Part shown: positions 1-64,000 of the stretch, one piece after another
How the letters are laid out: the number at the start of each line of letters is the position of its first letter
Position numbering within the stretch: the stretch's first letter is position 1
Assembly (NCBI RefSeq): GCF_000621545.1
Contig: NZ_JHYA01000001.1
Coordinates: 1-64,000, forward strand
Direction of reading: 5' to 3'
DNA: 64,000 nucleotides
DNA from: Anaerovibrio lipolyticus LB2005
Lineage (GTDB): Bacteria > Bacillota > Negativicutes > Selenomonadales > Selenomonadaceae
Notes under the pieces: model-generated
What the model saw: the letters and a program-made list of their open reading frames with translations, nothing else
Database searches by the model: none
What the model was told of the DNA's origin: nothing
Translations under genes and position numbers: made by a program

Positions 1-84
1 GCTCTCAACGTGCGACGAGGAAGTTCAAACGATGAAAAGTTGCCTGTCATCGTAGTTCAGTTGCAACGAACATGGCAATTATTT

Positions 85-1266
85 CTAGTCACTCAATAGT
101 TGAGTATCTTCACCCATTAACATTTTTTCAAAGCTACCGTATATAAATTCTTCTTTTATACGTCTCTTAACTTCCTGATCTGAAATTATTAGCATGATGG
201 TACCTAGCATACCTCCCCAGTCAATTTCACGTAAGGCTTTTGGATTTTTAGTTAAGTACATCTCTACTAATTTATAAATAGTATGACTTCCTGTAGCAAT
301 GACATTAGAATACTCCAATATTTTCATGGTCTTTACACTATGAAGTTCTCTATCACGAACAGCTACTGAATCACATGTTAACATGTGAAGCGTACTTATA
401 AACACGTTAATCAGTGCCTGAATTTTCATAGACGTAGTCGCTTTTATTATGTCACCAAAATTTATATACTTTGTTAGCTCCTCTGCTTGTTTATTACTTA
501 GAATTAGATTTGCTCCAGGAATTTCAATTCCGCACGTAGTAAATGTATCAGTCGCAATATGGATAATTTGCTTAATCAATGCAGCTGCCAAAACCTTAGG
601 ATCGTCACAAATTCTATCTGCGACCCTAGACAACATCACAGAACTGGAACCGATATCGGTAATTACTGGGTTTTTCCCATTAGCATCATATCCAACATGA
701 CATGTAATTGGTAAAGAAAAAAATTCGTGAGACCTACATGTAATTGTATTAGTAATAATGTTTGATGTACCAATAACAAGCCCAATTAGTGGATCGTGCC
801 CCAAAGTTGCAAATCTATGATTTGCTCCTTTAAAAAATCCATAATTCACATTTGCATATTTCGTGGCATCGTAAGGTACACCCTTTGTTGTTATAATATG
901 ATCCATAGAAGCAAAATAAGGCGTATTATTTCCGTATCCATCAAAAACGCCCAAAACATTCTTCTGTTTTTCATGTAGCCATTTTTCTATTTGGTTCTCT
1001 GATCCAGCTTTTTCTATCTTTGTTAATTTATTAATAAGAATGATTCTTGCAAGCTGAAGTGCTGTAGCAAAAAACAAAAAACCAAAATCAGAAAAATTTA
1101 GTGATGTCTTTTTGCTAAATTCATCATCTAAATCAGCCATAATGCTGTTTGTATTTACCACAACATCATGAGCTCGTATAATTTCTTTTGTATTTTTTTG
1201 TGTTCGTTGTTCTAAATCATTTATTTGTCTGTCTGCATTCTTGAATAATTCTTCAAAATCATTCAT
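85..1266 (-). CDS. Conserved hypothetical protein of a two-gene operon
   Basis: A 393-residue protein that I cannot assign to a named family. The N-terminus (about residues 1-45) is polar and helical, with a heptad-like pattern. The middle contains hydrophobic helices and a Gly/Asn-rich stretch (about residues 105-190) with HDPLIG and VIGTSNI motifs. No catalytic signature or convincing membrane topology is visible. It starts three bases after the stop of the upstream coiled-coil gene, so the two are almost certainly cotranscribed and may act together. A mobile-element location and no recognisable housekeeping role make an accessory or defence function possible, but that is inference only. 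Confidence 0.75.
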   Translation of the reverse strand: MNDFEELFKNADRQINDLEQRTQKNTKEIIRAHDVVVNTNSIMADLDDEFSKKTSLNFSDFGFLFFATALQLARIILINKLTKIEKAGSENQIEKWLHEKQKNVLGVFDGYGNNTPYFASMDHIITTKGVPYDATKYANVNYGFFKGANHRFATLGHDPLIGLVIGTSNIITNTITCRSHEFFSLPITCHVGYDANGKNPVITDIGSSSVMLSRVADRICDDPKVLAAALIKQIIHIATDTFTTCGIEIPGANLILSNKQAEELTKYINFGDIIKATTSMKIQALINVFISTLHMLTCDSVAVRDRELHSVKTMKILEYSNVIATGSHTIYKLVEMYLTKNPKALREIDWGGMLGTIMLIISDQEVKRRIKEEFIYGSFEKMLMGEDTQLLSD

Positions 1267-1269
1267 GAC

Positions 1270-1881
1270 TTACCTCGCAAGCATATTCTCGTAATAGCTC
1301 TTCTTTTGCATTAGTTTAGTTATGAGTTTCATCGCTTTCTCAAAAGATTCATCAGATGTCTTTTTAAACTCTAAAAGATTTGCTATAACTTTATCTATTT
1401 TCTCTTGCTCTAATTTTATTTTTTTCTCAAAAATATCTTTTGTTTTATTGAAACCATATTGAATTGCTTCTTTATAATCCGGGAGAATCTCTTTTGGTAT
1501 TGGACCCAGACCCAGTATCAACTCCCTAGCTATCGCTTTACTTATATCATTCGCTATTAACGAACCAGAGAAAATATTTCCATTTTCCAATACCATTCCG
1601 TTTTTTTCACGATATCTTTTCTCTAGTTCATCTATTTCATTATTTAACTTTTCATACATTATTTTAATTTGTTTTTTCTTTGATTCGTAGTCCTTCTTCT
1701 CATCAGATACTATTTTTTCAAGCATCTTATTATGAGAAACTAAATCATCAAAAATAGGCTCGTATATTTTACTTGCTATAGTAGCACCTTTTCTTTGGGC
1801 CTCATATCTTTCATCCTCAGAAATAATACCAATTCCATGCATCCTTGCAACTTGTGCAAATGTATTCCCTAGCAATCCCAT
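1270..1881 (-). CDS. Coiled-coil hypothetical protein, partner of the downstream gene
   Basis: A 203-residue protein rich in Lys and Glu. Two long helical stretches (about residues 50-100 and 145-200) look like coiled coils. Between them lies a short hydrophobic Ile/Leu-rich segment (SLIANDISKAIARELILGLG) and a GPIPKEILPDY motif. The start is supported by a GGGGGG ribosome binding site seven bases upstream. It is the first gene of a two-gene minus-strand operon; the next gene begins after a three-base gap. The family is not recognised. The pairing of a coiled-coil protein with a larger partner suggests a complex, without direct evidence. Confidence 0.75.
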   Translation of the reverse strand: MGLLGNTFAQVARMHGIGIISEDERYEAQRKGATIASKIYEPIFDDLVSHNKMLEKIVSDEKKDYESKKKQIKIMYEKLNNEIDELEKRYREKNGMVLENGNIFSGSLIANDISKAIARELILGLGPIPKEILPDYKEAIQYGFNKTKDIFEKKIKLEQEKIDKVIANLLEFKKTSDESFEKAMKLITKLMQKKSYYENMLAR

Positions 1882-1936
1882 AAGTTATTCCCCCCGATAT
1901 GTTTGAATAAAACTATACCATTTAATATAATAACGC

Positions 1937-1978
1937 AAAAAACGCCTAAGCAAAATCTTTTTTTGCCCAAGCGTTTTT
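1937..1978. terminator. Probable bidirectional terminator
   Basis: An AAAAACGC arm pairs with GCGTTTTT, and an inner GCAAAA/TTTTGC stem extends it. Runs of A and T at both sides allow termination in either direction. It sits directly after the 1985-2356 gene, separating the recombinase operon from the two-gene operon at 85-1881. Confidence 0.6.
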
Positions 1979-1984
1979 CAATAG

Positions 1985-2356
1985 CTATTCATTACTACAT
2001 TCCAAATATTTGTCTATTTCACAGGCCTCACTAATTACGAATGATACTATTCTCGGATTCGATTCCATTTTACCCACAATTCGATAATCCTTCGAATCGG
2101 ATAAACCGTTCAAGGCCATTATATCATGTACATATTTCTTACTACAAATAAATGCCATTAAACCGTGCTGCCCCTTTATAACACGAAATGACATAGGGTG
2201 CTTGTCTTTACATGCACCAAGTGCAATTTTATCCCTTTTAGGGGTCTGAAATAAGCATACATAATCAGGACTGCCAAGATATTCTATCACCTTACTGTGG
2301 ACATAGATTATTTCATGCGGTGCCATTACTGTAATACACGGATTCTTTAATACCAT
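1985..2356 (-). CDS. Hypothetical protein, last gene of the recombinase operon
   Basis: A 123-residue protein of unknown family. Its start overlaps the stop of the preceding gene in a TAATG arrangement, showing translational coupling to the recombinase operon. The sequence alternates short beta-like segments (ITVMAPHEIIYVHSKVIEYL, KIALGACKD, AFICSKKYVHDI) with no catalytic motif. Together with the 239-residue protein just upstream it may be a DNA-binding accessory factor of the recombinase. That idea rests only on operon position. Confidence 0.7.
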   Translation of the reverse strand: MVLKNPCITVMAPHEIIYVHSKVIEYLGSPDYVCLFQTPKRDKIALGACKDKHPMSFRVIKGQHGLMAFICSKKYVHDIMALNGLSDSKDYRIVGKMESNPRIVSFVISEACEIDKYLECSNE

Positions 2357-3075
2357 TATGCATCATCTCCTGCTGTATTATTGAACAAACTATTATCCAT
2401 CGGTTGGTCACTGTAATCTGAAAATTCTTCAAACTTACTTGCTTCTCTGGCCTGCAAGTAATCACTGTAAGATAAACCAATGCGCTTCTTATACTTGTCT
2501 GGATAATACTGGATAGATTTCTTCTTTTCTTTTATCTCTCCGGTTTCTTCATCAATTACTTCCTCCACGGATGATACATACATCAAGGCATCTTCCAACT
2601 CGAAAACCAGCATCAACCCCTTGGAAGACATTCGTATTTCCCCCATCACCTTATATCTGCATTCCTCATTCCAGTCCATAAAATCGAAGACCTTTTTCAT
2701 CAATTCAGCATTTCTGATATCTTTTACTACCAACTTTCCATCATCTTTTTTCTTTCCCCAGCATACAGACGAAGCCTCCTCTTCCTTGCAAGGAACAACA
2801 CCTATTTTCTTTTTCCCTTGATGAACAATAGGCAACACTTGGCTTATTCCAGCAAATAGTCTCAAACATGCTACATTGAAATGAAATTTATCTGTCTTGA
2901 GAGTAATTGCGGGCTTATTTACCATAGAGAACTGAATTCTGGGTGGCACTTCATACCCTTCTAGTTCCTCATACAATAATTCCTGATTATTCTCCATCCT
3001 GGCTTCAACGAATTGTTGCAGCAATTCATATTCCTTTTGGCTCATATGAAAACTCTTTGTATTTTGCTTATCCAT
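2356..3075 (-). CDS. Hypothetical protein of the recombinase operon
   Basis: A 239-residue protein. The ATG at 3075 is preferred to the in-frame TTG at 3093 because GGGGGAGG lies about seven bases upstream of it. The sequence starts with a short helical region, followed by mixed alpha/beta segments and a charged C-terminal tail rich in Asp and Ser. No family is recognised. It lies between the 622-residue serine recombinase and a small coupled gene, so a role in target recognition, directionality or element maintenance is possible but unproven. Confidence 0.7.
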   Translation of the reverse strand: MDKQNTKSFHMSQKEYELLQQFVEARMENNQELLYEELEGYEVPPRIQFSMVNKPAITLKTDKFHFNVACLRLFAGISQVLPIVHQGKKKIGVVPCKEEEASSVCWGKKKDDGKLVVKDIRNAELMKKVFDFMDWNEECRYKVMGEIRMSSKGLMLVFELEDALMYVSSVEEVIDEETGEIKEKKKSIQYYPDKYKKRIGLSYSDYLQAREASKFEEFSDYSDQPMDNSLFNNTAGDDA

Positions 3076-3093
3076 TCTGTTCCTCCCCCACAA

Positions 3094-4962
3094 TTACATT
3101 GAAGCCACAAGAGCATTCAATTCTTCAGCTATTTTCTTACGATCAGGTAACTGCCCAATTAATGGATTTGTTACCTGATTTCCTTCTGCCTCTATATCTT
3201 CACGAGTTATATCTGATAGTGTTCTACTACGCTTTTCACGGTCTTTCATACTTACACCTATAGACCTAACCTCAGCATCGTAGATATCAATATACTTAAC
3301 ACCTTTATCTGATGTTACGTCTTTCGTATCCGGTATAACCAATGGATCATCTAAAAAGAAGAACATTATTTTCTTACCCTTGCGTTCCTTTGTTATTCCA
3401 CGAAACCTGAAACTATATGATTTCTTCCATCCCATATTTTCATATACAATAGACGAAAACACCCTTGAAGCCATTGTTCCGATTATTTTTCCATCCTCAT
3501 GCTGCCATATTATTGATGTACTACTACTTTCCGCTCCTTCCCTGACAATAAGCATCTGTAAAAGCGGATTATATCCTATTTCTATGTATTTGCAGTTATC
3601 TAACCTATCATGGCAAGTCTTGTTAAACTTAATGTTTTTAGTGCTCATCGTCAGAGTTGGAGTACGGCAGGTAATAAAGCCCGCGCCATAAGGAACCTGA
3701 TAACCATGGAAATCTATTCTGGAAACCTTGCTATGCTCAAATCCGGCTATTATACCATTATTCTCCATAACAGAATCTAATTCATCCACGCCATATACGT
3801 CTTTACATATAGAGTTGAGGACATCTCTGTTAATCCCTTTCCATGAGGGATTAATGGAAATAAAGCCCTTCAACGCTCCTTTAGGAATAATCTTGATATC
3901 TGTAACTCCATTTCTCGTAGAACCTATGCTGCTGCAAACCAATGCGGCAGCTTTTGCTATTTCAGGACTTACAATAGCTTCATGATGATTTTCAACGTAA
4001 GCAGAGCACCGTTCTCCGTCATTTGCTTTGTTAATACCAAGTTTATAGTCCGTTACAATAGTTTTTCTGGCCTCCAGGTCTCCCCATCTTCGCTCATTAA
4101 ACAATACCGCTCTTACCATATTGGAATTCCATGTTGTTTTCCCCTGTAAGGTAGGCCGGTTCTTTTGGGTAAGGAACTCTGCAATAGCTGATGAACCCAT
4201 GCCCAAGACATAAGCAAGGAATATGAATTTTACAGTTTTTGCTTCCTCCGGCTCTATGTTCAGCTTGCCATCTTTTGTATGCCGATACCCCAACAAATCT
4301 GCCACGGGATATTGTCCTGTCATAATTCTTTGATCATAAGACAAAATCATGCGTCTGCTTTTATTGGCTGACTCCCAATCTGCAAGCAGGGCATGTATTC
4401 CCAGTGCCTGATCACCATCCGGATTAAGGGTATATATATTTTCAGTTTCAAAGTACACTCCAACGGGATGGGATGGATTAAATGACTTTAATCTAGCCAC
4501 CTGGTCAAGGCAATCAGATATGTTTCTGGCAAACCTTGATACGCTGGCACAGATTATCATGTCCATCTCCTGATTTTTTGCATCTGTAAGCATCTGCCTA
4601 AATGCGTCCCTATGCCGTATAGAGGTCCCGGATTTCCCCTCATCACTATAGATATTCTGTAATTTCCAGTTCGGATTTTCTGCTATCTTTTTTTCATAGT
4701 ACAGAGTCTGGTTTTCTATTGAAGAAACCTGTTCCTCACTTGATGTACTTACTCTTGCGTAAACTGCTACTCTTTTGGGTTCATCATCATCAATACTAGG
4801 GGCCGGCTTTGCAGGTCTGAAATTCTTGCGTGCCTCTTCGTAATTTCGACCAGCTTCCTGTATCCTGTTCCGGATATCAGTCTTACGTTGTTCCTGCCCC
4901 ACATGGCGTTCCTGCCAATTAGTATTTGTTTTATCCTCAGACATATATACACCCGCTATCAT
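3094..4962 (-). CDS. Large serine recombinase with atypical C-terminus
   Basis: A 622-residue serine recombinase. The resolvase catalytic domain begins near residue 63, after an unusual charged N-terminal extension of about 60 residues. It has the YARVSTSSEEQ motif with the nucleophilic Ser near residue 72, and the SRFARN motif with catalytic arginines. A Recombinase DNA-binding domain follows (about residues 215-350). The usual zinc-ribbon cysteines of large serine integrases are not visible, and the last 270 residues are unlike ordinary family members. The ATG overlaps the upstream stop (ATGA); an alternative ATG at 4944 has a better-placed GGGTG. It presumably mobilises the 2-6.5 kb element, perhaps with the catalytically dead resolvase-like protein encoded just upstream. 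Confidence 0.9.
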   Translation of the reverse strand: MIAGVYMSEDKTNTNWQERHVGQEQRKTDIRNRIQEAGRNYEEARKNFRPAKPAPSIDDDEPKRVAVYARVSTSSEEQVSSIENQTLYYEKKIAENPNWKLQNIYSDEGKSGTSIRHRDAFRQMLTDAKNQEMDMIICASVSRFARNISDCLDQVARLKSFNPSHPVGVYFETENIYTLNPDGDQALGIHALLADWESANKSRRMILSYDQRIMTGQYPVADLLGYRHTKDGKLNIEPEEAKTVKFIFLAYVLGMGSSAIAEFLTQKNRPTLQGKTTWNSNMVRAVLFNERRWGDLEARKTIVTDYKLGINKANDGERCSAYVENHHEAIVSPEIAKAAALVCSSIGSTRNGVTDIKIIPKGALKGFISINPSWKGINRDVLNSICKDVYGVDELDSVMENNGIIAGFEHSKVSRIDFHGYQVPYGAGFITCRTPTLTMSTKNIKFNKTCHDRLDNCKYIEIGYNPLLQMLIVREGAESSSTSIIWQHEDGKIIGTMASRVFSSIVYENMGWKKSYSFRFRGITKERKGKKIMFFFLDDPLVIPDTKDVTSDKGVKYIDIYDAEVRSIGVSMKDREKRSRTLSDITREDIEAEGNQVTNPLIGQLPDRKKIAEELNALVASM

Positions 4963-5441
4963 TTAATTTTATCCATGGCCTTTTCCAACTTGCCAAGCCA
5001 TGTTTTATATTCATCCTTTTTTATATTGACGTACTGAACAGCAGTATTACGCAGTAAAGTGCGTTGATTTTCCGAATTGAGTAATGTATCAATTCTCCTG
5101 TCATTATCATCTGTTTTGATATCAACTCTATACTCGAGCTCAAACAAGTAATTTAACAAAAAGAACAGTTCCTCAGTATTGGCAGCAAGATATGCCCTTG
5201 TTTGAACACATATAACGTCTATCTGGCCCATGCTGCAGTCGCGCAGTAAATGGACCATTTCAGGCCGTCTATATATGTTCTTATTGCCGGTTATGTCAAT
5301 GTAAATCCCCTGTACGCTTATATTCTCGTCATTGGCATAACGCTCTACAAAATATCTGCTAGTTACCTCAATTACCTTATCTTTGGATTTTTCCCATAGT
5401 TTAGCCAGCTTAACATATCCGGCAGCTCTCAGTTTTGACAA
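4959..5441 (-). CDS. Resolvase-like protein lacking catalytic residues
   Basis: A 160-residue protein starting at TTG behind GGAGAGGG. Its first 110 residues align by eye with the catalytic domain of serine recombinases: AGYVKLA matches AAYCRVS of the neighbours, the GIYIDITGNKN stretch matches the DDGISGTN region, and YLAANT matches RFARNT. In this alignment the nucleophilic Ser is Ala13 and both conserved Arg are Tyr and Ala. It therefore looks like a pseudo-recombinase retaining the fold but not the chemistry. There is no Recombinase or zinc-ribbon domain. It precedes the 622-residue recombinase with an ATGA overlap, which suggests a heteromeric or regulatory partner. The alignment is manual. 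Confidence 0.7.
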   Translation of the reverse strand: MSKLRAAGYVKLAKLWEKSKDKVIEVTSRYFVERYANDENISVQGIYIDITGNKNIYRRPEMVHLLRDCSMGQIDVICVQTRAYLAANTEELFFLLNYLFELEYRVDIKTDDNDRRIDTLLNSENQRTLLRNTAVQYVNIKKDEYKTWLGKLEKAMDKIK

Positions 5442-5462
5442 TTATACCCTCTCCACCAGCGA

Positions 5463-6416
5463 TTATTTCCAATACCATTGATTATTAGCCCTATATGATT
5501 CAATGCCCAAAAGGCTCTTTACTTCATTCACTGTTCGCATACCAATACCTTTTTCCGAAAAAAATGATGCAACCTCACTGGCTTTTATAGGTCCTTTTCT
5601 AAGAAGTTGAATAAGGTTCTTTGCTACATCATCCCTCTTTGATATTTTCTTTTTCTTTTTTTCATATAATTCTCGTATTTCTCCATCATCATTAATCTGC
5701 CCCACCCATTTAAAACCGTGGGATGAGCCAATTTCAAATCCTATTGTTTTGCCTAATGGCGCCAAACTGCTTTTAACATGCTGTACACATCTTATATTCT
5801 TTAGACTTTTGTGTTTACTAACGTATAAAACACTTCTTGCTGAAGCAATAAAATCTATGCTCCCCATGCTTCGGTACAAATCTTTGGCATGTTCCTTCTT
5901 CGTCATATGCCCCACAAGTATTACGGCACATTTTTGTTTATTAGCCCAATTGTTAATAGATTTCATCACTTGCCTAATGCTCCCTACGTTAAACATAGAG
6001 GCATCGTCACCGATATAGGCTTGAATAGGATCTATAACTACCAGTCTTGCTCCAAATGATTCCACTGCCTGTCGTAATCTATCATCACTAATTTTTAATG
6101 GGGACTCCTGCTCAGAAATAAATGCGACTTTTCTACAATCCGCTCCATATCGTTCCAGACGAGGCTTTATTGTATCCTCAATGCCATCTTCTGAACACTG
6201 ATATATTGTTTTTACCGGAAACGGCAGCTTATTTCCGGATGGCATATATCCACTGGTAGATAATGTTGATATTAAGTTCACAATCATTGTTGACTTTCCA
6301 TCACCCGGATCACCTTGAAGAAGAGTGATTTTCCCATAGGGGATATATGGATACCATAGCCATTCTACAGGTTGACTTTTTACTTCGCTATAGAGCGTAT
6401 ATTCAGTTTCGTCCAT
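5463..6416 (-). CDS. RepA-like RecA-fold ATPase
   Basis: A 317-residue hexameric-type ATPase of the RepA/AAA_25 group. WLWYPYIPYGKITLLQGDPGDGKST contains the Walker A motif, and ARLVVIDPIQAYIG carries the Walker B region. A further conserved stretch (VGHMTKKEHAKDLYRSMGS) is typical of the family. The C-terminal 70 residues look like a winged-helix DNA-binding domain. The ATG at 6416 is preferred because GGAAGGAAG lies upstream and family members usually begin about 15 residues before WLWYPY; an in-frame GTG at 6539 has no binding site. As first gene of the recombinase operon it probably supports replication or strand handling of the element. Confidence 0.85.
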   Translation of the reverse strand: MDETEYTLYSEVKSQPVEWLWYPYIPYGKITLLQGDPGDGKSTMIVNLISTLSTSGYMPSGNKLPFPVKTIYQCSEDGIEDTIKPRLERYGADCRKVAFISEQESPLKISDDRLRQAVESFGARLVVIDPIQAYIGDDASMFNVGSIRQVMKSINNWANKQKCAVILVGHMTKKEHAKDLYRSMGSIDFIASARSVLYVSKHKSLKNIRCVQHVKSSLAPLGKTIGFEIGSSHGFKWVGQINDDGEIRELYEKKKKKISKRDDVAKNLIQLLRKGPIKASEVASFFSEKGIGMRTVNEVKSLLGIESYRANNQWYWK

Positions 6417-6659
6417 ACTATCTATCACTTCCTTCCGTAAAAAATTATATCTGCAATATTGCAGAATGTCGTCTACCCACTGGTTAGATTTTTCTGAAAA
6501 AAATCTCCCCTGTGGTATTATTTTTTGCCTTTTTTTCACTAAGAATGCATAAAACGTGGGGAGAGAAAATATTGCAGTCTTTTCATCCTTAGTTGATTAT
6601 TTCATTGCGTAGAGTTAATATACCAATGCCTATGCAGGGCTCTATAACTGGAGGTTTAT

Positions 6660-6980
6660 ATGAAAGATATAGGCAATAAAATCAGGCAATATCGCAAAGA
6701 AAACAATCTAAGCCAGGAAGCGCTTGCTGAGAAAGTCGATGTAAATAAAAACTTTATTTACAAGTTGGAATCTGATCAAAAATCATTATCCCTGCAACTA
6801 GCTATCAAAATGGCAAATGCCCTTAATATCTCATTAGATGAATTATTTGCTGATGAGTTAACACACGAACACACCAATTATTTTTCTCTATTTGAGGATT
6901 GTAGCTATGCAGAAAAAGAGATTTTAATAAAGATTCTTCAAGAAATCAAAACTGTACTACATGGCTACACAATAAAGTAA
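6660..6980 (+). CDS. XRE-family transcriptional regulator
   Basis: A 106-residue protein. An HTH_3 domain covers residues 5-60 (IRQYRKENNLSQEALAEKVDVNKNFIYKLE), with a C-terminal oligomerisation-like helix region. A GGAGG site lies six bases before the ATG. It is divergent from the RepA-recombinase operon and shares its 240-base control region, the usual layout of a repressor governing a mobile-element operon and itself. The direct target is inferred from position. Confidence 0.9.
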   Translation: MKDIGNKIRQYRKENNLSQEALAEKVDVNKNFIYKLESDQKSLSLQLAIKMANALNISLDELFADELTHEHTNYFSLFEDCSYAEKEILIKILQEIKTVLHGYTIK

Positions 6981-6994
6981 TATAAAAAAAGAGA

Positions 6995-7049
6995 CCTGCG
7001 TAGGCTACAGCAGCACCCGCATCAGGGTGCTCGCTCTGGTCTACGCAGG
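6995..7049. terminator. Bidirectional terminator between converging genes
   Basis: CCTGCGTAG pairs with CTACGCAGG, enclosing an inner GCACCC/GGGTGC stem. A run of A lies on the left and CTTTCTT on the right, so it can stop both the XRE gene and the recombinase trio. It may also sit close to the end of the element carrying the trio. Confidence 0.8.
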
Positions 7050-7069
7050 CTTTCTTATAGGATAAAATC

Positions 7070-8629
7070 CTAAATTTCAATTTCTACCATTTGCCCATGT
7101 TTAAAAACAATCTCTATCTTGTCTTCATAAATAATAATGTCTCTAATAAGTTTTCTTGTTAAACTGTCATCATATTCCTTAATTCCATCAGATTGGCTAT
7201 CAAGAAAATCCCTGATCCAAGAAAGCAGCTCCCCTTCCTGCTTACAGTCCACATCCGTTTTAATCATCCTGCTACGCTCTTCTTTCAGATTATCAATTTT
7301 CTCCAATAAAGCACCACAAGCATTACCGCTCTTTACTGCATCCACGACCTGCTGCTCCAAATCTTTGATTCGCAGGTCCAGGGTGCCTGTCAAACTGTTT
7401 CCCTTGGTACCTACTACCTTCAAGATATTTGCCTTAACCGATTCCATAATGTCCTGTCTTTTTTCAATAAGGCTATTTATTGCCTTAACCACTGCGTCCT
7501 CTACGATTCTATTATCAATACTTTTAAGGTCGCATACGTCTACACCGTTATCCATTCTATTGCGGCAACGCCACATAATCTTTTTCCCACCGATGTACCA
7601 ATGAACTCGGTTCATTACAGCTCCGCAATTTCCACACTTACATACATTGGAAAGTCCGTGCTTTGCACTATACGATCGTTTCATTTTTTTCATTTCAGCA
7701 CGTCGCTGTATCTCTTCCTGAACCCTTGAAAAAACAGCTCTGCTGATAATTGGCTCGTGATGGTCCTCAATATAATACTGCACTTCCCGACCATCATTAG
7801 GTATTCTGGTCTTATTCAGCACATCAACTGTTATTGTCTTTTGGAGCATGGCATCCCCCACATACTTTTCATTGGTAAGAATCTGACGAATATTGGAAGT
7901 TCCCCACTTTTTTCTTCCAGCCCCATTCTTTATACCATCCCGTTCAAGGCCAGCCTTTATCTGGTCCATGCTACTTCCGTCCAGATATTCCCTATAAATC
8001 CGTTTTACAATCTCTGCCTGTTCAGGATCTACAACAAGGTTCCCTTCCTCATCTTTGGTATAACCAAGGAACCAATTATGGTTAATGGAAATCTTACCTC
8101 TTTGATAGCGGAACTTCAGCCCCATTTTTACATTTTTGCTTAAAGACTCACTCTCCTGCTGTGCCAAGGAAGCCATGATGGTTATCATGATTTCTCCCTG
8201 GCTATCAAAGGTACGGATATTTTCTTTCTCAAACCTTATCTCCACCCCTTTTTCTTTGAGCATTCTAATGTACTTTAGGCAATCAACGGTGTTTCTGGCA
8301 AATCGGCTGATGGATTTTGTGATGATGAGGTCAATATTGCCTGACATGCAGGATTCTATCATCTTATTGAACCCTTCACGCTTTTTGGTATTTGTACCTG
8401 AAATACCATCATCCGTAAATATACCTGCCAGCTCCCACTGGGGCTCTTTGTTAATGAGGTCTGTGTAATATCTGACCTGCTCATCGTAGCTTGTTGCCTG
8501 TTCCTCAGAATCCGTTGATACACGGCAGTATGCAGCCACTCTTTTCTTTGGCATTTCTTTAAAGGCTATTGGTGGAATATCCCCATGCAATGGCCTTGTT
8601 GCTGGTATTGTTGTTATTCTTGCCATCAT
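7070..8629 (-). CDS. Large serine recombinase (third gene of the trio)
   Basis: A 519-residue serine recombinase with all usual parts. The catalytic domain has AAYCRVST with the nucleophile near Ser38, the DDGISGTN loop and ISRFARNT. The Recombinase domain covers about residues 175-285. A zinc ribbon follows (CKCGNCGAVM plus a second Cys cluster near WRCRN and VCD), then a coiled-coil C-terminus. Its ATG overlaps the stop of the preceding small Recombinase-domain gene (TAATG). This is the enzyme class that integrates and excises phages and conjugative transposons by recombination between attP and attB. The trio is the best candidate integration module for the island and prophage to its right. 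Confidence 0.95.
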   Translation of the reverse strand: MMARITTIPATRPLHGDIPPIAFKEMPKKRVAAYCRVSTDSEEQATSYDEQVRYYTDLINKEPQWELAGIFTDDGISGTNTKKREGFNKMIESCMSGNIDLIITKSISRFARNTVDCLKYIRMLKEKGVEIRFEKENIRTFDSQGEIMITIMASLAQQESESLSKNVKMGLKFRYQRGKISINHNWFLGYTKDEEGNLVVDPEQAEIVKRIYREYLDGSSMDQIKAGLERDGIKNGAGRKKWGTSNIRQILTNEKYVGDAMLQKTITVDVLNKTRIPNDGREVQYYIEDHHEPIISRAVFSRVQEEIQRRAEMKKMKRSYSAKHGLSNVCKCGNCGAVMNRVHWYIGGKKIMWRCRNRMDNGVDVCDLKSIDNRIVEDAVVKAINSLIEKRQDIMESVKANILKVVGTKGNSLTGTLDLRIKDLEQQVVDAVKSGNACGALLEKIDNLKEERSRMIKTDVDCKQEGELLSWIRDFLDSQSDGIKEYDDSLTRKLIRDIIIYEDKIEIVFKHGQMVEIEI

Positions 8630-9042
8630 TACACCTCTTTAATTTGGCTATATAGATATTCTACCCTTCGGAAAGGATCTTCTATATCGCATTCTGTTGA
8701 CTCTAATACAAAATCAATCCCTATGCATGTTTCCCTAACCTTATGCTTCTTATTAAGCCGCCCCAATCTGGCAGCCCTCACATATTTTTCCTGTTGGGCC
8801 TTGGCAAACACCTCATCAGAAATAAGTCTAGGATATATACCTTCGCCAATATAGGCCCTGTTTGTGAGAATCCTGCCAATACTGCAATGCCATGAGCTAA
8901 TGCCAACAGCTTCTCCGACACAGTGCAATCCATATCCTTGAAGATAAAGCTCATACATTCTTATGACCTTGGGGCCATCAACCGGATCTATTACCAGTTC
9001 CCCATTTTTGATGCAGTAACCAAATGGTATGTGTGAAATCAT
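8629..9042 (-). CDS. Stand-alone Recombinase-domain protein without catalytic domain
   Basis: A 137-residue protein starting at the ATG that overlaps the upstream recombinase stop (ATGA). It begins directly with IPFGYCIKNGELVIDP and continues through a DGPKVIRMYELYLQGYG region to RILTNRAYIGEG, which is the Recombinase (DNA-binding) domain found in the middle of large serine recombinases. There is no resolvase catalytic domain and no zinc ribbon. The coupling on both sides shows that it is a deliberate third component rather than debris. It probably binds attachment-site DNA or modulates the two full-length partners. Confidence 0.85.
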   Translation of the reverse strand: MISHIPFGYCIKNGELVIDPVDGPKVIRMYELYLQGYGLHCVGEAVGISSWHCSIGRILTNRAYIGEGIYPRLISDEVFAKAQQEKYVRAARLGRLNKKHKVRETCIGIDFVLESTECDIEDPFRRVEYLYSQIKEV

Positions 9043-10556
9043 GCTCTCACCAGCCTTTCCCTTAATCTTAGTCCGCATTTCAGCTCAAATATGATTTCCT
9101 TTTTGGATAGCACAACTACCCTGTCTACTATTGCTGTAAAAATGTTATCTGAAAACTCTTTCTGTACACCTTTCTTATCACATATGCCGATAAGTTCCCT
9201 AAGTGCTGTTTTACGGTCCACTTTACTTCTAATGTTTTCACCCACGCGAATCTTATCCCTGGCTTTACTTATTTTTATCAGCTCTGGTAATATTACCGAA
9301 CTGCTGAGATTATGTTTTGCCTGCATCTCAAGAAGTAACGCCTCTTGGGAATTCAGTCTATCCAGTTCAGATTCATTGTTCTCGCAGTGCGGAATCTCAG
9401 TGTTACTCAAGTCACTAAGCATTGTTTTTAAAACCCTGTTCTTGATACATATCAGCTTATTTACCATGGTACAGAATGCGTCCTTCAAGGCTGCCTCTTT
9501 TATTGCCTTCATAGAGCACTTTGATTTATCCCTTATGTGCTCCGGGCAGGCCAGCAACGGATACTTAATGTCTCCAGTATGCTGGATTTTATGTCTGAGT
9601 ACACTATTACATTCTCCGCAACATACTTTGCCGGAAAAAGCATATCTTTTCTTATACTTGGTAGGGGCTTCTTTTGCCTCTTCCCGCAGTTCGGCGAGTT
9701 TCTGCAGTCTATCAAATACTTCCTGGGAAATAATTGCATCGTGATGCTTCTCACAGTAATATGCATCCACATTATTTTTGTTCTTGTGGCGTTTCCCGTC
9801 ACTGCCAATATAGGTGGACTGGAAGATTATATTTCCAGTATAAAAAATGTTGTTCTGTATCCTTTTTACTGTGGATGCGTCCCACTTTTTTCCTCTTGGG
9901 GATGGTATTGAAAGCTCATTTAACTTTTTTGCAATGGCATAACCTCCCAGTCCATCAAGTCCACATGTAAAGATTTTCTTCACTATTTCCGCCTTTTCAT
10001 TATCCAATTTAATGACACCTTCTTCATATATGTAGCCGTAAGGCGGTGAAACCATCTTGTAAGTTCCATCCTGGAATCGTTTCTGAATTCCCCACTTTAT
10101 ATTCTCTGATAACGACTTTGATTCATTTTCAGCCAATGCACTTACAACTGACATATAGAGCTCTGCATCCATATCCTTTGTATTGATATTATCCTGCTCA
10201 AATTTTACATATATGCCTTTTACAGCAAGTGTCCTGACTGTTTCAAGACAATCCAATGTATTTCTGGCAAATCTGCTGATTGACTTTGTGAGGATAAAAT
10301 CTATCTTTCCTGCTATGGCATCACTAACCAACTGCTTAAAACCATCACGTCTGTTTATGGAGCGTCCGCTGATACCATCATCAGAATACACTCCTACAAA
10401 GGACCATTCCGGGTGTGCCCTAATGTACTCCTCATAGTGCTTCTTTTGGTTATCCAGGCTGGCCAACTGATCAGCGTCTGAGGTAGAAACTCTACAGTAT
10501 GCAGCAACCTTCAGTTTATTCTCAGGTCTTTTATCAATAATTTTTATTGTAGGCAT
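9039..10556 (-). CDS. Large serine recombinase (first gene of the trio)
   Basis: A 505-residue serine recombinase starting at the ATG eight bases after GGGAGGTGG. The catalytic domain has AAYCRVSTSD with the nucleophile at about Ser24, DDGISGRS, and ISRFARNT. A Recombinase domain is followed by a zinc ribbon (CCGECNSVLR, then CPEH and KCSMK) and a coiled-coil C-terminal region. It is coupled by a four-base overlap to the Recombinase-only gene. Two divergent full-length recombinases in one operon suggest a heteromeric or sequentially acting system, as in Ccr-type elements. Confidence 0.95.
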   Translation of the reverse strand: MPTIKIIDKRPENKLKVAAYCRVSTSDADQLASLDNQKKHYEEYIRAHPEWSFVGVYSDDGISGRSINRRDGFKQLVSDAIAGKIDFILTKSISRFARNTLDCLETVRTLAVKGIYVKFEQDNINTKDMDAELYMSVVSALAENESKSLSENIKWGIQKRFQDGTYKMVSPPYGYIYEEGVIKLDNEKAEIVKKIFTCGLDGLGGYAIAKKLNELSIPSPRGKKWDASTVKRIQNNIFYTGNIIFQSTYIGSDGKRHKNKNNVDAYYCEKHHDAIISQEVFDRLQKLAELREEAKEAPTKYKKRYAFSGKVCCGECNSVLRHKIQHTGDIKYPLLACPEHIRDKSKCSMKAIKEAALKDAFCTMVNKLICIKNRVLKTMLSDLSNTEIPHCENNESELDRLNSQEALLLEMQAKHNLSSSVILPELIKISKARDKIRVGENIRSKVDRKTALRELIGICDKKGVQKEFSDNIFTAIVDRVVVLSKKEIIFELKCGLRLRERLVRA

Positions 10557-10587
10557 TGGAACCACCTCCCTTCATCAGCATGAGATA

Positions 10588-10821
10588 TTACCTCTGTAAA
10601 TCAGTTGTATCAAGTGATTTAGGCAACAAGTCCACTGAAATTATAGGAAAGGAGTCTTTATTTAACTCAGTTATTTCCTTATACTGTGGAACTGAAATTA
10701 GGCCTTTATCTAGCAGTCCTTTAGTGAGCTTTGAAGCCAAGAGCCAACCAACCTCTATATAAAATTCATCCTCGGTAAACGGTATAGCTTCAATATGAGT
10801 ACAAGCTGTGTTCTCATCCAT
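10588..10821 (-). CDS. Small recombinase-associated protein
   Basis: A 77-residue acidic protein preceded by AGGAGG 11 bases before its ATG. The middle (YIEVGWLLASKLTKGLLDKGLISVPQYKEI) resembles the helix-turn pattern of short SHOCT-like proteins often found beside serine recombinases. It sits 31 bases upstream of the recombinase trio, so it is probably the first gene of that operon. A role as an excision or regulatory factor is possible but not shown. Confidence 0.7.
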   Translation of the reverse strand: MDENTACTHIEAIPFTEDEFYIEVGWLLASKLTKGLLDKGLISVPQYKEITELNKDSFPIISVDLLPKSLDTTDLQR

Positions 10822-10882
10822 AATCAAAAACACCTCCTGATTATCACTGGAGGTTCATTCCATTTTTGAGCATAAAAAATTA

Positions 10883-10899
10883 CCGGGTTTAAAACCCGG
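10883..10899. repeat. Perfect inverted repeat upstream of the recombinase operon
   Basis: CCGGGTTTAAAACCCGG is an 8+1+8 base perfect dyad between the divergent small gene and the plus-strand gene at 10969. It could be an operator, a hairpin (with a T-run on the minus-strand side), or part of a recombination site. The sequence alone does not decide. Confidence 0.55.
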
Positions 10900-10903
10900 A
10901 TAT

Positions 10904-10932
10904 TTGCTTTATCCCACTATAAGGAGTATACT
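10904..10932 (+). promoter_or_regulatory. Sigma-A-type promoter for the 10969 gene
   Basis: TTGCTT and TATACT are separated by exactly 17 bases, 36 bases before the start codon of the next plus-strand gene. Confidence 0.6.
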
Positions 10933-10968
10933 TGCTATTGTTTACTCAATATTCACAAAGGATTTTTT

Positions 10969-11370
10969 ATGTATACCTATCTAAAACCAGTAGAGACCAA
11001 AAACGAGTTATTAACCCATACCAAAATTGTAGATATGGTACGCGATAAATACGACATATGCTCAAGGCAAAATAGTAAATCCAGCGCACCCAAAGGACTA
11101 ATTTCCGACCTGCTATACATATTCAACGATGAAGCTAATCGAGTATTTTACACATGCTATGATTCATTCAACAATAACATCAAGCGCATATTTACAGGGA
11201 TAGACAGCGTAGAAGCAGTATTTGACAAGATTGATACTCTCCTAAATGAAAATTCTGCCATATATGTGAGAACAAAAACTAAGGACCACCTTCTTACCCA
11301 TGCTGAAGTTCTAATCACCCCTGAAATGCGGAAAACTTCCCCAATAATCGACATATACGATTTAGTATAA
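10969..11370 (+). CDS. Hypothetical protein
   Basis: A 133-residue basic/polar protein without a recognised family. It is predicted to be alpha/beta, with no membrane segment and no Cys cluster. It has its own promoter (10904-10932) and is closed by a hairpin terminator immediately after the stop, so it is an independent unit. It lies between the recombinase operon and the start of the accessory island. Confidence 0.65.
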   Translation: MYTYLKPVETKNELLTHTKIVDMVRDKYDICSRQNSKSSAPKGLISDLLYIFNDEANRVFYTCYDSFNNNIKRIFTGIDSVEAVFDKIDTLLNENSAIYVRTKTKDHLLTHAEVLITPEMRKTSPIIDIYDLV

Positions 11371-11375
11371 AAAGA

Positions 11376-11405
11376 AGCCATCGAAGCATCATTGCAACGA
11401 TGGCT
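11376..11405. terminator. Bidirectional terminator
   Basis: AGCCATCG pairs with CGATGGCT around a 14-base loop, with A/T runs on both sides. It would end the plus-strand gene at 10969-11370 and also the proposed minus-strand RNA from 11.6 kb. Confidence 0.75.
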
Positions 11406-11609
11406 ATTTTAATACACGACAACTTTGTATCATTTGTTCTGAGCCCTTACTCTGCTTGGCCTCAGAGTCCCATTTACATTACCTAATTGTAGCACCAAAA
11501 GCGGCAAGGCCAGCTGCCGCCCATCACTCCTGGTAGTGATGCCGATTAAGCAGAGAGGTAGTTCCCAGGCGCCAAGACTGCTTAATAGCCTGTTCCGGTT
11601 CAGGTGATA
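11376..11609 (-). ncRNA. Candidate structured non-coding RNA
   Basis: A GC-rich island of about 200 bases in AT-rich surroundings with no convincing start-to-stop gene. On the minus strand it is preceded by a good promoter and followed by a terminator, giving a transcript of about 235 nucleotides. Several stems can be drawn: ATTAAGCAG (11545-11553) with CTGCTTAAT (11578-11586), CATCACT (11522-11528) with AGTGATG (11535-11541), and GCGGCA (11501-11506) with TGCCGC (11515-11520). It does not match tmRNA, RNase P or 6S RNA as I know them. A regulatory or type I antitoxin-like RNA is possible. Confidence 0.45.
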
Positions 11610-11614
11610 TGTAT

Positions 11615-11643
11615 ATTGTAGCAGATATTTAGTTTTAAGTTAA
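11615..11643 (-). promoter_or_regulatory. Promoter of the candidate RNA
   Basis: On the minus strand TTAACT (11638-11643) and TACAAT (11615-11620) are 17 bases apart and point into the structured GC-rich segment. Confidence 0.5.
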
Positions 11644-11705
11644 TAAAGGTTTTTAGGATTTAATGTAGAATTGTATAAAGCAATATAGAAAGGCGAGGTG
11701 ATCGT

Positions 11706-12461
11706 ATGGCTTTTGATCCTGGTTTAAACATAGGAGATGTATTGAATAATGCTGATATTGTCGAGAAGTTTAAGTGTAGCAATCAGAGCGGTATGCGTCG
11801 GTCAAAAACGACTAATACTTTGGTGCTAGTATCTGATTATACGAAGGGCATTTATCACGATAAGTGGATCGGTGGAGTGCTGCACTATACAGGAATGGGG
11901 AAAAACGGAGATCAGGATATTAATTATGGTCAAAATGCCACACTTGCTAGATGTGATCATAATGGTGTTGATGTACACCTTTTTGAGGTTATCGATGAAG
12001 GTGAATACATTTATTGTGGAAGAGTAAAACTTGTAGATAAGCCATATAATGAGATCCAGACAGGGGAAGATGGTAATCCAAGAAAAGTATGGATGTTTCC
12101 TATTAGACCAGTTCCCGATAACGACGTAAAGAAACCTCCAATGTTCGTATTTGAGGATATGGAGGATTTCAAGAATAGAGGCAAAGACGTAGAGACTCGA
12201 TATAGTAAGTATCTTGCTGATAAGAAGAAGAACGGAGGTAAGATTGCTTTTGTTCAGCCTGTTCCTCTAAAACCACAACCTAAACCGCCGGTGATCATAC
12301 CAGCAGATATTGTTGGGAAGAAGGTCAGTCATAAATCTTTTGGAACAGGAGTTATTACAGGTACGGAAGTAGGAACTATTGTTGTCAATTTTGATAAGGT
12401 TGGCGAGAAGAAAATGGGATATGAAATTTGTGTGAAGAATAAGCTCCTGCAATTTCTATAG
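11706..12461 (+). CDS. SRA-like modified-DNA reader fused to a Tudor-like domain
   Basis: A 251-residue protein. Residues 5-140 (GLNIGDVLNNADIVEKF onward, with YHDKWIGGVLHYTGMG and NATLARC) resemble the SRA-like domain of ScoMcrA-type modification-dependent endonucleases. That domain reads modified bases or phosphorothioates. A Pro-rich linker (about residues 180-200) leads to VGKKVSHKSFGTGVITGTEVG, which resembles the C-terminal Tudor-like domain of UvrD/PcrA helicases. No HNH or other nuclease motif follows, so cleavage would need a partner. A GGCGAGGTG site lies before the ATG. Family assignments are from motif memory. Confidence 0.7.
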   Translation: MAFDPGLNIGDVLNNADIVEKFKCSNQSGMRRSKTTNTLVLVSDYTKGIYHDKWIGGVLHYTGMGKNGDQDINYGQNATLARCDHNGVDVHLFEVIDEGEYIYCGRVKLVDKPYNEIQTGEDGNPRKVWMFPIRPVPDNDVKKPPMFVFEDMEDFKNRGKDVETRYSKYLADKKKNGGKIAFVQPVPLKPQPKPPVIIPADIVGKKVSHKSFGTGVITGTEVGTIVVNFDKVGEKKMGYEICVKNKLLQFL

Positions 12462-12802
12462 AAAAACTGGTGTAGGAGCACGTGAACACTAATTATTTTC
12501 ATAGATATCATAGGGAGAGAGTTGCTTTATGGCTAGTTGAGAACAACTGCTGGGCATAGTAACAGACTTCCGATAAAATGCCCTTATCATAAAAAAATCC
12601 CCCGGAAACAGCATCGTTGCTTTCGGGGGATTTGGCATTTTTATATGGTAATTAAGTTGATTTATCAGTGATGTGAATATGGGGTACCGGAAATCAGAGA
12701 TTATTCTGTGGGACGTAAAATCCAATCTCTCCTATACCATACATCATTATTACTAGTATTTCCCCTTCTTTTGGCACATCTTAGGAATCGGGCAAGGAAA
12801 AA
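12462..12802. other. Intergenic stretch with one terminator and no convincing gene
   Basis: About 340 bases separate the SRA-like gene from the converging 163-residue gene. Apart from the strong hairpin at 12595-12633, I see only short frames without ribosome binding sites. Confidence 0.6.
12595..12633. terminator. Strong bidirectional terminator
   Basis: AAATCCCCCG pairs with CGGGGGATTT, and an AAA/TTT pair extends the stem inside. It is flanked by an A7 run on the left. It separates the converging SRA-like gene and AAA-ATPase operon. Confidence 0.85.
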
Positions 12803-13294
12803 TCAAGAAGGAATTACTGCAACTGTCCCATCTTCACTGACTGCGCGACAACAATCCGAATATACTTCAATAAATGCATATCCCCCATGAAGAGCTATTC
12901 CTCTGGCCTTCTCCAATCCATCGGGAAGTGGCTGTCCCGCTTTATAGTGCTCAATAATTCCGCCTATTATGTCCAAAGTATGTACTTCATAAGGCTTTCC
13001 TAAATAGCATTTGGAAACATACCCAAGCAAAATCCCCGACATTTCCAGTTCCGGGAATTCCAGACTGATTTTATTGATAATCTCATCAACTTTACTCTGG
13101 TTCATTACATGCCCACCCGCATCAAGCTCATGGATGGCCTCAATATATTGCTTGCTACGTTTTTTGCGGAGCAAGCGATCCAAGCGAATCTTTTCCGCCT
13201 CACTTTGAATACGTTGTGTATTAGGTTGCAGCATTTGATTCAAATTAGTCTCTGACTTGTTCTTTTCTTGGACACGCAACATAGGCCTCGGCAT
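12803..13294 (-). CDS. Hypothetical protein, last gene of the AAA-ATPase operon
   Basis: A 163-residue protein with GGAGGG seven bases before its ATG. The first 60 residues are highly charged and probably helical (SEAEKIRLDRLLRKKRSKQ). The rest is a compact alpha/beta-looking region with conserved-looking LEKARGIALHGGYAFIEVYSDC. It is not recognised. It follows the Ycf46-like ATPase by 52 bases, so it is likely a component or substrate of that complex. Confidence 0.75.
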   Translation of the reverse strand: MPRPMLRVQEKNKSETNLNQMLQPNTQRIQSEAEKIRLDRLLRKKRSKQYIEAIHELDAGGHVMNQSKVDEIINKISLEFPELEMSGILLGYVSKCYLGKPYEVHTLDIIGGIIEHYKAGQPLPDGLEKARGIALHGGYAFIEVYSDCCRAVSEDGTVAVIPS

Positions 13295-13346
13295 ATCAAT
13301 CCCTCCGATGTTTTTTTATTCGGCCGTTTACAAAAGTCTTTTTCAA

Positions 13347-14921
13347 TCATAAAAGCACCTTGCGAGTCTTTGGTCCACTTTGCTGGGCAATTTTCTCCCC
13401 GCCAATAGGTTTGCCGGAAGCTGGCACAGCACGCTCTTTTCCCCACTCGCGAATTGCCTCAATTTTTTCTGGGCTGGTCTGGGACAATGGAATTACATTA
13501 TTAAATGCTGTAATTATATTCTCCGAGGTCAGTGTAAAATTCTCATTTGCAATTGTCCTATATGCCAAATCGCGTACAGTGGACTCTAAATCAGCACCAG
13601 TGAAGCCATCACTGATTTGAACAATTTTATCTGCAAACTCCCCGCTAAAGTCCATGTCCAAGTATTTTTTCATATAGAGAGCCAATATTTCCCTGCGCTC
13701 ATCAACTGTAGGAAGATCAACAAAGAACAGCTCGTCAAAACGACCACGCCGCAAAAGCTCCGATGGAAGCATAGAAACGTCATTCGCCGTTGCAACCACA
13801 AACACTTGCTTTTTACATTCCTGAAGCCAGAACAGGAACTGCCCTACCATTCTTGTGGATACGCCGCCGTCTCCGGCACCGCCAGTGGCCCCAGACAGAC
13901 CTTTTTCAATTTCATCAATCCACAAAATACAAGGAGATACATTCTCCGCAGTAGTCAGAGCATCCTTAAGCTGCTGTTCTGACTGGCCCACATAGCTTCC
14001 CTGTACTGTAGCAAAATCCAATCGATAAAGAGGAAGTCTCCAATTAGCAGATATGGATTTTGCAGATAACGATTTTCCGCACCCTGGAACCCCCACCAGC
14101 AATATGCCTCTTGGTGGTAACAGACCCTTGGCACGCAACATATCTCTTTTTTCAGGCTTCATCAATTCCTTCTTCTCATCCAACCAGCTCTGGAGCCCTT
14201 GCAATCCGCCCACATCTTTCAAACTGTCATCCACATCGATTTTTTCCAGCCCGGATATATCGGAAAATAAGCGATTTTTTGCATACCTAATTTCATCCAT
14301 ATCAGATTTTAAAATACGTTTGTTTGCAATCAGTGCCGCAATTACGTTTTCTGCCTCGATTTTGCTTACTCCTGCCAACGCAGAGGCTGCTTCCCGAATA
14401 TCATTATTGTCCCATTCTATTTGGATTTCACTGCGATAATCGTCAATATACTCCTTAATAATGGAATACATTTCATCCTCTGTAGGCAAACCGATTTTTA
14501 CAATCATCCCTTGCCGCTGCAAATGATTCCATACAGCATTGTGGGTCATAACAATCACGACCCCACCTGTTTCATTAGCCAGATTTACCAATGCCAGTAA
14601 TTGCTTTGATTCGCTGTTTTCAGTACTTATATCCGGAACCTCAGTCAACACAATGGTCAAATATTGTCTGCGCTGCATCTGCTCCGTTATATAATCTATG
14701 GCACCATAGAAGGATTTGTCTTCATTGACGACCTTGTCAGTAGTGATATCATAAATTCCCCTAGAGGATGTGTGTACTAAAAATGACAGCTGCAGTTCCT
14801 CGGCCGTATTCTTGAGGATATCCAGTGTTCGCCCATGTTCTATGGTATGAATTGCAATAAAAGGTATTCTGGCGATAGAATATCTTTTTAACAGTTCCTT
14901 GCTTTTATTGATATCACTCAC
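13347..14921 (-). CDS. Ycf46-like AAA+ ATPase
   Basis: A 524-residue protein with the layout of cyanobacterial/plastid Ycf46 ATPases. An N-terminal P-loop-less ATPase-like module (residues 1-200) is followed by an active AAA domain: Walker A GVPGCGKS (277-284), Walker B CILWIDE (331-337), sensor 1 VVATAND, and a second region of homology ending in [17 protein letters not shown]. The pore-like segment is [11 protein letters not shown]. The last 40 residues are a basic, Lys/Arg-rich tail. It is embedded between a small helical protein and a 163-residue protein in one operon. It presumably remodels or senses a complex formed by its neighbours; the substrate is unknown. Confidence 0.9.
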
Positions 14922-14925
14922 AAAA

Positions 14926-15384
14926 CTACACCCCTTTCAAGGAATTTACCTTATTGTTACGCACTATGCTCAGCAACTTTCCGCTACGATCCCGTTTGGC
15001 GGAATCCTCCAATGAATGTTGCATCTTATCCGCCTGTTCTTGAACCAGCTCCTGCAGTTTTTCTCGATGCTCTGCTGGCAATACTGGCAAATCGAGAGCC
15101 GCAGAAAGAAAACGCATTTCCTTTCTTACAGCCAAAATGGCGCGTACAATGGATGACTCACTCCCCATTGTTCTCCCCATGTCCTTTTGAAATTTGTCAG
15201 TAGCCTCATTCATCCGATGATTCACCGCATCAATCAATCTCTTGGAAAATCGTTCTGCAACACCCGATTGCCATTCCAATTCTCCATGTTGCATTGCCTC
15301 CAGTACATCTGTATCGTTTTCCCCGCCCTTAAAGAGCTCAATCACTGTTACCCATTCAGAATATTGGCGTGGCGCTGGTATCAT
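14926..15384 (-). CDS. Helical hypothetical protein of the AAA operon
   Basis: A 152-residue, mostly helical protein. The ATG at 15384 is chosen over 15432 because AGGAGG lies 11 bases upstream and because it does not overlap the preceding gene. It is rich in Glu, Arg and Gln, with segments such as LQELVQEQADKMQHSLEDSAKRDR that could form coiled coils. It lies four bases upstream of the Ycf46-like ATPase, so a stable partner or adaptor role is likely. The family is unknown. Confidence 0.75.
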   Translation of the reverse strand: MIPAPRQYSEWVTVIELFKGGENDTDVLEAMQHGELEWQSGVAERFSKRLIDAVNHRMNEATDKFQKDMGRTMGSESSIVRAILAVRKEMRFLSAALDLPVLPAEHREKLQELVQEQADKMQHSLEDSAKRDRSGKLLSIVRNNKVNSLKGV

Positions 15385-15386
15385 GT

Positions 15387-15599
15387 CTATCGCTTCCTCC
15401 TTACCGGCATTTGCGGCGGAACCAAATCCCATGAAGGCAAGCCCTGGGCAAATGCGCCCTTTGCCTCTTCGTTGATTTCTGAACTGTCTGCCTCGTCAGA
15501 TGCAAATGCCTGTGGATCAACAGTGGCATACCCTGGCTTCTTTTTTTCAGAGGTGTCGGCTACCCCGTTGATGAAATCAGCCCTCATCTTGGCATCCAT
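15387..15599 (-). CDS. Small hypothetical protein of the AAA operon
   Basis: A 70-residue acidic then basic-tailed protein starting six bases after AGGAGAGG. It has no hydrophobic segment and is probably disordered, with a Pro-rich C-terminus (VPPQMPVRRKR). It sits between the coiled-coil membrane protein and the 152-residue gene, with gaps of 15 and 2 bases. A linker or adaptor within the complex is plausible. It is short but well placed, with a good ribosome binding site. Confidence 0.65.
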   Translation of the reverse strand: MDAKMRADFINGVADTSEKKKPGYATVDPQAFASDEADSSEINEEAKGAFAQGLPSWDLVPPQMPVRRKR

Positions 15600-15614
15600 A
15601 ATTTCCTCTCCTCC

Positions 15615-17333
15615 TTATACCCGAATAGTGCGCTTTGCCCCAGCAAGTCTCTTAACATATTGCTCCGGCTTAATCTGTTCCAGAAAATCCAATACCTTTT
15701 GGCTCTCCGAATCCCTATTGGAAAAATCCGCACGGAAGTCGACGACCTCCGCCAAAACAGCTCTAATCATTTGGCTGCCAGTTTTCACTTTTTTGGCAAA
15801 TTGTTCCTCAATGTCCGCACGCACTTTTTCCAGTTCTTTCTTGCGTGAAAAATGCTTTAAGATACATCCGAATCCAGCCAATACTACCACAACTCCCAAT
15901 TTCCCGGTTTGGGCCATTATCAGGCCGACAACAATGAGCGCACCACCGCCGTAAAGACAAAATTTGTCAAATAGTGTGAGCACATGAGGCGCAAGTGCCT
16001 GTTCTTTTTCGGCATCTACTTCCCCTTGGTATTTCGCTAATAATTCAGCCTCATTAGTCCCGTCGACGGTTGTCCCTTGGAAGTTATCAATTGTAAAAGG
16101 AATCTCATGAGGTATTTTCATCCGGTTTTTCGCAACAATATCTGTATAGGCATTGTAAATCCAATCCCTCGACAAAGCTATGGCAAGTTTTTGGGTTGAT
16201 GGGCTGGCATGTGAACTTGCGGCATTCATAGCAGCATCAGTCAAAAGCTGGGTAAAATCCTTGCGGGATTCAAACGCTGATTTTTCCAAAGTCATATTTC
16301 TATTTGCACGGTCCTCATCACCATTGAATTTTACAATCAACATATCCAGCTGTTCCTGCCTGCGGAGCGGTAATTCTTCTTCATCATAATCTGTCACAAG
16401 ACTTTTCAATATACTATCCAGTTGTTGCTCAAGTTTCATGCTTGTAGAGGGCTGGGCAAAAATCTGAGAAAAATATTTCAGAATTTTTTCGTGCAAACTA
16501 GCTCCTTCCAAAATATCTGCCATGACAGGCCACAATGCCGTATAGCGTCTAACATATTGGTAGGAAGACGTGTCGATTGGCGTACGTTTTGCAATGATTG
16601 CATTGGACCACTGTCTTGTCTGCTGTTCAACAAAACCTGTTCTTTCAGATAAATATGCCAACCATTCGTTCATTTGTCTGGCAACAAGTCCCTCCGTGTC
16701 CGCCCCGAACAAGCCGTTGGCATAAGCATCAAGTATTATAACAGCTGTGCGCTCAAGAGCTGCTGCATCCTGATTTGCCAAATAACGTTGCAACCATTGA
16801 ATACTTGCTCTTTTACGTGCAGCCCTACGGCATACCAACAGGAAAAATAAGGACGTCTTTGTGTCGCTTCTCCTGATTCCTTCCTTCAGTGCTCTTTCCG
16901 CCAGTTCCGGCTGATCGCTGATCCAGGCCGCCAAAGCAACAAGACAAGGAGCAAGCCAATATCCTGGTGTAGAAAGCATCAATTCCTCAGTAGCGGTGCT
17001 TATTGTTTCCTTTCTTACAATTCCCAAATCGTCCGCCTGTAAAATACCAGTGGCCGTACGACGAACAAGCTCGTAATGCCCAAATTGACGTTCCAGTGTC
17101 TGCCGAACTTCTATAAGGTCAGTCTTTGCCCGTTGCAGATTATTAGCCAAATGCTGATACTGAATAAACTGTTGCAGGTCGTTTTTTAAAGTATCAAGGG
17201 TATCATCTACATCGCGCATGCGTTCATCCAAGCGACCAATGTCATCATTAATACGTTCCAAATCCCTGCTGATGTCCAGCAAATTATCTTCAATTGTGCT
17301 AAGATCAGCTTCCTGAATTATCCGTTCACTCAC
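15615..17333 (-). CDS. Coiled-coil membrane protein of the AAA operon
   Basis: A 572-residue protein. The GTG at 17333 is preferred because GGGGGG is six bases upstream; an ATG at 17339 overlaps that site. Residues 1-90 form a strong coiled coil (DLERINDDIGRLDERMRDVDDTLDTLKNDL). A long helical repeat-like middle follows. Two closely spaced hydrophobic segments lie at about 455-490 (YGGGALIVVGLIMAQTGKLG and VVVVLAGFGCIL), likely a membrane hairpin. A charged coiled-coil tail ends the protein. It starts 46 bases after the DUF2779 gene. It could anchor the ATPase complex to the membrane. No known family. Confidence 0.8.
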   Translation of the reverse strand: MSERIIQEADLSTIEDNLLDISRDLERINDDIGRLDERMRDVDDTLDTLKNDLQQFIQYQHLANNLQRAKTDLIEVRQTLERQFGHYELVRRTATGILQADDLGIVRKETISTATEELMLSTPGYWLAPCLVALAAWISDQPELAERALKEGIRRSDTKTSLFFLLVCRRAARKRASIQWLQRYLANQDAAALERTAVIILDAYANGLFGADTEGLVARQMNEWLAYLSERTGFVEQQTRQWSNAIIAKRTPIDTSSYQYVRRYTALWPVMADILEGASLHEKILKYFSQIFAQPSTSMKLEQQLDSILKSLVTDYDEEELPLRRQEQLDMLIVKFNGDEDRANRNMTLEKSAFESRKDFTQLLTDAAMNAASSHASPSTQKLAIALSRDWIYNAYTDIVAKNRMKIPHEIPFTIDNFQGTTVDGTNEAELLAKYQGEVDAEKEQALAPHVLTLFDKFCLYGGGALIVVGLIMAQTGKLGVVVVLAGFGCILKHFSRKKELEKVRADIEEQFAKKVKTGSQMIRAVLAEVVDFRADFSNRDSESQKVLDFLEQIKPEQYVKRLAGAKRTIRV

Positions 17334-17379
17334 GACCATCCCCCCTTGTATATCAAAAACGATTATTCATACTGCTTTA

Positions 17380-20202
17380 TCATATATTTACAGCTTCACG
17401 CAGCTTTTCCCACACTTTAACCATTGCATACGTATCAAGACCACAGTATTTAAGCAAATACCCACGATATTTTTCCAGTTCCTCTGGAGACATGTCAGCC
17501 ATAGCTAGAAATGCATTTGATGCTTCAGTGCCATTATGAATACCTTCAAGATTGTGATAATCCAGCGCAGGATCATCCGGAAATAGTGCTGGTAACACAA
17601 GCTTGATAGAAGAACGTCCCTGCATTTCCTTGACATAATAATGCTCATTATGAAACGGCATCTCAAGGTCTTGGATATGGTCATGGATATTCATCAAGTG
17701 TTCAGCCAAGTCAGGGAAAAGTTCCGCTAATTCCTTTACACGCCCTTGTTCGAATGATTTATGATATGCCAACGTACAACCATTCAACGTAATATCCATG
17801 CAAAGCTGCTCTGCTATCCCTCTACGTGGGTCTTCTCCAGGATATGCCAGATATTCCTTGTGTTTTAGTTCCCCTCCCTCCTGTTCAATATAGTGAAGGG
17901 AATACTGAAATACTATCTGTGCATAAGGCTTTGCATTATCATATTGTGGTACGGCCATTTGGCAAGATTCGAAATCAAGGAAATACAATGGATAGGATAA
18001 CCCCACCAAAAATTTTTGAATCTCCTCTTTTTCAATATGCGGTGCCTTTTCAAAAAGCTCGTACTCTATCTGTATTTTCTTCACTCCTGCCTTATATAGC
18101 TGGTTGAAATCGATTATTCCCTGATGATAATATTGGATTTTTTTCTTCCATTGTGGTGAGTTACCCGCGACATCAAATACATTAGGTTGTGGCAGGTGTC
18201 CGGTACAGTATTTCCAACAGTCGCACATTACACCATCTCTTTTGCAATGTTCATCAATGATATCTGGAGATTCGTCCTTTTGCTTCATGTACTCAGTAAA
18301 TTTACCTAAATTAGCCTCCACCTCATCATGCTTGGCCTTTGCTTGTTCTGTAAAATCCACCACTGTGAAAAGATCCTGCAAATCAAGTTCTCCATGCCGC
18401 ACATATTTATTGTTCAAATGCATTAAATAGACTCGATTCACCTCAAAACCACACTTTTCCACCACAAAGCACTGGAAAGCTACATCATCATAATAATGAT
18501 CCTTGATTTTCGCGGTACTCTTTACCTCATAAATATCCACTTTTTTCCCGCCAAGATGATGTAATATATCAACGCTACAGAAAAGATTGTCTACCGCAAA
18601 GGACGCCTCTGCAATGTACTCTTGCCCATTCTCCAAAAGTTCATTTGTCCGTGTAACCATGCTACCGAGATTGTTCTTATTAAAGGGCACAACAACACAA
18701 CCATCAAATCGCTTTTGAGCCAGTATCCCCACCTCATTGCCAACAGCAATACGTTCTTCAGAGGCCGGCGACTCATCGATAATCTCAGGCTTATTAGTTT
18801 TTAACCACAATGCCTTAGGGCACTGTGTCGCCATTACATACTTCGACTTGGAACAAATCAATGTAGATACCTCTGTAATCATATCGCCATATCCCAAATC
18901 TTTCATTTTTTGAATGAACTTTAAAAAATTTTTCTTAGTATTAGCTGCACCCCATTCTCTGCAAATAACTACTGTAGTATTATCTCTCAGTACTATAGGA
19001 TAATCTGTTAAAAATCTTGATTTATCCTTGTCTGGTACTTCAGAAAGATTCTTTATCACGCCGTATGACCCCTGCAAATCCTTAGGAAATACTCTGCACA
19101 GTCCTTCATAATTAATATCAGGATGTTTTTCAACATAAAGGCCCACAACAGATAATACAATTCTTCCTAATGCGGTTTGTTCACCATTAAATAGGTATCT
19201 TGAAGTTTTAGATTTGCCAGTTGGTTTATTATCATTATTTTTTTCTTTTTTAAATGATGTGCCATATTTTAGCGGCTTTGGTAGTTCATCTATGAATGAG
19301 CTGCTTACGTTGTTTACCATCGCCAGCTTATTAAATTGTTGCATATTTTCTTGTCCATACCTTGTATAAAACTGCTGACGCACATAATTTATTACATCAG
19401 GATTTTCACCAATCAGATAATTTGAGTTTCCACTTTTCGGGACAAGGAAATAATTTAACGGGTCACAAAAACGTAGAAAATGTGCCTTGACAATATTCTT
19501 TTCTTCATCAGTCCAAATATCTGGGAGACGTCGTACATGATCTTCATTTTCTATCCAATCCGCCACCACCCCTCTAGGAAATAATTTATCACTTAAAGCT
19601 TCTGGCAAATAGAAATCATCACTTCTATGGTTATTTTCCTTTAAACTAGCAATATGTGCCAAATACCAACCTTTCCCATTTAAAATCCCCGTTTCTCTAG
19701 GATGTCCAAGAAATTGATTTTTGTTGGCTATCAACGCTTCTTCACTTTTTTTGCCATTATCATAGTGCATTGGATACATATTATCATTTAATAATTTAGC
19801 AAATTCCTCTGCTGTGGGAACAATGCCCTTGTGAGCCATATTATAAATCTCATGTACCTCAAAATTGCTGGCAAACACGTAGGAGCAACCGTCAGCCATA
19901 ACAGTTTTTGCAGCGCGCCTATTTTTATACGGTCTTAGCCCGCGCTGTTCCCAATTCTTATTATTTCCGCCTTCATATTTTCTTATCAAAAATACCGCAT
20001 CCGACCGGTCAATATACTCAACCAACATTTTGTGCCAAGCAATAGCGTATTCGCTGTCTATTAGTGTAGGTTTAATACATTTCTCATACAATTCAGTAAC
20101 GGTTTTTACTTCTTCATATTCTGGTAATGAAATTTCAAAATCAATTATCTTCTTTTCATTATGCCTTGAAAAATAATCTTGAATTCCTGTAAAAATTGCC
20201 AT
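17380..20202 (-). CDS. Fusion of unknown N-terminus, Cas4-like nuclease and DUF2779 RNase H-like domain
   Basis: A 940-residue protein with three parts. Residues 1-430 have no recognised family. Residues 440-690 resemble Cas4/DUF83 PD-(D/E)XK nucleases: CSKSKYVMATQCPKALWLKTNKP at the start, KKVDIYEVKST as the D-ExK core, and a distal Cys cluster (HCKRDGVMCDCWKYC) that could bind an Fe-S cluster. The C-terminal 190 residues match DUF2779, an RNase H-like fold with exonuclease-type motifs: FLDFES, AYHKSFEQGR and YCGLDTYAM. The start follows AGGAGG, which lies inside the upstream leader gene. A nucleic-acid-degrading effector is the natural reading. Confidence 0.85.
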   Translation of the reverse strand: MAIFTGIQDYFSRHNEKKIIDFEISLPEYEEVKTVTELYEKCIKPTLIDSEYAIAWHKMLVEYIDRSDAVFLIRKYEGGNNKNWEQRGLRPYKNRRAAKTVMADGCSYVFASNFEVHEIYNMAHKGIVPTAEEFAKLLNDNMYPMHYDNGKKSEEALIANKNQFLGHPRETGILNGKGWYLAHIASLKENNHRSDDFYLPEALSDKLFPRGVVADWIENEDHVRRLPDIWTDEEKNIVKAHFLRFCDPLNYFLVPKSGNSNYLIGENPDVINYVRQQFYTRYGQENMQQFNKLAMVNNVSSSFIDELPKPLKYGTSFKKEKNNDNKPTGKSKTSRYLFNGEQTALGRIVLSVVGLYVEKHPDINYEGLCRVFPKDLQGSYGVIKNLSEVPDKDKSRFLTDYPIVLRDNTTVVICREWGAANTKKNFLKFIQKMKDLGYGDMITEVSTLICSKSKYVMATQCPKALWLKTNKPEIIDESPASEERIAVGNEVGILAQKRFDGCVVVPFNKNNLGSMVTRTNELLENGQEYIAEASFAVDNLFCSVDILHHLGGKKVDIYEVKSTAKIKDHYYDDVAFQCFVVEKCGFEVNRVYLMHLNNKYVRHGELDLQDLFTVVDFTEQAKAKHDEVEANLGKFTEYMKQKDESPDIIDEHCKRDGVMCDCWKYCTGHLPQPNVFDVAGNSPQWKKKIQYYHQGIIDFNQLYKAGVKKIQIEYELFEKAPHIEKEEIQKFLVGLSYPLYFLDFESCQMAVPQYDNAKPYAQIVFQYSLHYIEQEGGELKHKEYLAYPGEDPRRGIAEQLCMDITLNGCTLAYHKSFEQGRVKELAELFPDLAEHLMNIHDHIQDLEMPFHNEHYYVKEMQGRSSIKLVLPALFPDDPALDYHNLEGIHNGTEASNAFLAMADMSPEELEKYRGYLLKYCGLDTYAMVKVWEKLREAVNI

Positions 20203-20205
20203 CAG

Positions 20206-20307
20206 TCAGTTCCTCCTAAATCCATGTCCTGAAGTTGTCTGTTTTTTCGGTCCGCCCCAATTAATACAGGTTGCACATCTTAGAAAATATGTAGGATCCG
20301 GTGCCAT
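20206..20307 (-). CDS. Cys-rich leader peptide, truncated paralogue of the 32499 protein
   Basis: A 33-residue gene with AAGGA upstream of its ATG; it ends three bases before the DUF2779-fusion start. Its FLRCATCINWGG segment closely matches YRICVTCRNWGG in the 62-residue protein at 32499-32687, in the same position relative to the start. The remainder is lost or changed, with only the first CxxC left. It contains the ribosome binding site of the large gene, so it may couple translation. It is either a functional leader or the remnant of a full-length Cys-rich protein. Confidence 0.6.
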   Translation of the reverse strand: MAPDPTYFLRCATCINWGGPKKQTTSGHGFRRN

Positions 20308-20364
20308 AAATAACCATCCTTGTAATAAATGTAATACATCTTTAATTTAAGTTTTTTGACCTCT

Positions 20365-20412
20365 GCATTCACTTCTATAATCCTGCTATAAGAAGGATAT
20401 ATATTATTTAGC
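20365..20412 (-). repeat. Leader element copy 1
   Basis: On the minus strand AATAATATATATCC followed by TATAGCAGGATTATAGAAG resembles the element at 21031-21080, which is upstream of the next minus-strand gene. It is probably a shared promoter or regulator site. Confidence 0.4.
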
Positions 20413-20432
20413 CTACTTTTTTAAGCATCAAA

Positions 20433-20966
20433 TTAAAATTCACACTCAAGACCGCAATCAAGCAGTTCCTCCTCCAGTTTTCTCTTCATGATAACAACAC
20501 CGGTCTTCTTCATTGGGCAGTGTTTCTCGGACATGGAATGAATTACATTGTCGGCAGTAGAAAGAACATTCTCAATTTCTTTGACAGCCTTATTTACAAT
20601 TTTATTGCAGACCGCATGTATATCAACATCGTTGAAGTCAGTGTTGTCTATTTTAAGTGGCTGCATGCTATCTTCTTGGATATTAAAAGTATAGGCAATC
20701 CCGTTCTTATATAAAACAGACTCAACATATTTAAAAGCTTCCATCACATGTTTTGATGGTACATGTTCCTTAATTTCATTCTCAGTATCAAACATAATTT
20801 TTTTGAAATGCTCATCCACCTTCTCAGCAGTTCTTTTGGCAATCTTGTTACTCAATTCTCTGGTCTCTAAATACATTTCACGATACCTAGCGCCTTTTCT
20901 CTTCAGCATAACAGCTTTGTAAAGCTTTTTCTTGATGTTCTTGCCCCTACGTTTAACATTTGCCAT
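20433..20966 (-). CDS. Hypothetical basic helical protein
   Basis: A 177-residue protein. The ATG at 20966 is chosen because GGGGAGAG lies nine bases upstream; the longer frame from 21002 lacks a site. The N-terminal 60 residues are very basic (VKRRGKNIKKKLYKAVMLKRKG), fitting nucleic-acid binding, and the rest is helical. No family is recognised. It lies between the DUF2779 operon and the PolC-like gene and carries the repeated leader element upstream. Confidence 0.7.
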   Translation of the reverse strand: MANVKRRGKNIKKKLYKAVMLKRKGARYREMYLETRELSNKIAKRTAEKVDEHFKKIMFDTENEIKEHVPSKHVMEAFKYVESVLYKNGIAYTFNIQEDSMQPLKIDNTDFNDVDIHAVCNKIVNKAVKEIENVLSTADNVIHSMSEKHCPMKKTGVVIMKRKLEEELLDCGLECEF

Positions 20967-21030
20967 TTTATTCAACTCTCCCCTGTCCCCAAAGTAAACC
21001 ATCCTGCATTTATAATCATTTATTACTTTC

Positions 21031-21080
21031 TATACACATCTTTAAAATCCTGCTGTATGGAAAAATATTATTATCCTAAA
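21031..21080 (-). repeat. Leader element copy 2
   Basis: On the minus strand ATAATAATATTTTTCC and ATACAGCAGGATTTTAAAG match the element at 20365-20412. It lies about 65-115 bases before the 20433-20966 gene. Confidence 0.4.
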
Positions 21081-21107
21081 CTATTGAGGAAATGCGGCCA
21101 TGCTGGT

Positions 21108-23159
21108 TTATTCTGCATATACATCAATATAAGCCTGCTGATACTCTTTTGGATAGTGAACTTTATAGTACACCATACGATATAAAAGAGCTGTATAGTC
21201 AATGGCCTGGGCTCTGGAAACCAAATATCTGATCTTTTGGCAGGAGTCAATATACCAATCTGGTATATTATGTTCTTTTAGAATTGCCACCATATCAGGT
21301 TTTATGCCACGTCCCTTGCGTACAGCTTCCATTATTTTAACTGCCGTCATTGGTTCAATTCCCATCCCAATAAGGTATGTCATAATATCATCACGTGTAG
21401 CTATAACCTCTTTGAAGGTACACACCCCATCCTTAAGCAGAAGTTCGGTATTATTATTCCATGCCCCGGAATCAAATGATGCCAATGCAATGATTTTTAC
21501 AAGCTCATTCATACTGCTTGGCTTTACCATGGACATAATCTGGTAAAACAGCTTGCTTAGTTGAATTCCCATTTGCCCAGATGTTCCCTTATTCTCTTTC
21601 ATGACATCACCAAATGATTCTGGCTTCAAGGAACATAAACATGATAGCGTTTCAGCATCGCTAAGGGATATATCTCTAATCCGGTAATTAGTACTGTCCT
21701 CCATTTTTTTCAGAAAATCCATCTCCCTAAGTGGCAGCATATCAAGCTTTATCAGATCCCCTAATAGTGCGCGATAATCAAAATAAGTTGTTAACCACTG
21801 ATCATCAGTATCTTCGGATATATACTGAGTGGGCGTAAAACAATGAACATCCATATCCTGGGGAATCAGCATCAATGCGGCTGGATGAACGCCTGTATCT
21901 GACGGGATATTTATTATCCCCGGTTTAAAGACGTTATTTTCCCCCAATATTTCCTTTATATATGAACGAAGCATCGGGATCTGCTGAGCAGAATAACAAA
22001 TGTCAATATCCGGTATTTTTCTGCCATCAAAGCCAAGAAAAACTGCATAAGACATGTCCCAGCCGTCTTTTATCAGCGGTTCACCGCAAATAGGACAATT
22101 TTGATCAGGTAAATCGGCTCCAAATACGTATTCATTATCAGTAGCAAATTCACTGTGTTTACATTTTGGGCAGCGCCAATGGGGCGGAAGAGGATTAATA
22201 TCCGTAATCCCCAACAGATTTGCAACCAATGAGGAACCTACGGAACCGCGGGAGGTAGTACTATAACCATTCCCATGGGTTTTATCTGCAAGCTTCCGGG
22301 AAATTAAATACAGCGACGAATAACCATTCCTGGTGATAATTGACAGTTCCTTATCAAGTCTTTCTTTCACCACCGCAGGGAGATTTTGACCATATATCCT
22401 GTGCGCTGCTTCGTATGAAAGATTTTTTACAGTTTCTTCCGCCTCAGGCAAAACAGGCAGATGGATTCCTTCCGGTATTGGTCTTAGTCGGTCAATCATA
22501 TCTGAAATAAGCTGCGGGTTATTGATCACAACATCATAAGCTGTTTTTTCTCCAAGATAACTGAAGGATTTCAACATTTCATCTGTTGTTTGTAAAACTT
22601 CTATACCTTGGTCAGCAGCCACTACGGACTTATTAATTTTTGCCGCTAACTCCACAAGTTTTATATTGGTGTCACACAAATCATCATCTGGCTGAATTTC
22701 CAAGTAATCATAAAAGGCGGCAATTTCCAAAAGCCTTTCTTCACTTTTATGTGAGGCTATGGCCTGTATAAGCTGACCATCAAGCCCTGCAGCCCCTACG
22801 AGTAATCCTTCACGGTGTTGTTCCAAAATTTCTTTTGATATACTATGAGCCTCGTTTCCTGGCTTGGTATGTAATAATGTAACCAAGTTATACAGATTTT
22901 GAAGACCAATCTTATTTTTGGCCAAAACAATCACGTGATATACAGATAATAAATCTGCATCTTCCGTCGACAATAAAATTTCCATGCCGTAGATTATTTT
23001 GATGTCAAGATTATCCCCCTCAACAATTTGCATAGCCTCCGGAAACGCCTTTACTGAACAGATATCAGTGATTGCCACAGCTTTCCGACCTCTCCGGGCG
23101 GCTGTACTAATATATTCTTTCACGGACATTTCATTAGCTATTTTACTTGATAATTTCAT
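21108..23159 (-). CDS. Shortened, degenerate PolC-type DNA polymerase III alpha homologue
   Basis: A 683-residue relative of PolC (about 1,440 residues in Bacillota). The PHP domain (1-200) is recognisable by KAVAITDICSVKAFPEA and IIYGMEI, but the HxH motif reads KLSS and TDH is TDI. The 3'-5' exonuclease and OB regions are missing. Kept are SRGSVGSSLVA, the zinc cysteines (330, 333, 355, 358), PDIDICYS (Asp384/386), KLDML (Asp473), RDDIMTYL and RKGRG. A palm/finger segment is deleted, so KRTTGQHPGG reads PSDTGVHPAA. Polymerase activity is therefore doubtful. It is divergent from the vWA/MoxR operon. Confidence 0.85.
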   Translation of the reverse strand: MKLSSKIANEMSVKEYISTAARRGRKAVAITDICSVKAFPEAMQIVEGDNLDIKIIYGMEILLSTEDADLLSVYHVIVLAKNKIGLQNLYNLVTLLHTKPGNEAHSISKEILEQHREGLLVGAAGLDGQLIQAIASHKSEERLLEIAAFYDYLEIQPDDDLCDTNIKLVELAAKINKSVVAADQGIEVLQTTDEMLKSFSYLGEKTAYDVVINNPQLISDMIDRLRPIPEGIHLPVLPEAEETVKNLSYEAAHRIYGQNLPAVVKERLDKELSIITRNGYSSLYLISRKLADKTHGNGYSTTSRGSVGSSLVANLLGITDINPLPPHWRCPKCKHSEFATDNEYVFGADLPDQNCPICGEPLIKDGWDMSYAVFLGFDGRKIPDIDICYSAQQIPMLRSYIKEILGENNVFKPGIINIPSDTGVHPAALMLIPQDMDVHCFTPTQYISEDTDDQWLTTYFDYRALLGDLIKLDMLPLREMDFLKKMEDSTNYRIRDISLSDAETLSCLCSLKPESFGDVMKENKGTSGQMGIQLSKLFYQIMSMVKPSSMNELVKIIALASFDSGAWNNNTELLLKDGVCTFKEVIATRDDIMTYLIGMGIEPMTAVKIMEAVRKGRGIKPDMVAILKEHNIPDWYIDSCQKIRYLVSRAQAIDYTALLYRMVYYKVHYPKEYQQAYIDVYAE

Positions 23160-23261
23160 AATTATTCCCCCTAAGTTTAAAACAATAATGTATAATACTA
23201 ATATACGTTGAAATTTAAATTGCGCTCCAAAATCAATCAGCCTGATACGGAGGTGTGAGTT

Positions 23262-24437
23262 TTGACAGAAGGTAACAATCTGACAGCTACAGAAAAATTA
23301 AGAAAAGCCCGAATCAGAATAATGAACAAACAGCCTTTTTTCGCTTCCCTTATTATGCTCCTTACACCAGTTGAAGATGATTCTATAGGAACAGCAGCGA
23401 CTGATTCAAAAAACCTATTCTATGCTCCTTCTTATATAGAAAAATTGTCTATTGAGGAAGTTATTTTTGTGTATCTGCATGAGATTCTCCACTGTGCCTT
23501 AGGACATATCTGGAGACAAAAAGATAAGGATCATAGACTTTGGAATATTGCCACTGATTATGCAATTAATGGTATGTTACATAACGATATAAAACTAAAT
23601 CATTTTCTCAAAATGCCACCAAGTCTGCTATATAAAGAAACATATTATGGTATGTCAGCGGAAGAAATATATGATTCCCTTAAGTCAGATATTGCTAGAG
23701 CTTTCGTTAGCGTTAGCGTTGGCAATGGTGATGATGGTGATGATGAGCCTCAAAACCATGTTTTATGGAAAAATGCTGATAAAAACGAACGGATAAACTG
23801 GCAATACAATACCAAGATTGCAATTAAAAATGCAGAAAGATATGGTAAAGCACCTTCATATCTTACAGAAATAATTAAGCGGTTAAAACCACCACAAAAG
23901 GATTGGCGAACTCTATTGAATGAATTTGTCCAAGAGGAAATAAATGATTTTTCACTTATGCCGCCGGACAACCGTTTTGATGGGGATTTTTTCATTTTTT
24001 CCTTTTCCGATACAACAGAAGTGGTAAAAGACTTGCTGTTCTTTGTTGATACATCTGGTTCCATGCGAATAAATGAATTAGAGGCTTGTTATTCGGAAAT
24101 AAACGGTGCCCTCCAGCAATTCAATAGGCAACTACAGGGTAAACTTGTTTTTTTTGATGCAGTTGTCCATGAACCATTATACGATTTTGACGACATCAAA
24201 GATATCAGATCTGTATGTCCTATAGGCAGGGGCGGTACCTGTTTTTATGCTATATTTGATTTTTTAAAAGAATATAAGAATGCTCATAATCCCATTGCGG
24301 GTGTCATTATTTTAACTGATGGACAATGTGACTACGATGACATCGATGCACCAGATTTTCCTGTTCTTTGGGTATTTACTACCCATGACAACAATCCACC
24401 CTTTGGCTTATCTACTACCATCGAAGTCAGCCCATAA
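23262..24437 (+). CDS. DUF2201-type metallopeptidase-vWA protein
   Basis: A 391-residue protein starting at TTG, six bases after GGAGGTG. The N-terminal half is a predicted metallopeptidase-like domain with HEILH (73-77) and ALGH following. The C-terminal half is a vWA-like domain with a MIDAS motif DTSGS (about residue 265) and later TDGQCD. Such proteins are paired with MoxR AAA ATPases, as here: the ATPase gene starts 51 bases downstream. The pair probably forms a chaperone or assembly machine akin to RavA-ViaA. The target is unknown. Confidence 0.9.
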   Translation: MTEGNNLTATEKLRKARIRIMNKQPFFASLIMLLTPVEDDSIGTAATDSKNLFYAPSYIEKLSIEEVIFVYLHEILHCALGHIWRQKDKDHRLWNIATDYAINGMLHNDIKLNHFLKMPPSLLYKETYYGMSAEEIYDSLKSDIARAFVSVSVGNGDDGDDEPQNHVLWKNADKNERINWQYNTKIAIKNAERYGKAPSYLTEIIKRLKPPQKDWRTLLNEFVQEEINDFSLMPPDNRFDGDFFIFSFSDTTEVVKDLLFFVDTSGSMRINELEACYSEINGALQQFNRQLQGKLVFFDAVVHEPLYDFDDIKDIRSVCPIGRGGTCFYAIFDFLKEYKNAHNPIAGVIILTDGQCDYDDIDAPDFPVLWVFTTHDNNPPFGLSTTIEVSP

Positions 24438-24488
24438 CAGTTATCCTAATATGACGCATATTAATTTTGTACGAGGGAGGAACATATA

Positions 24489-25604
24489 ATGTCTTATATG
24501 GATATGATTAGTAATGAAAATTATTCACAAATTTCCTGTAATAAATTTATCAATATCATGTCTGCCCTGTATTCCGAAGGAGATTTTTCCAAACAACCAA
24601 CCAAAATGTTATGGGGCCAGCCAGGTGTTGGTAAATCCCAGGCAGTACAACAATTTGCCAACATACTGTCAGAAAAAACCGGTAAAAAAACTAATGTAAA
24701 AACTGTTTCCTTACTGCTGATGAATCCTATTGACCTTAGAGGTATTCCAGCCAAATCGAAAAATGAACGGAACGAAGATGTGGCCAAATGGTTATCCCCG
24801 GATATATTCAAATTGGATCCCAGTGATGATGTTATCAATATCTTATTTTTGGACGAAATATCAGCGGCTCCACCATCTGTTCAGGCTGCGGCATATCAAA
24901 TATGCCTTGACAAACGCATCGGCGAGCATGTTCTCCCGACCAATACTATAGTAATATGTGCCGGCAACAGGGTTTCAGACAAAGCTGTGGCATTTAAAAT
25001 GCCTAAGCCCCTGTCCAATCGTCTTACTCATTTTGAAATAATTGCTGATTTAGATTCATGGCGTTCATGGGCTTACCAACACAATATCAATGACTCAATC
25101 ATTGCGTTTATTACATGGCGACCAGATTACCTTAATAAATTTGACCCCTCAAACGATGATGTGGCTTTTCCTACTCCCCGTTCCTGGGAATTAGTCAACA
25201 CTTATATGCAATTTGGCTTTGAGGAAATGTTTGAATGTATAGCTGGAACCGTCGGACTGGCAACAGCCATTGAATTAAAATCATTTATTGATCTTTCCGT
25301 AACACTACCTACTTTTAGTGATATTATTGCCAACAAAGCCGAATTACCAGCTAATAATGATCCTGCTGTAATGTATGCTATTTCTTCAATGATTACTTCA
25401 AATGTAGTGCAAAATGGCTCTACGCTTAAACTGAAAGAAAAGAATAATCTGTTTAAATATATTGGCTCCTTTAAGCATGATGAATACATTCTCCTTACAT
25501 TGCAAGATATTATAAAAAATTGCCCTGAATTTAATAAATATCTTTTAAAAAACAAAGATACCATCAAATTTATTAAGCAATTTCGCAATGATTTAACTAA
25601 TTAA
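24489..25604 (+). CDS. MoxR-like AAA+ ATPase
   Basis: A 371-residue ATPase. Walker A is GQPGVGKS (43-50), Walker B is ILFLDEISAA (about residue 117), and the sensor region VICAGN is followed by SNRLTHFEI. Between the motifs is LLMNPIDLRGIP, typical of the MoxR/DUF5-type group that accompanies metallopeptidase-vWA proteins. GGGAGG precedes the ATG. It is the middle gene of a three-gene plus-strand operon with the vWA protein and a 369-residue protein. Confidence 0.9.
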   Translation: MSYMDMISNENYSQISCNKFINIMSALYSEGDFSKQPTKMLWGQPGVGKSQAVQQFANILSEKTGKKTNVKTVSLLLMNPIDLRGIPAKSKNERNEDVAKWLSPDIFKLDPSDDVINILFLDEISAAPPSVQAAAYQICLDKRIGEHVLPTNTIVICAGNRVSDKAVAFKMPKPLSNRLTHFEIIADLDSWRSWAYQHNINDSIIAFITWRPDYLNKFDPSNDDVAFPTPRSWELVNTYMQFGFEEMFECIAGTVGLATAIELKSFIDLSVTLPTFSDIIANKAELPANNDPAVMYAISSMITSNVVQNGSTLKLKEKNNLFKYIGSFKHDEYILLTLQDIIKNCPEFNKYLLKNKDTIKFIKQFRNDLTN

Positions 25605-25647
25605 TCACCATTAATTAATGCACAGATGTTTGTGGGAGTGATAAGCA

Positions 25648-26757
25648 ATGGATACAAATATTTCTGCAGAAAATTTAATTTTAGATCACATGGCACTTAA
25701 TACCATATATATCATCAGCAAAGAAGCATTGGCAAAATTCCCAGATAAATCTATAATTATCGGCGTGGACTACAAAATGGAATTTTTAACAGGGACTGAA
25801 GATTATGATTTAGTATGCTGTTATAAATTCCAAAGATATGATTATGTATATTATATTTTTTTAAATCTTACAGGTTGGAGACACCTCCTTATAATTAACG
25901 AACCAATTAACGAAATTGGCCCCGCAAAAACATATCACAATCCTAATATTTGTAGCAAAAAAGCTGTTGAGGAAGCAAAAGAATTACCCCGTGTTTTTTT
26001 TAATCACTTTCACCTATACTATGATATAGTCAACGATAAAATTCACTGTGAATATAATATTAACAGCTATATGTATAGAAATGAAATAAACGCTTTATTT
26101 CATTCTCTACTTACTTTTCTTGCACTTAACCCGTCAGAGCATCCAGATGTTTTACAATTTTTGCAAAATAATATTGTTGATAGATACATAAAAAAAAGAG
26201 AAAGCATTCTATTTACCTTTAGCAAAGACAGAACGACTGTTAGCCATTTTACCTATATTGATTTTTATAATGAATCAGCTAAACATATATTAGTTGCAGC
26301 CGTATATATTGATCAAACTGATCAAAAATGCTATTTTTTGGGTGGGCATAAAGCAAGGTGTATTGATGATTCATTGAGGTTAAGCAATAATAATAAATAC
26401 TACATTGACAATCAAAACATGCCCAATAGGAAATATTATGATTTGTCAAAAATGAATGTTGATGATAATGAATTTAGTTATTTTATCGAAAATTTTTACC
26501 CACATAAAGCCTCAATCGCCAAAATAGACTATTACTATGATAGTGGCTTATTAATTAGGTCAACTGATGATCGTATTAAAATAATTTTTAATACCTACAA
26601 AGAAAAGGAAGATGGTATTTTGTTCCTTTTCAAGCGTAATATAGTAATCGATGAGAAATTACAACTAAAATTTAAAAAATTACCAAAAAAAGCCAAACGC
26701 CTTGATACTGAACACTATCGAAAAGTTATTGATCGTTACTTAGCGACAATAATATAA
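25648..26757 (+). CDS. Hypothetical protein of the MoxR operon
   Basis: A 369-residue, Tyr- and Asn-rich, very AT-rich gene with GGGAGTG upstream. No membrane helices or catalytic motifs are evident; alternating short beta-like segments suggest an all-beta or alpha/beta fold. It follows the MoxR ATPase by 43 bases and overlaps the converging minus-strand gene by 22 bases. It may be the client or specificity factor of the MoxR-vWA machine. The family is not recognised. Confidence 0.75.
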   Translation: MDTNISAENLILDHMALNTIYIISKEALAKFPDKSIIIGVDYKMEFLTGTEDYDLVCCYKFQRYDYVYYIFLNLTGWRHLLIINEPINEIGPAKTYHNPNICSKKAVEEAKELPRVFFNHFHLYYDIVNDKIHCEYNINSYMYRNEINALFHSLLTFLALNPSEHPDVLQFLQNNIVDRYIKKRESILFTFSKDRTTVSHFTYIDFYNESAKHILVAAVYIDQTDQKCYFLGGHKARCIDDSLRLSNNNKYYIDNQNMPNRKYYDLSKMNVDDNEFSYFIENFYPHKASIAKIDYYYDSGLLIRSTDDRIKIIFNTYKEKEDGILFLFKRNIVIDEKLQLKFKKLPKKAKRLDTEHYRKVIDRYLATII

Positions 26758-27347
26758 CCCCGTTTTTTAAAACAATTCATAACCACCCTTGCCCATTTAG
26801 AATAATCCTGTCCCCAGGCCCCCTTCATATTGCCATCAGCAAGTTCTTTTAATATTTCCTTCCGTGACTGGAAAAAGCTGGCAAATTCAGGATAATCACT
26901 GCCATATTTTTTCAAAAATTCTTTAATGTTTGCTTTTGCAAATATTTCCATTGCAAAGATCAAGCCCTCCAAATCTTCATAACCATGTCCCATAAAATCC
27001 CTGTCCATACAGCCAGCAAATATTTTGCTAAGCTGATCCAGAAGGCCAGGGATTTTTTTCACCCCATTATACTTTGTAAGGGCATGAACAATAATTCCGG
27101 TTATCATATATGTTGGTTCATATATGTACATAACACGGGCATCATCCGGCATATCAGAAATATCTTCCATGTGCCAAAGAAGAATTTTGGAATTATGCTC
27201 AGTTCTCTTCGCTGCTTTTAAAACGGTTGAAATAAAATTGACTGACTCCGCCTCGGAAACCTTATTCTCAATATATTCCTCAAAATTTTCTTTCACAATT
27301 TCCAAAAATTTATCCGGTTTGTTCTCATTAATAAAATTAGTGTTCAT
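26736..27347 (-). CDS. Helical hypothetical protein of the CbbX/MotA-like operon
   Basis: A 203-residue protein that starts inside the end of the MotA-like gene (11-base overlap) behind GGGGGG, so it is translationally coupled. It is predicted largely helical, with segments such as FLEIVKENFEEYIENKV and a C-terminal KWARVVMNCFKKRGY. No family is recognised. As the last gene of a three-gene operon with a CbbX-type ATPase and a four-helix membrane protein, it may be a cytoplasmic subunit of the complex. Confidence 0.75.
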   Translation of the reverse strand: MNTNFINENKPDKFLEIVKENFEEYIENKVSEAESVNFISTVLKAAKRTEHNSKILLWHMEDISDMPDDARVMYIYEPTYMITGIIVHALTKYNGVKKIPGLLDQLSKIFAGCMDRDFMGHGYEDLEGLIFAMEIFAKANIKEFLKKYGSDYPEFASFFQSRKEILKELADGNMKGAWGQDYSKWARVVMNCFKKRGYIIVAK

Positions 27348-28224
27348 AATTATCCCCCCTATAATTTTCCCAAAACCTTAAATCAGCAGACCAGTTAGGA
27401 TCAAAGAAAACATCCAAAACCTTGACATCCTTGTACTCGTCCAAAAATGGCTGTCTGAGCAGTTCATCCTGTTCCTCAGAATTTAAATAAACAAGCTGGC
27501 TTCGTAATATTTCAGTTGGAGCAACACCTTCCTGTATCAAAACATGCCCTCTCATTACCTGCTGCTGAATATTTTTTTCATTGTCCCAGTAGCTGTGTAA
27601 TCTGCCAGGCAACAAAATACCGATAATAATGCTTAAAAGCAGACTCAATACAGTCAGCAGGCACACACATATAATGCTTTCTGGTGGATTATTCAAACCA
27701 ATAATTGTGCGAATAGCAAGATCCAGCCCTCCAGCTATTCCCCCAAGCAGTCCTATTACCAATATACTCATTCCCAACTGCCTCAAGATATTAATTTTTT
27801 CATAAATTTTCTGACGGCCGATTGAACCAGCACGCTGCAACGCTCCTTTAATATCCTCCGGTTTATAGCCATTGAGAACCATTTTTTTGCCCATGTGATA
27901 TACAAAATTCGGATAATTTTTATCCAAGGAAAATTCAACAGCCGAAGTGATTCCCCTCCTTCTGAGAACCCAACATGCCGTAAGAAATAATCTTGCCAAA
28001 AATAGAGATTCGCCCTGCATTCTGTTTTGAAGTGGTAGATCACTGGCAAAAACTTCTTTCCACTTGGCGTTAAAGGATACTGCTGAAAAAACGACAAAGC
28101 CTATGCCAAGATATGTGATTAATACAGGCCAAAGGTTATCCAAATACAGCGTAGCTGTTGCTCCACCGATAAACAGGATAACTCCGAGGATAATATACCA
28201 TTCTGTTTCCATATTTCTTTTCAT
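27337..28224 (-). CDS. MotA/TolQ/ExbB-like four-helix membrane protein
   Basis: A 295-residue membrane protein. The ATG at 28224 is chosen for AGGAAAGGG upstream. Two N-terminal helices (WYIILGVILFIGGATATLY; VLITYLGIGFVVFSAVSF) are followed by a long cytoplasmic loop, two more helices (ILVIGLLGGIAGGLDLAI; ICVCLLTVLSLLLSIIIGIL), then a tail with MRGHVLIQEGVAPTEILRSQL. The 2+2 topology and this tail resemble MotA. No MotB partner is visible, unlike Zorya. The gene follows the CbbX-type ATPase gene in the same operon. The family call is moderate: topology is clear, sequence identity is low. Confidence 0.7.
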   Translation of the reverse strand: MKRNMETEWYIILGVILFIGGATATLYLDNLWPVLITYLGIGFVVFSAVSFNAKWKEVFASDLPLQNRMQGESLFLARLFLTACWVLRRRGITSAVEFSLDKNYPNFVYHMGKKMVLNGYKPEDIKGALQRAGSIGRQKIYEKINILRQLGMSILVIGLLGGIAGGLDLAIRTIIGLNNPPESIICVCLLTVLSLLLSIIIGILLPGRLHSYWDNEKNIQQQVMRGHVLIQEGVAPTEILRSQLVYLNSEEQDELLRQPFLDEYKDVKVLDVFFDPNWSADLRFWENYRGDNYEH

Positions 28225-28248
28225 AGCAATTCCCTTTCCTTTCATTTA

Positions 28249-30375
28249 CTACATCATGCAAAAACCAATTTGATGTTTTTCAGCTGGCTCCGAACCAAAA
28301 AATTCGTTTTTAAAATCATTAATAGTAAGATTTTTAATCATTTGTCTGTCAATATTTTCAGCGGAATAAGAATTGACCAGATATTCAGCGTGAGAAAGTA
28401 CAGCAGCCTCCAACACATTGCGAACAAATCGGCCATTGCCAAAATCCTTTTTATCAGAAGCTTTTTGGAACAGTTCACGGCAATAATCCATGCTTTCCTC
28501 ATCCAGCCTGTATCCCTGCTCTTCTGCCATGCACTCAAGAATTCTGCACAACTCATGTGCATCATAGTCAGAAAAGTCCAGATGAAACGCTATACGGCTT
28601 CTTAGGCCAACATTACGTTCAATAAATGATTTCATTGGCTGTGGGTATCCTGCAAAAATAACCAGCACATTTTCCCGGCGATTTTCCATTTCCTGCACAA
28701 TGGTATTTATAGCTTCATCCCCATATAGTCCCTGTCGTTCATCCACCAGAGAATATGCTTCATCAATAAATAGTATTCCCCCTTCAGCTTCATCAAATTT
28801 TTTGATTACAATAGGAGCTGTGTGCCCTACAAACTTGCCTATCAGATCAGCCCTTCCACACTCCACGAAAGCGCCGGTGGAAAGAATATTACGCTCCTTC
28901 AGTATGCCGGCCAGCAGACGTGCCACTGTGGTTTTTGCAGTACCCGGATTACCGGTAAAAACCATGTGCAGGGCAGGCTTTTTAAGTTCTATTCCTTTTT
29001 TCTTTTGGATCGCCTGTATCTGATGTACAGCCAATATGCGATCAACTAATTTTTTTACCTCCTTTAAGCCAATTAATTGCTGCAACTGTTCATAGGAATT
29101 ATTTTCTACTTTTTCCTCTATTGTTTTATCAGCCGCCTTGATTCTGCGATAAGCAGGGTAATGCTCCCATCTTATTAACTCATCAGCAGCTTTTTCGTAG
29201 GCTTCCCAGGCTTCTGTTACAGAATACGTTTTTCCGGCTGTAAAGACGTTTTTCAGTTCCTTGGCCGTGAATTTCCGTTGTCCACGACTAATGGCCAAAT
29301 AATTTATATACTTTTTCGCTTGTTTTTCCCCTCCAACCCCTTCACTTATAGTGACAAAATCAATCGCACCATTTAAGGATTCAATAAAACATCTGGTAGC
29401 ATCAAGTTCTTTCTTGGCTGGTACAACCAGAATAAACAGCGTATTATTCCTATGCTGCTTTATTTCAGATACCAGATTATCAATATAATCTTCATGAAAT
29501 GCATGTTTAAAATGTCCGCCTTTTCCTCTTTTTGTATCCATCCCCTCTGACATATACAGTACCATGGTTGATTGCTGGGCCAAGGAAACGATAGAATTCC
29601 AAAAAGAAATTTTACTGTCGTGAGGTACAAAATCATAAAAAGAAAAGATCCTTTTACTTTTAAGCCGATTCCTTGCATAAAGAGCAGATACCAAAAGGTC
29701 AATCATTTCCTGGGCTGTTTCTTGTCTTTCAGCCTGTATTATATAGTGAACAGGATGGCCCCAAAATTCATTGCTGTTTTGAGCATCGTATATCCTGTCC
29801 AGCTCATCCCGTAAACTTTGATGGGCCATAATATTTTCCGCCTGATGTATTGCATTATTGAGTTTTTTGGGAATGGCAGAAACTATATTTTCTTCAATAC
29901 GATATTGCTTATGAACCGTCGAGTTTTTATTTTCAAAGTACTCCATGGAAAAATAATTCAAAATGGACCAGTGTGCTCTGATCAAATCTTCTTTATATCC
30001 CATTTTCACACACTCACAAAAATCCGAGCAGGTAATTTCTCTCAAATTTGTAATAAAGATACTTCTGATTCCGGAAATTTTATTATCAAAAATCATTTTT
30101 ATCCGTTCTTCTACTTTGCTGAAATCCTCAAATTTCTGTTCCCGGTTGTGGGCCAATATCACACTGATCTTTTTAGCGTTATTATCTATATGATATACAA
30201 AGATACTCTGCCCTTCTTCGGCAATTTCCTTCCCCATGTCCATGTTAATATCCCTGAAAGCATCCCGATTATCTTTCCTGGATGCAGTTGATGCAGACTG
30301 TTTTGCTTCTGATTCCTCACTCACAGGAATATCCGTAATTTCTTCATACTGTAAGTCAAAGTGGTATAGCAGCAT
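28249..30375 (-). CDS. CbbX/SpoVK-type AAA+ ATPase with degenerate N-terminal module
   Basis: A 708-residue protein. The C-terminal domain (about 425-700) is a CbbX/SpoVK AAA module: LIGLKEVKKLV, Walker A GNPGTAKT (475-482), Walker B ILFIDEAYSL (Asp538, Glu539), FAGYPQPMKSFIERNVGLRSR with arginine-finger-like residues, and NGRFVRN. The first 420 residues include an alpha/beta module (around HPVHYIIQAERQETAQEMI) that looks like a P-loop-less copy, as in other tandem members. GAGGAGG precedes the ATG. It heads the operon with the MotA-like protein and is expressed from a promoter that mirrors the one for the HsdM-HsdS fusion. Confidence 0.88.
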   Translation of the reverse strand: MLLYHFDLQYEEITDIPVSEESEAKQSASTASRKDNRDAFRDINMDMGKEIAEEGQSIFVYHIDNNAKKISVILAHNREQKFEDFSKVEERIKMIFDNKISGIRSIFITNLREITCSDFCECVKMGYKEDLIRAHWSILNYFSMEYFENKNSTVHKQYRIEENIVSAIPKKLNNAIHQAENIMAHQSLRDELDRIYDAQNSNEFWGHPVHYIIQAERQETAQEMIDLLVSALYARNRLKSKRIFSFYDFVPHDSKISFWNSIVSLAQQSTMVLYMSEGMDTKRGKGGHFKHAFHEDYIDNLVSEIKQHRNNTLFILVVPAKKELDATRCFIESLNGAIDFVTISEGVGGEKQAKKYINYLAISRGQRKFTAKELKNVFTAGKTYSVTEAWEAYEKAADELIRWEHYPAYRRIKAADKTIEEKVENNSYEQLQQLIGLKEVKKLVDRILAVHQIQAIQKKKGIELKKPALHMVFTGNPGTAKTTVARLLAGILKERNILSTGAFVECGRADLIGKFVGHTAPIVIKKFDEAEGGILFIDEAYSLVDERQGLYGDEAINTIVQEMENRRENVLVIFAGYPQPMKSFIERNVGLRSRIAFHLDFSDYDAHELCRILECMAEEQGYRLDEESMDYCRELFQKASDKKDFGNGRFVRNVLEAAVLSHAEYLVNSYSAENIDRQMIKNLTINDFKNEFFGSEPAEKHQIGFCMM

Positions 30376-30409
30376 TTTTCTTCCTCCTCAAATTTTGTCT
30401 CTGTTAATC

Positions 30410-30429
30410 TTTGGTTTAATTAAACCAAA
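30410..30429. promoter_or_regulatory. Perfect 20-base palindrome, probable operator
   Basis: TTTGGTTTAATTAAACCAAA overlaps the -10 box of the minus-strand promoter. A close copy lies at 30600-30619 over the plus-strand promoter, implying one dimeric regulator for both directions. Confidence 0.7.
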
Positions 30430-30447
30430 ACATTTTACATCTGTCAA
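30419..30447 (-). promoter_or_regulatory. Promoter of the CbbX/MotA-like operon
   Basis: On the minus strand TTGACA (30442-30447) and TTTAAT (30419-30424) are 17 bases apart, about 45 bases from the start codon. The spacer ends TTTTGG, as in the opposing promoter. Confidence 0.75.
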
Positions 30448-30581
30448 GATTTAAAAAAATCATTTTATACATTTTCTTTTGAGTGCCATAAACCATACCG
30501 CATGTAACAGTTAAACAAGCCTGTAAATGCCGTTTTATTGGCATGTGAAAAAAGTATTTTAAAATGCACGATAAATTTTTC

Positions 30582-30610
30582 TTGACAAAGATGTGTTTTT
30601 TTGGTTTATT
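30582..30610 (+). promoter_or_regulatory. Promoter of the HsdM-HsdS fusion gene
   Basis: TTGACA (30582-30587) and TTTATT (30605-30610) are 17 bases apart, 25 bases before the start codon. Confidence 0.75.
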
Positions 30611-30619
30611 TAAACTATA
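30600..30619. promoter_or_regulatory. Imperfect copy of the operator palindrome
   Basis: TTTGGTTTATTTAAACTATA matches the perfect site at 30410-30429 at 16 of 20 positions and also overlaps a -10 box. Its right half is degraded, so it may be the weaker site. Confidence 0.6.
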
Positions 30620-30635
30620 GATTGGAGGAACGGAT

Positions 30636-32417
30636 ATGGAGACTAAAATAATCGATAAATTACTTTCCCTGGGATTGCGCCGTATTTGCAGGATTTTAAA
30701 TGACTGTTTACGGTCTGACTATGCAGATACAAGGCCAGAAGCAATGTTTGCCTTAGCGGCGTCAGCATATTCCAAAAAGCTTGAAGCATTAAATCTGCTT
30801 TCACCTGATACATTTGAAAAACGCATTTCCGATGAAGATACCAGATCATACATGAGAGAATTCTCTCAGCAGCATGAGGGTATCATTGAAGAAATAATAC
30901 AAAAATTAAGCATTGAAGAATTACAGGCTGCACTTTTGTTTGGAAATAATGACTCTGTTATGAGTACATTGAAAACGCTCCCAGCCAGCGCAGCCCGTCT
31001 TTCCCTTAAATTATTGGATATACAGGACGGTGACAGTATATTAAATATTGCTTCCGGAAGAGGAATTTTCTTGCGGGAAGCTATTTTTCAAAATTCAAAT
31101 ATTAAATCATTTGCCCTTGATAGCAACCGCTCCATGTGTCGCATATTAAATATCCTTTCAGCCTGCATGGGATGGAACATCAATGTACAGGGGGGTGATA
31201 TTTTCTCCAGCGATTTAAAATCAATAAAAGCCAATAAGCTCTTTATTGATGCACCGCTAGAAGAAAAAGAGATGGACTGGGAAAAATTCCATAACGAAAT
31301 CGAAAATGATCCTTCGTTCAAGGATTTGGACTTTAATAACATACCTACGAAGCTGACAACCATGTGGTTTAAGATTATTTCGGCCCTTCGCTTTCAAGCT
31401 AAAAAAGCACGAGCCGTTGCAATTATTCGCGACAACTCGGATTTAATTGGTCCCGATACGGAAATCCTACGCAAAAAGCTAATAAACGAAGGACGTATTG
31501 AAGCAGTTATTTCATTACCGGAAAAATTGGATTATAACCGCTCCCCCATTTATCTTGTAGTGTTTAGTACCAATAATTCTTCCGTTCGTTTGGTGGATGC
31601 CCATGAAATATATACTTCAGCGGATGAGGAACCACCTCAGAAAAAGGTATCCATCGGACTTCATCCCCTTCAGACGTTAAAGGAGAAGGATATCGAGGAA
31701 ATCTTGCAGGAATTAAAGACAGACAGTTCCATCAGCCGCTCTTTTTCCAATAAGGAATTGGCTCTCCGCAATTACAAACTGTTGCCAGATGTGGAATACT
31801 GGAACAATGATGACTACTGCAGAAGCCTTGCCAATTCGACAATGCCGGCTATAAAGGAAATCTGTCAGATATATCGCGGCGACATTACTGCCAATGCCAA
31901 GAATTTAAAAAATTCCTTCAGTGAAGCTCCTACGGATTTCCAGTATCTTCAGCTAAAGGATGTACAGGAAGGTATTATTAAAACACCGCTGCAATATCTG
32001 AAAAGCATAGATGAAAAGCAGTATCCTTTCTGTGTAGAAAAAGATATTTTGGTCATGGGCAGAAATGCCCCAATAAGAATAGGATTTTTACAAGTACCCG
32101 AAAACACAAAGGTATTATTGAGCGGTAATATATATGCCCTACAAACAAATGAGGAAATATATGACCCTGTTTACCTGATGTTATATTTGCAAAGTGATGA
32201 TGGCATGAGGCAACTTTCTCATATTCTTAGAGGCAGGACTGCAATGCAGACCATCGCCTTAAGGGATTTGGAGCAGGTTAAGATACCACTTATACCATTG
32301 GAAGAACAAAAGGCTGTTGTGGCAAAATTCTGGGAGCTGCAGGAAAATCTCCAACAACTTCTCGACAAAACAAACCAGATAAGAGCTTCCATCCGTCAGT
32401 TGGTAACAGTTGTTTAG
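30636..32417 (+). CDS. Degenerate HsdM-type methyltransferase fused to an HsdS-like domain
   Basis: A 593-residue fusion. Residues 1-330 follow type I N6-adenine methyltransferases: a helical N-terminus, the SAM region around SILNIASGRGIFLREAI (about 133-150), and the conserved LRKKLINEGRIEAVISLPEKL. The catalytic NPPF motif is replaced by DAPL (KLFIDAPLEEKE), and the DPxCGSG SAM loop reads NIASGRG, so methylation is unlikely. Residues 410-590 look like one HsdS target-recognition half: YLQLKDVQEG, LVMGRNAPIRIGF, and IPLIPLEEQKAVVAKFWELQ leading into a coiled coil. It probably recognises DNA without modifying it. No HsdR is present. Confidence 0.85.
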   Translation: METKIIDKLLSLGLRRICRILNDCLRSDYADTRPEAMFALAASAYSKKLEALNLLSPDTFEKRISDEDTRSYMREFSQQHEGIIEEIIQKLSIEELQAALLFGNNDSVMSTLKTLPASAARLSLKLLDIQDGDSILNIASGRGIFLREAIFQNSNIKSFALDSNRSMCRILNILSACMGWNINVQGGDIFSSDLKSIKANKLFIDAPLEEKEMDWEKFHNEIENDPSFKDLDFNNIPTKLTTMWFKIISALRFQAKKARAVAIIRDNSDLIGPDTEILRKKLINEGRIEAVISLPEKLDYNRSPIYLVVFSTNNSSVRLVDAHEIYTSADEEPPQKKVSIGLHPLQTLKEKDIEEILQELKTDSSISRSFSNKELALRNYKLLPDVEYWNNDDYCRSLANSTMPAIKEICQIYRGDITANAKNLKNSFSEAPTDFQYLQLKDVQEGIIKTPLQYLKSIDEKQYPFCVEKDILVMGRNAPIRIGFLQVPENTKVLLSGNIYALQTNEEIYDPVYLMLYLQSDDGMRQLSHILRGRTAMQTIALRDLEQVKIPLIPLEEQKAVVAKFWELQENLQQLLDKTNQIRASIRQLVTVV

Positions 32418-32498
32418 GAGGTGAAAAAACATATCTAGCTATGTAGTTGAAGAGTTATTATGATGATAATTTTGTTTAGTGTATAGGAGGAGTTATTT

Positions 32499-32687
32499 AT
32501 GAGTTCATCAAGTGTAGATTACCGGATTTGTGTAACATGCAGAAATTGGGGCGGTTACAGAAAAACAGACGCATGTAAAATGTGGATAGAATACGACAAC
32601 AATGAAGAAGGTTATTGTGCAAACTGGCAGTCGGACAAAACGGCTGACAATACATGCAGTGGGTGGGAACCATTATACAATTCCTGA
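32499..32687 (+). CDS. Small Cys-rich protein
   Basis: A 62-residue protein with AGGAGG seven bases before the ATG. Five cysteines (two in CVTC near the start) and conserved-looking Trp residues (RNWGG, CANWQ, CSGW) suggest a small metal-bound or disulfide-type fold. The N-terminal part has a truncated paralogue at 20206-20307 in front of the DUF2779 gene, linking the two ends of the island. It follows the HsdM-HsdS fusion by 80 bases and probably shares its transcript. The function is unknown. Confidence 0.75.
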   Translation: MSSSSVDYRICVTCRNWGGYRKTDACKMWIEYDNNEEGYCANWQSDKTADNTCSGWEPLYNS

Positions 32688-32741
32688 TAAACCGTTCTAT
32701 ATGAAGTGAATCAGTTTTTCAAAGCAATATAAAGATAAAAA

Positions 32742-32786
32742 ATGGGCTGTCGCGTTTTGATAATTTTTCAACATGCGACAGCCCAT
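32742..32786. terminator. Strong hairpin, terminator mainly for leftward transcription
   Basis: ATGGGCTGTCGC pairs perfectly with GCGACAGCCCAT. The A-run lies on its left, giving a U-tract on the minus strand, so it would stop leftward transcripts best. It may still act as the 3' end of the Cys-rich gene. Confidence 0.7.
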
Positions 32787-32943
32787 TCAACCCTAAAGGA
32801 TTTTTCTGAAACTATTAAGGGATACGCCAAGATTAAAACGTGTTTAAATCGGCAGAAATAGATTATAAACGTCAATCATAATTTGAGCCACATTTAGATT
32901 AGCATTTATAATAGATAGTTGATAACTATGTGCAGGTGATAAT

Positions 32944-33465
32944 ATGAAGAAATTGCTGAATGTAAGGGAAGTTAGAAAAATTGTGTTCGGAAGCCCGTCT
33001 GCTCAATTGAGAGATAAAACAAATTCTATTACAGAAATCTCAAAAGCAATTAACCACTATAAAAATAAACTTCATGAATTATCGGATGAAGATTATAAAA
33101 AAATTGTTGCTCTGGCCGAAAATGCCAAACCAGACTTTGCCCATTACGGTTGTTATTATGCAGGAGAAAATGAAATATTCTTCGTCGTAGAATTTTATAA
33201 ATTTAACACTAATAGCAATATAGAAAATTGCTTATTTGTTATCATTGCAAAACCGTTTACATGTGAGTTTTGTGGCGGCAAAACCGCCAATGATGTAATT
33301 GTAGATTATAACGGTGAGATTGAAAGTGATTGTTTCTTTGGAAATTATGCAAATTTTGTTTCTAAAAATGAAATAGCGATTAACAAGAGAACCATAAAAT
33401 TAATTAAAAATATTCCAATTGATACTGTGCCTGAAGAATTTTATGCTATGATGAATAATGTGTGA
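32944..33465 (+). CDS. Hypothetical protein with a Cys pair
   Basis: A 173-residue protein with AGGTGATA just before the ATG. It contains a single CEFCGG pair (about residue 116) and a Tyr/Phe-rich beta region (HYGCYYAGENEIFFVVEFYKF). There is no membrane helix and the family is not recognised. It lies alone between the accessory island and the converging end of the prophage late operon. It could be the last island gene or a prophage moron. Confidence 0.7.
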   Translation: MKKLLNVREVRKIVFGSPSAQLRDKTNSITEISKAINHYKNKLHELSDEDYKKIVALAENAKPDFAHYGCYYAGENEIFFVVEFYKFNTNSNIENCLFVIIAKPFTCEFCGGKTANDVIVDYNGEIESDCFFGNYANFVSKNEIAINKRTIKLIKNIPIDTVPEEFYAMMNNV

Positions 33466-33528
33466 ATAATACTGGGGAGCCCATTCTAAGGAAATAATTA
33501 TGAAGACCTCGGCAACTACTGCAACCAA

Positions 33529-33569
33529 TAAAAAAAGCAGGCCCCATCAGAGAACTCTCCGACGGGGCC
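33529..33569 (-). terminator. Terminator of the prophage late operon
   Basis: GGCCCC (33540-33545) pairs with GGGGCC (33564-33569), and the minus-strand product ends in a T-run. It lies directly after the last lysis gene. Confidence 0.85.
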
Positions 33570-33574
33570 ACAAA

Positions 33575-33994
33575 TCATTTTCCTATACAAACGCAAAGCA
33601 GCAGTCCGGCTATGATCCAGGCTGCTGTTTTCACTTGCTTGGCTCTATTCAGTTTTGCTTGCTCCTCTTTCTCGAACTGTTTTAAGGATGCTCTGGCAGT
33701 CTCTAATGAGTTCTCCTGCTCTATCATTTCCTTCCTTAAGCTGTAGATTTGATTTTGTAGCTTCTCGGACTCCTGCTCTGCCCGACTCAATTTCTCCTCG
33801 GACTCCTGCAGCTGTATCTGCTGCTGACTCAACATCTCTGATTGTCTGTCGTTCAAGTCGGATAGCTCCATCAAGTTGTTCTCTAAATGTGTCAACTCCG
33901 ACTCCGTTATCTGGTACGTTGCTTCTGAGGCAAAGGACAACTGCGGCACCGATAATAAAACCAATAACAACAACCACCAATATCTTTTTAACAT
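33575..33994 (-). CDS. Spanin-like protein with signal peptide and C-terminal hydrophobic helix
   Basis: A 139-residue protein. Residues 1-23 form a signal peptide (LLLLVLLSVPQLSFAS), residues 28-115 a long coiled coil, and the end is a hydrophobic helix (AAWIIAGLLLCVCIG). It starts four bases inside the 117-residue gene in a different frame and overlaps it almost completely. Both reading frames have membrane-plus-coiled-coil architecture, which is hard to explain by chance. This resembles the nested Rz/Rz1 arrangement, in which phages link inner and outer membranes at lysis. The exact role is inferred from position next to the amidase and from topology. Confidence 0.7.
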   Translation of the reverse strand: MLKRYWWLLLLVLLSVPQLSFASEATYQITESELTHLENNLMELSDLNDRQSEMLSQQQIQLQESEEKLSRAEQESEKLQNQIYSLRKEMIEQENSLETARASLKQFEKEEQAKLNRAKQVKTAAWIIAGLLLCVCIGK

Positions 33995-33998
33995 TCAT
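33645..33998 (-). CDS. Spanin-like protein with N-terminal membrane anchor
   Basis: A 117-residue protein with GGAGGG before its ATG. Residues 4-24 form a membrane anchor (ILVVVVIGFIIGAAVVLCL). A polar coiled-coil domain rich in Glu, Arg and Ala follows. It shares its ribosome binding site and nearly all its DNA with the 139-residue frame. The layout fits an inner-membrane spanin. It lies directly after the amidase gene. Confidence 0.7.
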   Translation of the reverse strand: MNVKKILVVVVIGFIIGAAVVLCLRSNVPDNGVGVDTFREQLDGAIRLERQTIRDVESAADTAAGVRGEIESGRAGVREATKSNLQLKEGNDRAGELIRDCQSILKTVRERGASKTE

Positions 33999-34008
33999 AA
34001 GCCCTCCA

Positions 34009-34545
34009 TCACATATAGTCCGTTACACCGCGGGCAATGGCCCTCGCAAACTCATCCTGGTTAAACCGTAAAAGCTTCTCATCATCCTCATTGGAAATAA
34101 ATGCCAACTCCACAAGGACTGCTGGCATATCCGTATTGGTAAGGACATAGAGTCCGTTCTTACCCGGGGTTGCCATCTTAACTCCCCTGTCCACGGTTCC
34201 AAGGTGATCTACAATCTGGGACTGGATGCATTCAGCCAGATGCTTTCCATCACTGGAACCAGCACAGTACCATGTTTCAGTTCCCTCCGCATATGGGGAC
34301 TCCACACTGTTACAGTGAATGGAAATAAAAAGATCTGCATCAAGGTTATTAGCCTCACTGCAGACCTCATATAATTCATCACTCTGTAACACAGCAGTTT
34401 CAATCCCCACGGCATTAAGGTAATGCTCTACCAGCTTACCAACGCTTAGTACCACATCACATTCCCTAAGACCTGTGACATCACTTACCGCCCCCGGATC
34501 TGGTACTCCATTTGGCGCATGGCCTGGATTAATAAATACCTTCAT
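34009..34545 (-). CDS. N-acetylmuramoyl-L-alanine amidase (endolysin)
   Basis: A 178-residue amidase_3 enzyme. The ATG at 34545 follows AGAGGAGAG. Zinc-ligand motifs are visible: NPGHAPNGVPDPGA near the start, an internal Glu, and SIHCNSV, with VELAFISNEDDEKLL at the end carrying the catalytic Glu. There is no signal peptide or cell-wall-binding domain, so release depends on the holin. It cleaves the amide bond between muramic acid and the peptide. It lies between the holin and the spanin pair. Confidence 0.93.
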   Translation of the reverse strand: MKVFINPGHAPNGVPDPGAVSDVTGLRECDVVLSVGKLVEHYLNAVGIETAVLQSDELYEVCSEANNLDADLFISIHCNSVESPYAEGTETWYCAGSSDGKHLAECIQSQIVDHLGTVDRGVKMATPGKNGLYVLTNTDMPAVLVELAFISNEDDEKLLRFNQDEFARAIARGVTDYM

Positions 34546-34546
34546 A

Positions 34547-34720
34547 TTACTTCTCTCCTCTCTTTTCAACATGGTGCTTTCCAGCACCGCCAATATAACC
34601 TAAAAGACCGCTGGCAATACTCATGCTAAGCTCATTAAGATTTGAGTAAATGGCTATGATGAGAGCTGCGGATAAGGCTACAACTACAACCAAGTCTGTA
34701 ACATTAATTCTTTCTATCAC
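34547..34720 (-). CDS. Holin-like small membrane protein
   Basis: About 57 residues. The GTG at 34720 is preferred because GGAGGTG lies six bases upstream; a longer frame from 34771 overlaps the previous gene. A hydrophobic helix (LVVVVALSAALIIAIY) is followed by an amphipathic stretch and a second short apolar segment, ending in a charged tail (HHVEKRGEK). Position immediately before the amidase gene and this topology support holin function. Confidence 0.7.
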   Translation of the reverse strand: MIERINVTDLVVVVALSAALIIAIYSNLNELSMSIASGLLGYIGGAGKHHVEKRGEK

Positions 34721-35189
34721 TATGACCACCTCCGACATCAAAAGGGGAAACAATAGGCACGTCCTGGTCAATCGGAAGGTTCATCATTTCATCAAAGAAA
34801 TACTCCCCATCACCATTGCCACCGAATTCGTCATGATAGCATTTGTACATATCCCGGATATTATTTCTTGCGGTGATGGTAATACTCCCACGCTCAATAA
34901 AGGCACGACAGGACTGAATAATCCTATCCCTGAGAAGGACAAGGCCACCCTTACAGATACGGTCAACCCCTATCTGGAGAGCCCTTATCTCCTTTTTCAT
35001 CTCAGCATTCTGATTGTTGATTTCTTCCTGCCAGGCTATAAACTTCTTCTGATTTTCCATCATTTCCATAAATAGCTGTTCTTTCTTTGCCACTGCCTCA
35101 TCATGCTTATTTGCCATGCTCTGGGCTCGGCCAGAAAAGAAACTAAGCACTGCCGTGGCCAGCATAATGAGAATCTGCTCTGATGTCAT
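34704..35189 (-). CDS. Phage hypothetical protein with N-terminal membrane helix
   Basis: A 161-residue protein with an N-terminal hydrophobic segment (ILIMLATAVLSFFSG), then a coiled coil (about residues 25-65) and a polar C-terminal domain. GGAGCG precedes its ATG. It sits between the last tail genes and the holin, where many siphophages carry accessory lysis or membrane proteins. It overlaps the holin start by 17 bases. Confidence 0.75.
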   Translation of the reverse strand: MTSEQILIMLATAVLSFFSGRAQSMANKHDEAVAKKEQLFMEMMENQKKFIAWQEEINNQNAEMKKEIRALQIGVDRICKGGLVLLRDRIIQSCRAFIERGSITITARNNIRDMYKCYHDEFGGNGDGEYFFDEMMNLPIDQDVPIVSPFDVGGGHSDRKN

Positions 35190-35193
35190 TTAA

Positions 35194-35424
35194 TCACGCT
35201 CCTATAATTACTGCTTGTGAATTTGATGTAAGCTGGCACCACACCATTGCTCCCGGATACATATTTACCTGAGTGCCGGCTATTGCATGGTAGGTCTTTC
35301 CCTCAATAAGGACAGTATCTCTTGAGACCATAGTTCCCCGCAAAGCCCCGATATTGGTTGACTTCTTGTTGGCTACATCCAATATTGCTTTAACTGCGTC
35401 ATGTAGTTTTTGTAAATTATCCAT
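35194..35424 (-). CDS. Small phage tail-region protein
   Basis: A 76-residue protein starting at the ATG behind AGGTG. A short helix is followed by beta-rich sequence (DTVLIEGKTYHAIAGTQVNMY). It overlaps the end of the 605-residue structural gene by eight bases. Similar short proteins follow host-recognition proteins in Bacillota prophages. The function is unknown. Confidence 0.7.
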   Translation of the reverse strand: MDNLQKLHDAVKAILDVANKKSTNIGALRGTMVSRDTVLIEGKTYHAIAGTQVNMYPGAMVWCQLTSNSQAVIIGA

Positions 35425-37231
35425 TTTCAACACCTGCCAACTGTTTTATTTTTTTCAAGTCCTTCATGTTTTTTATTCTTGTATTCCTTCCTTGATATTC
35501 GTCAACAAGCATTGACTGCAAAGTTTTTTTATTTTTCCCGTCCCAATAGATTAATTCAATTCTATAAAACTCATTTTCAATATTTTCAAGAGTCTGCAAC
35601 GTGGAAAAAAGCCAACACCATTTTTTGATTTTATAGGCGTCTGTAATATATCTGCTGTCAGTAAACGTACACCCTTCAATTGTTGTTTTAAAGTAATATG
35701 GATTATCAGCGGAATAGGTGGCGGTGGTTTCGTCTAATTTCCATTCATAACTCTCGCAGGAATAATCCTCTATAACCGCTTCAGTAACAATATTGTCCAA
35801 TATTGCTTCAGCCTGTTCTTTTCCGTAATAATCCTCTAACTGTTGCCAAAAAGCCCCTTTTATAAATTGTAGTGGTCGGGTGTCTTGCCCGTCGTCTTGG
35901 TTTTCGGGGGATACGGGCCAAGGAACAAGTACAACGTTATATATCCAATGTTCATCTTTTAGTAATTTATCCATTATTTTTTGCGAATTAACACACGCCC
36001 ACCAGTTAGATTTATACTCATGTTTTGGTTTATATGTAAAATTTCGTACTTTTGTACTTGTCGGGTTCCCGTATGTATAGGTCATTAATTTTAGTTCGGG
36101 GTCTTCAATCGTTACCCATATAGGTTTGTCACTGCTCCGTATTGCAGGACTATTCATATAACAATCGACGCCCTTAAAAAGTCCGTTGCCATATTCAAAA
36201 ACAATAAAATCGTCTTGGTTTTCAGGCTGTTCTTCCTCGGTGGGTGTATGGTTACAATTAGGCATAGGCGTTTTTATAACTTTTGCCCGTGTATTGCTGT
36301 ATATGATTTTTTCTTTTTCGTTGGTGACAATATAACGGGCTTCTGATATAACGCTAACCATGTTGCAGAATCTATAATCAAAAGAATTCCAAGAATTGAT
36401 AAAAACGATATGAAACGAGCCAACCCAAAAATCAATCTGATATGAGCCATCGGGATGACAAGACATATTATTAATTTTTGCTATACTCTGTATATGTTCA
36501 TGGTCAAACCCGTTCAATGAATTTACAGCAGTTAAGGCTTTTTGGTTTACTTTGTCTATATAGCTATCAAGGTTTATATTGTCTAAATTGTCCCCATCTT
36601 TTTTTACATATATACCGCCCGTGTTTTGTGCCTTTTCAAATCCTTCATAGTGAAAGATATACATTTCGTGATTGACGCCGTTAGAATAATATTTTTTTAC
36701 GGTTTCAGAAAAGTCGTCTAATACCGCTGTGCATACTGCATAATAGCCCATTCTGTAGGAATTGCTTTTTTTCCTTAATCCTTGTGGATAGTACAAATTT
36801 TTGCACGTATGCCCAACTTCAAAAAGGCTTGTATTATCTATAAAACAAGCGTCTTTTATATGCCAATTTTGCGGGGTTTGTATTGTGTTTTGATTTTGTC
36901 CATTAGTCCAGATCCCTTGATTAATGTAGAATTGTGACTTGTTGCCACAAGTTATATATTGTGCGTTCGTATCGCATAACTTTTGAAATGGTTTCAGTTT
37001 CGTGTCCGTATGCCATATAGATTTGTTAGGAATAAGCCATATAATACCGCCATTTGTTGGCGTTGGAATATAAGGCTGTGCCCCCGTGAAGGTATTTCCA
37101 TAGATAACCTTACCGTCGGTCCATACCTGCTGCCCTGGCGTTACAATACTGCTACCGGCGATATAGAAAGAGCGGCCGTTAATATCGGCCGCCATATTTC
37201 CACTTACAGATGCAATTGTCGTCTGATACAT
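35417..37231 (-). CDS. Phage minor structural protein (tail tip or receptor binding)
   Basis: A 604-residue protein starting at the ATG that overlaps the upstream stop (TGATG) behind GAGGTGG. It is rich in Tyr, Trp and Asn, with short beta-strand-like repeats, for example FYIAGSSIVTPGQQVW and DGKVIYGNTFTGAQPYIPTPTNGG. The C-terminal 90 residues look more conserved. It lies downstream of the tape measure and the repeat-bearing tail protein, so a host-contact role is likely. Its AT-rich composition relative to the head genes fits an exchangeable receptor-binding module. Confidence 0.75.
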   Translation of the reverse strand: MYQTTIASVSGNMAADINGRSFYIAGSSIVTPGQQVWTDGKVIYGNTFTGAQPYIPTPTNGGIIWLIPNKSIWHTDTKLKPFQKLCDTNAQYITCGNKSQFYINQGIWTNGQNQNTIQTPQNWHIKDACFIDNTSLFEVGHTCKNLYYPQGLRKKSNSYRMGYYAVCTAVLDDFSETVKKYYSNGVNHEMYIFHYEGFEKAQNTGGIYVKKDGDNLDNINLDSYIDKVNQKALTAVNSLNGFDHEHIQSIAKINNMSCHPDGSYQIDFWVGSFHIVFINSWNSFDYRFCNMVSVISEARYIVTNEKEKIIYSNTRAKVIKTPMPNCNHTPTEEEQPENQDDFIVFEYGNGLFKGVDCYMNSPAIRSSDKPIWVTIEDPELKLMTYTYGNPTSTKVRNFTYKPKHEYKSNWWACVNSQKIMDKLLKDEHWIYNVVLVPWPVSPENQDDGQDTRPLQFIKGAFWQQLEDYYGKEQAEAILDNIVTEAVIEDYSCESYEWKLDETTATYSADNPYYFKTTIEGCTFTDSRYITDAYKIKKWCWLFSTLQTLENIENEFYRIELIYWDGKNKKTLQSMLVDEYQGRNTRIKNMKDLKKIKQLAGVENG

Positions 37232-39252
37232 CAATACCACCTCACAAGCTGAACGCTCTGCTTCAGCTCTCTTGTTGTCTGGCTTACAGCGTTGCTTACC
37301 AGATAATACTCATGCCCACGGAATCTGACTCTTTCGGAAAAATCGACAACGTGGCCATAGCAATAAATATCCATGGTTACAGTTTCCTTGATCTTTCTGT
37401 TAAGCCATTTCAGTTCGTTTAGATAAGCCTTCAACTTATCCCTGTCAGATGTAGGTACTTCAATTGATTCTTTTAGGCGATTACCTCTTCCCAGGGGATT
37501 ATCATTATCACCATAATTTGCTCCACCCAATGTAATTGATTCCTGATTCTGAAGGTATCTGGATGCAGCTGCAGCTGGGGAACCGGTGCCTATTGAACTG
37601 CCTGCAAATTCTCCATCGATATAAACCGATGTACCATAGAAACCTCCACCCAAAGGAGCGTGGATTGTCTTTCTGACAGTCTCATTGTCATTCTTGTCCG
37701 TGGTAGTTTCCACTTCCTGCCCCAGAACAAGGACACCACTTTTGCTGTGGGAATATTCATAGGTTGTAACTGTCTTGGAGCCATCTGTATGCTGAGTCGT
37801 TTTTCTTCTCAAATACTTGCTGGTTCCAAAGCCATCACCTATATAGTCATAAGTTGTTACTTCGCCGTTGATTTCTTCCCTGCGTAAATATCCTGATTCA
37901 TACGAACAGAGGGCATCACCAAATTTAAGTGTTCCCCAGAACGGAAGTGGCTCGATATAAAGTCCCCGGCCGGCATCATTACCGCTATCCAGATCACTGC
38001 CAGAATAATTAATCATGCTTCGCTCAATGACACGGTTTATTATAGGGTGGGTATGTGCCGTATCTGTAATATCAATTGTTCTGCTCTCATGACCACGCTG
38101 AATTATGTTCAGGGAATTATCACCGGCCCGCATAAACACATTTATTGCCTTATGAGGGATAGAACTGGACCACCCAAAAAGGCTGGATATGATATTTTCA
38201 TAGGTCTGCCCCTCACCTATCCATGTTCCAGAATGAACGAAATCATCACAGCAATAAACCAGCTTCTTACCCAAGGCGCTGGCAATATATGATGCGTGTT
38301 CAGACAGCCTATGTGTTTTCTGCCCAGGCCCATAGTTAATGCTCCGATACAGAATTTCATCAACATCATACATTCCCTTGGCAGTAATAACCCTGTCCTG
38401 CTGTGTGGTTTCCCCCACACGATAAAGATAAGGAAAATCCAGTATCTTGCCACTGATATAATCCAGAATATTGATATTATCCGTGGTCTCCAAAGTGAAG
38501 GTATCTGCCAGGGTTAACTCCTGGAGATTCAAAGAAATGGACACCATACCGGACTTTTCCTTCTGTGCTGCTGGCTTAAACGGATCACTGATAATTTTAT
38601 CCGTTGGAATTGTCGTGTCACGAGGAATACTGATTTGGGTATCATAATAATATTTGGCTGCTGCCATTGCTTTTACAGTAGTATCAAAATGCTGGGTTAC
38701 TGTCTGAGCCGTGGTATCTCTTAATATTACAGCCGTATCATGGTATTGTTTTACATCAGCCTTGATAACTGTATTAGTATCATAATGCTGCACCACTTCA
38801 TCACGTAAGCTAATGGCTGTATCCGCACTAATACTTATATCCTGCTGTATATTGGTATAAGCATCAAAATAATAGGCTTGTTTATCCTTGCTTTCAATAC
38901 CTAAAGCAGTATCAAAATAATTTGCAGTATCAGCCTTTAAGGTTATAGCTGTACTATAATGCTTTACTGTGTCAGTCCGTAATTTGATAAAGGTATCAGC
39001 ATTAACGTTTATATCCTGCTGCAAAGTTAGGGCAGTATCATAGGTTTGTTCTGTGTCTGTATTGGCTTTTATGGCCGTATCAAAATAATAGCTTGTATCT
39101 GTGGACGATACGACGGTAGCCAATATTCTTGGCGTGCTAATACTAGATTTTTTTATGATTGCCGTTGTTAAAATTCTTGGCGTGCTTACAGCAGAATTTT
39201 TTATAATACCTGTGGTTAATATTCGGGGAGTGCTTATTGAGCTATTAGACAT
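37231..39252 (-). CDS. Phage tail protein with N-terminal tandem repeats
   Basis: A 673-residue protein with GGGGGTGG before its ATG. The first 45 residues carry three copies of a unit containing STPRILTT. Residues 50-210 contain more than ten degenerate repeats of an FDTAIxxxxDT type. From about residue 225 a globular part begins (SGMVSISLNLQELTLADTF) that resembles siphovirus Tal/gp18-like baseplate proteins. It lies between the LamG-like protein and the 604-residue protein. The repeats may form a fibrous shaft and vary in copy number. Confidence 0.8.
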   Translation of the reverse strand: MSNSSISTPRILTTGIIKNSAVSTPRILTTAIIKKSSISTPRILATVVSSTDTSYYFDTAIKANTDTEQTYDTALTLQQDINVNADTFIKLRTDTVKHYSTAITLKADTANYFDTALGIESKDKQAYYFDAYTNIQQDISISADTAISLRDEVVQHYDTNTVIKADVKQYHDTAVILRDTTAQTVTQHFDTTVKAMAAAKYYYDTQISIPRDTTIPTDKIISDPFKPAAQKEKSGMVSISLNLQELTLADTFTLETTDNINILDYISGKILDFPYLYRVGETTQQDRVITAKGMYDVDEILYRSINYGPGQKTHRLSEHASYIASALGKKLVYCCDDFVHSGTWIGEGQTYENIISSLFGWSSSIPHKAINVFMRAGDNSLNIIQRGHESRTIDITDTAHTHPIINRVIERSMINYSGSDLDSGNDAGRGLYIEPLPFWGTLKFGDALCSYESGYLRREEINGEVTTYDYIGDGFGTSKYLRRKTTQHTDGSKTVTTYEYSHSKSGVLVLGQEVETTTDKNDNETVRKTIHAPLGGGFYGTSVYIDGEFAGSSIGTGSPAAAASRYLQNQESITLGGANYGDNDNPLGRGNRLKESIEVPTSDRDKLKAYLNELKWLNRKIKETVTMDIYCYGHVVDFSERVRFRGHEYYLVSNAVSQTTRELKQSVQLVRWY
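39110..39250 (-). repeat. Three tandem DNA repeats in the tail gene
   Basis: Three imperfect units of about 54-60 bases encode the STPRILTT repeats. ATTCTTGGCGTGCT is seen twice and a variant, ATTCGGGGAGTGCT, once on the plus strand. Confidence 0.7.
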
Positions 39253-39265
39253 TTAAGCCACCCCC

Positions 39266-40117
39266 TTATTTTTTCGCCGTTAATGTAATATCTTTTATGT
39301 TTGTTGGCAGTTCGTCAAAATACATTCCATTACCATTGGCGGGAATTTCCTTTGTATCTGAATAATTGCCCATTGAACATTGAATATTTTTAATCGTGTC
39401 GCCTAATACGGTCGTCGCCATGCCTACGTTACAGCCCGTTACCTTATAGCCGTTTAAAACCGATAAGTCGGGTTGTAATTTTAATGTGCTGTTTTCTGCT
39501 TCTGAACCGTAAGAATCACCACTACTATCAAAGGTAAAACCATTATTTGTAATGGTTGCTGGTACTTCTATAACGGTTTCGTTCATAGGAAAATATTGGT
39601 CAGAGATGATTATATTTTTCATTGTTGGAATATAATTACTCCAAAATGTACTTGCTATTTTGCAACTTATAGCTTTTACGCCTGTTTTTACATAATCCGT
39701 ATATGTCCCGATTTTATCGCCGTCAAGGTAAAAATTAACTGTCCCCGCTACCGTATCAATAACTAAATATATTCTATGCCATACATTCATATAAATTGAC
39801 GCAGAAAACACATCATTGCTTGTATTACGGAATTTTATTAGTTTTTTACTCGCATCCAAATATACCTGTATGGTTGATTTAATTACTTTATCATAAGCCC
39901 CGTCACTCATGTATACTTGTATTGGGTAACAATTTATGTAGTTATAATTTGTGTCATAAAACAGGTCAAAAGCAACATACAACTTTGTATTTTGTACGTT
40001 AGGTAATGTGAGTTTAGCCTCACCGTTACCAATACATTTATACTTTTTATTATTTGTATAAGATTTTAAAGTGCTGTTGTCAAAAAGTGTCGGTATGCTT
40101 GAATTTATATATTTCAT
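39266..40117 (-). CDS. LamG/concanavalin-like phage tail protein
   Basis: A 283-residue protein; the ATG at 40117 has AGAGGTGG six bases upstream, while the longer frame does not. Residues 20-190 show a jelly-roll pattern (LYVAFDLFYDTNYNYI, YLVIDTVAGTVNFYLDGDKIGTY) typical of LamG-like carbohydrate-binding domains. The C-terminus has a second beta domain. It is probably a decoration or receptor-binding protein in the tail. Confidence 0.75.
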   Translation of the reverse strand: MKYINSSIPTLFDNSTLKSYTNNKKYKCIGNGEAKLTLPNVQNTKLYVAFDLFYDTNYNYINCYPIQVYMSDGAYDKVIKSTIQVYLDASKKLIKFRNTSNDVFSASIYMNVWHRIYLVIDTVAGTVNFYLDGDKIGTYTDYVKTGVKAISCKIASTFWSNYIPTMKNIIISDQYFPMNETVIEVPATITNNGFTFDSSGDSYGSEAENSTLKLQPDLSVLNGYKVTGCNVGMATTVLGDTIKNIQCSMGNYSDTKEIPANGNGMYFDELPTNIKDITLTAKK

Positions 40118-40130
40118 AACAAACCACCTC

Positions 40131-40568
40131 TTAAACAGCTTCAACAGTAGCTTTTAAGCACACGGCGGTGCTATTGTCGTTTATTGGTGTTGTGGCGTTG
40201 CTTGCGTCGTACTTTACCCAAAGGATAGTATTTACATCCGTTACATCATCACTAATATCTGCGCTATGTCCCCATGTGCCTTTACTAAGAGCATCCTCAG
40301 CACTGGAGTAGTTATTATCTAGGCACACATACCAATTAGCGACATTGCCGCCAGTAGCCTGATATTCTGTACCATCCCAATAAGCAAATGAAATATTGAC
40401 ACCATCAGTTGTTTTATAGCCAGAATCAGTTCTTACAGCTACCTTTACAGCCTTTTGTTCTGACAGCTTCAATGTTAATGCCAGTGGGCTGGTCTGGGTA
40501 TTATCCTGTGAAATAGCTGTACCGTCCTTCTTGCCAGCCGTTGGATTATTGCAATATAGATTAATCAT
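40131..40568 (-). CDS. Phage structural protein, probable BppU-like N-terminal baseplate domain
   Basis: A 145-residue beta-rich protein; the ATG at 40568 has GGAGG eight bases upstream. It contains patterns such as LALTLKLSEQKAVKVAVRTDSGYKT and a DDVTDVNTILWVKYDAS strand. It resembles decoration or baseplate-upper-domain folds, though I cannot name the family with certainty. It is situated between a distal tail protein and the LamG-like protein. Confidence 0.6.
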   Translation of the reverse strand: MINLYCNNPTAGKKDGTAISQDNTQTSPLALTLKLSEQKAVKVAVRTDSGYKTTDGVNISFAYWDGTEYQATGGNVANWYVCLDNNYSSAEDALSKGTWGHSADISDDVTDVNTILWVKYDASNATTPINDNSTAVCLKATVEAV

Positions 40569-40570
40569 AG

Positions 40571-40906
40571 TCATATCCTCCATAACTCAATCTCACAATT
40601 GATGTAATTCTCGAATCTTTCCTTATAGCCATAGGCAAGAATCCTCACCCTCATCCTGGGCCATACCACACCGGAAGAATCAGTAAAATCAATGAGTTCC
40701 CGGCTCTGGTAATAATTCCAGACCTTCAAAAATTCATCCCGTTTAAACACGGCATTAAGTGTAATCTTGTCCCCACTGGCTACACTCCCAAAATCCTGCA
40801 CCACATTTCCGCCATCAGTCTGTACCAAAGTTTGGCGATCATCTGGGTGGAATTTAAAATCAATCGGAGTGGTCAAAGAGACTGCATCACCTATCCTAAT
40901 CTTCAT
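40571..40906 (-). CDS. Phage tail protein, probable distal tail component
   Basis: A 111-residue protein with GGAGGATAAGCAG before its ATG. It is beta-rich, with SGVVWPRMRVRILAYGYKERF. It immediately follows the tape measure gene, the position of the distal tail protein in siphoviruses, but it is much shorter than canonical Dit. The function is inferred from order. Confidence 0.65.
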   Translation of the reverse strand: MKIRIGDAVSLTTPIDFKFHPDDRQTLVQTDGGNVVQDFGSVASGDKITLNAVFKRDEFLKVWNYYQSRELIDFTDSSGVVWPRMRVRILAYGYKERFENYINCEIELWRI

Positions 40907-40910
40907 CTGC

Positions 40911-43301
40911 TTATCCTCCTCCGTAGCTTATGTTTACATTGCTGTTTTGTGGCAGCATATCAAGTATCTTCTTGGCCGCTGTATCGGCCACTTCATGGGA
41001 CACATCCTCAAGGCCATGAACATCCACATTGAGGTTGTAGTTGATATTCTCCTGAGATGCCGTAACAGGAGAAGGCGCCGGGGTATTACCAATCTTGCTC
41101 ATGACTTCTTCGTTGTAATCAGGAGCAAACATTGGAACTGCATCCGTTCCTTTCAGGATAAACCGGGTAGGCATCTTGTCATAAATCGGAATGATGTTTT
41201 CCTTGGCGTTCTTAAATACCTGTTCAAAGCCGGCTATTTCCTCTCTTGATGTCCAGGCATCAGCAGGAAGATTGGCATCCTTTCTAAGCTGCTCCACAAT
41301 AGCCTGCATAGCATTGGCCTGCTTTTCCTCCATACTTCCGCCACCGGCCATAGCCTTACGATAGAGTTTGAGGTATTTATAATTCTCCTTGAACATATGG
41401 AGCGCAGTTTCCTGTTGGAGCTGACGCTTCTGCTCCTCCGCCCATTTGGTTGCCTTGACCTCATCAAGACCTTTCTTTTCCCAGGCTTCTTTTTCACGGT
41501 CAATTTCATCCATTCTATTCTGGAATGCTGACTTCCAGACAGAGTCAATGGATCGGGCAACATCATCATTGAACTGCTTAATTACCTTTGCCTTTTGGGC
41601 TTCAGTAGCTTTTGCCAGCTCAACCTCAGATACGCCCGCCTCTTTATACTTTTCCATAGCCTTATCAATGGAATGAAGCTGTGTTTCAAGTTCCATATGA
41701 GTAAGACCGTAAATGCTCTCCTGCATTTCCCTACTGGCCTTGGCCACATCCCCAAGACGGTTCTTTTCCGCCTGCTCCTGGGCCTTAATCTGGGCCACTT
41801 CTTTTTGCCGGGCCTTGCTACGCTTTTCAATGTCAGCATAATATTCCTTCTCTGCCTTGCTGGATCTTTCAGCATCATCATTTTTGGAGCGCTGCTGCTG
41901 TACATCATCAAATGTACGCAAGGTTGCCCCCACAAGAGGTAGCATTGTCGGGTTTCCTGCATAAGCAAGCAATGCCGTACCATAGCCGGCATCGAATTCA
42001 GCCTTAATATCACGTAATACCTCACCGACATTTCTGGCATTTACGCCAATAGCATCCAGCCCGCTTGCCACAAGGTCAATGGCTTTACCAGCCTCATGCA
42101 TCACGTCAATGAGGATTTCCCCCATCAGCTTTATTTCTTCCTTGTTATCTGAAATCAGCTTTATCCAGGACACGAACATTTCCGTAATCTCAGGAAGAAG
42201 TTCCCGTGACACTGGCAGAAGTGCCGCCCCCAAAGCCATCTTGAGCTGACCCATTTCCATTTCCATCTTTTGCCACTCAAGGTAAGTTTCATGAGCCTCG
42301 GCAGGATTTAAAAGTCCTGTCGTTTTCACGCTCTTGGAAATAGCCATCAGGTCATTATATTCTTCAAGGACCGGGATAAGTGCCGCACCCTTTGCACCAA
42401 GAACTTCAGCCGTAAAGGCCTCAACCTCACCAGCTTCAGCCGCATTCCTATACCCCTTTGCTAATTGCTCCAGCTGTTCATTTATCTGTAGTAAGTTTCC
42501 ACCTTCATCAGTAATGGTGACACCAAATTTTTGAAGAGCCTTTGATGTGGCATTACCGGATGCACCGGCAGATAACAGCTGTTTATCTATCCTAGCAATA
42601 AAAGGCGTAAGGCTGTTGATGTTAGAACCTGCCAATGAAAAAACCCTGCTCAGCTCCGCGGCTTCACCAGTTGTCATATTAAGTCGGGTCTGCAGCTTAT
42701 AGAGGTTATTACCCGCCATCATGGCATCCTTGGTAATATTAAAAAGACCGGCGCCAGTACCGGCTACAGCCATAAATGCTGCCAGCTTCGCATTAAGCAG
42801 GGTATAACCTTCAGTCAGCTTGCCGATTCCAGTTCTTGCCATTCCCGCCCCTTTGGATATGGAGCTAAAAGCCCTGTTGGACTTAGGTGGTATGGCATTT
42901 AAGGAATTACCAAGGGTTCTTAGCTGTGCCTCAAGACCAGCGATGTTCTTCTGCTGATAGAGGAGATTCATCTCAGCCCTTTGGGTTATACCATGACCAA
43001 TGCCATGATCTTTTACAGACCTCTGGTACTGGGCCTGAAGGATAGCTTCCTTCTGCCTTTGGATATCCAGCTGTTTATTGATGGCCTCATATTTCAGTTT
43101 TATCTTATCCAGCTCAGAGCCAACACCTGTCAGCTTTGACAAATCTACATCTGTCTTGAGCTGGATTTTCTTATTTTGGTTATTGAGCTTGGTGATGGCC
43201 TGATTGACTGTTTTCCCGGCAGTATCAAAGCCAAGTTTCAGGTCATTAATATTAAGCCCAAGACTGATATAAAGTTCTTCAATTTCCTGCCCCTTAGCCA
43301 T
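40911..43301 (-). CDS. Tail tape measure protein
   Basis: A 796-residue protein with long coiled coils (residues 25-110 and 480-640) and a hydrophobic, Ala/Gly-rich centre (about 150-250, LLNAKLAAFMAVAGTGAGLF). Both traits are typical of tape measure proteins, whose length sets tail length. It contains the N-terminal IEELYISLGLNINDLKLGFDTAGK found in many Bacillota prophages. It lies downstream of the tail assembly chaperone, with two plus-strand cargo genes inserted between. Confidence 0.92.
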   Translation of the reverse strand: MAKGQEIEELYISLGLNINDLKLGFDTAGKTVNQAITKLNNQNKKIQLKTDVDLSKLTGVGSELDKIKLKYEAINKQLDIQRQKEAILQAQYQRSVKDHGIGHGITQRAEMNLLYQQKNIAGLEAQLRTLGNSLNAIPPKSNRAFSSISKGAGMARTGIGKLTEGYTLLNAKLAAFMAVAGTGAGLFNITKDAMMAGNNLYKLQTRLNMTTGEAAELSRVFSLAGSNINSLTPFIARIDKQLLSAGASGNATSKALQKFGVTITDEGGNLLQINEQLEQLAKGYRNAAEAGEVEAFTAEVLGAKGAALIPVLEEYNDLMAISKSVKTTGLLNPAEAHETYLEWQKMEMEMGQLKMALGAALLPVSRELLPEITEMFVSWIKLISDNKEEIKLMGEILIDVMHEAGKAIDLVASGLDAIGVNARNVGEVLRDIKAEFDAGYGTALLAYAGNPTMLPLVGATLRTFDDVQQQRSKNDDAERSSKAEKEYYADIEKRSKARQKEVAQIKAQEQAEKNRLGDVAKASREMQESIYGLTHMELETQLHSIDKAMEKYKEAGVSEVELAKATEAQKAKVIKQFNDDVARSIDSVWKSAFQNRMDEIDREKEAWEKKGLDEVKATKWAEEQKRQLQQETALHMFKENYKYLKLYRKAMAGGGSMEEKQANAMQAIVEQLRKDANLPADAWTSREEIAGFEQVFKNAKENIIPIYDKMPTRFILKGTDAVPMFAPDYNEEVMSKIGNTPAPSPVTASQENINYNLNVDVHGLEDVSHEVADTAAKKILDMLPQNSNVNISYGGG

Positions 43302-43394
43302 TATTACACTTCCTTTATTTCAAACAGGATTTATTTAATTATTGTCGAATTGTTTTCTTAAAAAATCTTTTAGTAGAATGTACAGGAGAATAAA

Positions 43395-43637
43395 ATGAAA
43401 TCACTAATATGTACTAGCTGTGGAGCATCTGAATTTATCAAAAGAGATGGATATCAAGAATGTGCCTACTGTGGTGTGAAGTACAAACTTGAAGTTAATA
43501 CTAAGGGCACTTTCATGGAAGATGAAATTGCAACCCTGCTTCAAAAATGTAAGTTAGAACCACACAATGCCAGGAAATATGCAAATCTTATCTTGGATAT
43601 CGATCCAGGCAATAAAGAGGCCATGAGATATTTATAA
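43395..43637 (+). CDS. Zinc-ribbon small protein
   Basis: An 80-residue protein with CTSCGASEF and CAYCGVKYKL forming a classic four-Cys zinc ribbon in the first 32 residues, followed by a helical tail. AGGAG precedes the ATG. It is oriented against the late genes and coupled to the YbjQ-like gene 12 bases downstream. This pair is a probable lysogenic-conversion (moron) cassette inserted between tape measure and chaperone. Confidence 0.85.
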   Translation: MKSLICTSCGASEFIKRDGYQECAYCGVKYKLEVNTKGTFMEDEIATLLQKCKLEPHNARKYANLILDIDPGNKEAMRYL

Positions 43638-43649
43638 GGGGGATTATTT

Positions 43650-44237
43650 ATGATTACCAGAAAAGAAATATCCAAAAGATATAATTTTAACATGAATGAT
43701 TTTGATGAATTCTTGCGTAGAAACAATATTAAATGGGAATCAGAAGGATTCTTTGGAGATAAGTTTCTTCCAGATGGTTTAGAGGAATGGATAACTAGAT
43801 ATCAAAATGTTTTAACCGCTCGAGCTGATGAAGCTAGGAGGATGCAGGAACAAGAAAATGCAAAACAGCAAGCACTCGCTCAAATGCTCATTAGCTCCGG
43901 ATTTAATTTTGAAGGATACAAAATTGTAAAATACTCTGGCTACATCTCTGGTGATGATGTTATCCAAATTCCACGTGGCCAGGGTGGATATCTGTTTGAT
44001 ACTACAGCAGATGTAGGCGAAGAATTATCAAAAGCTTTACGTCAAATTCGTAGACAAGCAATTCAAGAATTAAAAGAAGCAGCATATAACTTAGGATGCA
44101 ACGCAGTTATCGGTGTCGATTTTGATTACATAACTATGGACCCAGAAACTGCAAGTGCAGCTGGCGGAACGTTATACCTACCGTATGTTTTTTGTGTAAC
44201 TGCAAATGGTAATGCTGTCGTTATTGAAAAGGAATAA
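43650..44237 (+). CDS. YbjQ/DUF74-like protein
   Basis: A 195-residue protein. The C-terminal 105 residues (KIVKYSGYISGDDV, ELKEAAYNLGCNAVIGVDFDYI, GGTLYLPYVFCVTANGNAVVI) match the heavy-metal-binding YbjQ/DUF74 family fold. The N-terminal 85 residues are helical and include a coiled coil. GGGGG precedes the ATG. Partner of the zinc-ribbon gene. The stop lies only four bases from the end of the frameshifted chaperone gene on the other strand. Confidence 0.85.
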   Translation: MITRKEISKRYNFNMNDFDEFLRRNNIKWESEGFFGDKFLPDGLEEWITRYQNVLTARADEARRMQEQENAKQQALAQMLISSGFNFEGYKIVKYSGYISGDDVIQIPRGQGGYLFDTTADVGEELSKALRQIRRQAIQELKEAAYNLGCNAVIGVDFDYITMDPETASAAGGTLYLPYVFCVTANGNAVVIEKE

Positions 44238-44240
44238 TAG

Positions 44241-44728
44241 TTATCCCATCACATCCTCAATATACGCCGGTTTATAATTCTTCTTGGTGATTATTACCAT
44301 CTGCTCCAAAAGCACTTCCAGGTCGGACTCATCAATCTCGCTGATTGTCCATCCATAGGCTGACTGGAGCCGTTCATAATAACTTAATATATGTTCATAC
44401 GGAGACAACTCTACTGAGCTGTCTCCGTTTCTGCATTTGGGGCTTTAGCAAGTTTTTCAAATGTCATTGTTTGAATCCACTTGAATAGCTTTCTTACCAT
44501 AGGGACTACATCTGCAATCTCCATATACTCATCAATAGATTCCTCATTGACCACATCAGGCTTACCGAAGGCAAGCACAATAAGATCAATCTGCTCTTTC
44601 AAAAAATCATCCAGCTGTTCCTTGCTTCTGTCCCTGTCCGCAGACTTCAAAAAAGCCCGCCACACCTTCATCTTGGGTGCAGCGGGTTCGATTTTTTTTC
44701 CGTTGATTATGATAAAAGGTGTATCCAT
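44241..44728 (-). CDS. Tail assembly chaperone, -1 frameshift product
   Basis: Fusion of the 105-residue protein with a second frame. Ribosomes slip by -1 at CCCAAAT (44435-44441) and continue through SPYEHILSYYERLQSAYGW to the stop at 44241, giving about 162 residues. This is the G/GT arrangement conserved in long-tailed phages, where the two products chaperone the tape measure. The second frame has no start codon of its own near its beginning, which supports frameshifting. Confidence 0.88.
44400..44441 (-). promoter_or_regulatory. Programmed -1 frameshift signal
   Basis: Slippery heptamer C CCA AAT in the zero frame, a seven-base spacer, then a perfect eight-base stem (CGGAGACA/TGTCTCCG) with a 12-base loop. 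The layout matches the known rule for -1 sites. Confidence 0.9.
44411..44728 (-). CDS. Tail assembly chaperone, zero-frame product
   Basis: A 105-residue protein (the G-type product). It starts at ATG and ends at TAG, 18 bases past the slippery site. The sequence is helical with a conserved-looking KVWRAFLKSADRDRSKEQLDDFL. It lies between the major tail protein and the tape measure, the classical chaperone position. Confidence 0.85.
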   Translation of the reverse strand: MDTPFIIINGKKIEPAAPKMKVWRAFLKSADRDRSKEQLDDFLKEQIDLIVLAFGKPDVVNEESIDEYMEIADVVPMVRKLFKWIQTMTFEKLAKAPNAETETAQ

Positions 44729-44731
44729 AAA

Positions 44732-45310
44732 TTACACCTCCGTATACCACGCAGCAGCAGTTTCAGCTGTAAAGCCGGTAGCTTCCTCATCAGCCTGACG
44801 GTAGGAAAGGCCATCAGCAGTACGATAAATAGCCTTGGCGCCAAGAGTTGGTGTGTTGTAGCTGATATTCTCTGCCTTGGTCTGTGGGTTCTCATCCGGC
44901 TCATTAAACTGAACCTTGAAGAACTTGCAGAACCTCTTCTTTCCATTCTTCTTGGTGGATTCAAACATCACAGCAAAGTATGGCGAAACATCATCCTTGC
45001 TGGCTGTCATCACGCCATCCTTAATTTCATGCCCAAGAAGGTATGCCTTGTACTCCAAAGGCAGGGTGGCAATATCCACGGTCAGTTCATACTCACTGGT
45101 TGTGCTGGCGGTGTCCACTGCCTGGTTATCTGCATAAAGGGTTGCAGATGAATTCTGTGGCTTAATAGACACCTGCCGGATATGAGGAATGGAAATAATC
45201 TCTTCATAGGTTGGGGTACCGTCTTTTGGGTCATCAATGAGCTTTGCTACATGAAATCCCTTAAGCCCGATAAAAGGAGAATTGGTAATCCCCGTCTGTG
45301 GTGCTGTCAT
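44732..45310 (-). CDS. Major tail protein (phi13 family)
   Basis: A 192-residue protein that begins TGITNSPFIGLKGFHVAKL and contains NQAVDTASTTSEYELTVDIATLPLEYKAYLLGHE, typical of the phi13-type major tail tube protein. It forms the tail tube by hexamer stacking. It lies between a tail completion protein and the chaperone. Confidence 0.92.
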   Translation of the reverse strand: MTAPQTGITNSPFIGLKGFHVAKLIDDPKDGTPTYEEIISIPHIRQVSIKPQNSSATLYADNQAVDTASTTSEYELTVDIATLPLEYKAYLLGHEIKDGVMTASKDDVSPYFAVMFESTKKNGKKRFCKFFKVQFNEPDENPQTKAENISYNTPTLGAKAIYRTADGLSYRQADEEATGFTAETAAAWYTEV

Positions 45311-45645
45311 AATGCATCAACTCCTGTTCTGTAATCTATGACCTTCATTTTAAGGCCATCTTCAATCATATCTACTGCCTGAACCCGCATAAATCCGAGG
45401 TCAGTCATTGTTCTGTTTACCCGTCTATAAATATTGTGATAGTTCCCGTCCTTGGTTATGATATGTATTCTTACAGTCACCCTGGACTGAAGCTCCACGT
45501 TGTCCCCATGAAGGGCTGGGACATCAGATATTACCTTATAGACGATATTGGGGTATTTACATCCATGAGGACTAAGCTGATGATAGATCCCCTTCACTCC
45601 CAGAAGGATATCTGTCCTTAGTGCCTCAACAATTTTTTCAATCAT
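45307..45645 (-). CDS. Tail completion/head-tail joining protein
   Basis: A 112-residue protein, beta-rich, with IYHQLSPHGCKYPNIVYKVISDVPALHGDN, similar to gp17/DUF3168-like tail terminators. GAGGTGAGAGC precedes the ATG; it overlaps the following gene by four bases. Position between the HK97-gp10 protein and major tail protein supports the call. Confidence 0.75.
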   Translation of the reverse strand: MIEKIVEALRTDILLGVKGIYHQLSPHGCKYPNIVYKVISDVPALHGDNVELQSRVTVRIHIITKDGNYHNIYRRVNRTMTDLGFMRVQAVDMIEDGLKMKVIDYRTGVDAL

Positions 45646-45649
45646 GCTC

Positions 45650-45994
45650 TCACCTCTTTAGGCTTTCCTGCACAGCTTCGGCTATATTTTCCCTTATGGT
45701 GTTTCGCAAAGCATCCAACGCCGGATACAAAAATGGTTCATTTATCATAGGCGAGAACTCAACAAACCTACCATAAGGTACGCCATTATCATTAGTGGCA
45801 TCTGCCACAACCTTTATTTTAGTTCCGCCCCGCAAAACCACTTTATGAATGGATTCCTTAAGGGCTCCAGTTCTCACCGGACATCTGGTTTTTGCATCAT
45901 TTACTACCATATCCGCCCCATTACTTAGTGCATCCTTGGCAGCCTTTGTAGCTTTTTCACCAATATCCTGAAAAACATCGGATAAAGAACTCAT
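45650..45994 (-). CDS. HK97 gp10-like neck protein
   Basis: A 114-residue protein with ALSNGADMVVNDAKTRCPVRTGALKESI, the typical motif of the HK97-gp10 family. Members connect the head-closure ring and the tail. It overlaps the upstream gene by four bases. Confidence 0.88.
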   Translation of the reverse strand: MSSLSDVFQDIGEKATKAAKDALSNGADMVVNDAKTRCPVRTGALKESIHKVVLRGGTKIKVVADATNDNGVPYGRFVEFSPMINEPFLYPALDALRNTIRENIAEAVQESLKR

Positions 45995-46305
45995 ACTATC
46001 ACCTTCACCATAAGAGTCAGCCTGCCAATGCGTTTATCCCCGAGCACAGTCAGGATTTCATAAGCCACATTACCATGTAGTATCCGCATTTTCTGTGTTA
46101 CTCCATCAAGGTAGCGGATATAGATTTTAAACTGTGTTTCAGACATAGCCTGCTCAGCGGCAAAGTATTCTCTGCCGCTTACAGGAACTATATCCGCCCA
46201 GACTTCCTTAAAATCTGTCCACTCCTCCTTGGGATTGGCATACATATCTGTTTCATCTGTTGGAATTTGAAGTGTTATACGATAACGCATTTTCCCTACC
46301 TTCAT
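45991..46305 (-). CDS. Head-tail adaptor (phage head closure protein)
   Basis: A 104-residue protein with MRYRITLQIP, WTDFKEVWADIVPVSGREYFAAEQ and a beta-rich remainder, as in the SPP1 gp16-like head-closure family. It overlaps its neighbours on both sides in the connector operon. Confidence 0.88.
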   Translation of the reverse strand: MKVGKMRYRITLQIPTDETDMYANPKEEWTDFKEVWADIVPVSGREYFAAEQAMSETQFKIYIRYLDGVTQKMRILHGNVAYEILTVLGDKRIGRLTLMVKVIV

Positions 46306-46580
46306 CAGAAGCCCTCCTTACGGAGTCCGGACAGTAGGTCACGGAGGGTTAAGGCTAACCCTCTATGATCTGCTTCATCACGGTGCTCATACAGATAAGT
46401 CACCGCATAAAAAATAGCCGTTCTCAGCCGAGGATTTTCCCCGTCCAATTCCGACTCGTCCTGTCTTAAGATTGCCAGGCATAAATCATTTGCTGTGGCC
46501 ATAAGCCCTTCAATCAGCTCATCATCATAGTCGCCATCAATCCTAAGATACTGTTTGGTTTCCTCAAGAGTTACCAGCAT
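46305..46580 (-). CDS. Head-tail connector (gp6-like)
   Basis: A 91-residue helical protein starting with VTLEETKQYLRIDGDYDDELIEGLMATAND, the signature of the gp6-like connector family. It binds the portal from outside. It follows the capsid gene by 14 bases. Confidence 0.9.
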   Translation of the reverse strand: MLVTLEETKQYLRIDGDYDDELIEGLMATANDLCLAILRQDESELDGENPRLRTAIFYAVTYLYEHRDEADHRGLALTLRDLLSGLRKEGF

Positions 46581-46594
46581 TTACCTCACCTCTA

Positions 46595-47794
46595 TTATGG
46601 CTTGGAAGAAGTACCCTTCATAGAAAGAATCTGAACTGCTTCTGGGAGGATAAGGCGCCCATCGACACGTTCTTTCATCACATATCCCACCATACCGTTA
46701 CCAGCGAAGAGTTCCTTCAGTTCCTGCATGGAACGTGTACCGCGGTCACCGATGTTATAGTAGGAGTAATCACCAAATGCCATAGCTGGCTTTCCTGTCG
46801 CAGATTCTGGTGCATATTCAGAGGTGTGTACCTCATACCCTAAAATACGATCTGGTTCACCTGCAGTAAGTGCCGGCTGCCACATATACACGCCATTGTT
46901 ATCCTTCAGCTTACGAATAGAAGCCAAAGTCTTATCGTTAGTGATAAATGCCGCATTCTTGCGGTACGGACGCTTAAGGTTATAAATCAGGGTGATGATA
47001 TCATCGGCACTAATGCTATTGCTGGAAGTCGTGGTATTAAACTGTCCACCCTTTTCAGCATCAAAAATGCCTGTAGGCTTACCTTTGCCATCACCATTAA
47101 GGAAGGCATCTTCTTCTGCATTGGCCAGTGCTTTACCAAACTGGTCGATGATGTAACTTTCGAGGTTAAAGGCATTATCGTAGAGAAGCTCCTCAGTAAT
47201 CTTGATAGCCACATGGAGCTTATATGCATCAAGCATAATCTGGTCAAAGGTTGCCTCACCAAAACCGAGGGTCTCTCCTTCTTCAATCCAGGCAGCTGCT
47301 GGCTTTGTGGCAGCAATATTGATTTTGTGCTGCCCGGAGGTGGTAATCTTAGTAGAAAGATTACGCATAATGTTTTCTGCATTCAACACATCAACGAGAC
47401 GCTTATCATACTCAACTGGCACGAGATAACCACCCTGCTGGTCATCACCTTCCTTAAGAACATTACTGATATTGCGGAAGCGGCTGCGGGTTGCTGCCAA
47501 CATTTCCTTACGGTATTCATCCGTAGCACGGAAATTGGCTGGTGCCTTACCAGAAGATGGTTCATTGGTAATAGGCGTACTAGTTGGCTTATCAAGCTCC
47601 CTATCAATAACCGCCTGACGCTGCAGGCGATCGATGGACTTTTTCATATCCACCACATCAGCCTCCATCTTCTCATAGGTGGCAGCATCTTCAGCAGAGA
47701 GCTTACCATCTTCATCAGTATGAGTATCAAGGAAATTCTTGGCCTCTGCCCAAAGCTTAGCACGTTTTTCAATCAGTTCATTAATCTTATCCAT
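46595..47794 (-). CDS. Major capsid protein (HK97 fold)
   Basis: A 399-residue protein. The first 100 residues are a charged coiled coil acting as a scaffolding (delta) domain, removed by the protease next door. The mature part starts around residue 105 and shows the HK97 pattern (GGYLVPVEYDKRLVDVLNAENIMR, AWIEEGETLGFGEATFDQIML, AFLNGDGKGKPTGIF, NAAFITNDKTLASIRKLKDNNGVYMW). It forms the icosahedral shell. Confidence 0.95.
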   Translation of the reverse strand: MDKINELIEKRAKLWAEAKNFLDTHTDEDGKLSAEDAATYEKMEADVVDMKKSIDRLQRQAVIDRELDKPTSTPITNEPSSGKAPANFRATDEYRKEMLAATRSRFRNISNVLKEGDDQQGGYLVPVEYDKRLVDVLNAENIMRNLSTKITTSGQHKINIAATKPAAAWIEEGETLGFGEATFDQIMLDAYKLHVAIKITEELLYDNAFNLESYIIDQFGKALANAEEDAFLNGDGKGKPTGIFDAEKGGQFNTTTSSNSISADDIITLIYNLKRPYRKNAAFITNDKTLASIRKLKDNNGVYMWQPALTAGEPDRILGYEVHTSEYAPESATGKPAMAFGDYSYYNIGDRGTRSMQELKELFAGNGMVGYVMKERVDGRLILPEAVQILSMKGTSSKP

Positions 47795-47795
47795 T

Positions 47796-48491
47796 TTACA
47801 TTCCTCCTAAAATAACTAAACGCTTCTGAAGTTCAGAAGCGTCAATACGATTATCTGCTACCTTTTTGGCAGCTTTAAATTTATCCAAGAATGAATTGGT
47901 CACCGCAGCCCTTGAAAAAATCATGGCCTCCGGCTCATCATCCTCATCGGTGTCATAAAGAATACTGTCGGCAAATCCAAGCTCCACAGCCTTTTTGGCA
48001 TTGAACCAGGACTCGGCATTCATCATGTTGGACAGCTGCTTTCTTGGAAGTCCAGTCTTAAGCTCGTAAGCATTGATGATGGATTCCTTTACTTCGGAAA
48101 GCATCTCTATGGCTTTCTTCATTTCCCGTTCATCCCCGATGGAGACAGTAGCAGGATTATGAATCATCATCATGCCAACAGGGGATATGGCCACATGACT
48201 TCCAGCCATAGCAATTACCGAAGCTGCTGAAGCAGCAATGCCATCAATGTGAACATCAACGCATCCTGGGTATTCCATGAGCATGTTATATATCTGTGCA
48301 GCAGCAAAACAATCCCCGCCAGGAGAATTAATCCAAACAGTGACTTTACCCTGGCAACTGTTAAGCTCGTTTCTAAATTCTTCAGGTGTGACTTCATCAC
48401 CGAACCAAGTCTGGTCAGAGATTTCCCCATTGAGCATAAGTATTCTTTCATCATTATCATTCCTCACCCAATTCCAAAATTTACGACTCAT
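47796..48491 (-). CDS. ClpP-like head maturation protease
   Basis: A 231-residue serine protease of the ClpP/SppA fold. NSPGGDCFAAAQIYNML forms the oxyanion region, GIAASAASVIAM carries the nucleophilic Ser, and MMMIHNP holds the catalytic His. It removes the capsid delta domain. It overlaps the portal gene end by 11 bases. Confidence 0.93.
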   Translation of the reverse strand: MSRKFWNWVRNDNDERILMLNGEISDQTWFGDEVTPEEFRNELNSCQGKVTVWINSPGGDCFAAAQIYNMLMEYPGCVDVHIDGIAASAASVIAMAGSHVAISPVGMMMIHNPATVSIGDEREMKKAIEMLSEVKESIINAYELKTGLPRKQLSNMMNAESWFNAKKAVELGFADSILYDTDEDDEPEAMIFSRAAVTNSFLDKFKAAKKVADNRIDASELQKRLVILGGM

Positions 48492-49737
48492 CTAAATCAT
48501 TCCTTTCAGCAGGCTTTGCAAAAATACCCGCGTCTTTTAACTTTGTAAGATTTCCGTTAATAAGGTATAGATTACCTCCTTCCTCAGCAGGAATAGGATT
48601 CATGTTCTCCAGCTCCCTTATGTCATTTGCTGACATCCAGCCATTCTGCCTTGCCACAGCATAGCCATTCATCCGGCTCTGATAGTCCCCACGAAGAAGA
48701 CCATCCACATTGAACCTGAAGAACAGCTGACTCTTTTCTGATGGCAGCAAAAGTGCCTGCTGCATTGCTTGTTCCCAGCGAACTATCCAAGGATTAAGGG
48801 TGTACATTACAAAATCCAAGGACTGCTGCTCAATATTAGAAAAGCTCGACTTTTCAAGATCACCTACCATGTGTGGCGGTACTCTGAAAATTCGAGCTAT
48901 CTCATTGATTTGAAATTTTCTGGTTTCAAGGAACTGTGCTTCATTAGGCGGTATGGCCATCTGCTTGAAAGTCATTCCTTCCTCCAGAACAGCAACGCTG
49001 TGACTGTTCTTACCAGAGAACTGGGACTTCCAGCTTTGGCGAAGTTTCTCAGGATCTTTAACAACACCTGGGTGTTCAAGTATTCCTCCCGGAGTGGCTC
49101 CATTGGCAAAGAAGGTAGCTCCATATTCCTCAGTGGCTATCGCAATACCGATGGCATTCTTGGCCATGGCAATAGGGCTGTATCCTATAAGGCCATCAAA
49201 TCCAAGGCCCGGAATATGAAGCACATCCTCTCTTTTGAGAACCACTTCTTCATCCCGCTTCTCGGATCCTGCTTCATCAGAATTGCGTCTGTAGGTATAT
49301 ATCAGCCGCCCAGCCTTATTACGGCTTACATCCATCTTGTTTGGAAGAAGCGGATAAAGGCCGACCACCTCACCTTTGCCATTCCTTATAATCTGGGCAT
49401 AGGCATTCCCCCAGAGAAGCAGATGGCTCATCATAGTCTCCCTGAAGATAAAGCTGGTCATCTCAGGATTTGGCTCATCATGCAAAAGATGATAAAGCGG
49501 ATGGCTGTAGAGCTTTTCCTTGCTGCCCTCCGCCCCGTACTGGTACACATTAAGGGGCAGACTGGCTATTGCCTCAGAAAGTATTCTGACACAGGCATAT
49601 ACAGCAGTAACCTGCATGGATGTCCGTTCATTGACATTTCTCCCTGCGGTAGTGCCGCCAAATAAAAAAGGCCAATGGACTGATAAATAATCCTTTGGCT
49701 TATCCCTTGAACGAAACAGTTTAGAAAATAGATTCAT
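48481..49737 (-). CDS. Portal protein
   Basis: A 418-residue HK97-type portal: VTAVYACVRILSEAIASLPLNVYQYG, PNPEMTSFIFRETMMSHLLLWGNAYAQIIR, HIPGLGFDGLIGYSPI, and FSNIEQQSLDFVMYTLNPW. It forms the dodecameric DNA channel. The large terminase gene lies upstream, separated by a toxin-antitoxin cassette on the other strand. Confidence 0.95.
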   Translation of the reverse strand: MNLFSKLFRSRDKPKDYLSVHWPFLFGGTTAGRNVNERTSMQVTAVYACVRILSEAIASLPLNVYQYGAEGSKEKLYSHPLYHLLHDEPNPEMTSFIFRETMMSHLLLWGNAYAQIIRNGKGEVVGLYPLLPNKMDVSRNKAGRLIYTYRRNSDEAGSEKRDEEVVLKREDVLHIPGLGFDGLIGYSPIAMAKNAIGIAIATEEYGATFFANGATPGGILEHPGVVKDPEKLRQSWKSQFSGKNSHSVAVLEEGMTFKQMAIPPNEAQFLETRKFQINEIARIFRVPPHMVGDLEKSSFSNIEQQSLDFVMYTLNPWIVRWEQAMQQALLLPSEKSQLFFRFNVDGLLRGDYQSRMNGYAVARQNGWMSANDIRELENMNPIPAEEGGNLYLINGNLTKLKDAGIFAKPAERNDLDES

Positions 49738-49785
49738 AGGCTGATGCCTCCTTTACATATTCACAATCCTATGATAATATCTATA

Positions 49786-49814
49786 TTGACCAACCCTACT
49801 GAATAGGGTAAAAT
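49786..49814 (+). promoter_or_regulatory. Promoter with internal operator for the toxin-antitoxin pair
   Basis: TTGACC and TAAAAT are 17 bases apart. The spacer contains the dyad ACCCTA/TAGGGT (49793-49809), and TAGGGGT recurs just downstream. This suits autorepression by the antitoxin. Confidence 0.75.
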
Positions 49815-49832
49815 TTAAATAGGGGTAATCAA

Positions 49833-50186
49833 ATGAAAGTAAGCAGAAAATTTATCCACGGTGAATTGTTTGAAAAACAGTGGAAAGAACTTGGACTAAC
49901 GGATGAAAATCTTAGAGAACTTCAATCCATTCTTTTAGAAAATCCTAAAATTGGCCCTGTTATGTCTGGTACTGGCCGCCTTAGAAAGCTTCGATATAGC
50001 TATGGAAACAGAGGAAAATCTCATTGTGCCAGAGTATGTTATGTAGATTTTGAAATTAGTGGAACGATTTTCTTAATCATGGTATTCGCTAAAAATGAGA
50101 TGGAAAACCTCTCCAAAACCGAGAGGAACAACATCAAATTGTTAATTGATAAACTTGAGAAGATCTATGCCAGAAAGGATGTGTAA
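49833..50186 (+). CDS. RelE/HigB-type toxin
   Basis: A 117-residue basic protein with the RelE-like pattern: LRELQSILLENPKIGPVMSGTGRLRKLRYSY, CARVCYVDFEISGTIFLIMVFAKNEMENLSKTE and a C-terminal lysine-rich helix. Members are ribosome-dependent mRNA interferases. The HTH antitoxin gene starts four bases downstream, the toxin-first order of HigBA systems. Confidence 0.88.
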   Translation: MKVSRKFIHGELFEKQWKELGLTDENLRELQSILLENPKIGPVMSGTGRLRKLRYSYGNRGKSHCARVCYVDFEISGTIFLIMVFAKNEMENLSKTERNNIKLLIDKLEKIYARKDV

Positions 50187-50189
50187 GAT

Positions 50190-50501
50190 ATGAGTAAAGC
50201 ATATGATATGATAAGTGCATCTTTAAATGAAATTATTGATGATATTGAAGTTACCAATGGTGCCAATCTAAAACAAACAGTATTGACAATTGATGTCGAT
50301 ACCGTACGTAACTTCACTCCAAGTGAAATACGAAATATCCGTATGGAAAATAATCTTACTCAAAACCTGCTTGCCAAGTTTTTATGTGTAAGCAAAAAAA
50401 CTATAGAAGCATGGGAATCTGGCAGAAATACTCCAAACGGACCATCCAAGCGTCTGCTTGAGTTATTGGCTAAAAAAGCTGTAGCACCTGTTGTGTCTTA
50501 A
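50190..50501 (+). CDS. HTH antitoxin
   Basis: A 103-residue protein with an XRE-type HTH in its C-terminal half (SEIRNIRMENNLTQNLLAKFLCVSKKTIEAWESG). The N-terminal half should bind the toxin. It ends overlapping the converging terminase stop by three to four bases. It probably binds the dyad at 49793-49809. Confidence 0.88.
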   Translation: MSKAYDMISASLNEIIDDIEVTNGANLKQTVLTIDVDTVRNFTPSEIRNIRMENNLTQNLLAKFLCVSKKTIEAWESGRNTPNGPSKRLLELLAKKAVAPVVS

Positions 50502-52090
50502 ATCAACAATATTCCACGCTCATCATATACACTTTCACCATTATCCAATCCACAGCGGATTGCTCGGTCAAGAGCCATTATCGTGGCCACAACACCGTCA
50601 ATCTTCTCTGTGGATTTTTCTTTGTCCGGTTTTATGTTCCCGGCTGGATCTGTCTTTATGAAGATGTTGTCCATCATCCATCTAAGGACCGGATGGCCGC
50701 CATGGGCCAATTTCTGCTCCAGGGTCAGCTTCATCAATTCCTTGGTTGGTGGGTTCATATCCTTAAAGCCCTGCCCAAACGGAACCACAGTAAAACCCAT
50801 ACCCTCAAGATTCTGCACCATCTGCACAGCTCCCCAGCGGTCATAGGCAATTTCCCGGATATTGAACCTTTCATTCAGCTTCTCGATAAACTGCTCAATA
50901 TATCCGTAATGGACCACATTTCCTTCAGTTGTAAGAAGCGTCCCCTGCTTCTCCCACACATCATAAGGCACATGATCGCGCCTTACCCTAAGGTCAACAT
51001 TGTCCTCCGGAATCCAAAAATAAGGGAGAATGTAGTATTTATCCTCCTCATCAAGTGGCGGGAACACCAGCACAAAGGCTGTAATATCTGTTGTACTGGA
51101 AAGGTCAAGACCTCCATAGCAGACACGTCCTTCCAGTTCATCCTCATTGACTGTAAAAGCACATTTATCCCATTTATCCATCGGCATCCATCTGACAGCC
51201 TGCTTTACCCATTGGTTTAGGCGAAGCTGCCTGAAGGAGTTCTCCTCTGCCGGGTTCTGCTTGGCTGACTCGCAGGCCGCCACCACCTTATCTATTGTGA
51301 TTGTTTCACCAAGTGAAGGATTAGCCTTTTTCCACACTTCCGGGCTCGTCCAATCCTCGGACTCGGCAGCACCATAAATGACAGGATAAAATGTGGGGTC
51401 AAACTTCCGCCCCTCAATGATATCCAATGCCTTTTGGTGAAGCTCGTAACAAATGGAGTTGGTGTCGTTCCCAGCTGTGGTAATCAAAAAGTACAGAGGC
51501 TGTTCTCTTGCATCTCCGGAGCCTTTCGTAAGAACATCGTAGAGTTTTCTGTTTGGCTGGGTGTGTACCTCATCCAGCACCAGCCCTGAAACATTTAGGC
51601 CATGCTTGGTCCCTACCTCTGCAGAAAGCACTTGATAAAATCCATTATTCAGATGGGACACAATACGTTTATTGGCTCCAAGGCTCTTTGACCTCTTCGC
51701 CAATGCCGGGGTCAGTTTCACCATCTGATTGGCAACATCAAACACAATGGCCGCCTGTTGCCTATCCGCCGCCGCCCCATAAACCTCCGGGGCTGCCTCA
51801 CCATCGGCAAACAAAAGATAAAGTGCAACGGCAGCGGCTAATTCGCTTTTACCATTCTTCTTTGGTATTTCAATATAGGCTGTGGTAAACTGCCTGTGGC
51901 CATCTTCCTTAACAGTTCCAAAAATATCCCTTATAATCTGTTCCTGCCAAGGGAGCAGCTTAAAAGGCTTACCGGCCCACCTGCCCTTTGTGTGGCAAAG
52001 GCACTCAATAAAGCCTACCGCAAAGTCAGCCTGCCCTTTATCATAATGGGATGTATCCAGTTTGAATTTTGTAGGCTTATAACCTTCCAT
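50498..52090 (-). CDS. Terminase large subunit
   Basis: A 530-residue protein. The ATPase domain has IEIPKKNGKSELAAA (Walker A variant) and SGLVLDEVHTQ (Walker B with catalytic Glu). The nuclease domain has YGGLDLSSTTDITAF and EKIDGVVATIMALDRA. It packages DNA into the prohead through the portal. Its small-subunit partner lies far away at 58963, separated by the cassette array and a methyltransferase. Confidence 0.95.
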   Translation of the reverse strand: MEGYKPTKFKLDTSHYDKGQADFAVGFIECLCHTKGRWAGKPFKLLPWQEQIIRDIFGTVKEDGHRQFTTAYIEIPKKNGKSELAAAVALYLLFADGEAAPEVYGAAADRQQAAIVFDVANQMVKLTPALAKRSKSLGANKRIVSHLNNGFYQVLSAEVGTKHGLNVSGLVLDEVHTQPNRKLYDVLTKGSGDAREQPLYFLITTAGNDTNSICYELHQKALDIIEGRKFDPTFYPVIYGAAESEDWTSPEVWKKANPSLGETITIDKVVAACESAKQNPAEENSFRQLRLNQWVKQAVRWMPMDKWDKCAFTVNEDELEGRVCYGGLDLSSTTDITAFVLVFPPLDEEDKYYILPYFWIPEDNVDLRVRRDHVPYDVWEKQGTLLTTEGNVVHYGYIEQFIEKLNERFNIREIAYDRWGAVQMVQNLEGMGFTVVPFGQGFKDMNPPTKELMKLTLEQKLAHGGHPVLRWMMDNIFIKTDPAGNIKPDKEKSTEKIDGVVATIMALDRAIRCGLDNGESVYDERGILLI

Positions 52091-52192
52091 AAAATTCCCC
52101 CAATAAAATAAGCCCCAATCGGGGCCGATACTTTAGTATAGTAAAACTTTCAAATCCAACACACAGAGTATACTGTGCTCAGTCGTCATCGG

Positions 52193-52252
52193 GCGAAAGT
52201 TATTACCATACCATAACAAATGGTATTCTTATTGTATGGTAATAATTTTCGC
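52193..52252. repeat. 19-base inverted repeat with 22-base loop
   Basis: GCGAAAGTTATTACCATAC pairs with GTATGGTAATAATTTTCGC with one G-T mismatch. It has no flanking T-run. It may be an attenuator or processing signal in front of the terminase gene, or a footprint of a small insertion. Confidence 0.75.
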
Positions 52253-52260
52253 TACGACCA

Positions 52261-52283
52261 AAAGGCCTCCGAAGAGGGCCTTC
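52261..52283 (-). terminator. Terminator after the 76-residue gene
   Basis: AAGGCCCTCTTCGGAGGCCTTTT on the minus strand forms a short GC stem with a T-tract; a T7 run lies on the other side. Confidence 0.65.
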
Positions 52284-52297
52284 CGGCTTTTTTTGTT

Positions 52298-52528
52298 TTA
52301 ATCCTCGCTGTTTTCCATGGTTGTCAGGATTGTGGCGGCTGACATCAAGCCCTGTGCCAAGGCGAGCTGCAAGTCCTTAGGTGGTATTGTGTCCCAACCC
52401 TTCATCAATGCTTTGTCGATGTTTTCCAAAACCGCCTTCTGGTTGCTGAGGCGTGGTCCGTCCCAAAGGATCAATGCTACTTCCTCGGTTGCCAATTTGA
52501 TTTCTTCCAAAATTTCCTGCTTTTCCAT
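52298..52528 (-). CDS. Small acidic phage protein
   Basis: A 76-residue protein; the ATG at 52528 has GGAGG eight bases upstream. Predicted helical (EILEEIKLATEEVALILWDG). No known motif. It is a single-gene unit with promoter copy A and its own terminator, the last cassette before the large terminase. Confidence 0.8.
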   Translation of the reverse strand: MEKQEILEEIKLATEEVALILWDGPRLSNQKAVLENIDKALMKGWDTIPPKDLQLALAQGLMSAATILTTMENSED

Positions 52529-52577
52529 TTTCTTGTTCCTCCTTTTATTTTGGGGCTGTTCCCCTTTGGTTGTGTAC

Positions 52578-52606
52578 ATATTAGCTCTGCTTCGGAGGTA
52601 TAGCAA
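52578..52606 (-). promoter_or_regulatory. Cassette promoter copy A
   Basis: TTGCTA, 17 bases, TAATAT on the minus strand, with AGAGC before the -10 box as in the other copies. Confidence 0.7.
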
Positions 52607-52643
52607 GTTATTTAGTACATAAGTTTTGTATACTTCACTACGA

Positions 52644-52670
52644 GAAAACAACCCTGAATGGGCTGTTTTC
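52644..52670 (-). terminator. Hairpin terminator after the 74-residue gene
   Basis: GAAAACA pairs with TGTTTTC around an inner CCC/GGG pair; the distal arm supplies the T-rich end. Confidence 0.6.
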
Positions 52671-52678
52671 ATTTGGTT

Positions 52679-52903
52679 TCAGTTAAATCTGCTTTTGAGA
52701 ATTTCAAGTGCCTTGATGGCAAGTTCCGTCTGTGGTTCAAGATCCCAACCCCGGTCGTAATTCAAAATTCTCTCCCCGTCTACCCGGCAGTCCAGCTTGG
52801 AAATCCTGCCCTCATCGATTCCGAATTCGGAGCCTTTCTCATAATGCTTTACCCAATACTCTATCTTGGTTCCATCGATTTCAAGTGTAGCCTTGTCCCA
52901 CAT
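52679..52903 (-). CDS. Small phage protein
   Basis: A 74-residue protein with WDKATLEIDGTKIEYWVKHYEKGSEFGI, a compact beta-alpha pattern seen in small phage proteins of unknown function. GGGAGG precedes the start. It follows the 64-residue gene by 15 bases in the same unit. Confidence 0.75.
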   Translation of the reverse strand: MWDKATLEIDGTKIEYWVKHYEKGSEFGIDEGRISKLDCRVDGERILNYDRGWDLEPQTELAIKALEILKSRFN

Positions 52904-52918
52904 TGCTGTTTCCTCCCT

Positions 52919-53113
52919 TCAAATCATCTCGTCAAGTTCGCGGTATTCTCTCTGCCGGCGTTCAATTTCCTGCCTAAGGCACTGGGCCCTGAACCCGTTG
53001 CGGCATTCCCTGAGTTCTTTCTCTAGCTTTTTGAGCTCCTCTTTTCTCCCGGCCATCACCTCGCGGCTGTTGCCTTCCAAAATCTCCTGCTTGTCTTTTT
53101 GAAACCTTGTCAT
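52919..53113 (-). CDS. Coiled-coil small phage protein
   Basis: A 64-residue, almost wholly charged helical protein (QEILEGNSREVMAGRKEELKKLEKELRECR). First gene behind promoter copy B, with GGAGGAACAAGGAA before the ATG. The function is unknown. Confidence 0.75.
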   Translation of the reverse strand: MTRFQKDKQEILEGNSREVMAGRKEELKKLEKELRECRNGFRAQCLRQEIERRQREYRELDEMI

Positions 53114-53146
53114 TTCCTTGTTCCTCCTTTTCCTTTGGTTGTGTGT

Positions 53147-53175
53147 ATATTAGCTCTGGTTCGGAGGAATAGCAA
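53147..53175 (-). promoter_or_regulatory. Cassette promoter copy B
   Basis: TTGCTA, 17 bases, TAATAT on the minus strand; nearly identical to copy A over about 40 bases. Confidence 0.7.
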
Positions 53176-53202
53176 GTTATTTAGTACATTTATTCTGTTT
53201 TA

Positions 53203-53658
53203 TTATTTGCTGTAATCCAAGGCTTCATAAAGGATTTTTAGGTCCAGCCCGAAGCGCTGGTAGCCTTCCAGCAAAACATCAAAGTACCTCTGGCTTGGAA
53301 GGCCAAGGGTTGATTCATCCGGGGGCATTATATAAACCATGCCTTCTCCCTTCACTCGCCTTCCTGGGCGGTCACCGATGTAATCGAACTCCACGGTTTC
53401 CTTGACATAAAAGTGTGGCCAGCCTTCGTAGCGGTCGAGGCGTTCCTCGTCCTTTTCACTGATTGCCCAAACTACCACCGGAACTGTGCAGCCTTCCTCT
53501 TTTTCGATTGTGGCATAGTTCCCGCTTTGGGAGCCCTTGAACATCAGCCGCCATCCTTTTATAATCCCCTTGCCGACTGGCTCGGCATCAGGGCAACGAT
53601 GGTACATCTGCTGGAGGCTCATGTTACTTCCGTAGGCTAAATAAATTGATTTTTTCAT
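53203..53658 (-). CDS. Gamma-glutamylcyclotransferase-like protein
   Basis: A 151-residue GGCT/BtrG-fold protein. YLAYGSNMSLQQM is the family signature, followed by KGWRLMFKG and the conserved EGxxxPVVVWAISEKDEERLDRYEGW. Enzymes of this fold release 5-oxoproline from gamma-glutamyl amines. It lies next to an amidoligase, a known pairing, in which the cyclotransferase would reverse or trim gamma-glutamyl conjugates. Confidence 0.92.
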   Translation of the reverse strand: MKKSIYLAYGSNMSLQQMYHRCPDAEPVGKGIIKGWRLMFKGSQSGNYATIEKEEGCTVPVVVWAISEKDEERLDRYEGWPHFYVKETVEFDYIGDRPGRRVKGEGMVYIMPPDESTLGLPSQRYFDVLLEGYQRFGLDLKILYEALDYSK

Positions 53659-53706
53659 AATCTGAAACTCCCTTCCTAAAAGAAATCACTATCGGCTTCT
53701 ACCACC

Positions 53707-53729
53707 CAAAGGCCCCCGAAGGGGCTGGT
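53707..53729 (-). terminator. Hairpin between amidoligase and GGCT genes
   Basis: GCCCC/GGGGC stem with a tight loop and a T-rich minus-strand side, just after the amidoligase stop. It may reduce readthrough into the GGCT gene. Confidence 0.5.
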
Positions 53730-53741
53730 GTGTGGTTTCCT

Positions 53742-54632
53742 TTAGGAAAGGCGTCTCCATGCTGAGTTTCCTTCAAGGTTCTTCAAAAGGTGGTGGCGGC
53801 AGGTCTTGAACTCGTCACCGTTAAGGCCAAGGCGGAGGAGCCAGCATCTGAAGGTGTATTTTTCGTTGTCGCTTACGCTTGGCTTGCTGGATGCCTTGGA
53901 GGTGTTTATTGCCTTTGCGGTAACCGCCAGGCAAAACTGTATGTAGGCTTTGAGCTCCCCTGCGTGGAGGGTGCTGTTGAAAAGCCTAAACTCAACCGTT
54001 CCCTTGGTGAAGTAGGCGTGAAGGTTAAGGCCGTGGTATCTGCTCTCGTTGTAATGGCGTTCCCTTCCGTAAGGTGCTTCTTGGTACCAAAGGTCGGCCA
54101 GCTTTTCCCTTGTTGTTGGGCGGTGCTTTTCAATCATTTCAATCAGGGCTTGGTTTGTTTTCTTGCAATAGTATACTCTGGAATTCTTTACCTGGATGGC
54201 TTTGTAAAGGATGTCCTCCTTGCTTCTGATGTTCTTTAAAAGGTTGCAAAGGGTGGCTGGGGTGAAATTCTCGGCTCCGATGTGGATGTGAATTCCTGTG
54301 CTTTCGTTTACAATGGCCCCTGCCTTTCTGAGCCTTCTCAAAACTTCCTGCAGGTCTTCAATGTCCTCGTATCTGAGGATTGGGGTTACAACCTCTGTTT
54401 TGTAAAGGTCGCTTGCCCGGCCGCCGTTTTTCTTTTCTGCCTTGATGCTTGAGTCGCTCATGGCCTTCCAAGTTCTGCCCTTGCTGTCCCCGGCCTGGTA
54501 GGTGTCGTAGGTTCCGCCGTAGTGGGTGCTTTCTTTTCCGAAGTAGGCTGCGATTGTCTTTGCTGCCTTGCTTCTCGTAATCCCTGTCATCTCAATTTCT
54601 ACCCCAAAGGTCTGTGCTCTTAAATCCATCAT
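53742..54632 (-). CDS. Amidoligase family enzyme
   Basis: A 296-residue ATP-dependent carboxylate-amine ligase of the glutamine-synthetase-like Amidoligase_2 group. FGVEIEMTGI is the first metal-binding motif, STGIHIHIGAENFTP the central His motif, and GTVEFRLFNSTLHAGELKAYIQF the C-terminal one. A 40-residue C-terminal module (NEKYTFRCWLLRLGLNG) recurs in the 234-residue protein nearby. It would form amide bonds on a small molecule or protein; with GGCT it may be a reversible modification pair. Confidence 0.9.
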   Translation of the reverse strand: MMDLRAQTFGVEIEMTGITRSKAAKTIAAYFGKESTHYGGTYDTYQAGDSKGRTWKAMSDSSIKAEKKNGGRASDLYKTEVVTPILRYEDIEDLQEVLRRLRKAGAIVNESTGIHIHIGAENFTPATLCNLLKNIRSKEDILYKAIQVKNSRVYYCKKTNQALIEMIEKHRPTTREKLADLWYQEAPYGRERHYNESRYHGLNLHAYFTKGTVEFRLFNSTLHAGELKAYIQFCLAVTAKAINTSKASSKPSVSDNEKYTFRCWLLRLGLNGDEFKTCRHHLLKNLEGNSAWRRLS

Positions 54633-54681
54633 GTTTTGTCATCCTTTCTGCTTTTTGCCTTGCTTTGCTTTTGTTGTGTGT

Positions 54682-54710
54682 ATATTGCCATACATGTGTT
54701 CTAATAGCAA
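54682..54710 (-). promoter_or_regulatory. Cassette promoter copy C
   Basis: TTGCTA, 17 bases, CAATAT on the minus strand, upstream of the amidoligase. Confidence 0.65.
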
Positions 54711-54811
54711 GTTATTTACAGAAAGAATCTGTGTTTATTTTTGTATACTTAAAGCCTTGAAGCAACTAGGGTTACGGGCTTTTTTGCCCGCTTCCCCAGC
54801 TGTTTTTTTGC

Positions 54812-54985
54812 TTACTCCCCATGAAGAATGAAATTCACATACTCGGCCTTGTTTTCAGGAAGGAACTCCGCCAGCTCGGTAAATTCCATAAGTTCCGCAA
54901 TTTCCTTCACCCTTATGATGTCGAACATATTTGTTGCCCCGGTCTGCCTGATGTCCAGTATCTGGTTTTTGATTTCCTCGGTCAT
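54812..54985 (-). CDS. DUF5049-like small phage protein
   Basis: A 57-residue protein with GAGGAGGG before the ATG. The sequence TEEIKNQILDIRQTGATNMF, followed by a helical Glu-rich part, matches the small DUF5049-type proteins common in Bacillota phages. It starts three bases after the DUF4314 gene and shares its promoter. Confidence 0.8.
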   Translation of the reverse strand: MTEEIKNQILDIRQTGATNMFDIIRVKEIAELMEFTELAEFLPENKAEYVNFILHGE

Positions 54986-54987
54986 GA

Positions 54988-55215
54988 TCAGCCCTCCTCT
55001 ACCAAATGGCAGCTGTCTTCTCCGTAGACCACATGAAGGCCGCTGCCGTTGTCCCAGGCAACCATGATGCTGCCTATGTCATCAACCCCCAGCACCGTCC
55101 CTCTGGTGCCCTGTGGTGGGGCCTGTGGGTCATCCATGGAATCCAGTTCCACCCGGCTCCCTTTGGTGTAAATCCTCCGCATTTTTGCAATCAGTTCCCT
55201 GCTTGGCATTTTCAT
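54988..55215 (-). CDS. DUF4314-type small protein, copy 1
   Basis: A 75-residue SH3-like beta protein. The ATG at 55215 follows AGGAGG by nine bases. It has ELIAKMRRIYTKGSRVELDSMDD, PPQGTRGTVLGVDDIGSIMVAWDNGSGL, the DUF4314 pattern. A paralogue lies immediately upstream. The function is unknown; nucleic-acid or protein binding is conceivable. Confidence 0.85.
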   Translation of the reverse strand: MKMPSRELIAKMRRIYTKGSRVELDSMDDPQAPPQGTRGTVLGVDDIGSIMVAWDNGSGLHVVYGEDSCHLVEEG

Positions 55216-55261
55216 TTTCCGAATCCTCCTAATATGTTGTATTTGCCTTTTGGCATGTACA

Positions 55262-55290
55262 TACATCACTCTAAAGCACATAATTATCAA
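55262..55290 (-). promoter_or_regulatory. Cassette promoter copy D
   Basis: TTGATA, 17 bases, GATGTA on the minus strand, with GCTTTAGAGT before the -10 box. Confidence 0.6.
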
Positions 55291-55312
55291 GCGATTTTGA
55301 AAGTATGCATAA

Positions 55313-55332
55313 GGCCACCCTGAGGGGCGGCC
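55313..55332 (-). terminator. Terminator after DUF4314 copy 2
   Basis: GGCCGCCC pairs with GGGTGGCC on the minus strand, followed by TTATGC. Strong stem, weak T-tract. Confidence 0.55.
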
Positions 55333-55343
55333 CTTGTTTTTTC

Positions 55344-55574
55344 TTAATCATGCACTGGATGGCACTTATCTACACCGTAGGTCACATTAAGCTCACTGCC
55401 GTTATCCCAATCAACAATTATGCTCCCTGCGAGATCTACACCAAGTACCGTTCCTCTGGTTCCCTTTGGTGGTGCCTTGGGTTTCTCCATAAAATCCAGT
55501 TCCACCCTACTTCCTTCCGGATAGCATTCCCGCATTCTGTAGATGATACTCCACTTTGGCATTCTCATTTTCAA
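55344..55574 (-). CDS. DUF4314-type small protein, copy 2
   Basis: A 76-residue paralogue of the neighbour (GSRVELDFMEKPKAPPKGTRGTVLG, then VDWDNGSELNVTYGVD). The upstream promoter region is also duplicated, so gene and promoter were copied together. It has its own promoter (copy E) and terminator. Confidence 0.85.
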   Translation of the reverse strand: MKMRMPKWSIIYRMRECYPEGSRVELDFMEKPKAPPKGTRGTVLGVDLAGSIIVDWDNGSELNVTYGVDKCHPVHD

Positions 55575-55613
55575 AATTCTCCTTAAGTGTTGTATTGCCT
55601 TCTGGCACTTATA

Positions 55614-55642
55614 TACATCACTCTAAAGCACACTATTATCAA
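55614..55642 (-). promoter_or_regulatory. Cassette promoter copy E
   Basis: TTGATA, 17 bases, GATGTA on the minus strand; nearly identical to copy D. Confidence 0.6.
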
Positions 55643-55660
55643 GCGTTTTAGCAAGTATAC

Positions 55661-55684
55661 AAAAGGCCGCCCAAAGGGCAGCCC
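55661..55684 (-). terminator. Terminator after the 234-residue gene
   Basis: GGCTGCCC pairs with GGGCGGCC with a three-base loop, followed by TTTT on the minus strand. Confidence 0.75.
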
Positions 55685-55691
55685 GTTATTT

Positions 55692-56396
55692 TCACTCTGG
55701 TTTACCAGTTTTGAATGCACTGGAGCCTTCAAGTTTGCTCAGGAGAAGTTTTCTGTGAGGCTTATAAAAATTACCGATAAATCCAAGTCTTAAAAGGAAA
55801 CACCTGAAGGCATATTTCTCATTCGTTACTTCCTTTTCCTTGGCACTAATGCGTTTTTGGCACTTGGCCATTTTTGCAAGTTTTGAAATGAAGGTTGCGT
55901 AGATTATTTTTTCCCTATCTTCCAATGGATTCTGGAACCAAGGAAATCTTATTTGATTCCCCTCCACCTTTATTGGAAGTTCCTCAATTCCGAGGGCCTT
56001 CTTTATAAGGCTGCCCTTTGCTTTTATCAGGTTCTCCAGGTTTTGGAGGGAATTTTCATCGAAGCCCTCATAAGGGATTGCCATTTTGATTTCCTCTTCG
56101 CTGTCGGCCTCCTGTTGGCTGTCTGCCCCGTCAAGCTGCTCCAGCACCTTTCCGATGTTCTCGTTCTTTCCCCCGGCGAACCCGGCTTCGAGGAGTCCGT
56201 CAACTACCTTCTTGGCGATTTCGTTATCCCCTACTTCGTCAAATTCCAAGGTTCCTTCCTTGTCCAAGTGGAATGGGCCAATCTGGTAGGCGCAACTTGG
56301 CATTCCAAGGTACTTTGCCTTTTCCCCGGTAACCTTGCTGATCACCTTCACCATTTCCTTGCGCTGTGCGCCTGTTCTGTCGTAATGAATCTTCAT
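55692..56396 (-). CDS. Hypothetical phage protein with amidoligase-type C-terminal module
   Basis: A 234-residue protein. The N-terminal 75 residues (KEMVKVISKVTGEKAKYLGMPSCAYQIGPFHLDK) form a small alpha/beta domain seen in phage proteins sometimes labelled virulence-related. An acidic linker follows. The last 45 residues (NEKYAFRCFLLRLGFIG, then LEGSSAF) closely match the C-terminus of the amidoligase at 53742. The function is unknown; the shared module may be a binding domain. Confidence 0.8.
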   Translation of the reverse strand: MKIHYDRTGAQRKEMVKVISKVTGEKAKYLGMPSCAYQIGPFHLDKEGTLEFDEVGDNEIAKKVVDGLLEAGFAGGKNENIGKVLEQLDGADSQQEADSEEEIKMAIPYEGFDENSLQNLENLIKAKGSLIKKALGIEELPIKVEGNQIRFPWFQNPLEDREKIIYATFISKLAKMAKCQKRISAKEKEVTNEKYAFRCFLLRLGFIGNFYKPHRKLLLSKLEGSSAFKTGKPE

Positions 56397-56439
56397 TTCT
56401 GATTTCCTCCTTTTTGGTGATGTTTATTTTGGTATGTGT

Positions 56440-56468
56440 ATGATTGCTCTAAGCAACATTTATAGCAA
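56440..56468 (-). promoter_or_regulatory. Cassette promoter copy F
   Basis: TTGCTA, 17 bases, AATCAT on the minus strand, with GCTTAGAGC before the -10 box. The -10 is weak. Confidence 0.55.
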
Positions 56469-56512
56469 GTTGTTTTTCGATAAATAATAATTATTTATTT
56501 TGCACATATTAC

Positions 56513-56541
56513 TTGCTAATTATGTGCTTTAGAGTGATATA
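56513..56541 (+). promoter_or_regulatory. Cassette promoter copy G (plus strand)
   Basis: TTGCTA, 17 bases, GATATA, with GCTTTAGAGT before the -10 box. It diverges from copy F across 44 bases. Confidence 0.65.
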
Positions 56542-56585
56542 TACAGTACCGAAAGAAAAGCACACCTTTGAAGGAGGAAAACAGC

Positions 56586-57014
56586 ATGATTAAGGATTTT
56601 TACAACGAACTCAAGAACCTGAGAAGCCGCTACAAGGAGGCAACCACCGAAGAAGAAAAGAACCAGCTCAAAGCAGAATACAAAGACCTTGAGGCAAGGA
56701 TCAAGGAACGCGGCGAAGGCTTCGCCTGGGTGTTCAGCCTTTACGAAACAAGCCAGGAAAGAGAAAACAGCCGCCTCGACCTTGGCCAGGACTGCATTTG
56801 GGAAAAAGACATCCCGATGCTTTTAAAGGGCCTTGAGGACGCGGGAATCAAGGAATTTACCTTCAGCTCAACCTGGAGCAGCTCCAACAAGATTGCCTGG
56901 GAATTCACAAAATCAGGCTGGAAGCTGGAAGGAATGACCTTGGTGAACACCCACAAGGCTTGGCCAGGCGAAGACTACCAGCAGGAACCGGCCTTCATTT
57001 TCACCCGCGGCTGA
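56586..57014 (+). CDS. Hypothetical phage protein
   Basis: A 142-residue protein; the ATG at 56586 has GGAGG eight bases upstream. A coiled-coil start (NELKNLRSRYKEATTEEEKNQLKAEYKDLEARI) leads into a globular part (FAWVFSLYETSQERENSRLDL, EFTFSSTWSSSNKIAWEF). Related proteins are common in phages of gut Bacillota, without known role. It is the only cassette gene on the plus strand and is closed by a terminator. Confidence 0.8.
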   Translation: MIKDFYNELKNLRSRYKEATTEEEKNQLKAEYKDLEARIKERGEGFAWVFSLYETSQERENSRLDLGQDCIWEKDIPMLLKGLEDAGIKEFTFSSTWSSSNKIAWEFTKSGWKLEGMTLVNTHKAWPGEDYQQEPAFIFTRG

Positions 57015-57029
57015 AAAGCCGCAGCCCCC

Positions 57030-57050
57030 GCCCCCTGCGAGGGGGCCTTT
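57030..57050 (+). terminator. Terminator after the 142-residue gene
   Basis: GCCCCC pairs with GGGGGC around TGCGA, followed by CTTTCCT. Confidence 0.7.
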
Positions 57051-57128
57051 CCTCGTCTTATGAGAATATACAGTATACTCGCATTTCTAGTCTTCTCGAG
57101 TTTGCCATGCTAAAGTATCCGGGCCTAT

Positions 57129-58445
57129 TCAAGCTGAATGAGAACCCTTCTGCTTATCGGTTACTGAGGATTCCTTAAATTCAAGTTCCTCGTCTGTCGG
57201 GATATACACATCGTTGCAAGGAAGTTCCTCGCCATCTCTGATTACCCGCACATCATCTGTTCCGTAGCTTGCCACAAATCTTCTGACAATGGCAGATGCG
57301 TATTTGGGATCAAGCTCCATGAGATAGGCTTTTCTATTCAGCTGGGCGGCTGCCATCATAGTAGAACCGCTGCCACCAAACAGGTCAAGAACTATGCCGT
57401 TCTCCTGGCAGGAGTTCTGCATCGGATAAGCTATCAACGGCAGTGGTTTCTGTGTCGGATGAAGCTTTGATTTCGTTGGCTTATCAAATTCCCAGACCGT
57501 GGTCTGCTTACGGTCACCATAGAATTTATGCTTGGCTGTGTCCTTAAAAGCATAAAGCACTGGCTCATGCCGCATCTGATAATCCATTCTCCCAATAACC
57601 AGAGCATTCTTTACCCAAATGCAGGTCGTGGAATAATGGAACCCAGCATCCACAGAAGCATTGAAGAAGTTACATTTTTCCGCATCCGAATGGAACGCAT
57701 AAAATGCGCCGCCATCAACCAGGCTGTTATAGGCATTCTTGAATGCGTCCAACAGGAAGTGATAGAAGGCTTCTCCATCACTCCATTTATCATTCATGAT
57801 GGTCATTCCGGTACCGCCTTTATAAGCACAGTTATAAGGCGGGTCGGTAATACACACATTTGCCTTCTGGCCGTTCATAAGTGTAGCTACATCTTTTGGA
57901 TTTGTGGAATCACCACACAAAAGACGGTGTTCGCCCAGGAGCCAAAGGTCACCAGATTTAACAAAAGCCGCCGCATCAAGGGCGGCATTGACATCAAAGT
58001 CATCGTCCTCGGTGTCTTTATCATCTGTGCCAAAGAGATCGGCCAGTTCCTTTTCATCAAAGCCTGTAAGGCCAATATCGAAGCCCTCACTTTCAAGGGA
58101 CTCAATCTCAATCTTTAAAAGCTCATCATCCCAGCCAGCATCCAAAGACAATCTGTTGTCTGCCAGGATATAAGCTTTCTTCTGTGCTTCAGTAAGATAA
58201 GCAGCGGAGACACATGGTACCTGTTTCAAACCCAGTTGCTTTGCAGCGGCAATTCTGCCATGTCCTGCCAAAATGCCATGTTCTCCGTCTGTTATCACCG
58301 GATTAATAAACCCAAACTCTTTGATAGCACTTGCCAGCTTGGTCACCTGTTCAGGCGAGTGTGTTCTGGCATTGTTCACATAAGGAATAAGCTGGTCAAC
58401 ATCGACCAGCTCGTATTTCAATTTTTCCAAACAAATCACTTCCAA
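57129..58445 (-). CDS. DNA methyltransferase with N-terminal ParB-like domain
   Basis: A 438-residue protein starting at TTG (58445, or 58430 with a better-spaced GGAAGTG). Residues 10-110 form a ParB/Srx-like domain (LIPYVNNARTHSPEQVTKLASAIKEFGFINPVI, GHGRIAAAKQLG). The C-terminal part is a beta-class amino-methyltransferase: motif IV DPPYNCAYKGGTG precedes motif I VLDLFGGSGSTMMAA. It probably modifies adenine or cytosine in phage DNA, protecting it from host restriction. It lies between the two terminase genes. Confidence 0.93.
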   Translation of the reverse strand: MEVICLEKLKYELVDVDQLIPYVNNARTHSPEQVTKLASAIKEFGFINPVITDGEHGILAGHGRIAAAKQLGLKQVPCVSAAYLTEAQKKAYILADNRLSLDAGWDDELLKIEIESLESEGFDIGLTGFDEKELADLFGTDDKDTEDDDFDVNAALDAAAFVKSGDLWLLGEHRLLCGDSTNPKDVATLMNGQKANVCITDPPYNCAYKGGTGMTIMNDKWSDGEAFYHFLLDAFKNAYNSLVDGGAFYAFHSDAEKCNFFNASVDAGFHYSTTCIWVKNALVIGRMDYQMRHEPVLYAFKDTAKHKFYGDRKQTTVWEFDKPTKSKLHPTQKPLPLIAYPMQNSCQENGIVLDLFGGSGSTMMAAAQLNRKAYLMELDPKYASAIVRRFVASYGTDDVRVIRDGEELPCNDVYIPTDEELEFKESSVTDKQKGSHSA

Positions 58446-58480
58446 TCCTTCAAATGGTTGTTTTTTTAACCAGCACTCAA

Positions 58481-58509
58481 TTGTGCTTCTTGCCCTAATG
58501 TATTACAAT
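58481..58509 (+). promoter_or_regulatory. Promoter of the 58534 gene
   Basis: TTGTGC and TACAAT are 17 bases apart, 24 bases before the start codon. Confidence 0.65.
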
Positions 58510-58533
58510 TTTTTTAAAGGGAGGTGCATTATT

Positions 58534-58938
58534 ATGTGGCATTATTTGGTATTCCTTTTCCCGATAAAAATACCTAGTTTTGTGGCAATTATCATCTTTC
58601 TGGTAATCACACCGTGGATAATTTATAAGCTAATAAGTATCTTCTTTACGGGTGCCGTTCCTGGTGTTTTGCATTGCTACCAAAGACTCTACAGGAGCAT
58701 GGAAGAATACCTTGATGACCTCCATTGCAAAGAACTGCATAAACAGGCTGCAGCTTTAAGTGCCAAGGCAGCAAAAGAACGTTCAATATCTGCAGTAATC
58801 CCCGAAGATAAAAGACCATTAATCGATTATGAACCCAGCAATGAAATTCCACTAAGAGCAAAATTAGTAACATTGTATTTCTTTATTTGTGCAACTGTCG
58901 TACTGTTTGCCTTATACACATTTATCAAGAACCATTAG
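58534..58938 (+). CDS. Small membrane protein, probable prophage cargo
   Basis: A 134-residue protein; the ATG at 58534 follows GGGAGGTG. Two N-terminal hydrophobic segments (HYLVFLFPIKIPSFVAIIIFL and ITPWIIYKLISIFF), a charged helical middle (HKQAAALSAKAAKERS) and a C-terminal helix (LVTLYFFICATVVLFALYTF). It is oriented against the phage genes, with own promoter and terminator, the pattern of a moron expressed in the lysogen, for example for superinfection exclusion. Function not shown. Confidence 0.75.
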   Translation: MWHYLVFLFPIKIPSFVAIIIFLVITPWIIYKLISIFFTGAVPGVLHCYQRLYRSMEEYLDDLHCKELHKQAAALSAKAAKERSISAVIPEDKRPLIDYEPSNEIPLRAKLVTLYFFICATVVLFALYTFIKNH

Positions 58939-58966
58939 ACCTCACACCGTGTGAGGTCTTTTTTAT
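58938..58966. terminator. Strong terminator
   Basis: GACCTCACAC pairs with GTGTGAGGTC, followed by six T on the plus strand, at the stop of the membrane protein gene. Confidence 0.88.
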
Positions 58967-59541
58967 TTCCTTTCCCTGGCTCTTAGCAGGCGCTCCATCA
59001 AATCATCTGACGGGGTGTCTCCCTCATAGCCGGTAACGCAGTTCTCTTTTACTATTTGGAATATCTCATTCCACAGCCTGTTGGCTTGGTTCATGTAGTT
59101 TATACCGATGTTTATGAATGGCGAGGTTATTGGCTTGCCGGAAGTCGGGTGTTTACTGAGCATACCCATACGGCTTGTCAGCTCCTCACACTGAATCCAT
59201 CTGGCAGAGCACATGGCATAACGCTCCAAGAGCTGTTTACTAATCTTGGTATGCATACCGAGACGTTTCAGCCAGTTCCATGTTTCTGTATAAATCTCCT
59301 TAGCCTCAAGTTCACTTCCATCACGCTGCTGGGCGGAGAGGAACTCTCTTGGCTCCGGCATATCAGCACCTTCAAGTTCGACTGGTTCAGGCATATCAGG
59401 AATATCTAAGACAACTAACGGTCTGCCGCCTGGATTGCCTGTGGCCACCTTGTCAGCCAGTGCTTTTTTCTTACGACCAGCACCCGGCCTAGCACCTCCA
59501 CGCCCTCCAATATTATTTGATTTAGTCGGCAAACCGAACAC
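58963..59541 (-). CDS. Terminase small subunit (P27 family)
   Basis: A 192-residue protein starting at GTG behind AAGGAAGGA. It has an N-terminal GRGGARPGAGRKKKALADKVATGNPGGRP motif and a helical body (ETWNWLKRLGMHTKISKQLLERYAMCSARWIQCEEL) typical of P27-type small terminases, which recognise packaging sites. The large subunit is about 7 kb downstream. Confidence 0.9.
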   Translation of the reverse strand: MFGLPTKSNNIGGRGGARPGAGRKKKALADKVATGNPGGRPLVVLDIPDMPEPVELEGADMPEPREFLSAQQRDGSELEAKEIYTETWNWLKRLGMHTKISKQLLERYAMCSARWIQCEELTSRMGMLSKHPTSGKPITSPFINIGINYMNQANRLWNEIFQIVKENCVTGYEGDTPSDDLMERLLRARERK

Positions 59542-59640
59542 TCCTTCCTTTTACCCTTCTGAAATCGCACTTTTTCTGCGCGAGGGGGGTGCCCGCTGGA
59601 CAAGCGTCCGCTCCACAGAGATTTTAGGCCCCCCTCCCCC

Positions 59641-60006
59641 TCAGTACGTGTATTCCTTCTGCTTGTTCCACCTATCGCCCATGAGTGCCGTAATACGACT
59701 GTGACAAGCCTTACACAGACTCATGAGGTTCAGTGGATTATGATTACCACCGTGATCCAGTGGCAGGATATGATGCACTTCCTCGACAGGTGTTACCCGC
59801 TTATTAAGCAGGCACATCTCACAGACAGGGTGTGCAGCTACATATCTCTTACGAGCCTTCTTCCATTGGTAACCGTAACGTTTACGTTCCTCTGGGGTTC
59901 GCTCGTAGTCTTTTTGATGCATGGCTTCATGTTCCTTGCAGTAGTTCCCGGCGGTCAGCTTCGGACAGCCAGGGTGCTTGCAAGGCTTCATTGGTTTCCT
60001 TGGCAT
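59641..60006 (-). CDS. HNH endonuclease
   Basis: A 121-residue protein; the ATG at 60006 follows GGAGTG. The N-terminus has CKHPGCPKLTAGNYCKEH, and the core has CEMCLLNKRVTPVEEVHHILPLDHGGNHNPLNLMSLCKACH, a complete HNH motif with zinc-binding cysteines. HNH proteins next to the small terminase support DNA packaging cleavage in many siphophages. Confidence 0.93.
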   Translation of the reverse strand: MPRKPMKPCKHPGCPKLTAGNYCKEHEAMHQKDYERTPEERKRYGYQWKKARKRYVAAHPVCEMCLLNKRVTPVEEVHHILPLDHGGNHNPLNLMSLCKACHSRITALMGDRWNKQKEYTY

Positions 60007-60082
60007 ACTAATCACTCCAATAGAAAAGCCACCAAGGATTGCTCCCTGATGGCTCGTCTTATCTTACTTTCTCTAGTTTATA

Positions 60083-60532
60083 CTATATCACACTACCAGT
60101 CGGACATTCTCGGACATTTTCGGACAAGATTTTGTCAGCTTCATTTAATGCCTCGGTTTTAAACCTCCTCACCTGACGCTCCTCATACTTCATCTCAACA
60201 GCAATCTGTTCCCATCTCTTTCTTTGAAGATAACGCTTTGCTAAAACAATACGATGCTCTAGTCTTGGTAACTTACCAATAACATCATTTATCTCCTGCT
60301 TAAGATTAACCAATTCATCAATCCTTGAATTAATCTTTCGCTCATAATCTATCAAGGAAACCATTGTGTCTTGGAACCTATCGTTGTTCTTTAATGGAGC
60401 TCCAGGCATATCATTTATCGTTGATGTAACTCGTGTGGCCATGTCACGAATTGATTGTGATTCCTCAATAAGGGTATCAATCTCCATGTCCAATAATCTA
60501 GCTTTATTAAAAAGCTCTACAGCCTTCACCAT
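60083..60532 (-). CDS. DUF1492-type late transcription regulator
   Basis: A 149-residue protein whose ATG overlaps the upstream stop (TGATG). Coiled-coil N-terminus, and a C-terminal sigma-70 region-4-like HTH (YLQRKRWEQIAVEMKYEERQVRRF). Such ArpU/DUF1492-type proteins in this position activate late genes. Located just before the HNH and terminase genes. Confidence 0.8.
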   Translation of the reverse strand: MVKAVELFNKARLLDMEIDTLIEESQSIRDMATRVTSTINDMPGAPLKNNDRFQDTMVSLIDYERKINSRIDELVNLKQEINDVIGKLPRLEHRIVLAKRYLQRKRWEQIAVEMKYEERQVRRFKTEALNEADKILSENVRECPTGSVI

Positions 60533-60726
60533 CAATCACCTGCCTTAAGCCTACCCAGAACCATCTCGCCATCAAGCCCAGTGAGGTCACTGAACCACTT
60601 GGAAAGGAAGAACTTCTCCAGCTTATCCTTTTCGTATGATTCCTTCTCGTGTCTGACAGCTCTGTAATCCTTGGCTGCCTGTTTTACAATGGCCTGCACG
60701 AGGTTAAAAATGCCATTTTCACACAT
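60532..60726 (-). CDS. Small phage protein
   Basis: A 64-residue protein with KQAAKDYRAVRHEKESYEKDKLEKFFLSKWFSDLTGLDGEMVLGRL, a pattern common in small replication-region proteins of Bacillota siphophages. It is immediately adjacent to the helicase stop and coupled to the regulator. The function is unknown. Confidence 0.8.
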   Translation of the reverse strand: MCENGIFNLVQAIVKQAAKDYRAVRHEKESYEKDKLEKFFLSKWFSDLTGLDGEMVLGRLKAGD

Positions 60727-62064
60727 CTATATCACCGCCTTAACCGCATCTATTAGTGCCGACTGAGTTGTATCTTTTGCCTTTAAAGCCTTAAGGATTC
60801 TCCCATCAACTGTGTCCTTGCAGATAATGTGCTGGATGACAACAGTACCTGCTGACTGTCCCTGCCGCCAGAGTCTTGCGTTGGTCTGCTGGTAAAGTTC
60901 CAAAGACCAGGTAAGACCGAACCACACCAGTGTGTTTCCTCCTGCCTGAAGGTTCAGTCCATGGCCAGCTGAAGCGGGATGAATAACAGCCACAGGGATT
61001 TTGCCTTCATTCCAGTCAGCAATATCAGCACTGGTCTTTATCTCTCGTACCTTGAACCGACTGCTGATAGCTTCAAGGTCATGCTTAAACCAATATGCAA
61101 TTAGCAGGGGCTGGCCGTTGGCTGACTCGATAATGTCCTCAAGGGCATCCAGCTTTCGGTCGTGGATTTTCACCACATTCTTACTCTCATCATAGATCCT
61201 GCCATTGGACATCTGACACAGCTTGTTGGTAAGACTTGCAGCATTGGCGGCAGTAATAGCTCCATCCGGGAGTTCCATAACCATCTCATCTTTGAGTTCA
61301 TCATATTTGGCTCGTTCCTTTGGGCTCATCTCCACTTCTATCTCGTTGGTGATGAGTTCCGGCATATCAAGGTGGTCAATGGCTGACATTGATATGGTGA
61401 TGTCCGAGATTTTCTCATAGATTTCCTTTTCAGCAAATGGAAGTGGCTTGTAAGAATACACAATATATCCGTTCATCTTGTCCGGCCGGAAATACCACTC
61501 ACGGTAATTTCCGATGAACCGCCCCAGTCTCTTTCCATAATCCAGAATCTTGAACTGCGCCCAAAGGTCCATCAGTCCGTTGCTGGAAGGTGTTCCAGTA
61601 AGACCTACAATCCTTTTAACAAACGGCCGCATCCTGCACATTGCTTTGAAGCGCTTGCTTCTGTGGTTCTTAAACGAACTCAGCTCATCGATTACAACCA
61701 TATCAAAGTTCCAATCACAGTGTTTTACCAGCCAATCAACATTCTCCCTGTTGATGATAACTATCTGGGCTGAGCTGTCATTAATGGCTGCCATTCTTTC
61801 CTTGGTGCTGCCAACAGCAACAGTGTGTCGGAGCCCACTAATATGATCCCACTTCTTTATCTCAGCCGGCCATGTATCTCGTGCAACTCTCAGTGGTGCG
61901 ATAACAAGAACACGCTTCACCACTCCTTTATCCAGCAAATCCTTTAATGCTGTGAGGGTTATTGCTGTCTTGCCCAAGCCCATATCAAGCAGCAGGCAGG
62001 ATATTTCATTGTTTTCCACAAAGTCGATGGCATATTGCTGATAGCCATGTGGTTTAAACTCCAT
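60727..62064 (-). CDS. SNF2/DEAD-type helicase
   Basis: A 445-residue protein. Motif I is LLDMGLGKTAITL, motif II VVIDELSSF, motif III VGLTGTPSSNGLMDLW, and motif VI QTNARLWRQGQSAGTV, typical of SNF2-like helicases in phage replication modules. It starts after GGAGGTG and overlaps the VRR-NUC gene by 11 bases. It probably remodels DNA at the phage origin or replication fork. Confidence 0.93.
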   Translation of the reverse strand: MEFKPHGYQQYAIDFVENNEISCLLLDMGLGKTAITLTALKDLLDKGVVKRVLVIAPLRVARDTWPAEIKKWDHISGLRHTVAVGSTKERMAAINDSSAQIVIINRENVDWLVKHCDWNFDMVVIDELSSFKNHRSKRFKAMCRMRPFVKRIVGLTGTPSSNGLMDLWAQFKILDYGKRLGRFIGNYREWYFRPDKMNGYIVYSYKPLPFAEKEIYEKISDITISMSAIDHLDMPELITNEIEVEMSPKERAKYDELKDEMVMELPDGAITAANAASLTNKLCQMSNGRIYDESKNVVKIHDRKLDALEDIIESANGQPLLIAYWFKHDLEAISSRFKVREIKTSADIADWNEGKIPVAVIHPASAGHGLNLQAGGNTLVWFGLTWSLELYQQTNARLWRQGQSAGTVVIQHIICKDTVDGRILKALKAKDTTQSALIDAVKAVI

Positions 62065-62332
62065 CGGCTATCACCTCCAGCATCGGCTTAATCTGCTCTG
62101 CTCCATCAATCACATAACACTTGAAGCCCAGCTTCTTAAGCTGTTTCATTCTTATCTGTTGCAGTTTTCTTGGTTTTTCCCCGGGAGCCTTAAGCTCCAC
62201 AAAGGCACACTTGCCATTTGGGAGAAGCACCAGTCTGTCTGGGATACCAGCCAGTCCAGTCTGCTTTAAGCACATACCATTTCTATTCTTAACTTCATCA
62301 CAAAGTTTTCGTTCAATCTGCTTCTCAAGCAT
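62054..62332 (-). CDS. VRR-NUC domain nuclease
   Basis: A 92-residue protein of the VRR-NUC family: EKQIERKLCDEVKNRNGMCLKQTGLAGIPDRLVLLPNGKCAFVELKAPGEKPRKLQQ holds the PD-ELK catalytic core. Such proteins are structure-selective (Holliday junction-like) nucleases. Overlaps the helicase gene, as in many phages. Confidence 0.93.
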   Translation of the reverse strand: MLEKQIERKLCDEVKNRNGMCLKQTGLAGIPDRLVLLPNGKCAFVELKAPGEKPRKLQQIRMKQLKKLGFKCYVIDGAEQIKPMLEVIADGV

Positions 62333-62659
62333 CTAAATCACCTCAATTTATAGTTTTGTCACGAAAAAACAGGCTTCTGTCAAAGGCTGTCTTGTTTTCA
62401 AAAAAGTGGCCTTAAGCTCCGACATCAGTGTTTTAAAGCCTGATTTAGTCATTTTGGCACCCATAGTCCAGCGAATATATAAATTTTCCGATATCTTAAT
62501 ATCTAGAAAATTAGTAAATATATATATATTTAAAAAAGGGTTTTTATATTCTCTATAAGCGACAAAATGACAATAATCAGACATCACAGAATTGATGCGG
62601 TATGAAGTGTCAAAATCATGCCTTGCACAAGCCAGACAAAAACTGACACAAGCCCATTG
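62333..62659. other. AT-rich non-coding stretch, possible replication origin
   Basis: No well-supported gene. The segment 62480-62560 is extremely AT-rich, and the flanks contain many TGTCA/TGACA-type motifs in both directions (for example around 62609-62664). A 79-codon frame (62348-62587) lacks a ribosome binding site. Confidence 0.4.
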
Positions 62660-64000
62660 TCACACCTTAGGGTTGACTAAATAAGATGGTAATGGTGGAC
62701 GCCCGTAATACTTGACTGTGACGGGTTCCTGGCGAATATATCCGTAATCATCGAGGAAGTTCAAAATTGGCTGGATGACCTCTGTACGCTTAAATCTGGA
62801 ACAATAACGCATCATATCCCTACGGGTAAAACGTTCCAACTTCTTTTCACGAATCTTGTCCAATATTACTTTTGCCTGTTCCCTAATCTGTTCCTCAGGC
62901 ATTGCTGAAAAAGCCACCCTTGCATGTACCAGAAAATAGTTAGCCAGTCTGATGGCTCTACTCATAGTAGCTTTGCTTACCACCAATGGCACATCCTCAT
63001 CTACCTGATCACCCTCATACTGCTCACAAAAGTCATGGCATACATACTTCTCTGCCCTGCAAAGAAGACCAGCTATTCTCAAGGTCGTCCCGCCCAGCTT
63101 ACCTACCCATGCAGAAAACTCGGTGTATTCTTTAAGAAGGTCAGCTTCAAGGTTCATGGAAAACTGATAGAATAACTCCCTTGCGGCATCAGAAAGTGTG
63201 ATGATTTTATTGCCGTAAGGGTCATCAAGCATATTGGTAATGAGTGTCTCGTATCTTGCTTTAACATCCTCCGGGACAGTCTTACTGTTGATGTTTCTCT
63301 CACCCAGCCTTGAACTTGGAATGCAGTAAAGAAATCTGGCCGTAAGTCCACGTCCCTGGAAATTCTTATTGCCTAACACCTGCGATGCCACACTTGGCTG
63401 CGCCATCAGCATCACTGTAAGAGCCGGGTTGAGTACATACTCACTGTCCCTGCCCACGCGGTCAACCTTGATGGTGTCCCCGGAGTATGCTTTAAGCATG
63501 ACATCAATATTTACGGTCTTTGTATAGATACCAGCCAAGGTGTCAAAAATGCCGCCCTCACTTGATATGATGGCTGCATGGCCATCATTTTTGGCCAGAA
63601 TGGATACCAGTTTTTCAGTCGTAACATCATCTACATAAAGCTGCAGAGGATTGATTTCCTTGAAGCTGGCAATCTCCTCGGTTACATTCTCCAGTTCATC
63701 CATGGTAGCTTTACCCATGGCAATTCTGTCCTCTATGGATTTCTGCTGTTTCTGTAACATCCTCAAACGGGACTTGTTCTTTTCCACTGTAGCCGCATGA
63801 ACTCTGTTGTACTCAATCTCGTAAAGGCAGATGGCATTGCACATAAGTTTTATGACTGCCGACTTTCGCTCAGATGGCTGTGCTACCTCAAGCGCATAAA
63901 TGTTAAGTGGTTCAATCCAGTCAGCTTTGCCTGCAATGGAGTATTTACCCTGTATGCACACAGCAATCGCAGGAAGTGCCAGAACGCCTGCCATATCAAG
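62660..64000 (-). CDS. DUF3987-type replication protein, N-terminus beyond the window
   Basis: The C-terminal 444 residues or more of a DUF3987 protein (primase-helicase-like, often called YfjI-type). LNIYALEVAQPSERKSAVIKLM contains a degenerate P-loop-like region, followed by the coiled coil LRMLQKQQKSIEDRIAMGK and NFQGRGLTARFLYCIPSS. The gene runs off the right edge, so the prophage continues to the right. It probably drives initiation of phage DNA replication. Confidence 0.88.
   Translation of the reverse strand, partial: LDMAGVLALPAIAVCIQGKYSIAGKADWIEPLNIYALEVAQPSERKSAVIKLMCNAICLYEIEYNRVHAATVEKNKSRLRMLQKQQKSIEDRIAMGKATMDELENVTEEIASFKEINPLQLYVDDVTTEKLVSILAKNDGHAAIISSEGGIFDTLAGIYTKTVNIDVMLKAYSGDTIKVDRVGRDSEYVLNPALTVMLMAQPSVASQVLGNKNFQGRGLTARFLYCIPSSRLGERNINSKTVPEDVKARYETLITNMLDDPYGNKIITLSDAARELFYQFSMNLEADLLKEYTEFSAWVGKLGGTTLRIAGLLCRAEKYVCHDFCEQYEGDQVDEDVPLVVSKATMSRAIRLANYFLVHARVAFSAMPEEQIREQAKVILDKIREKKLERFTRRDMMRYCSRFKRTEVIQPILNFLDDYGYIRQEPVTVKYYGRPPLPSYLVNPKV

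Follow-up and report, generated by a model that had tools for sequence, protein, structure and literature searches.

A 593-residue protein encoded in the window, that is, the whole 64,000-nucleotide stretch of Anaerovibrio lipolyticus LB2005 DNA analysed here, joins an HsdM-like methylase domain to one half of an HsdS specificity subunit. Judging from its sequence and that of its relatives, it is probably a non-catalytic M-half-S homodimer that regulates its own promoter and, in the window, a divergent AAA operon; a type I-like half-enzyme (HsdM plus half HsdS) would thus have turned into a transcription regulator. The original prediction had spoken of a DNA-recognition module freed from methylation, and for the family this gains support from an altered motif IV, a recognition half that is better conserved than the methylase half, and an inverted word, GGTT-N6-AACC, in about half of the promoters.

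Architecture and motifs of the fusion

The fusion gene is an open reading frame on the forward strand (30636-32417) with no internal stop and with a ribosome-binding site GGAGG at 30624-30628, intact as had been claimed. Pfam places N6_Mtase (PF02384) on residues 116-384 (30981-31787, forward strand; E 2.2e-10) and one unit of Methylase_S on residues 406-570 (31851-32345, forward strand; E 4.5e-6), both above the gathering score. The latter, also delimited by fold, is a single fused half-S and not the two target-recognition domains of an HsdS. In an AlphaFold model built from a 13-row alignment (pLDDT 80.7, pTM 0.68), residues 1-391 resemble type I HsdM, with the PacII M subunit 7vs4 (Z 29.3, rmsd 3.3, 362 aligned) and, level with it, 3lkd (Z 29.0) as the top-ranked solved folds, and residues 400-593 resemble 8vsr, a lone half-S chain titled Prx with Esub1 (Z 20.3, rmsd 2.6, 181 aligned). 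The Pfam domains and the fold matches of both parts therefore identify the protein as an M-half-S fusion, and the retention of the HsdM fold and of an HsdS half is borne out. No helix-turn-helix family appears among its matches at E 0.1, and the HsdM alignment starts from residue 1. The protein matches positions 1-573 of the 574 of the M-half-S family profile (E 6.6e-211, the window sequence being one of the eight profile rows), and keeps 28 of the 31 columns that are conserved in at least 80% of the other family members, the three changes being mild swaps; its branch in the family tree is long (1.77).

As far as the sequence tells, one catalytic motif, motif IV, is clearly altered in the window protein, and the cofactor site is not. 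Motif IV (residues 205-208; 31248-31259, forward strand) reads DAPL in place of NPPF, as first noticed, with the second proline retained, so that the protein has the N6_Mtase fold and domain of an HsdM without its NPP[FY]. The SAM loop was wrongly described as lost: motif I, NIASGRG (31044-31064, forward strand), retains its G-x-G (G141-x-G143), motif II still has its acid (ALDS) and motif III its GD, and only the leading acid of motif I has become N. The wider claim that the catalytic motifs are lost accordingly holds for motif IV and fails for the SAM-binding motifs. Across the family G141 is found in 36 of 41 fusions and the motif II acid in 35 of 41.

These 41 distinct fusions are what was left of 42 classed fusions plus the window after duplicates had been dropped (26 HsdMs from the same loci gave 24), and three genes (L044, L045 and L109|4209) lie outside the set because they did not pass its coverage rule. 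The alignment of homologues shows that the motif change is conserved as a family norm, exact NPP[FY] occurring in one of the 41 fusions (L043) against all 24 distinct HsdMs. The second proline of motif IV is kept in 38 of 41 fusions. At the first position 17 have N and 10 have D, and only six have Pro at the second; L040-L042 and L100-L105 align poorly in these motif columns. The common form is N-x-P-[F/L/M]; DPPF and EPPY occur once each, HPPF twice but in a shaky region of the alignment, and forms such as RVPS and complete loss of the motif are also present. The common form resembles the motif of rRNA dimethyladenosine transferases, and enzymes of this sort (3fyd, 3grr, RsmA-type 8x3w and ErmC' 1qam) are indeed among the matches of the family profile, at about profile positions 122-217. 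Because of these matches, and of the N-x-P-F/Y found in rRNA adenine methylases, a changed motif IV cannot safely be equated with a dead enzyme in the family. Changed chemistry, and not loss, is possible for the family at large on this sequence evidence but unlikely for the DAPL of the window.

The two halves of the fusion differ in conservation. Among 32 main-clade fusions the mean pairwise identity is 0.342 in the recognition part versus 0.262 in the methylase part, and in 455 of 496 pairs it is the recognition part that shows the higher identity. For the fusions of 12 operons the values are 0.385 and 0.284, with 0.254 for the HsdM and 0.188 for the HsdS of the same operons, these last being measured on whole proteins and not on recognition domains alone. 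A recognition half frozen in this way fits a protein whose target may have been one unchanging word over a long period. The identity of the recognition part within the main clade is the same in fusions with the promoter word described below (0.356) and without it (0.352); how well this part is conserved is thus not linked to the presence of the site.

An inverted word in the promoters of the family

The first search for homologues covered 120 relatives and gave matches in 29 of the 120 genomes, many of them to the S part alone; the seven homologues aligned over their full length are 23-29% identical to the window protein. Further members came from running the family profile on three sets of genomes, one from the family (189), one from the phylum (398) and one from the class (300). 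Twelve loci came from the named genome collection, including those of Selenomonas, Spirochaetaceae, Ruminiclostridium, Peptostreptococcus, Globicatella, Dolosicoccus, Fibrobacter and Kiritimatiellae.

GGTT-N6-AACC occurs within 300 bp upstream of 20 of the 41 fusions (25 sites), a count that is not blind, since this broad form was picked after palindromes had been seen in the homologues. The same word precedes three of 513 other ORFs of at least 150 aa in the same loci, and all three are sites of a fusion counted from the divergent ORF. Each of the other spacers (0-5 and 7-12) is found before at most one of the 41 fusions, and 200 shuffles of the same upstream stretches put the word before 0.26 of them on average and before 2 at most. 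Clustering the fusions at 50% identity leaves 32 clusters, and the word is present in 14 of them (Fisher p about 1e-16 against 3/513). In the 631 kb of homologue loci, 24 of 40 sites fall inside the 300-bp upstream stretches. Canonical hsdM genes have the word in none of 12 upstream stretches, these being the usable ORFs from 22 loci tried and including one (L068) that lies within a fusion operon. The exact sequence GGTTTANNTAAACC is present in five of the 41 upstream stretches of 300 bp and in none of 60 shuffles. A general palindrome scan of the homologue upstream stretches found similar words in several of them, yet mostly no better than in shuffles: over 200 bp only two of the 40 scored stretches reached 0.02 of shuffles, and the window did no better than its shuffles, its perfect site being 223 bp upstream and so beyond the limit of that scan.

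The position of the word with respect to the promoter is also recurrent. In 13 of the 20 site-bearing promoters a site ends 0-2 bp before the TTGACA-like hexamer of a sigma-70-like promoter, and in L098 it overlaps the -10; the Globicatella fusion is, with that of Subdoligranulum, one whose promoter holds strong sites. In the 300 bp before the other 21 fusions there is no perfect site; among them are the core-locus orphans L041 and L042 and eight of the nine members of a second clade, in which the word precedes a single gene. Other palindromes occur in the second-clade set, GGTAT-N4-ATACC being found in L084 and L106. Nine fusion-like genes of plasmids, unused in motif finding, served as an independent set, into which L178-L181 were taken by tblastn match and annotation without a profile score. 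The fusion of a Subdoligranulum plasmid, the sole one of the nine with a main-clade score (E 1.5e-144), has two perfect copies of the word, one ending just before TTGACA and the other lying after TATAAT; for the remaining eight genes, second-clade-like where scored, the word is in none of nine upstream stretches. Viral contigs were also scanned starting from the motif (94 stretches, 80 loci); no fusion gene was met at E 0.001, an uninformative result, since very few such genes seem to be present in these contigs. With island or family proteins as queries, the viral contigs gave only the window's own contig or a twin, one short partial match, or nothing, and phage records gave no match or partial ones.

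The usual gene order is the fusion, often a conserved gene of about 180 aa, then hsdM, hsdS and hsdR. A same-strand hsdM-like gene lies at most 2.5 kb downstream of 23 of the 41 fusions, while four reach the contig end and 14, including the window, are without one; an hsdR-like gene is found within 9 kb of 21 of 41. The 180-aa gene directly follows the fusion in 10 of the 12 named loci, and of the eight genomes among 300 of the class that have a relative of it, seven also have a fusion at E 1e-50. It has no match at E 1 in the window and in 18 other loci. Its protein had no Foldseek match at E 0.001, the best Z of its fold search, 7.3, was not above background, and a link of this gene to DUF2325 was not supported. 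ORF clustering over the 20 site-bearing loci places the family that contains the fusion (together with HsdM and HsdS) in 20 of 20, and the next two, the 180-aa partner and HsdR, in 12 of 20 each. The word is retained by the fusions of the window and of L100-L103, where the stretches examined show no hsd genes and no 180-aa gene.

The intergenic region shared with the AAA operon

In the window the fusion gene is divergent from an AAA ATPase gene (28249-30375, reverse strand; C-terminal half SpoVK/CbbX-like), which is followed in its operon by a gene for a MotA-like membrane protein of 302 aa (27337-28245, reverse strand) and, overlapping that gene, one for a 203-aa protein (26736-27347, reverse strand) with no family above the cut-off. 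The 260 bp between the fusion and AAA genes hold a mirrored promoter-like pair, whose left arm (30406-30449) and right arm (30580-30623) are complementary at 33 of 44 positions, against a maximum of 29 in 500 dinucleotide shuffles. The fusion gene has a promoter-like TTGACA-17-TTTATT at 30582-30610 (forward strand) and the AAA operon a TTGACA-17-TTTAAT at 30419-30447 (reverse strand). A perfect palindrome of the form GGTT-N6-AACC, GGTTTAATTAAACC, lies over the -10 of the AAA-side promoter (30413-30426), and an imperfect copy with one mismatch, GGTTTATTTAAACT, over the -10 of the fusion-gene promoter (30603-30616). It is thus the perfect copy on the AAA side of the shared region that places the window among the fusions preceded by the word. 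The pattern GGTTTAWTTAAAC is found at one further place in the genome, inside a glycosyltransferase-like ORF.

The original prediction had suggested that the protein might be the sensor of the island. This is borne out only in part: the mirrored promoter-operator shared with the AAA operon speaks for such a role, whereas the six loci found through the MotA-like protein speak against it, none of them carrying the fusion gene (the AAA gene is present in three, and the other three are short contigs). Given also the hsdM-like gene that follows 23 of 41 fusions, the fusion is not a fixed part of an AAA/MotA-like island, and that idea is rejected. A similar long mirrored promoter is absent from the four MotA-like loci L132, L134, L136 and L137, and a scan of the nine further proteins of the island (17.4-30.4 kb) showed no HsdS or HsdR beside the fusion. 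The genome does have canonical HsdMs elsewhere, its other N6_Mtase genes lying outside the window. Homologues with an intact NPPF in the same context, which the original prediction had named as evidence against it, were not met with: none of the 14 compared homologue loci has another island gene. The proposed control of the AAA operon by the fusion looks, from these gene orders, like a local pairing.

Candidate functions and known relatives

In the scheme that we consider probable, two copies of the fusion would pair through their C-terminal helices to form an M2S-like clamp whose two recognition halves are the same, as suggested by the architecture of the protein and by engineered and natural half-S enzymes. 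GGTT-N6-AACC, with its 4 bp, 6-bp gap and inverted 4 bp, has the shape of a type I target with equal halves, and an equal-halved word should, by analogy, be the target of a half-S homodimer. The clamp would read this bipartite inverted word; the word itself stands in the promoters, and its reader would be the fusion. With motif IV altered, the fusion is most likely non-methylating, and since the cofactor site seems to be retained, SAM may still modulate binding. Where the word abuts the -35, as it mostly does, and the fusion heads a type I operon, as it often does, binding would amount to autoregulation of restriction. In the window, with no type I operon adjoining, the word over each -10 would put the fusion gene and the operon for the AAA, MotA-like and 203-aa proteins under the same site; the sites are read directly from the DNA, and shared control would be their effect. 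Since the -10 is overlapped or the -35 touched by the sites, repression is more probable than activation as the sign of this control.

A more elaborate version of this scheme, to which we give a rather low probability, is that the non-catalytic copy of the type I methylase clamp sits as a guard on GGTT-N6-AACC in its own promoter until phage anti-restriction removes it, whereupon the restriction operon, or here the AAA operon, would be switched on. The clamp could be removed by DNA-mimic proteins such as Ocr or ArdA, or by destruction of SAM. If this were true, restriction would sense anti-restriction through a decoy of itself.

The simpler reading, a non-catalytic regulator of its own promoter, has to be weighed against the idea that the fusion is an accessory subunit of type I enzymes, which pairs with HsdM or HsdS and alters specificity or activity while some other regulator binds the word. 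The word could indeed be bound by another regulator encoded elsewhere, and the hsdM-like gene on the same strand after 23 of 41 fusions, the hsdR-like gene within 9 kb in 21, the 180-aa gene directly after 10 of 12, the retained HsdM and half-S folds, and the canonical HsdMs elsewhere in the genome would all suit a subunit. We nevertheless hold it to be unlikely: the word is kept in the window and in L100-L103, where no hsd gene or 180-aa partner is in view, no gene family other than that of the fusion is common to all 20 site-bearing loci, and the recognition part is frozen instead of diversified. Somewhat less likely still is that the fusion, for all its unusual motif IV, is a working methyltransferase, which methylates GGTT-N6-AACC and so marks its own promoter. 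The window protein, with D-A-P-L, lacks the Asn, the first Pro and the aromatic residue, and RVPS and full loss occur in the family, even though the N-x-P-[F/M/L] of the family is close to the form of rRNA dimethyladenosine transferases, to which the family profile also matches, the SAM motifs are retained, and there are adenines in both halves of the word.

We regard it as quite improbable that the gene is a decaying type I leftover without present function. Its long branch, its orphan position in the island and the even greater degeneracy of the orphans L040-L042 are what decay would produce, but an intact reading frame with a ribosome-binding site, a promoter-like stretch and an operator-like palindrome is not, nor is a protein in which three of 31 conserved columns have changed, and these by mild swaps.

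The preferred reading, a regulator derived from a type I half-enzyme, has precedents for its parts in the literature. An engineered M-half-S fusion of S. aureus CC398-1 dimerises, is active and restricts together with HsdR (PMC6158711), and the natural half-S enzyme M.NgoAV reads the inverted bipartite GCA(N8)TGC (PMC9577141). Both have the same kind of architecture as the window fusion, but both methylate, whereas the window fusion has an altered motif IV and its word lies in promoters. Regulatory type II methyltransferases, M.SsoII, M.Ecl18kI and M.EcoRII, repress by binding an operator in their own system (PMC12707154, PMC3978073, PMC6100179). The type II regulators use an added N-terminal helix-turn-helix part, and M.SsoII also methylates; the window fusion is unlike this type in having no helix-turn-helix among its matches and in that the part proposed to read DNA is its type I recognition domain. 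Methylase-derived regulators are thus known from type II systems, and what would be new here, on the evidence of sequence, is the type I recognition domain as the candidate reader.

The regulators of type I operons met with in the literature searched are of other kinds. RptR, a 9-kDa helical protein with the 6-bp site TAGCTA, is encoded at the head of hsd operons, where it binds promoter palindromes, and also before an AAA-ATPase gene pair (PMC12255303). The fusion, with a methylase fold over its 593 aa and a different word, does not fit this type, a small helical homodimer with TAGCTA sites. In Mycoplasma gallisepticum the hsd locus begins with a C-family gene, apparently its repressor (PMC12707154). 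Unlike the fusion, neither RptR nor the C-protein is a methylase relative. In the PacII-type M1M2S non-canonical type I methylases, which supplied the top-ranked solved fold for the fusion, two unlike M subunits work in one system, and both retain NPPF/NPPY and are catalytic (PMC9613975). The NCBI annotation of Sulfuricurvum shows the same gene order, with M/S before hsdM and hsdS, and the label 'type I restriction-modification system subunit M/S' stands on some fusions, for example a gene of a Geminocystis plasmid; this label denotes a modification subunit and gives no regulatory role. No paper on an M-S fusion as a regulator was found by title or abstract in the literature searched, and the same literature yielded few regulators of type I restriction.

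If the proposed role is true, many type I operons would begin with their own regulator, which is annotated as a DNA methylase and whose target would be readable from sequence alone. A type I recognition domain would then work as a stand-alone transcription factor, and the fixed word would explain why an apparently dead methylase has been retained.

Divergent fusions and a small partner protein

Among the fusions of an HsdM-like methyltransferase with a single HsdS half, the most degenerate are those of loci L041 (9285-10940) and L042 (9671-11425), in which both the SAM loop (motif I) and the catalytic NPPF/NPPY (motif IV) are gone. These two fusions occupy a common chromosomal locus, adjoining sbcD-like and addB-like genes and a gene for a 263-aa protein, and are possibly a fixed housekeeping descendant. 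Two members of the second clade, L084 and L106, have in the 300-bp stretch preceding the fusion gene, near the gene start, a different palindrome, GGTAT-N4-ATACC, which is perhaps another fixed word.

A family of proteins of approximately 180 aa (L138, 10779-11339, and its relatives) is usually encoded directly 3′ of the fusion gene, and in L039 5′ of it. The family shares GPxPHS and LKITKT-like motifs, and its predicted alpha/beta core does not clearly resemble that of any known protein; searches of Pfam and NCBIfam with the L138 protein gave no match.

The window island and its surroundings

The viral-collection contig IMGVR_UViG_2556921664_000001 (L032 and L111) contains both the fusion and the AAA genes at 100% identity, and probably represents the same genome as that of the window or a sister of it.

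The island encodes further proteins. A 683-aa PolC-like protein (21108-23159, minus strand) has PHP and alpha NTPase/finger parts and is much shorter than PolC; it scores 656.6 bits with the NCBIfam PolC model, below that model's cut-off of 873. A DUF2201 metallopeptidase/VWA-like protein is paired with a MoxR-like ATPase (23262-25604, plus strand), and a 940-aa DUF2779 protein (17380-20202, minus strand) gives a weak Cas4-like match (E 0.001); a DUF2779-like protein is also found near the related AAA locus L134.

On the left side (3094-10565, minus strand), several ORFs appear serine-recombinase-like, and phage-like genes are seen from about 33.5 kb onward, both as judged by eye. About 9 kb to the right of the window (L170, 8824-11592, minus strand), a 922-aa single-chain protein comprises an N6_Mtase that retains NPPF and, by eye, a specificity-like end, and adjoins a helicase-like 865-aa ORF.

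Loci related through the MotA-like protein

Four loci found via the MotA-like protein (L132, L134, L136, and L137) encode big proteins of no known family, two of which give weak Sel1-like matches. The AAA gene is present in L132, L134, and L137, and L134 additionally encodes a WYL regulator. These four loci are a candidate for a separate system in its own right.
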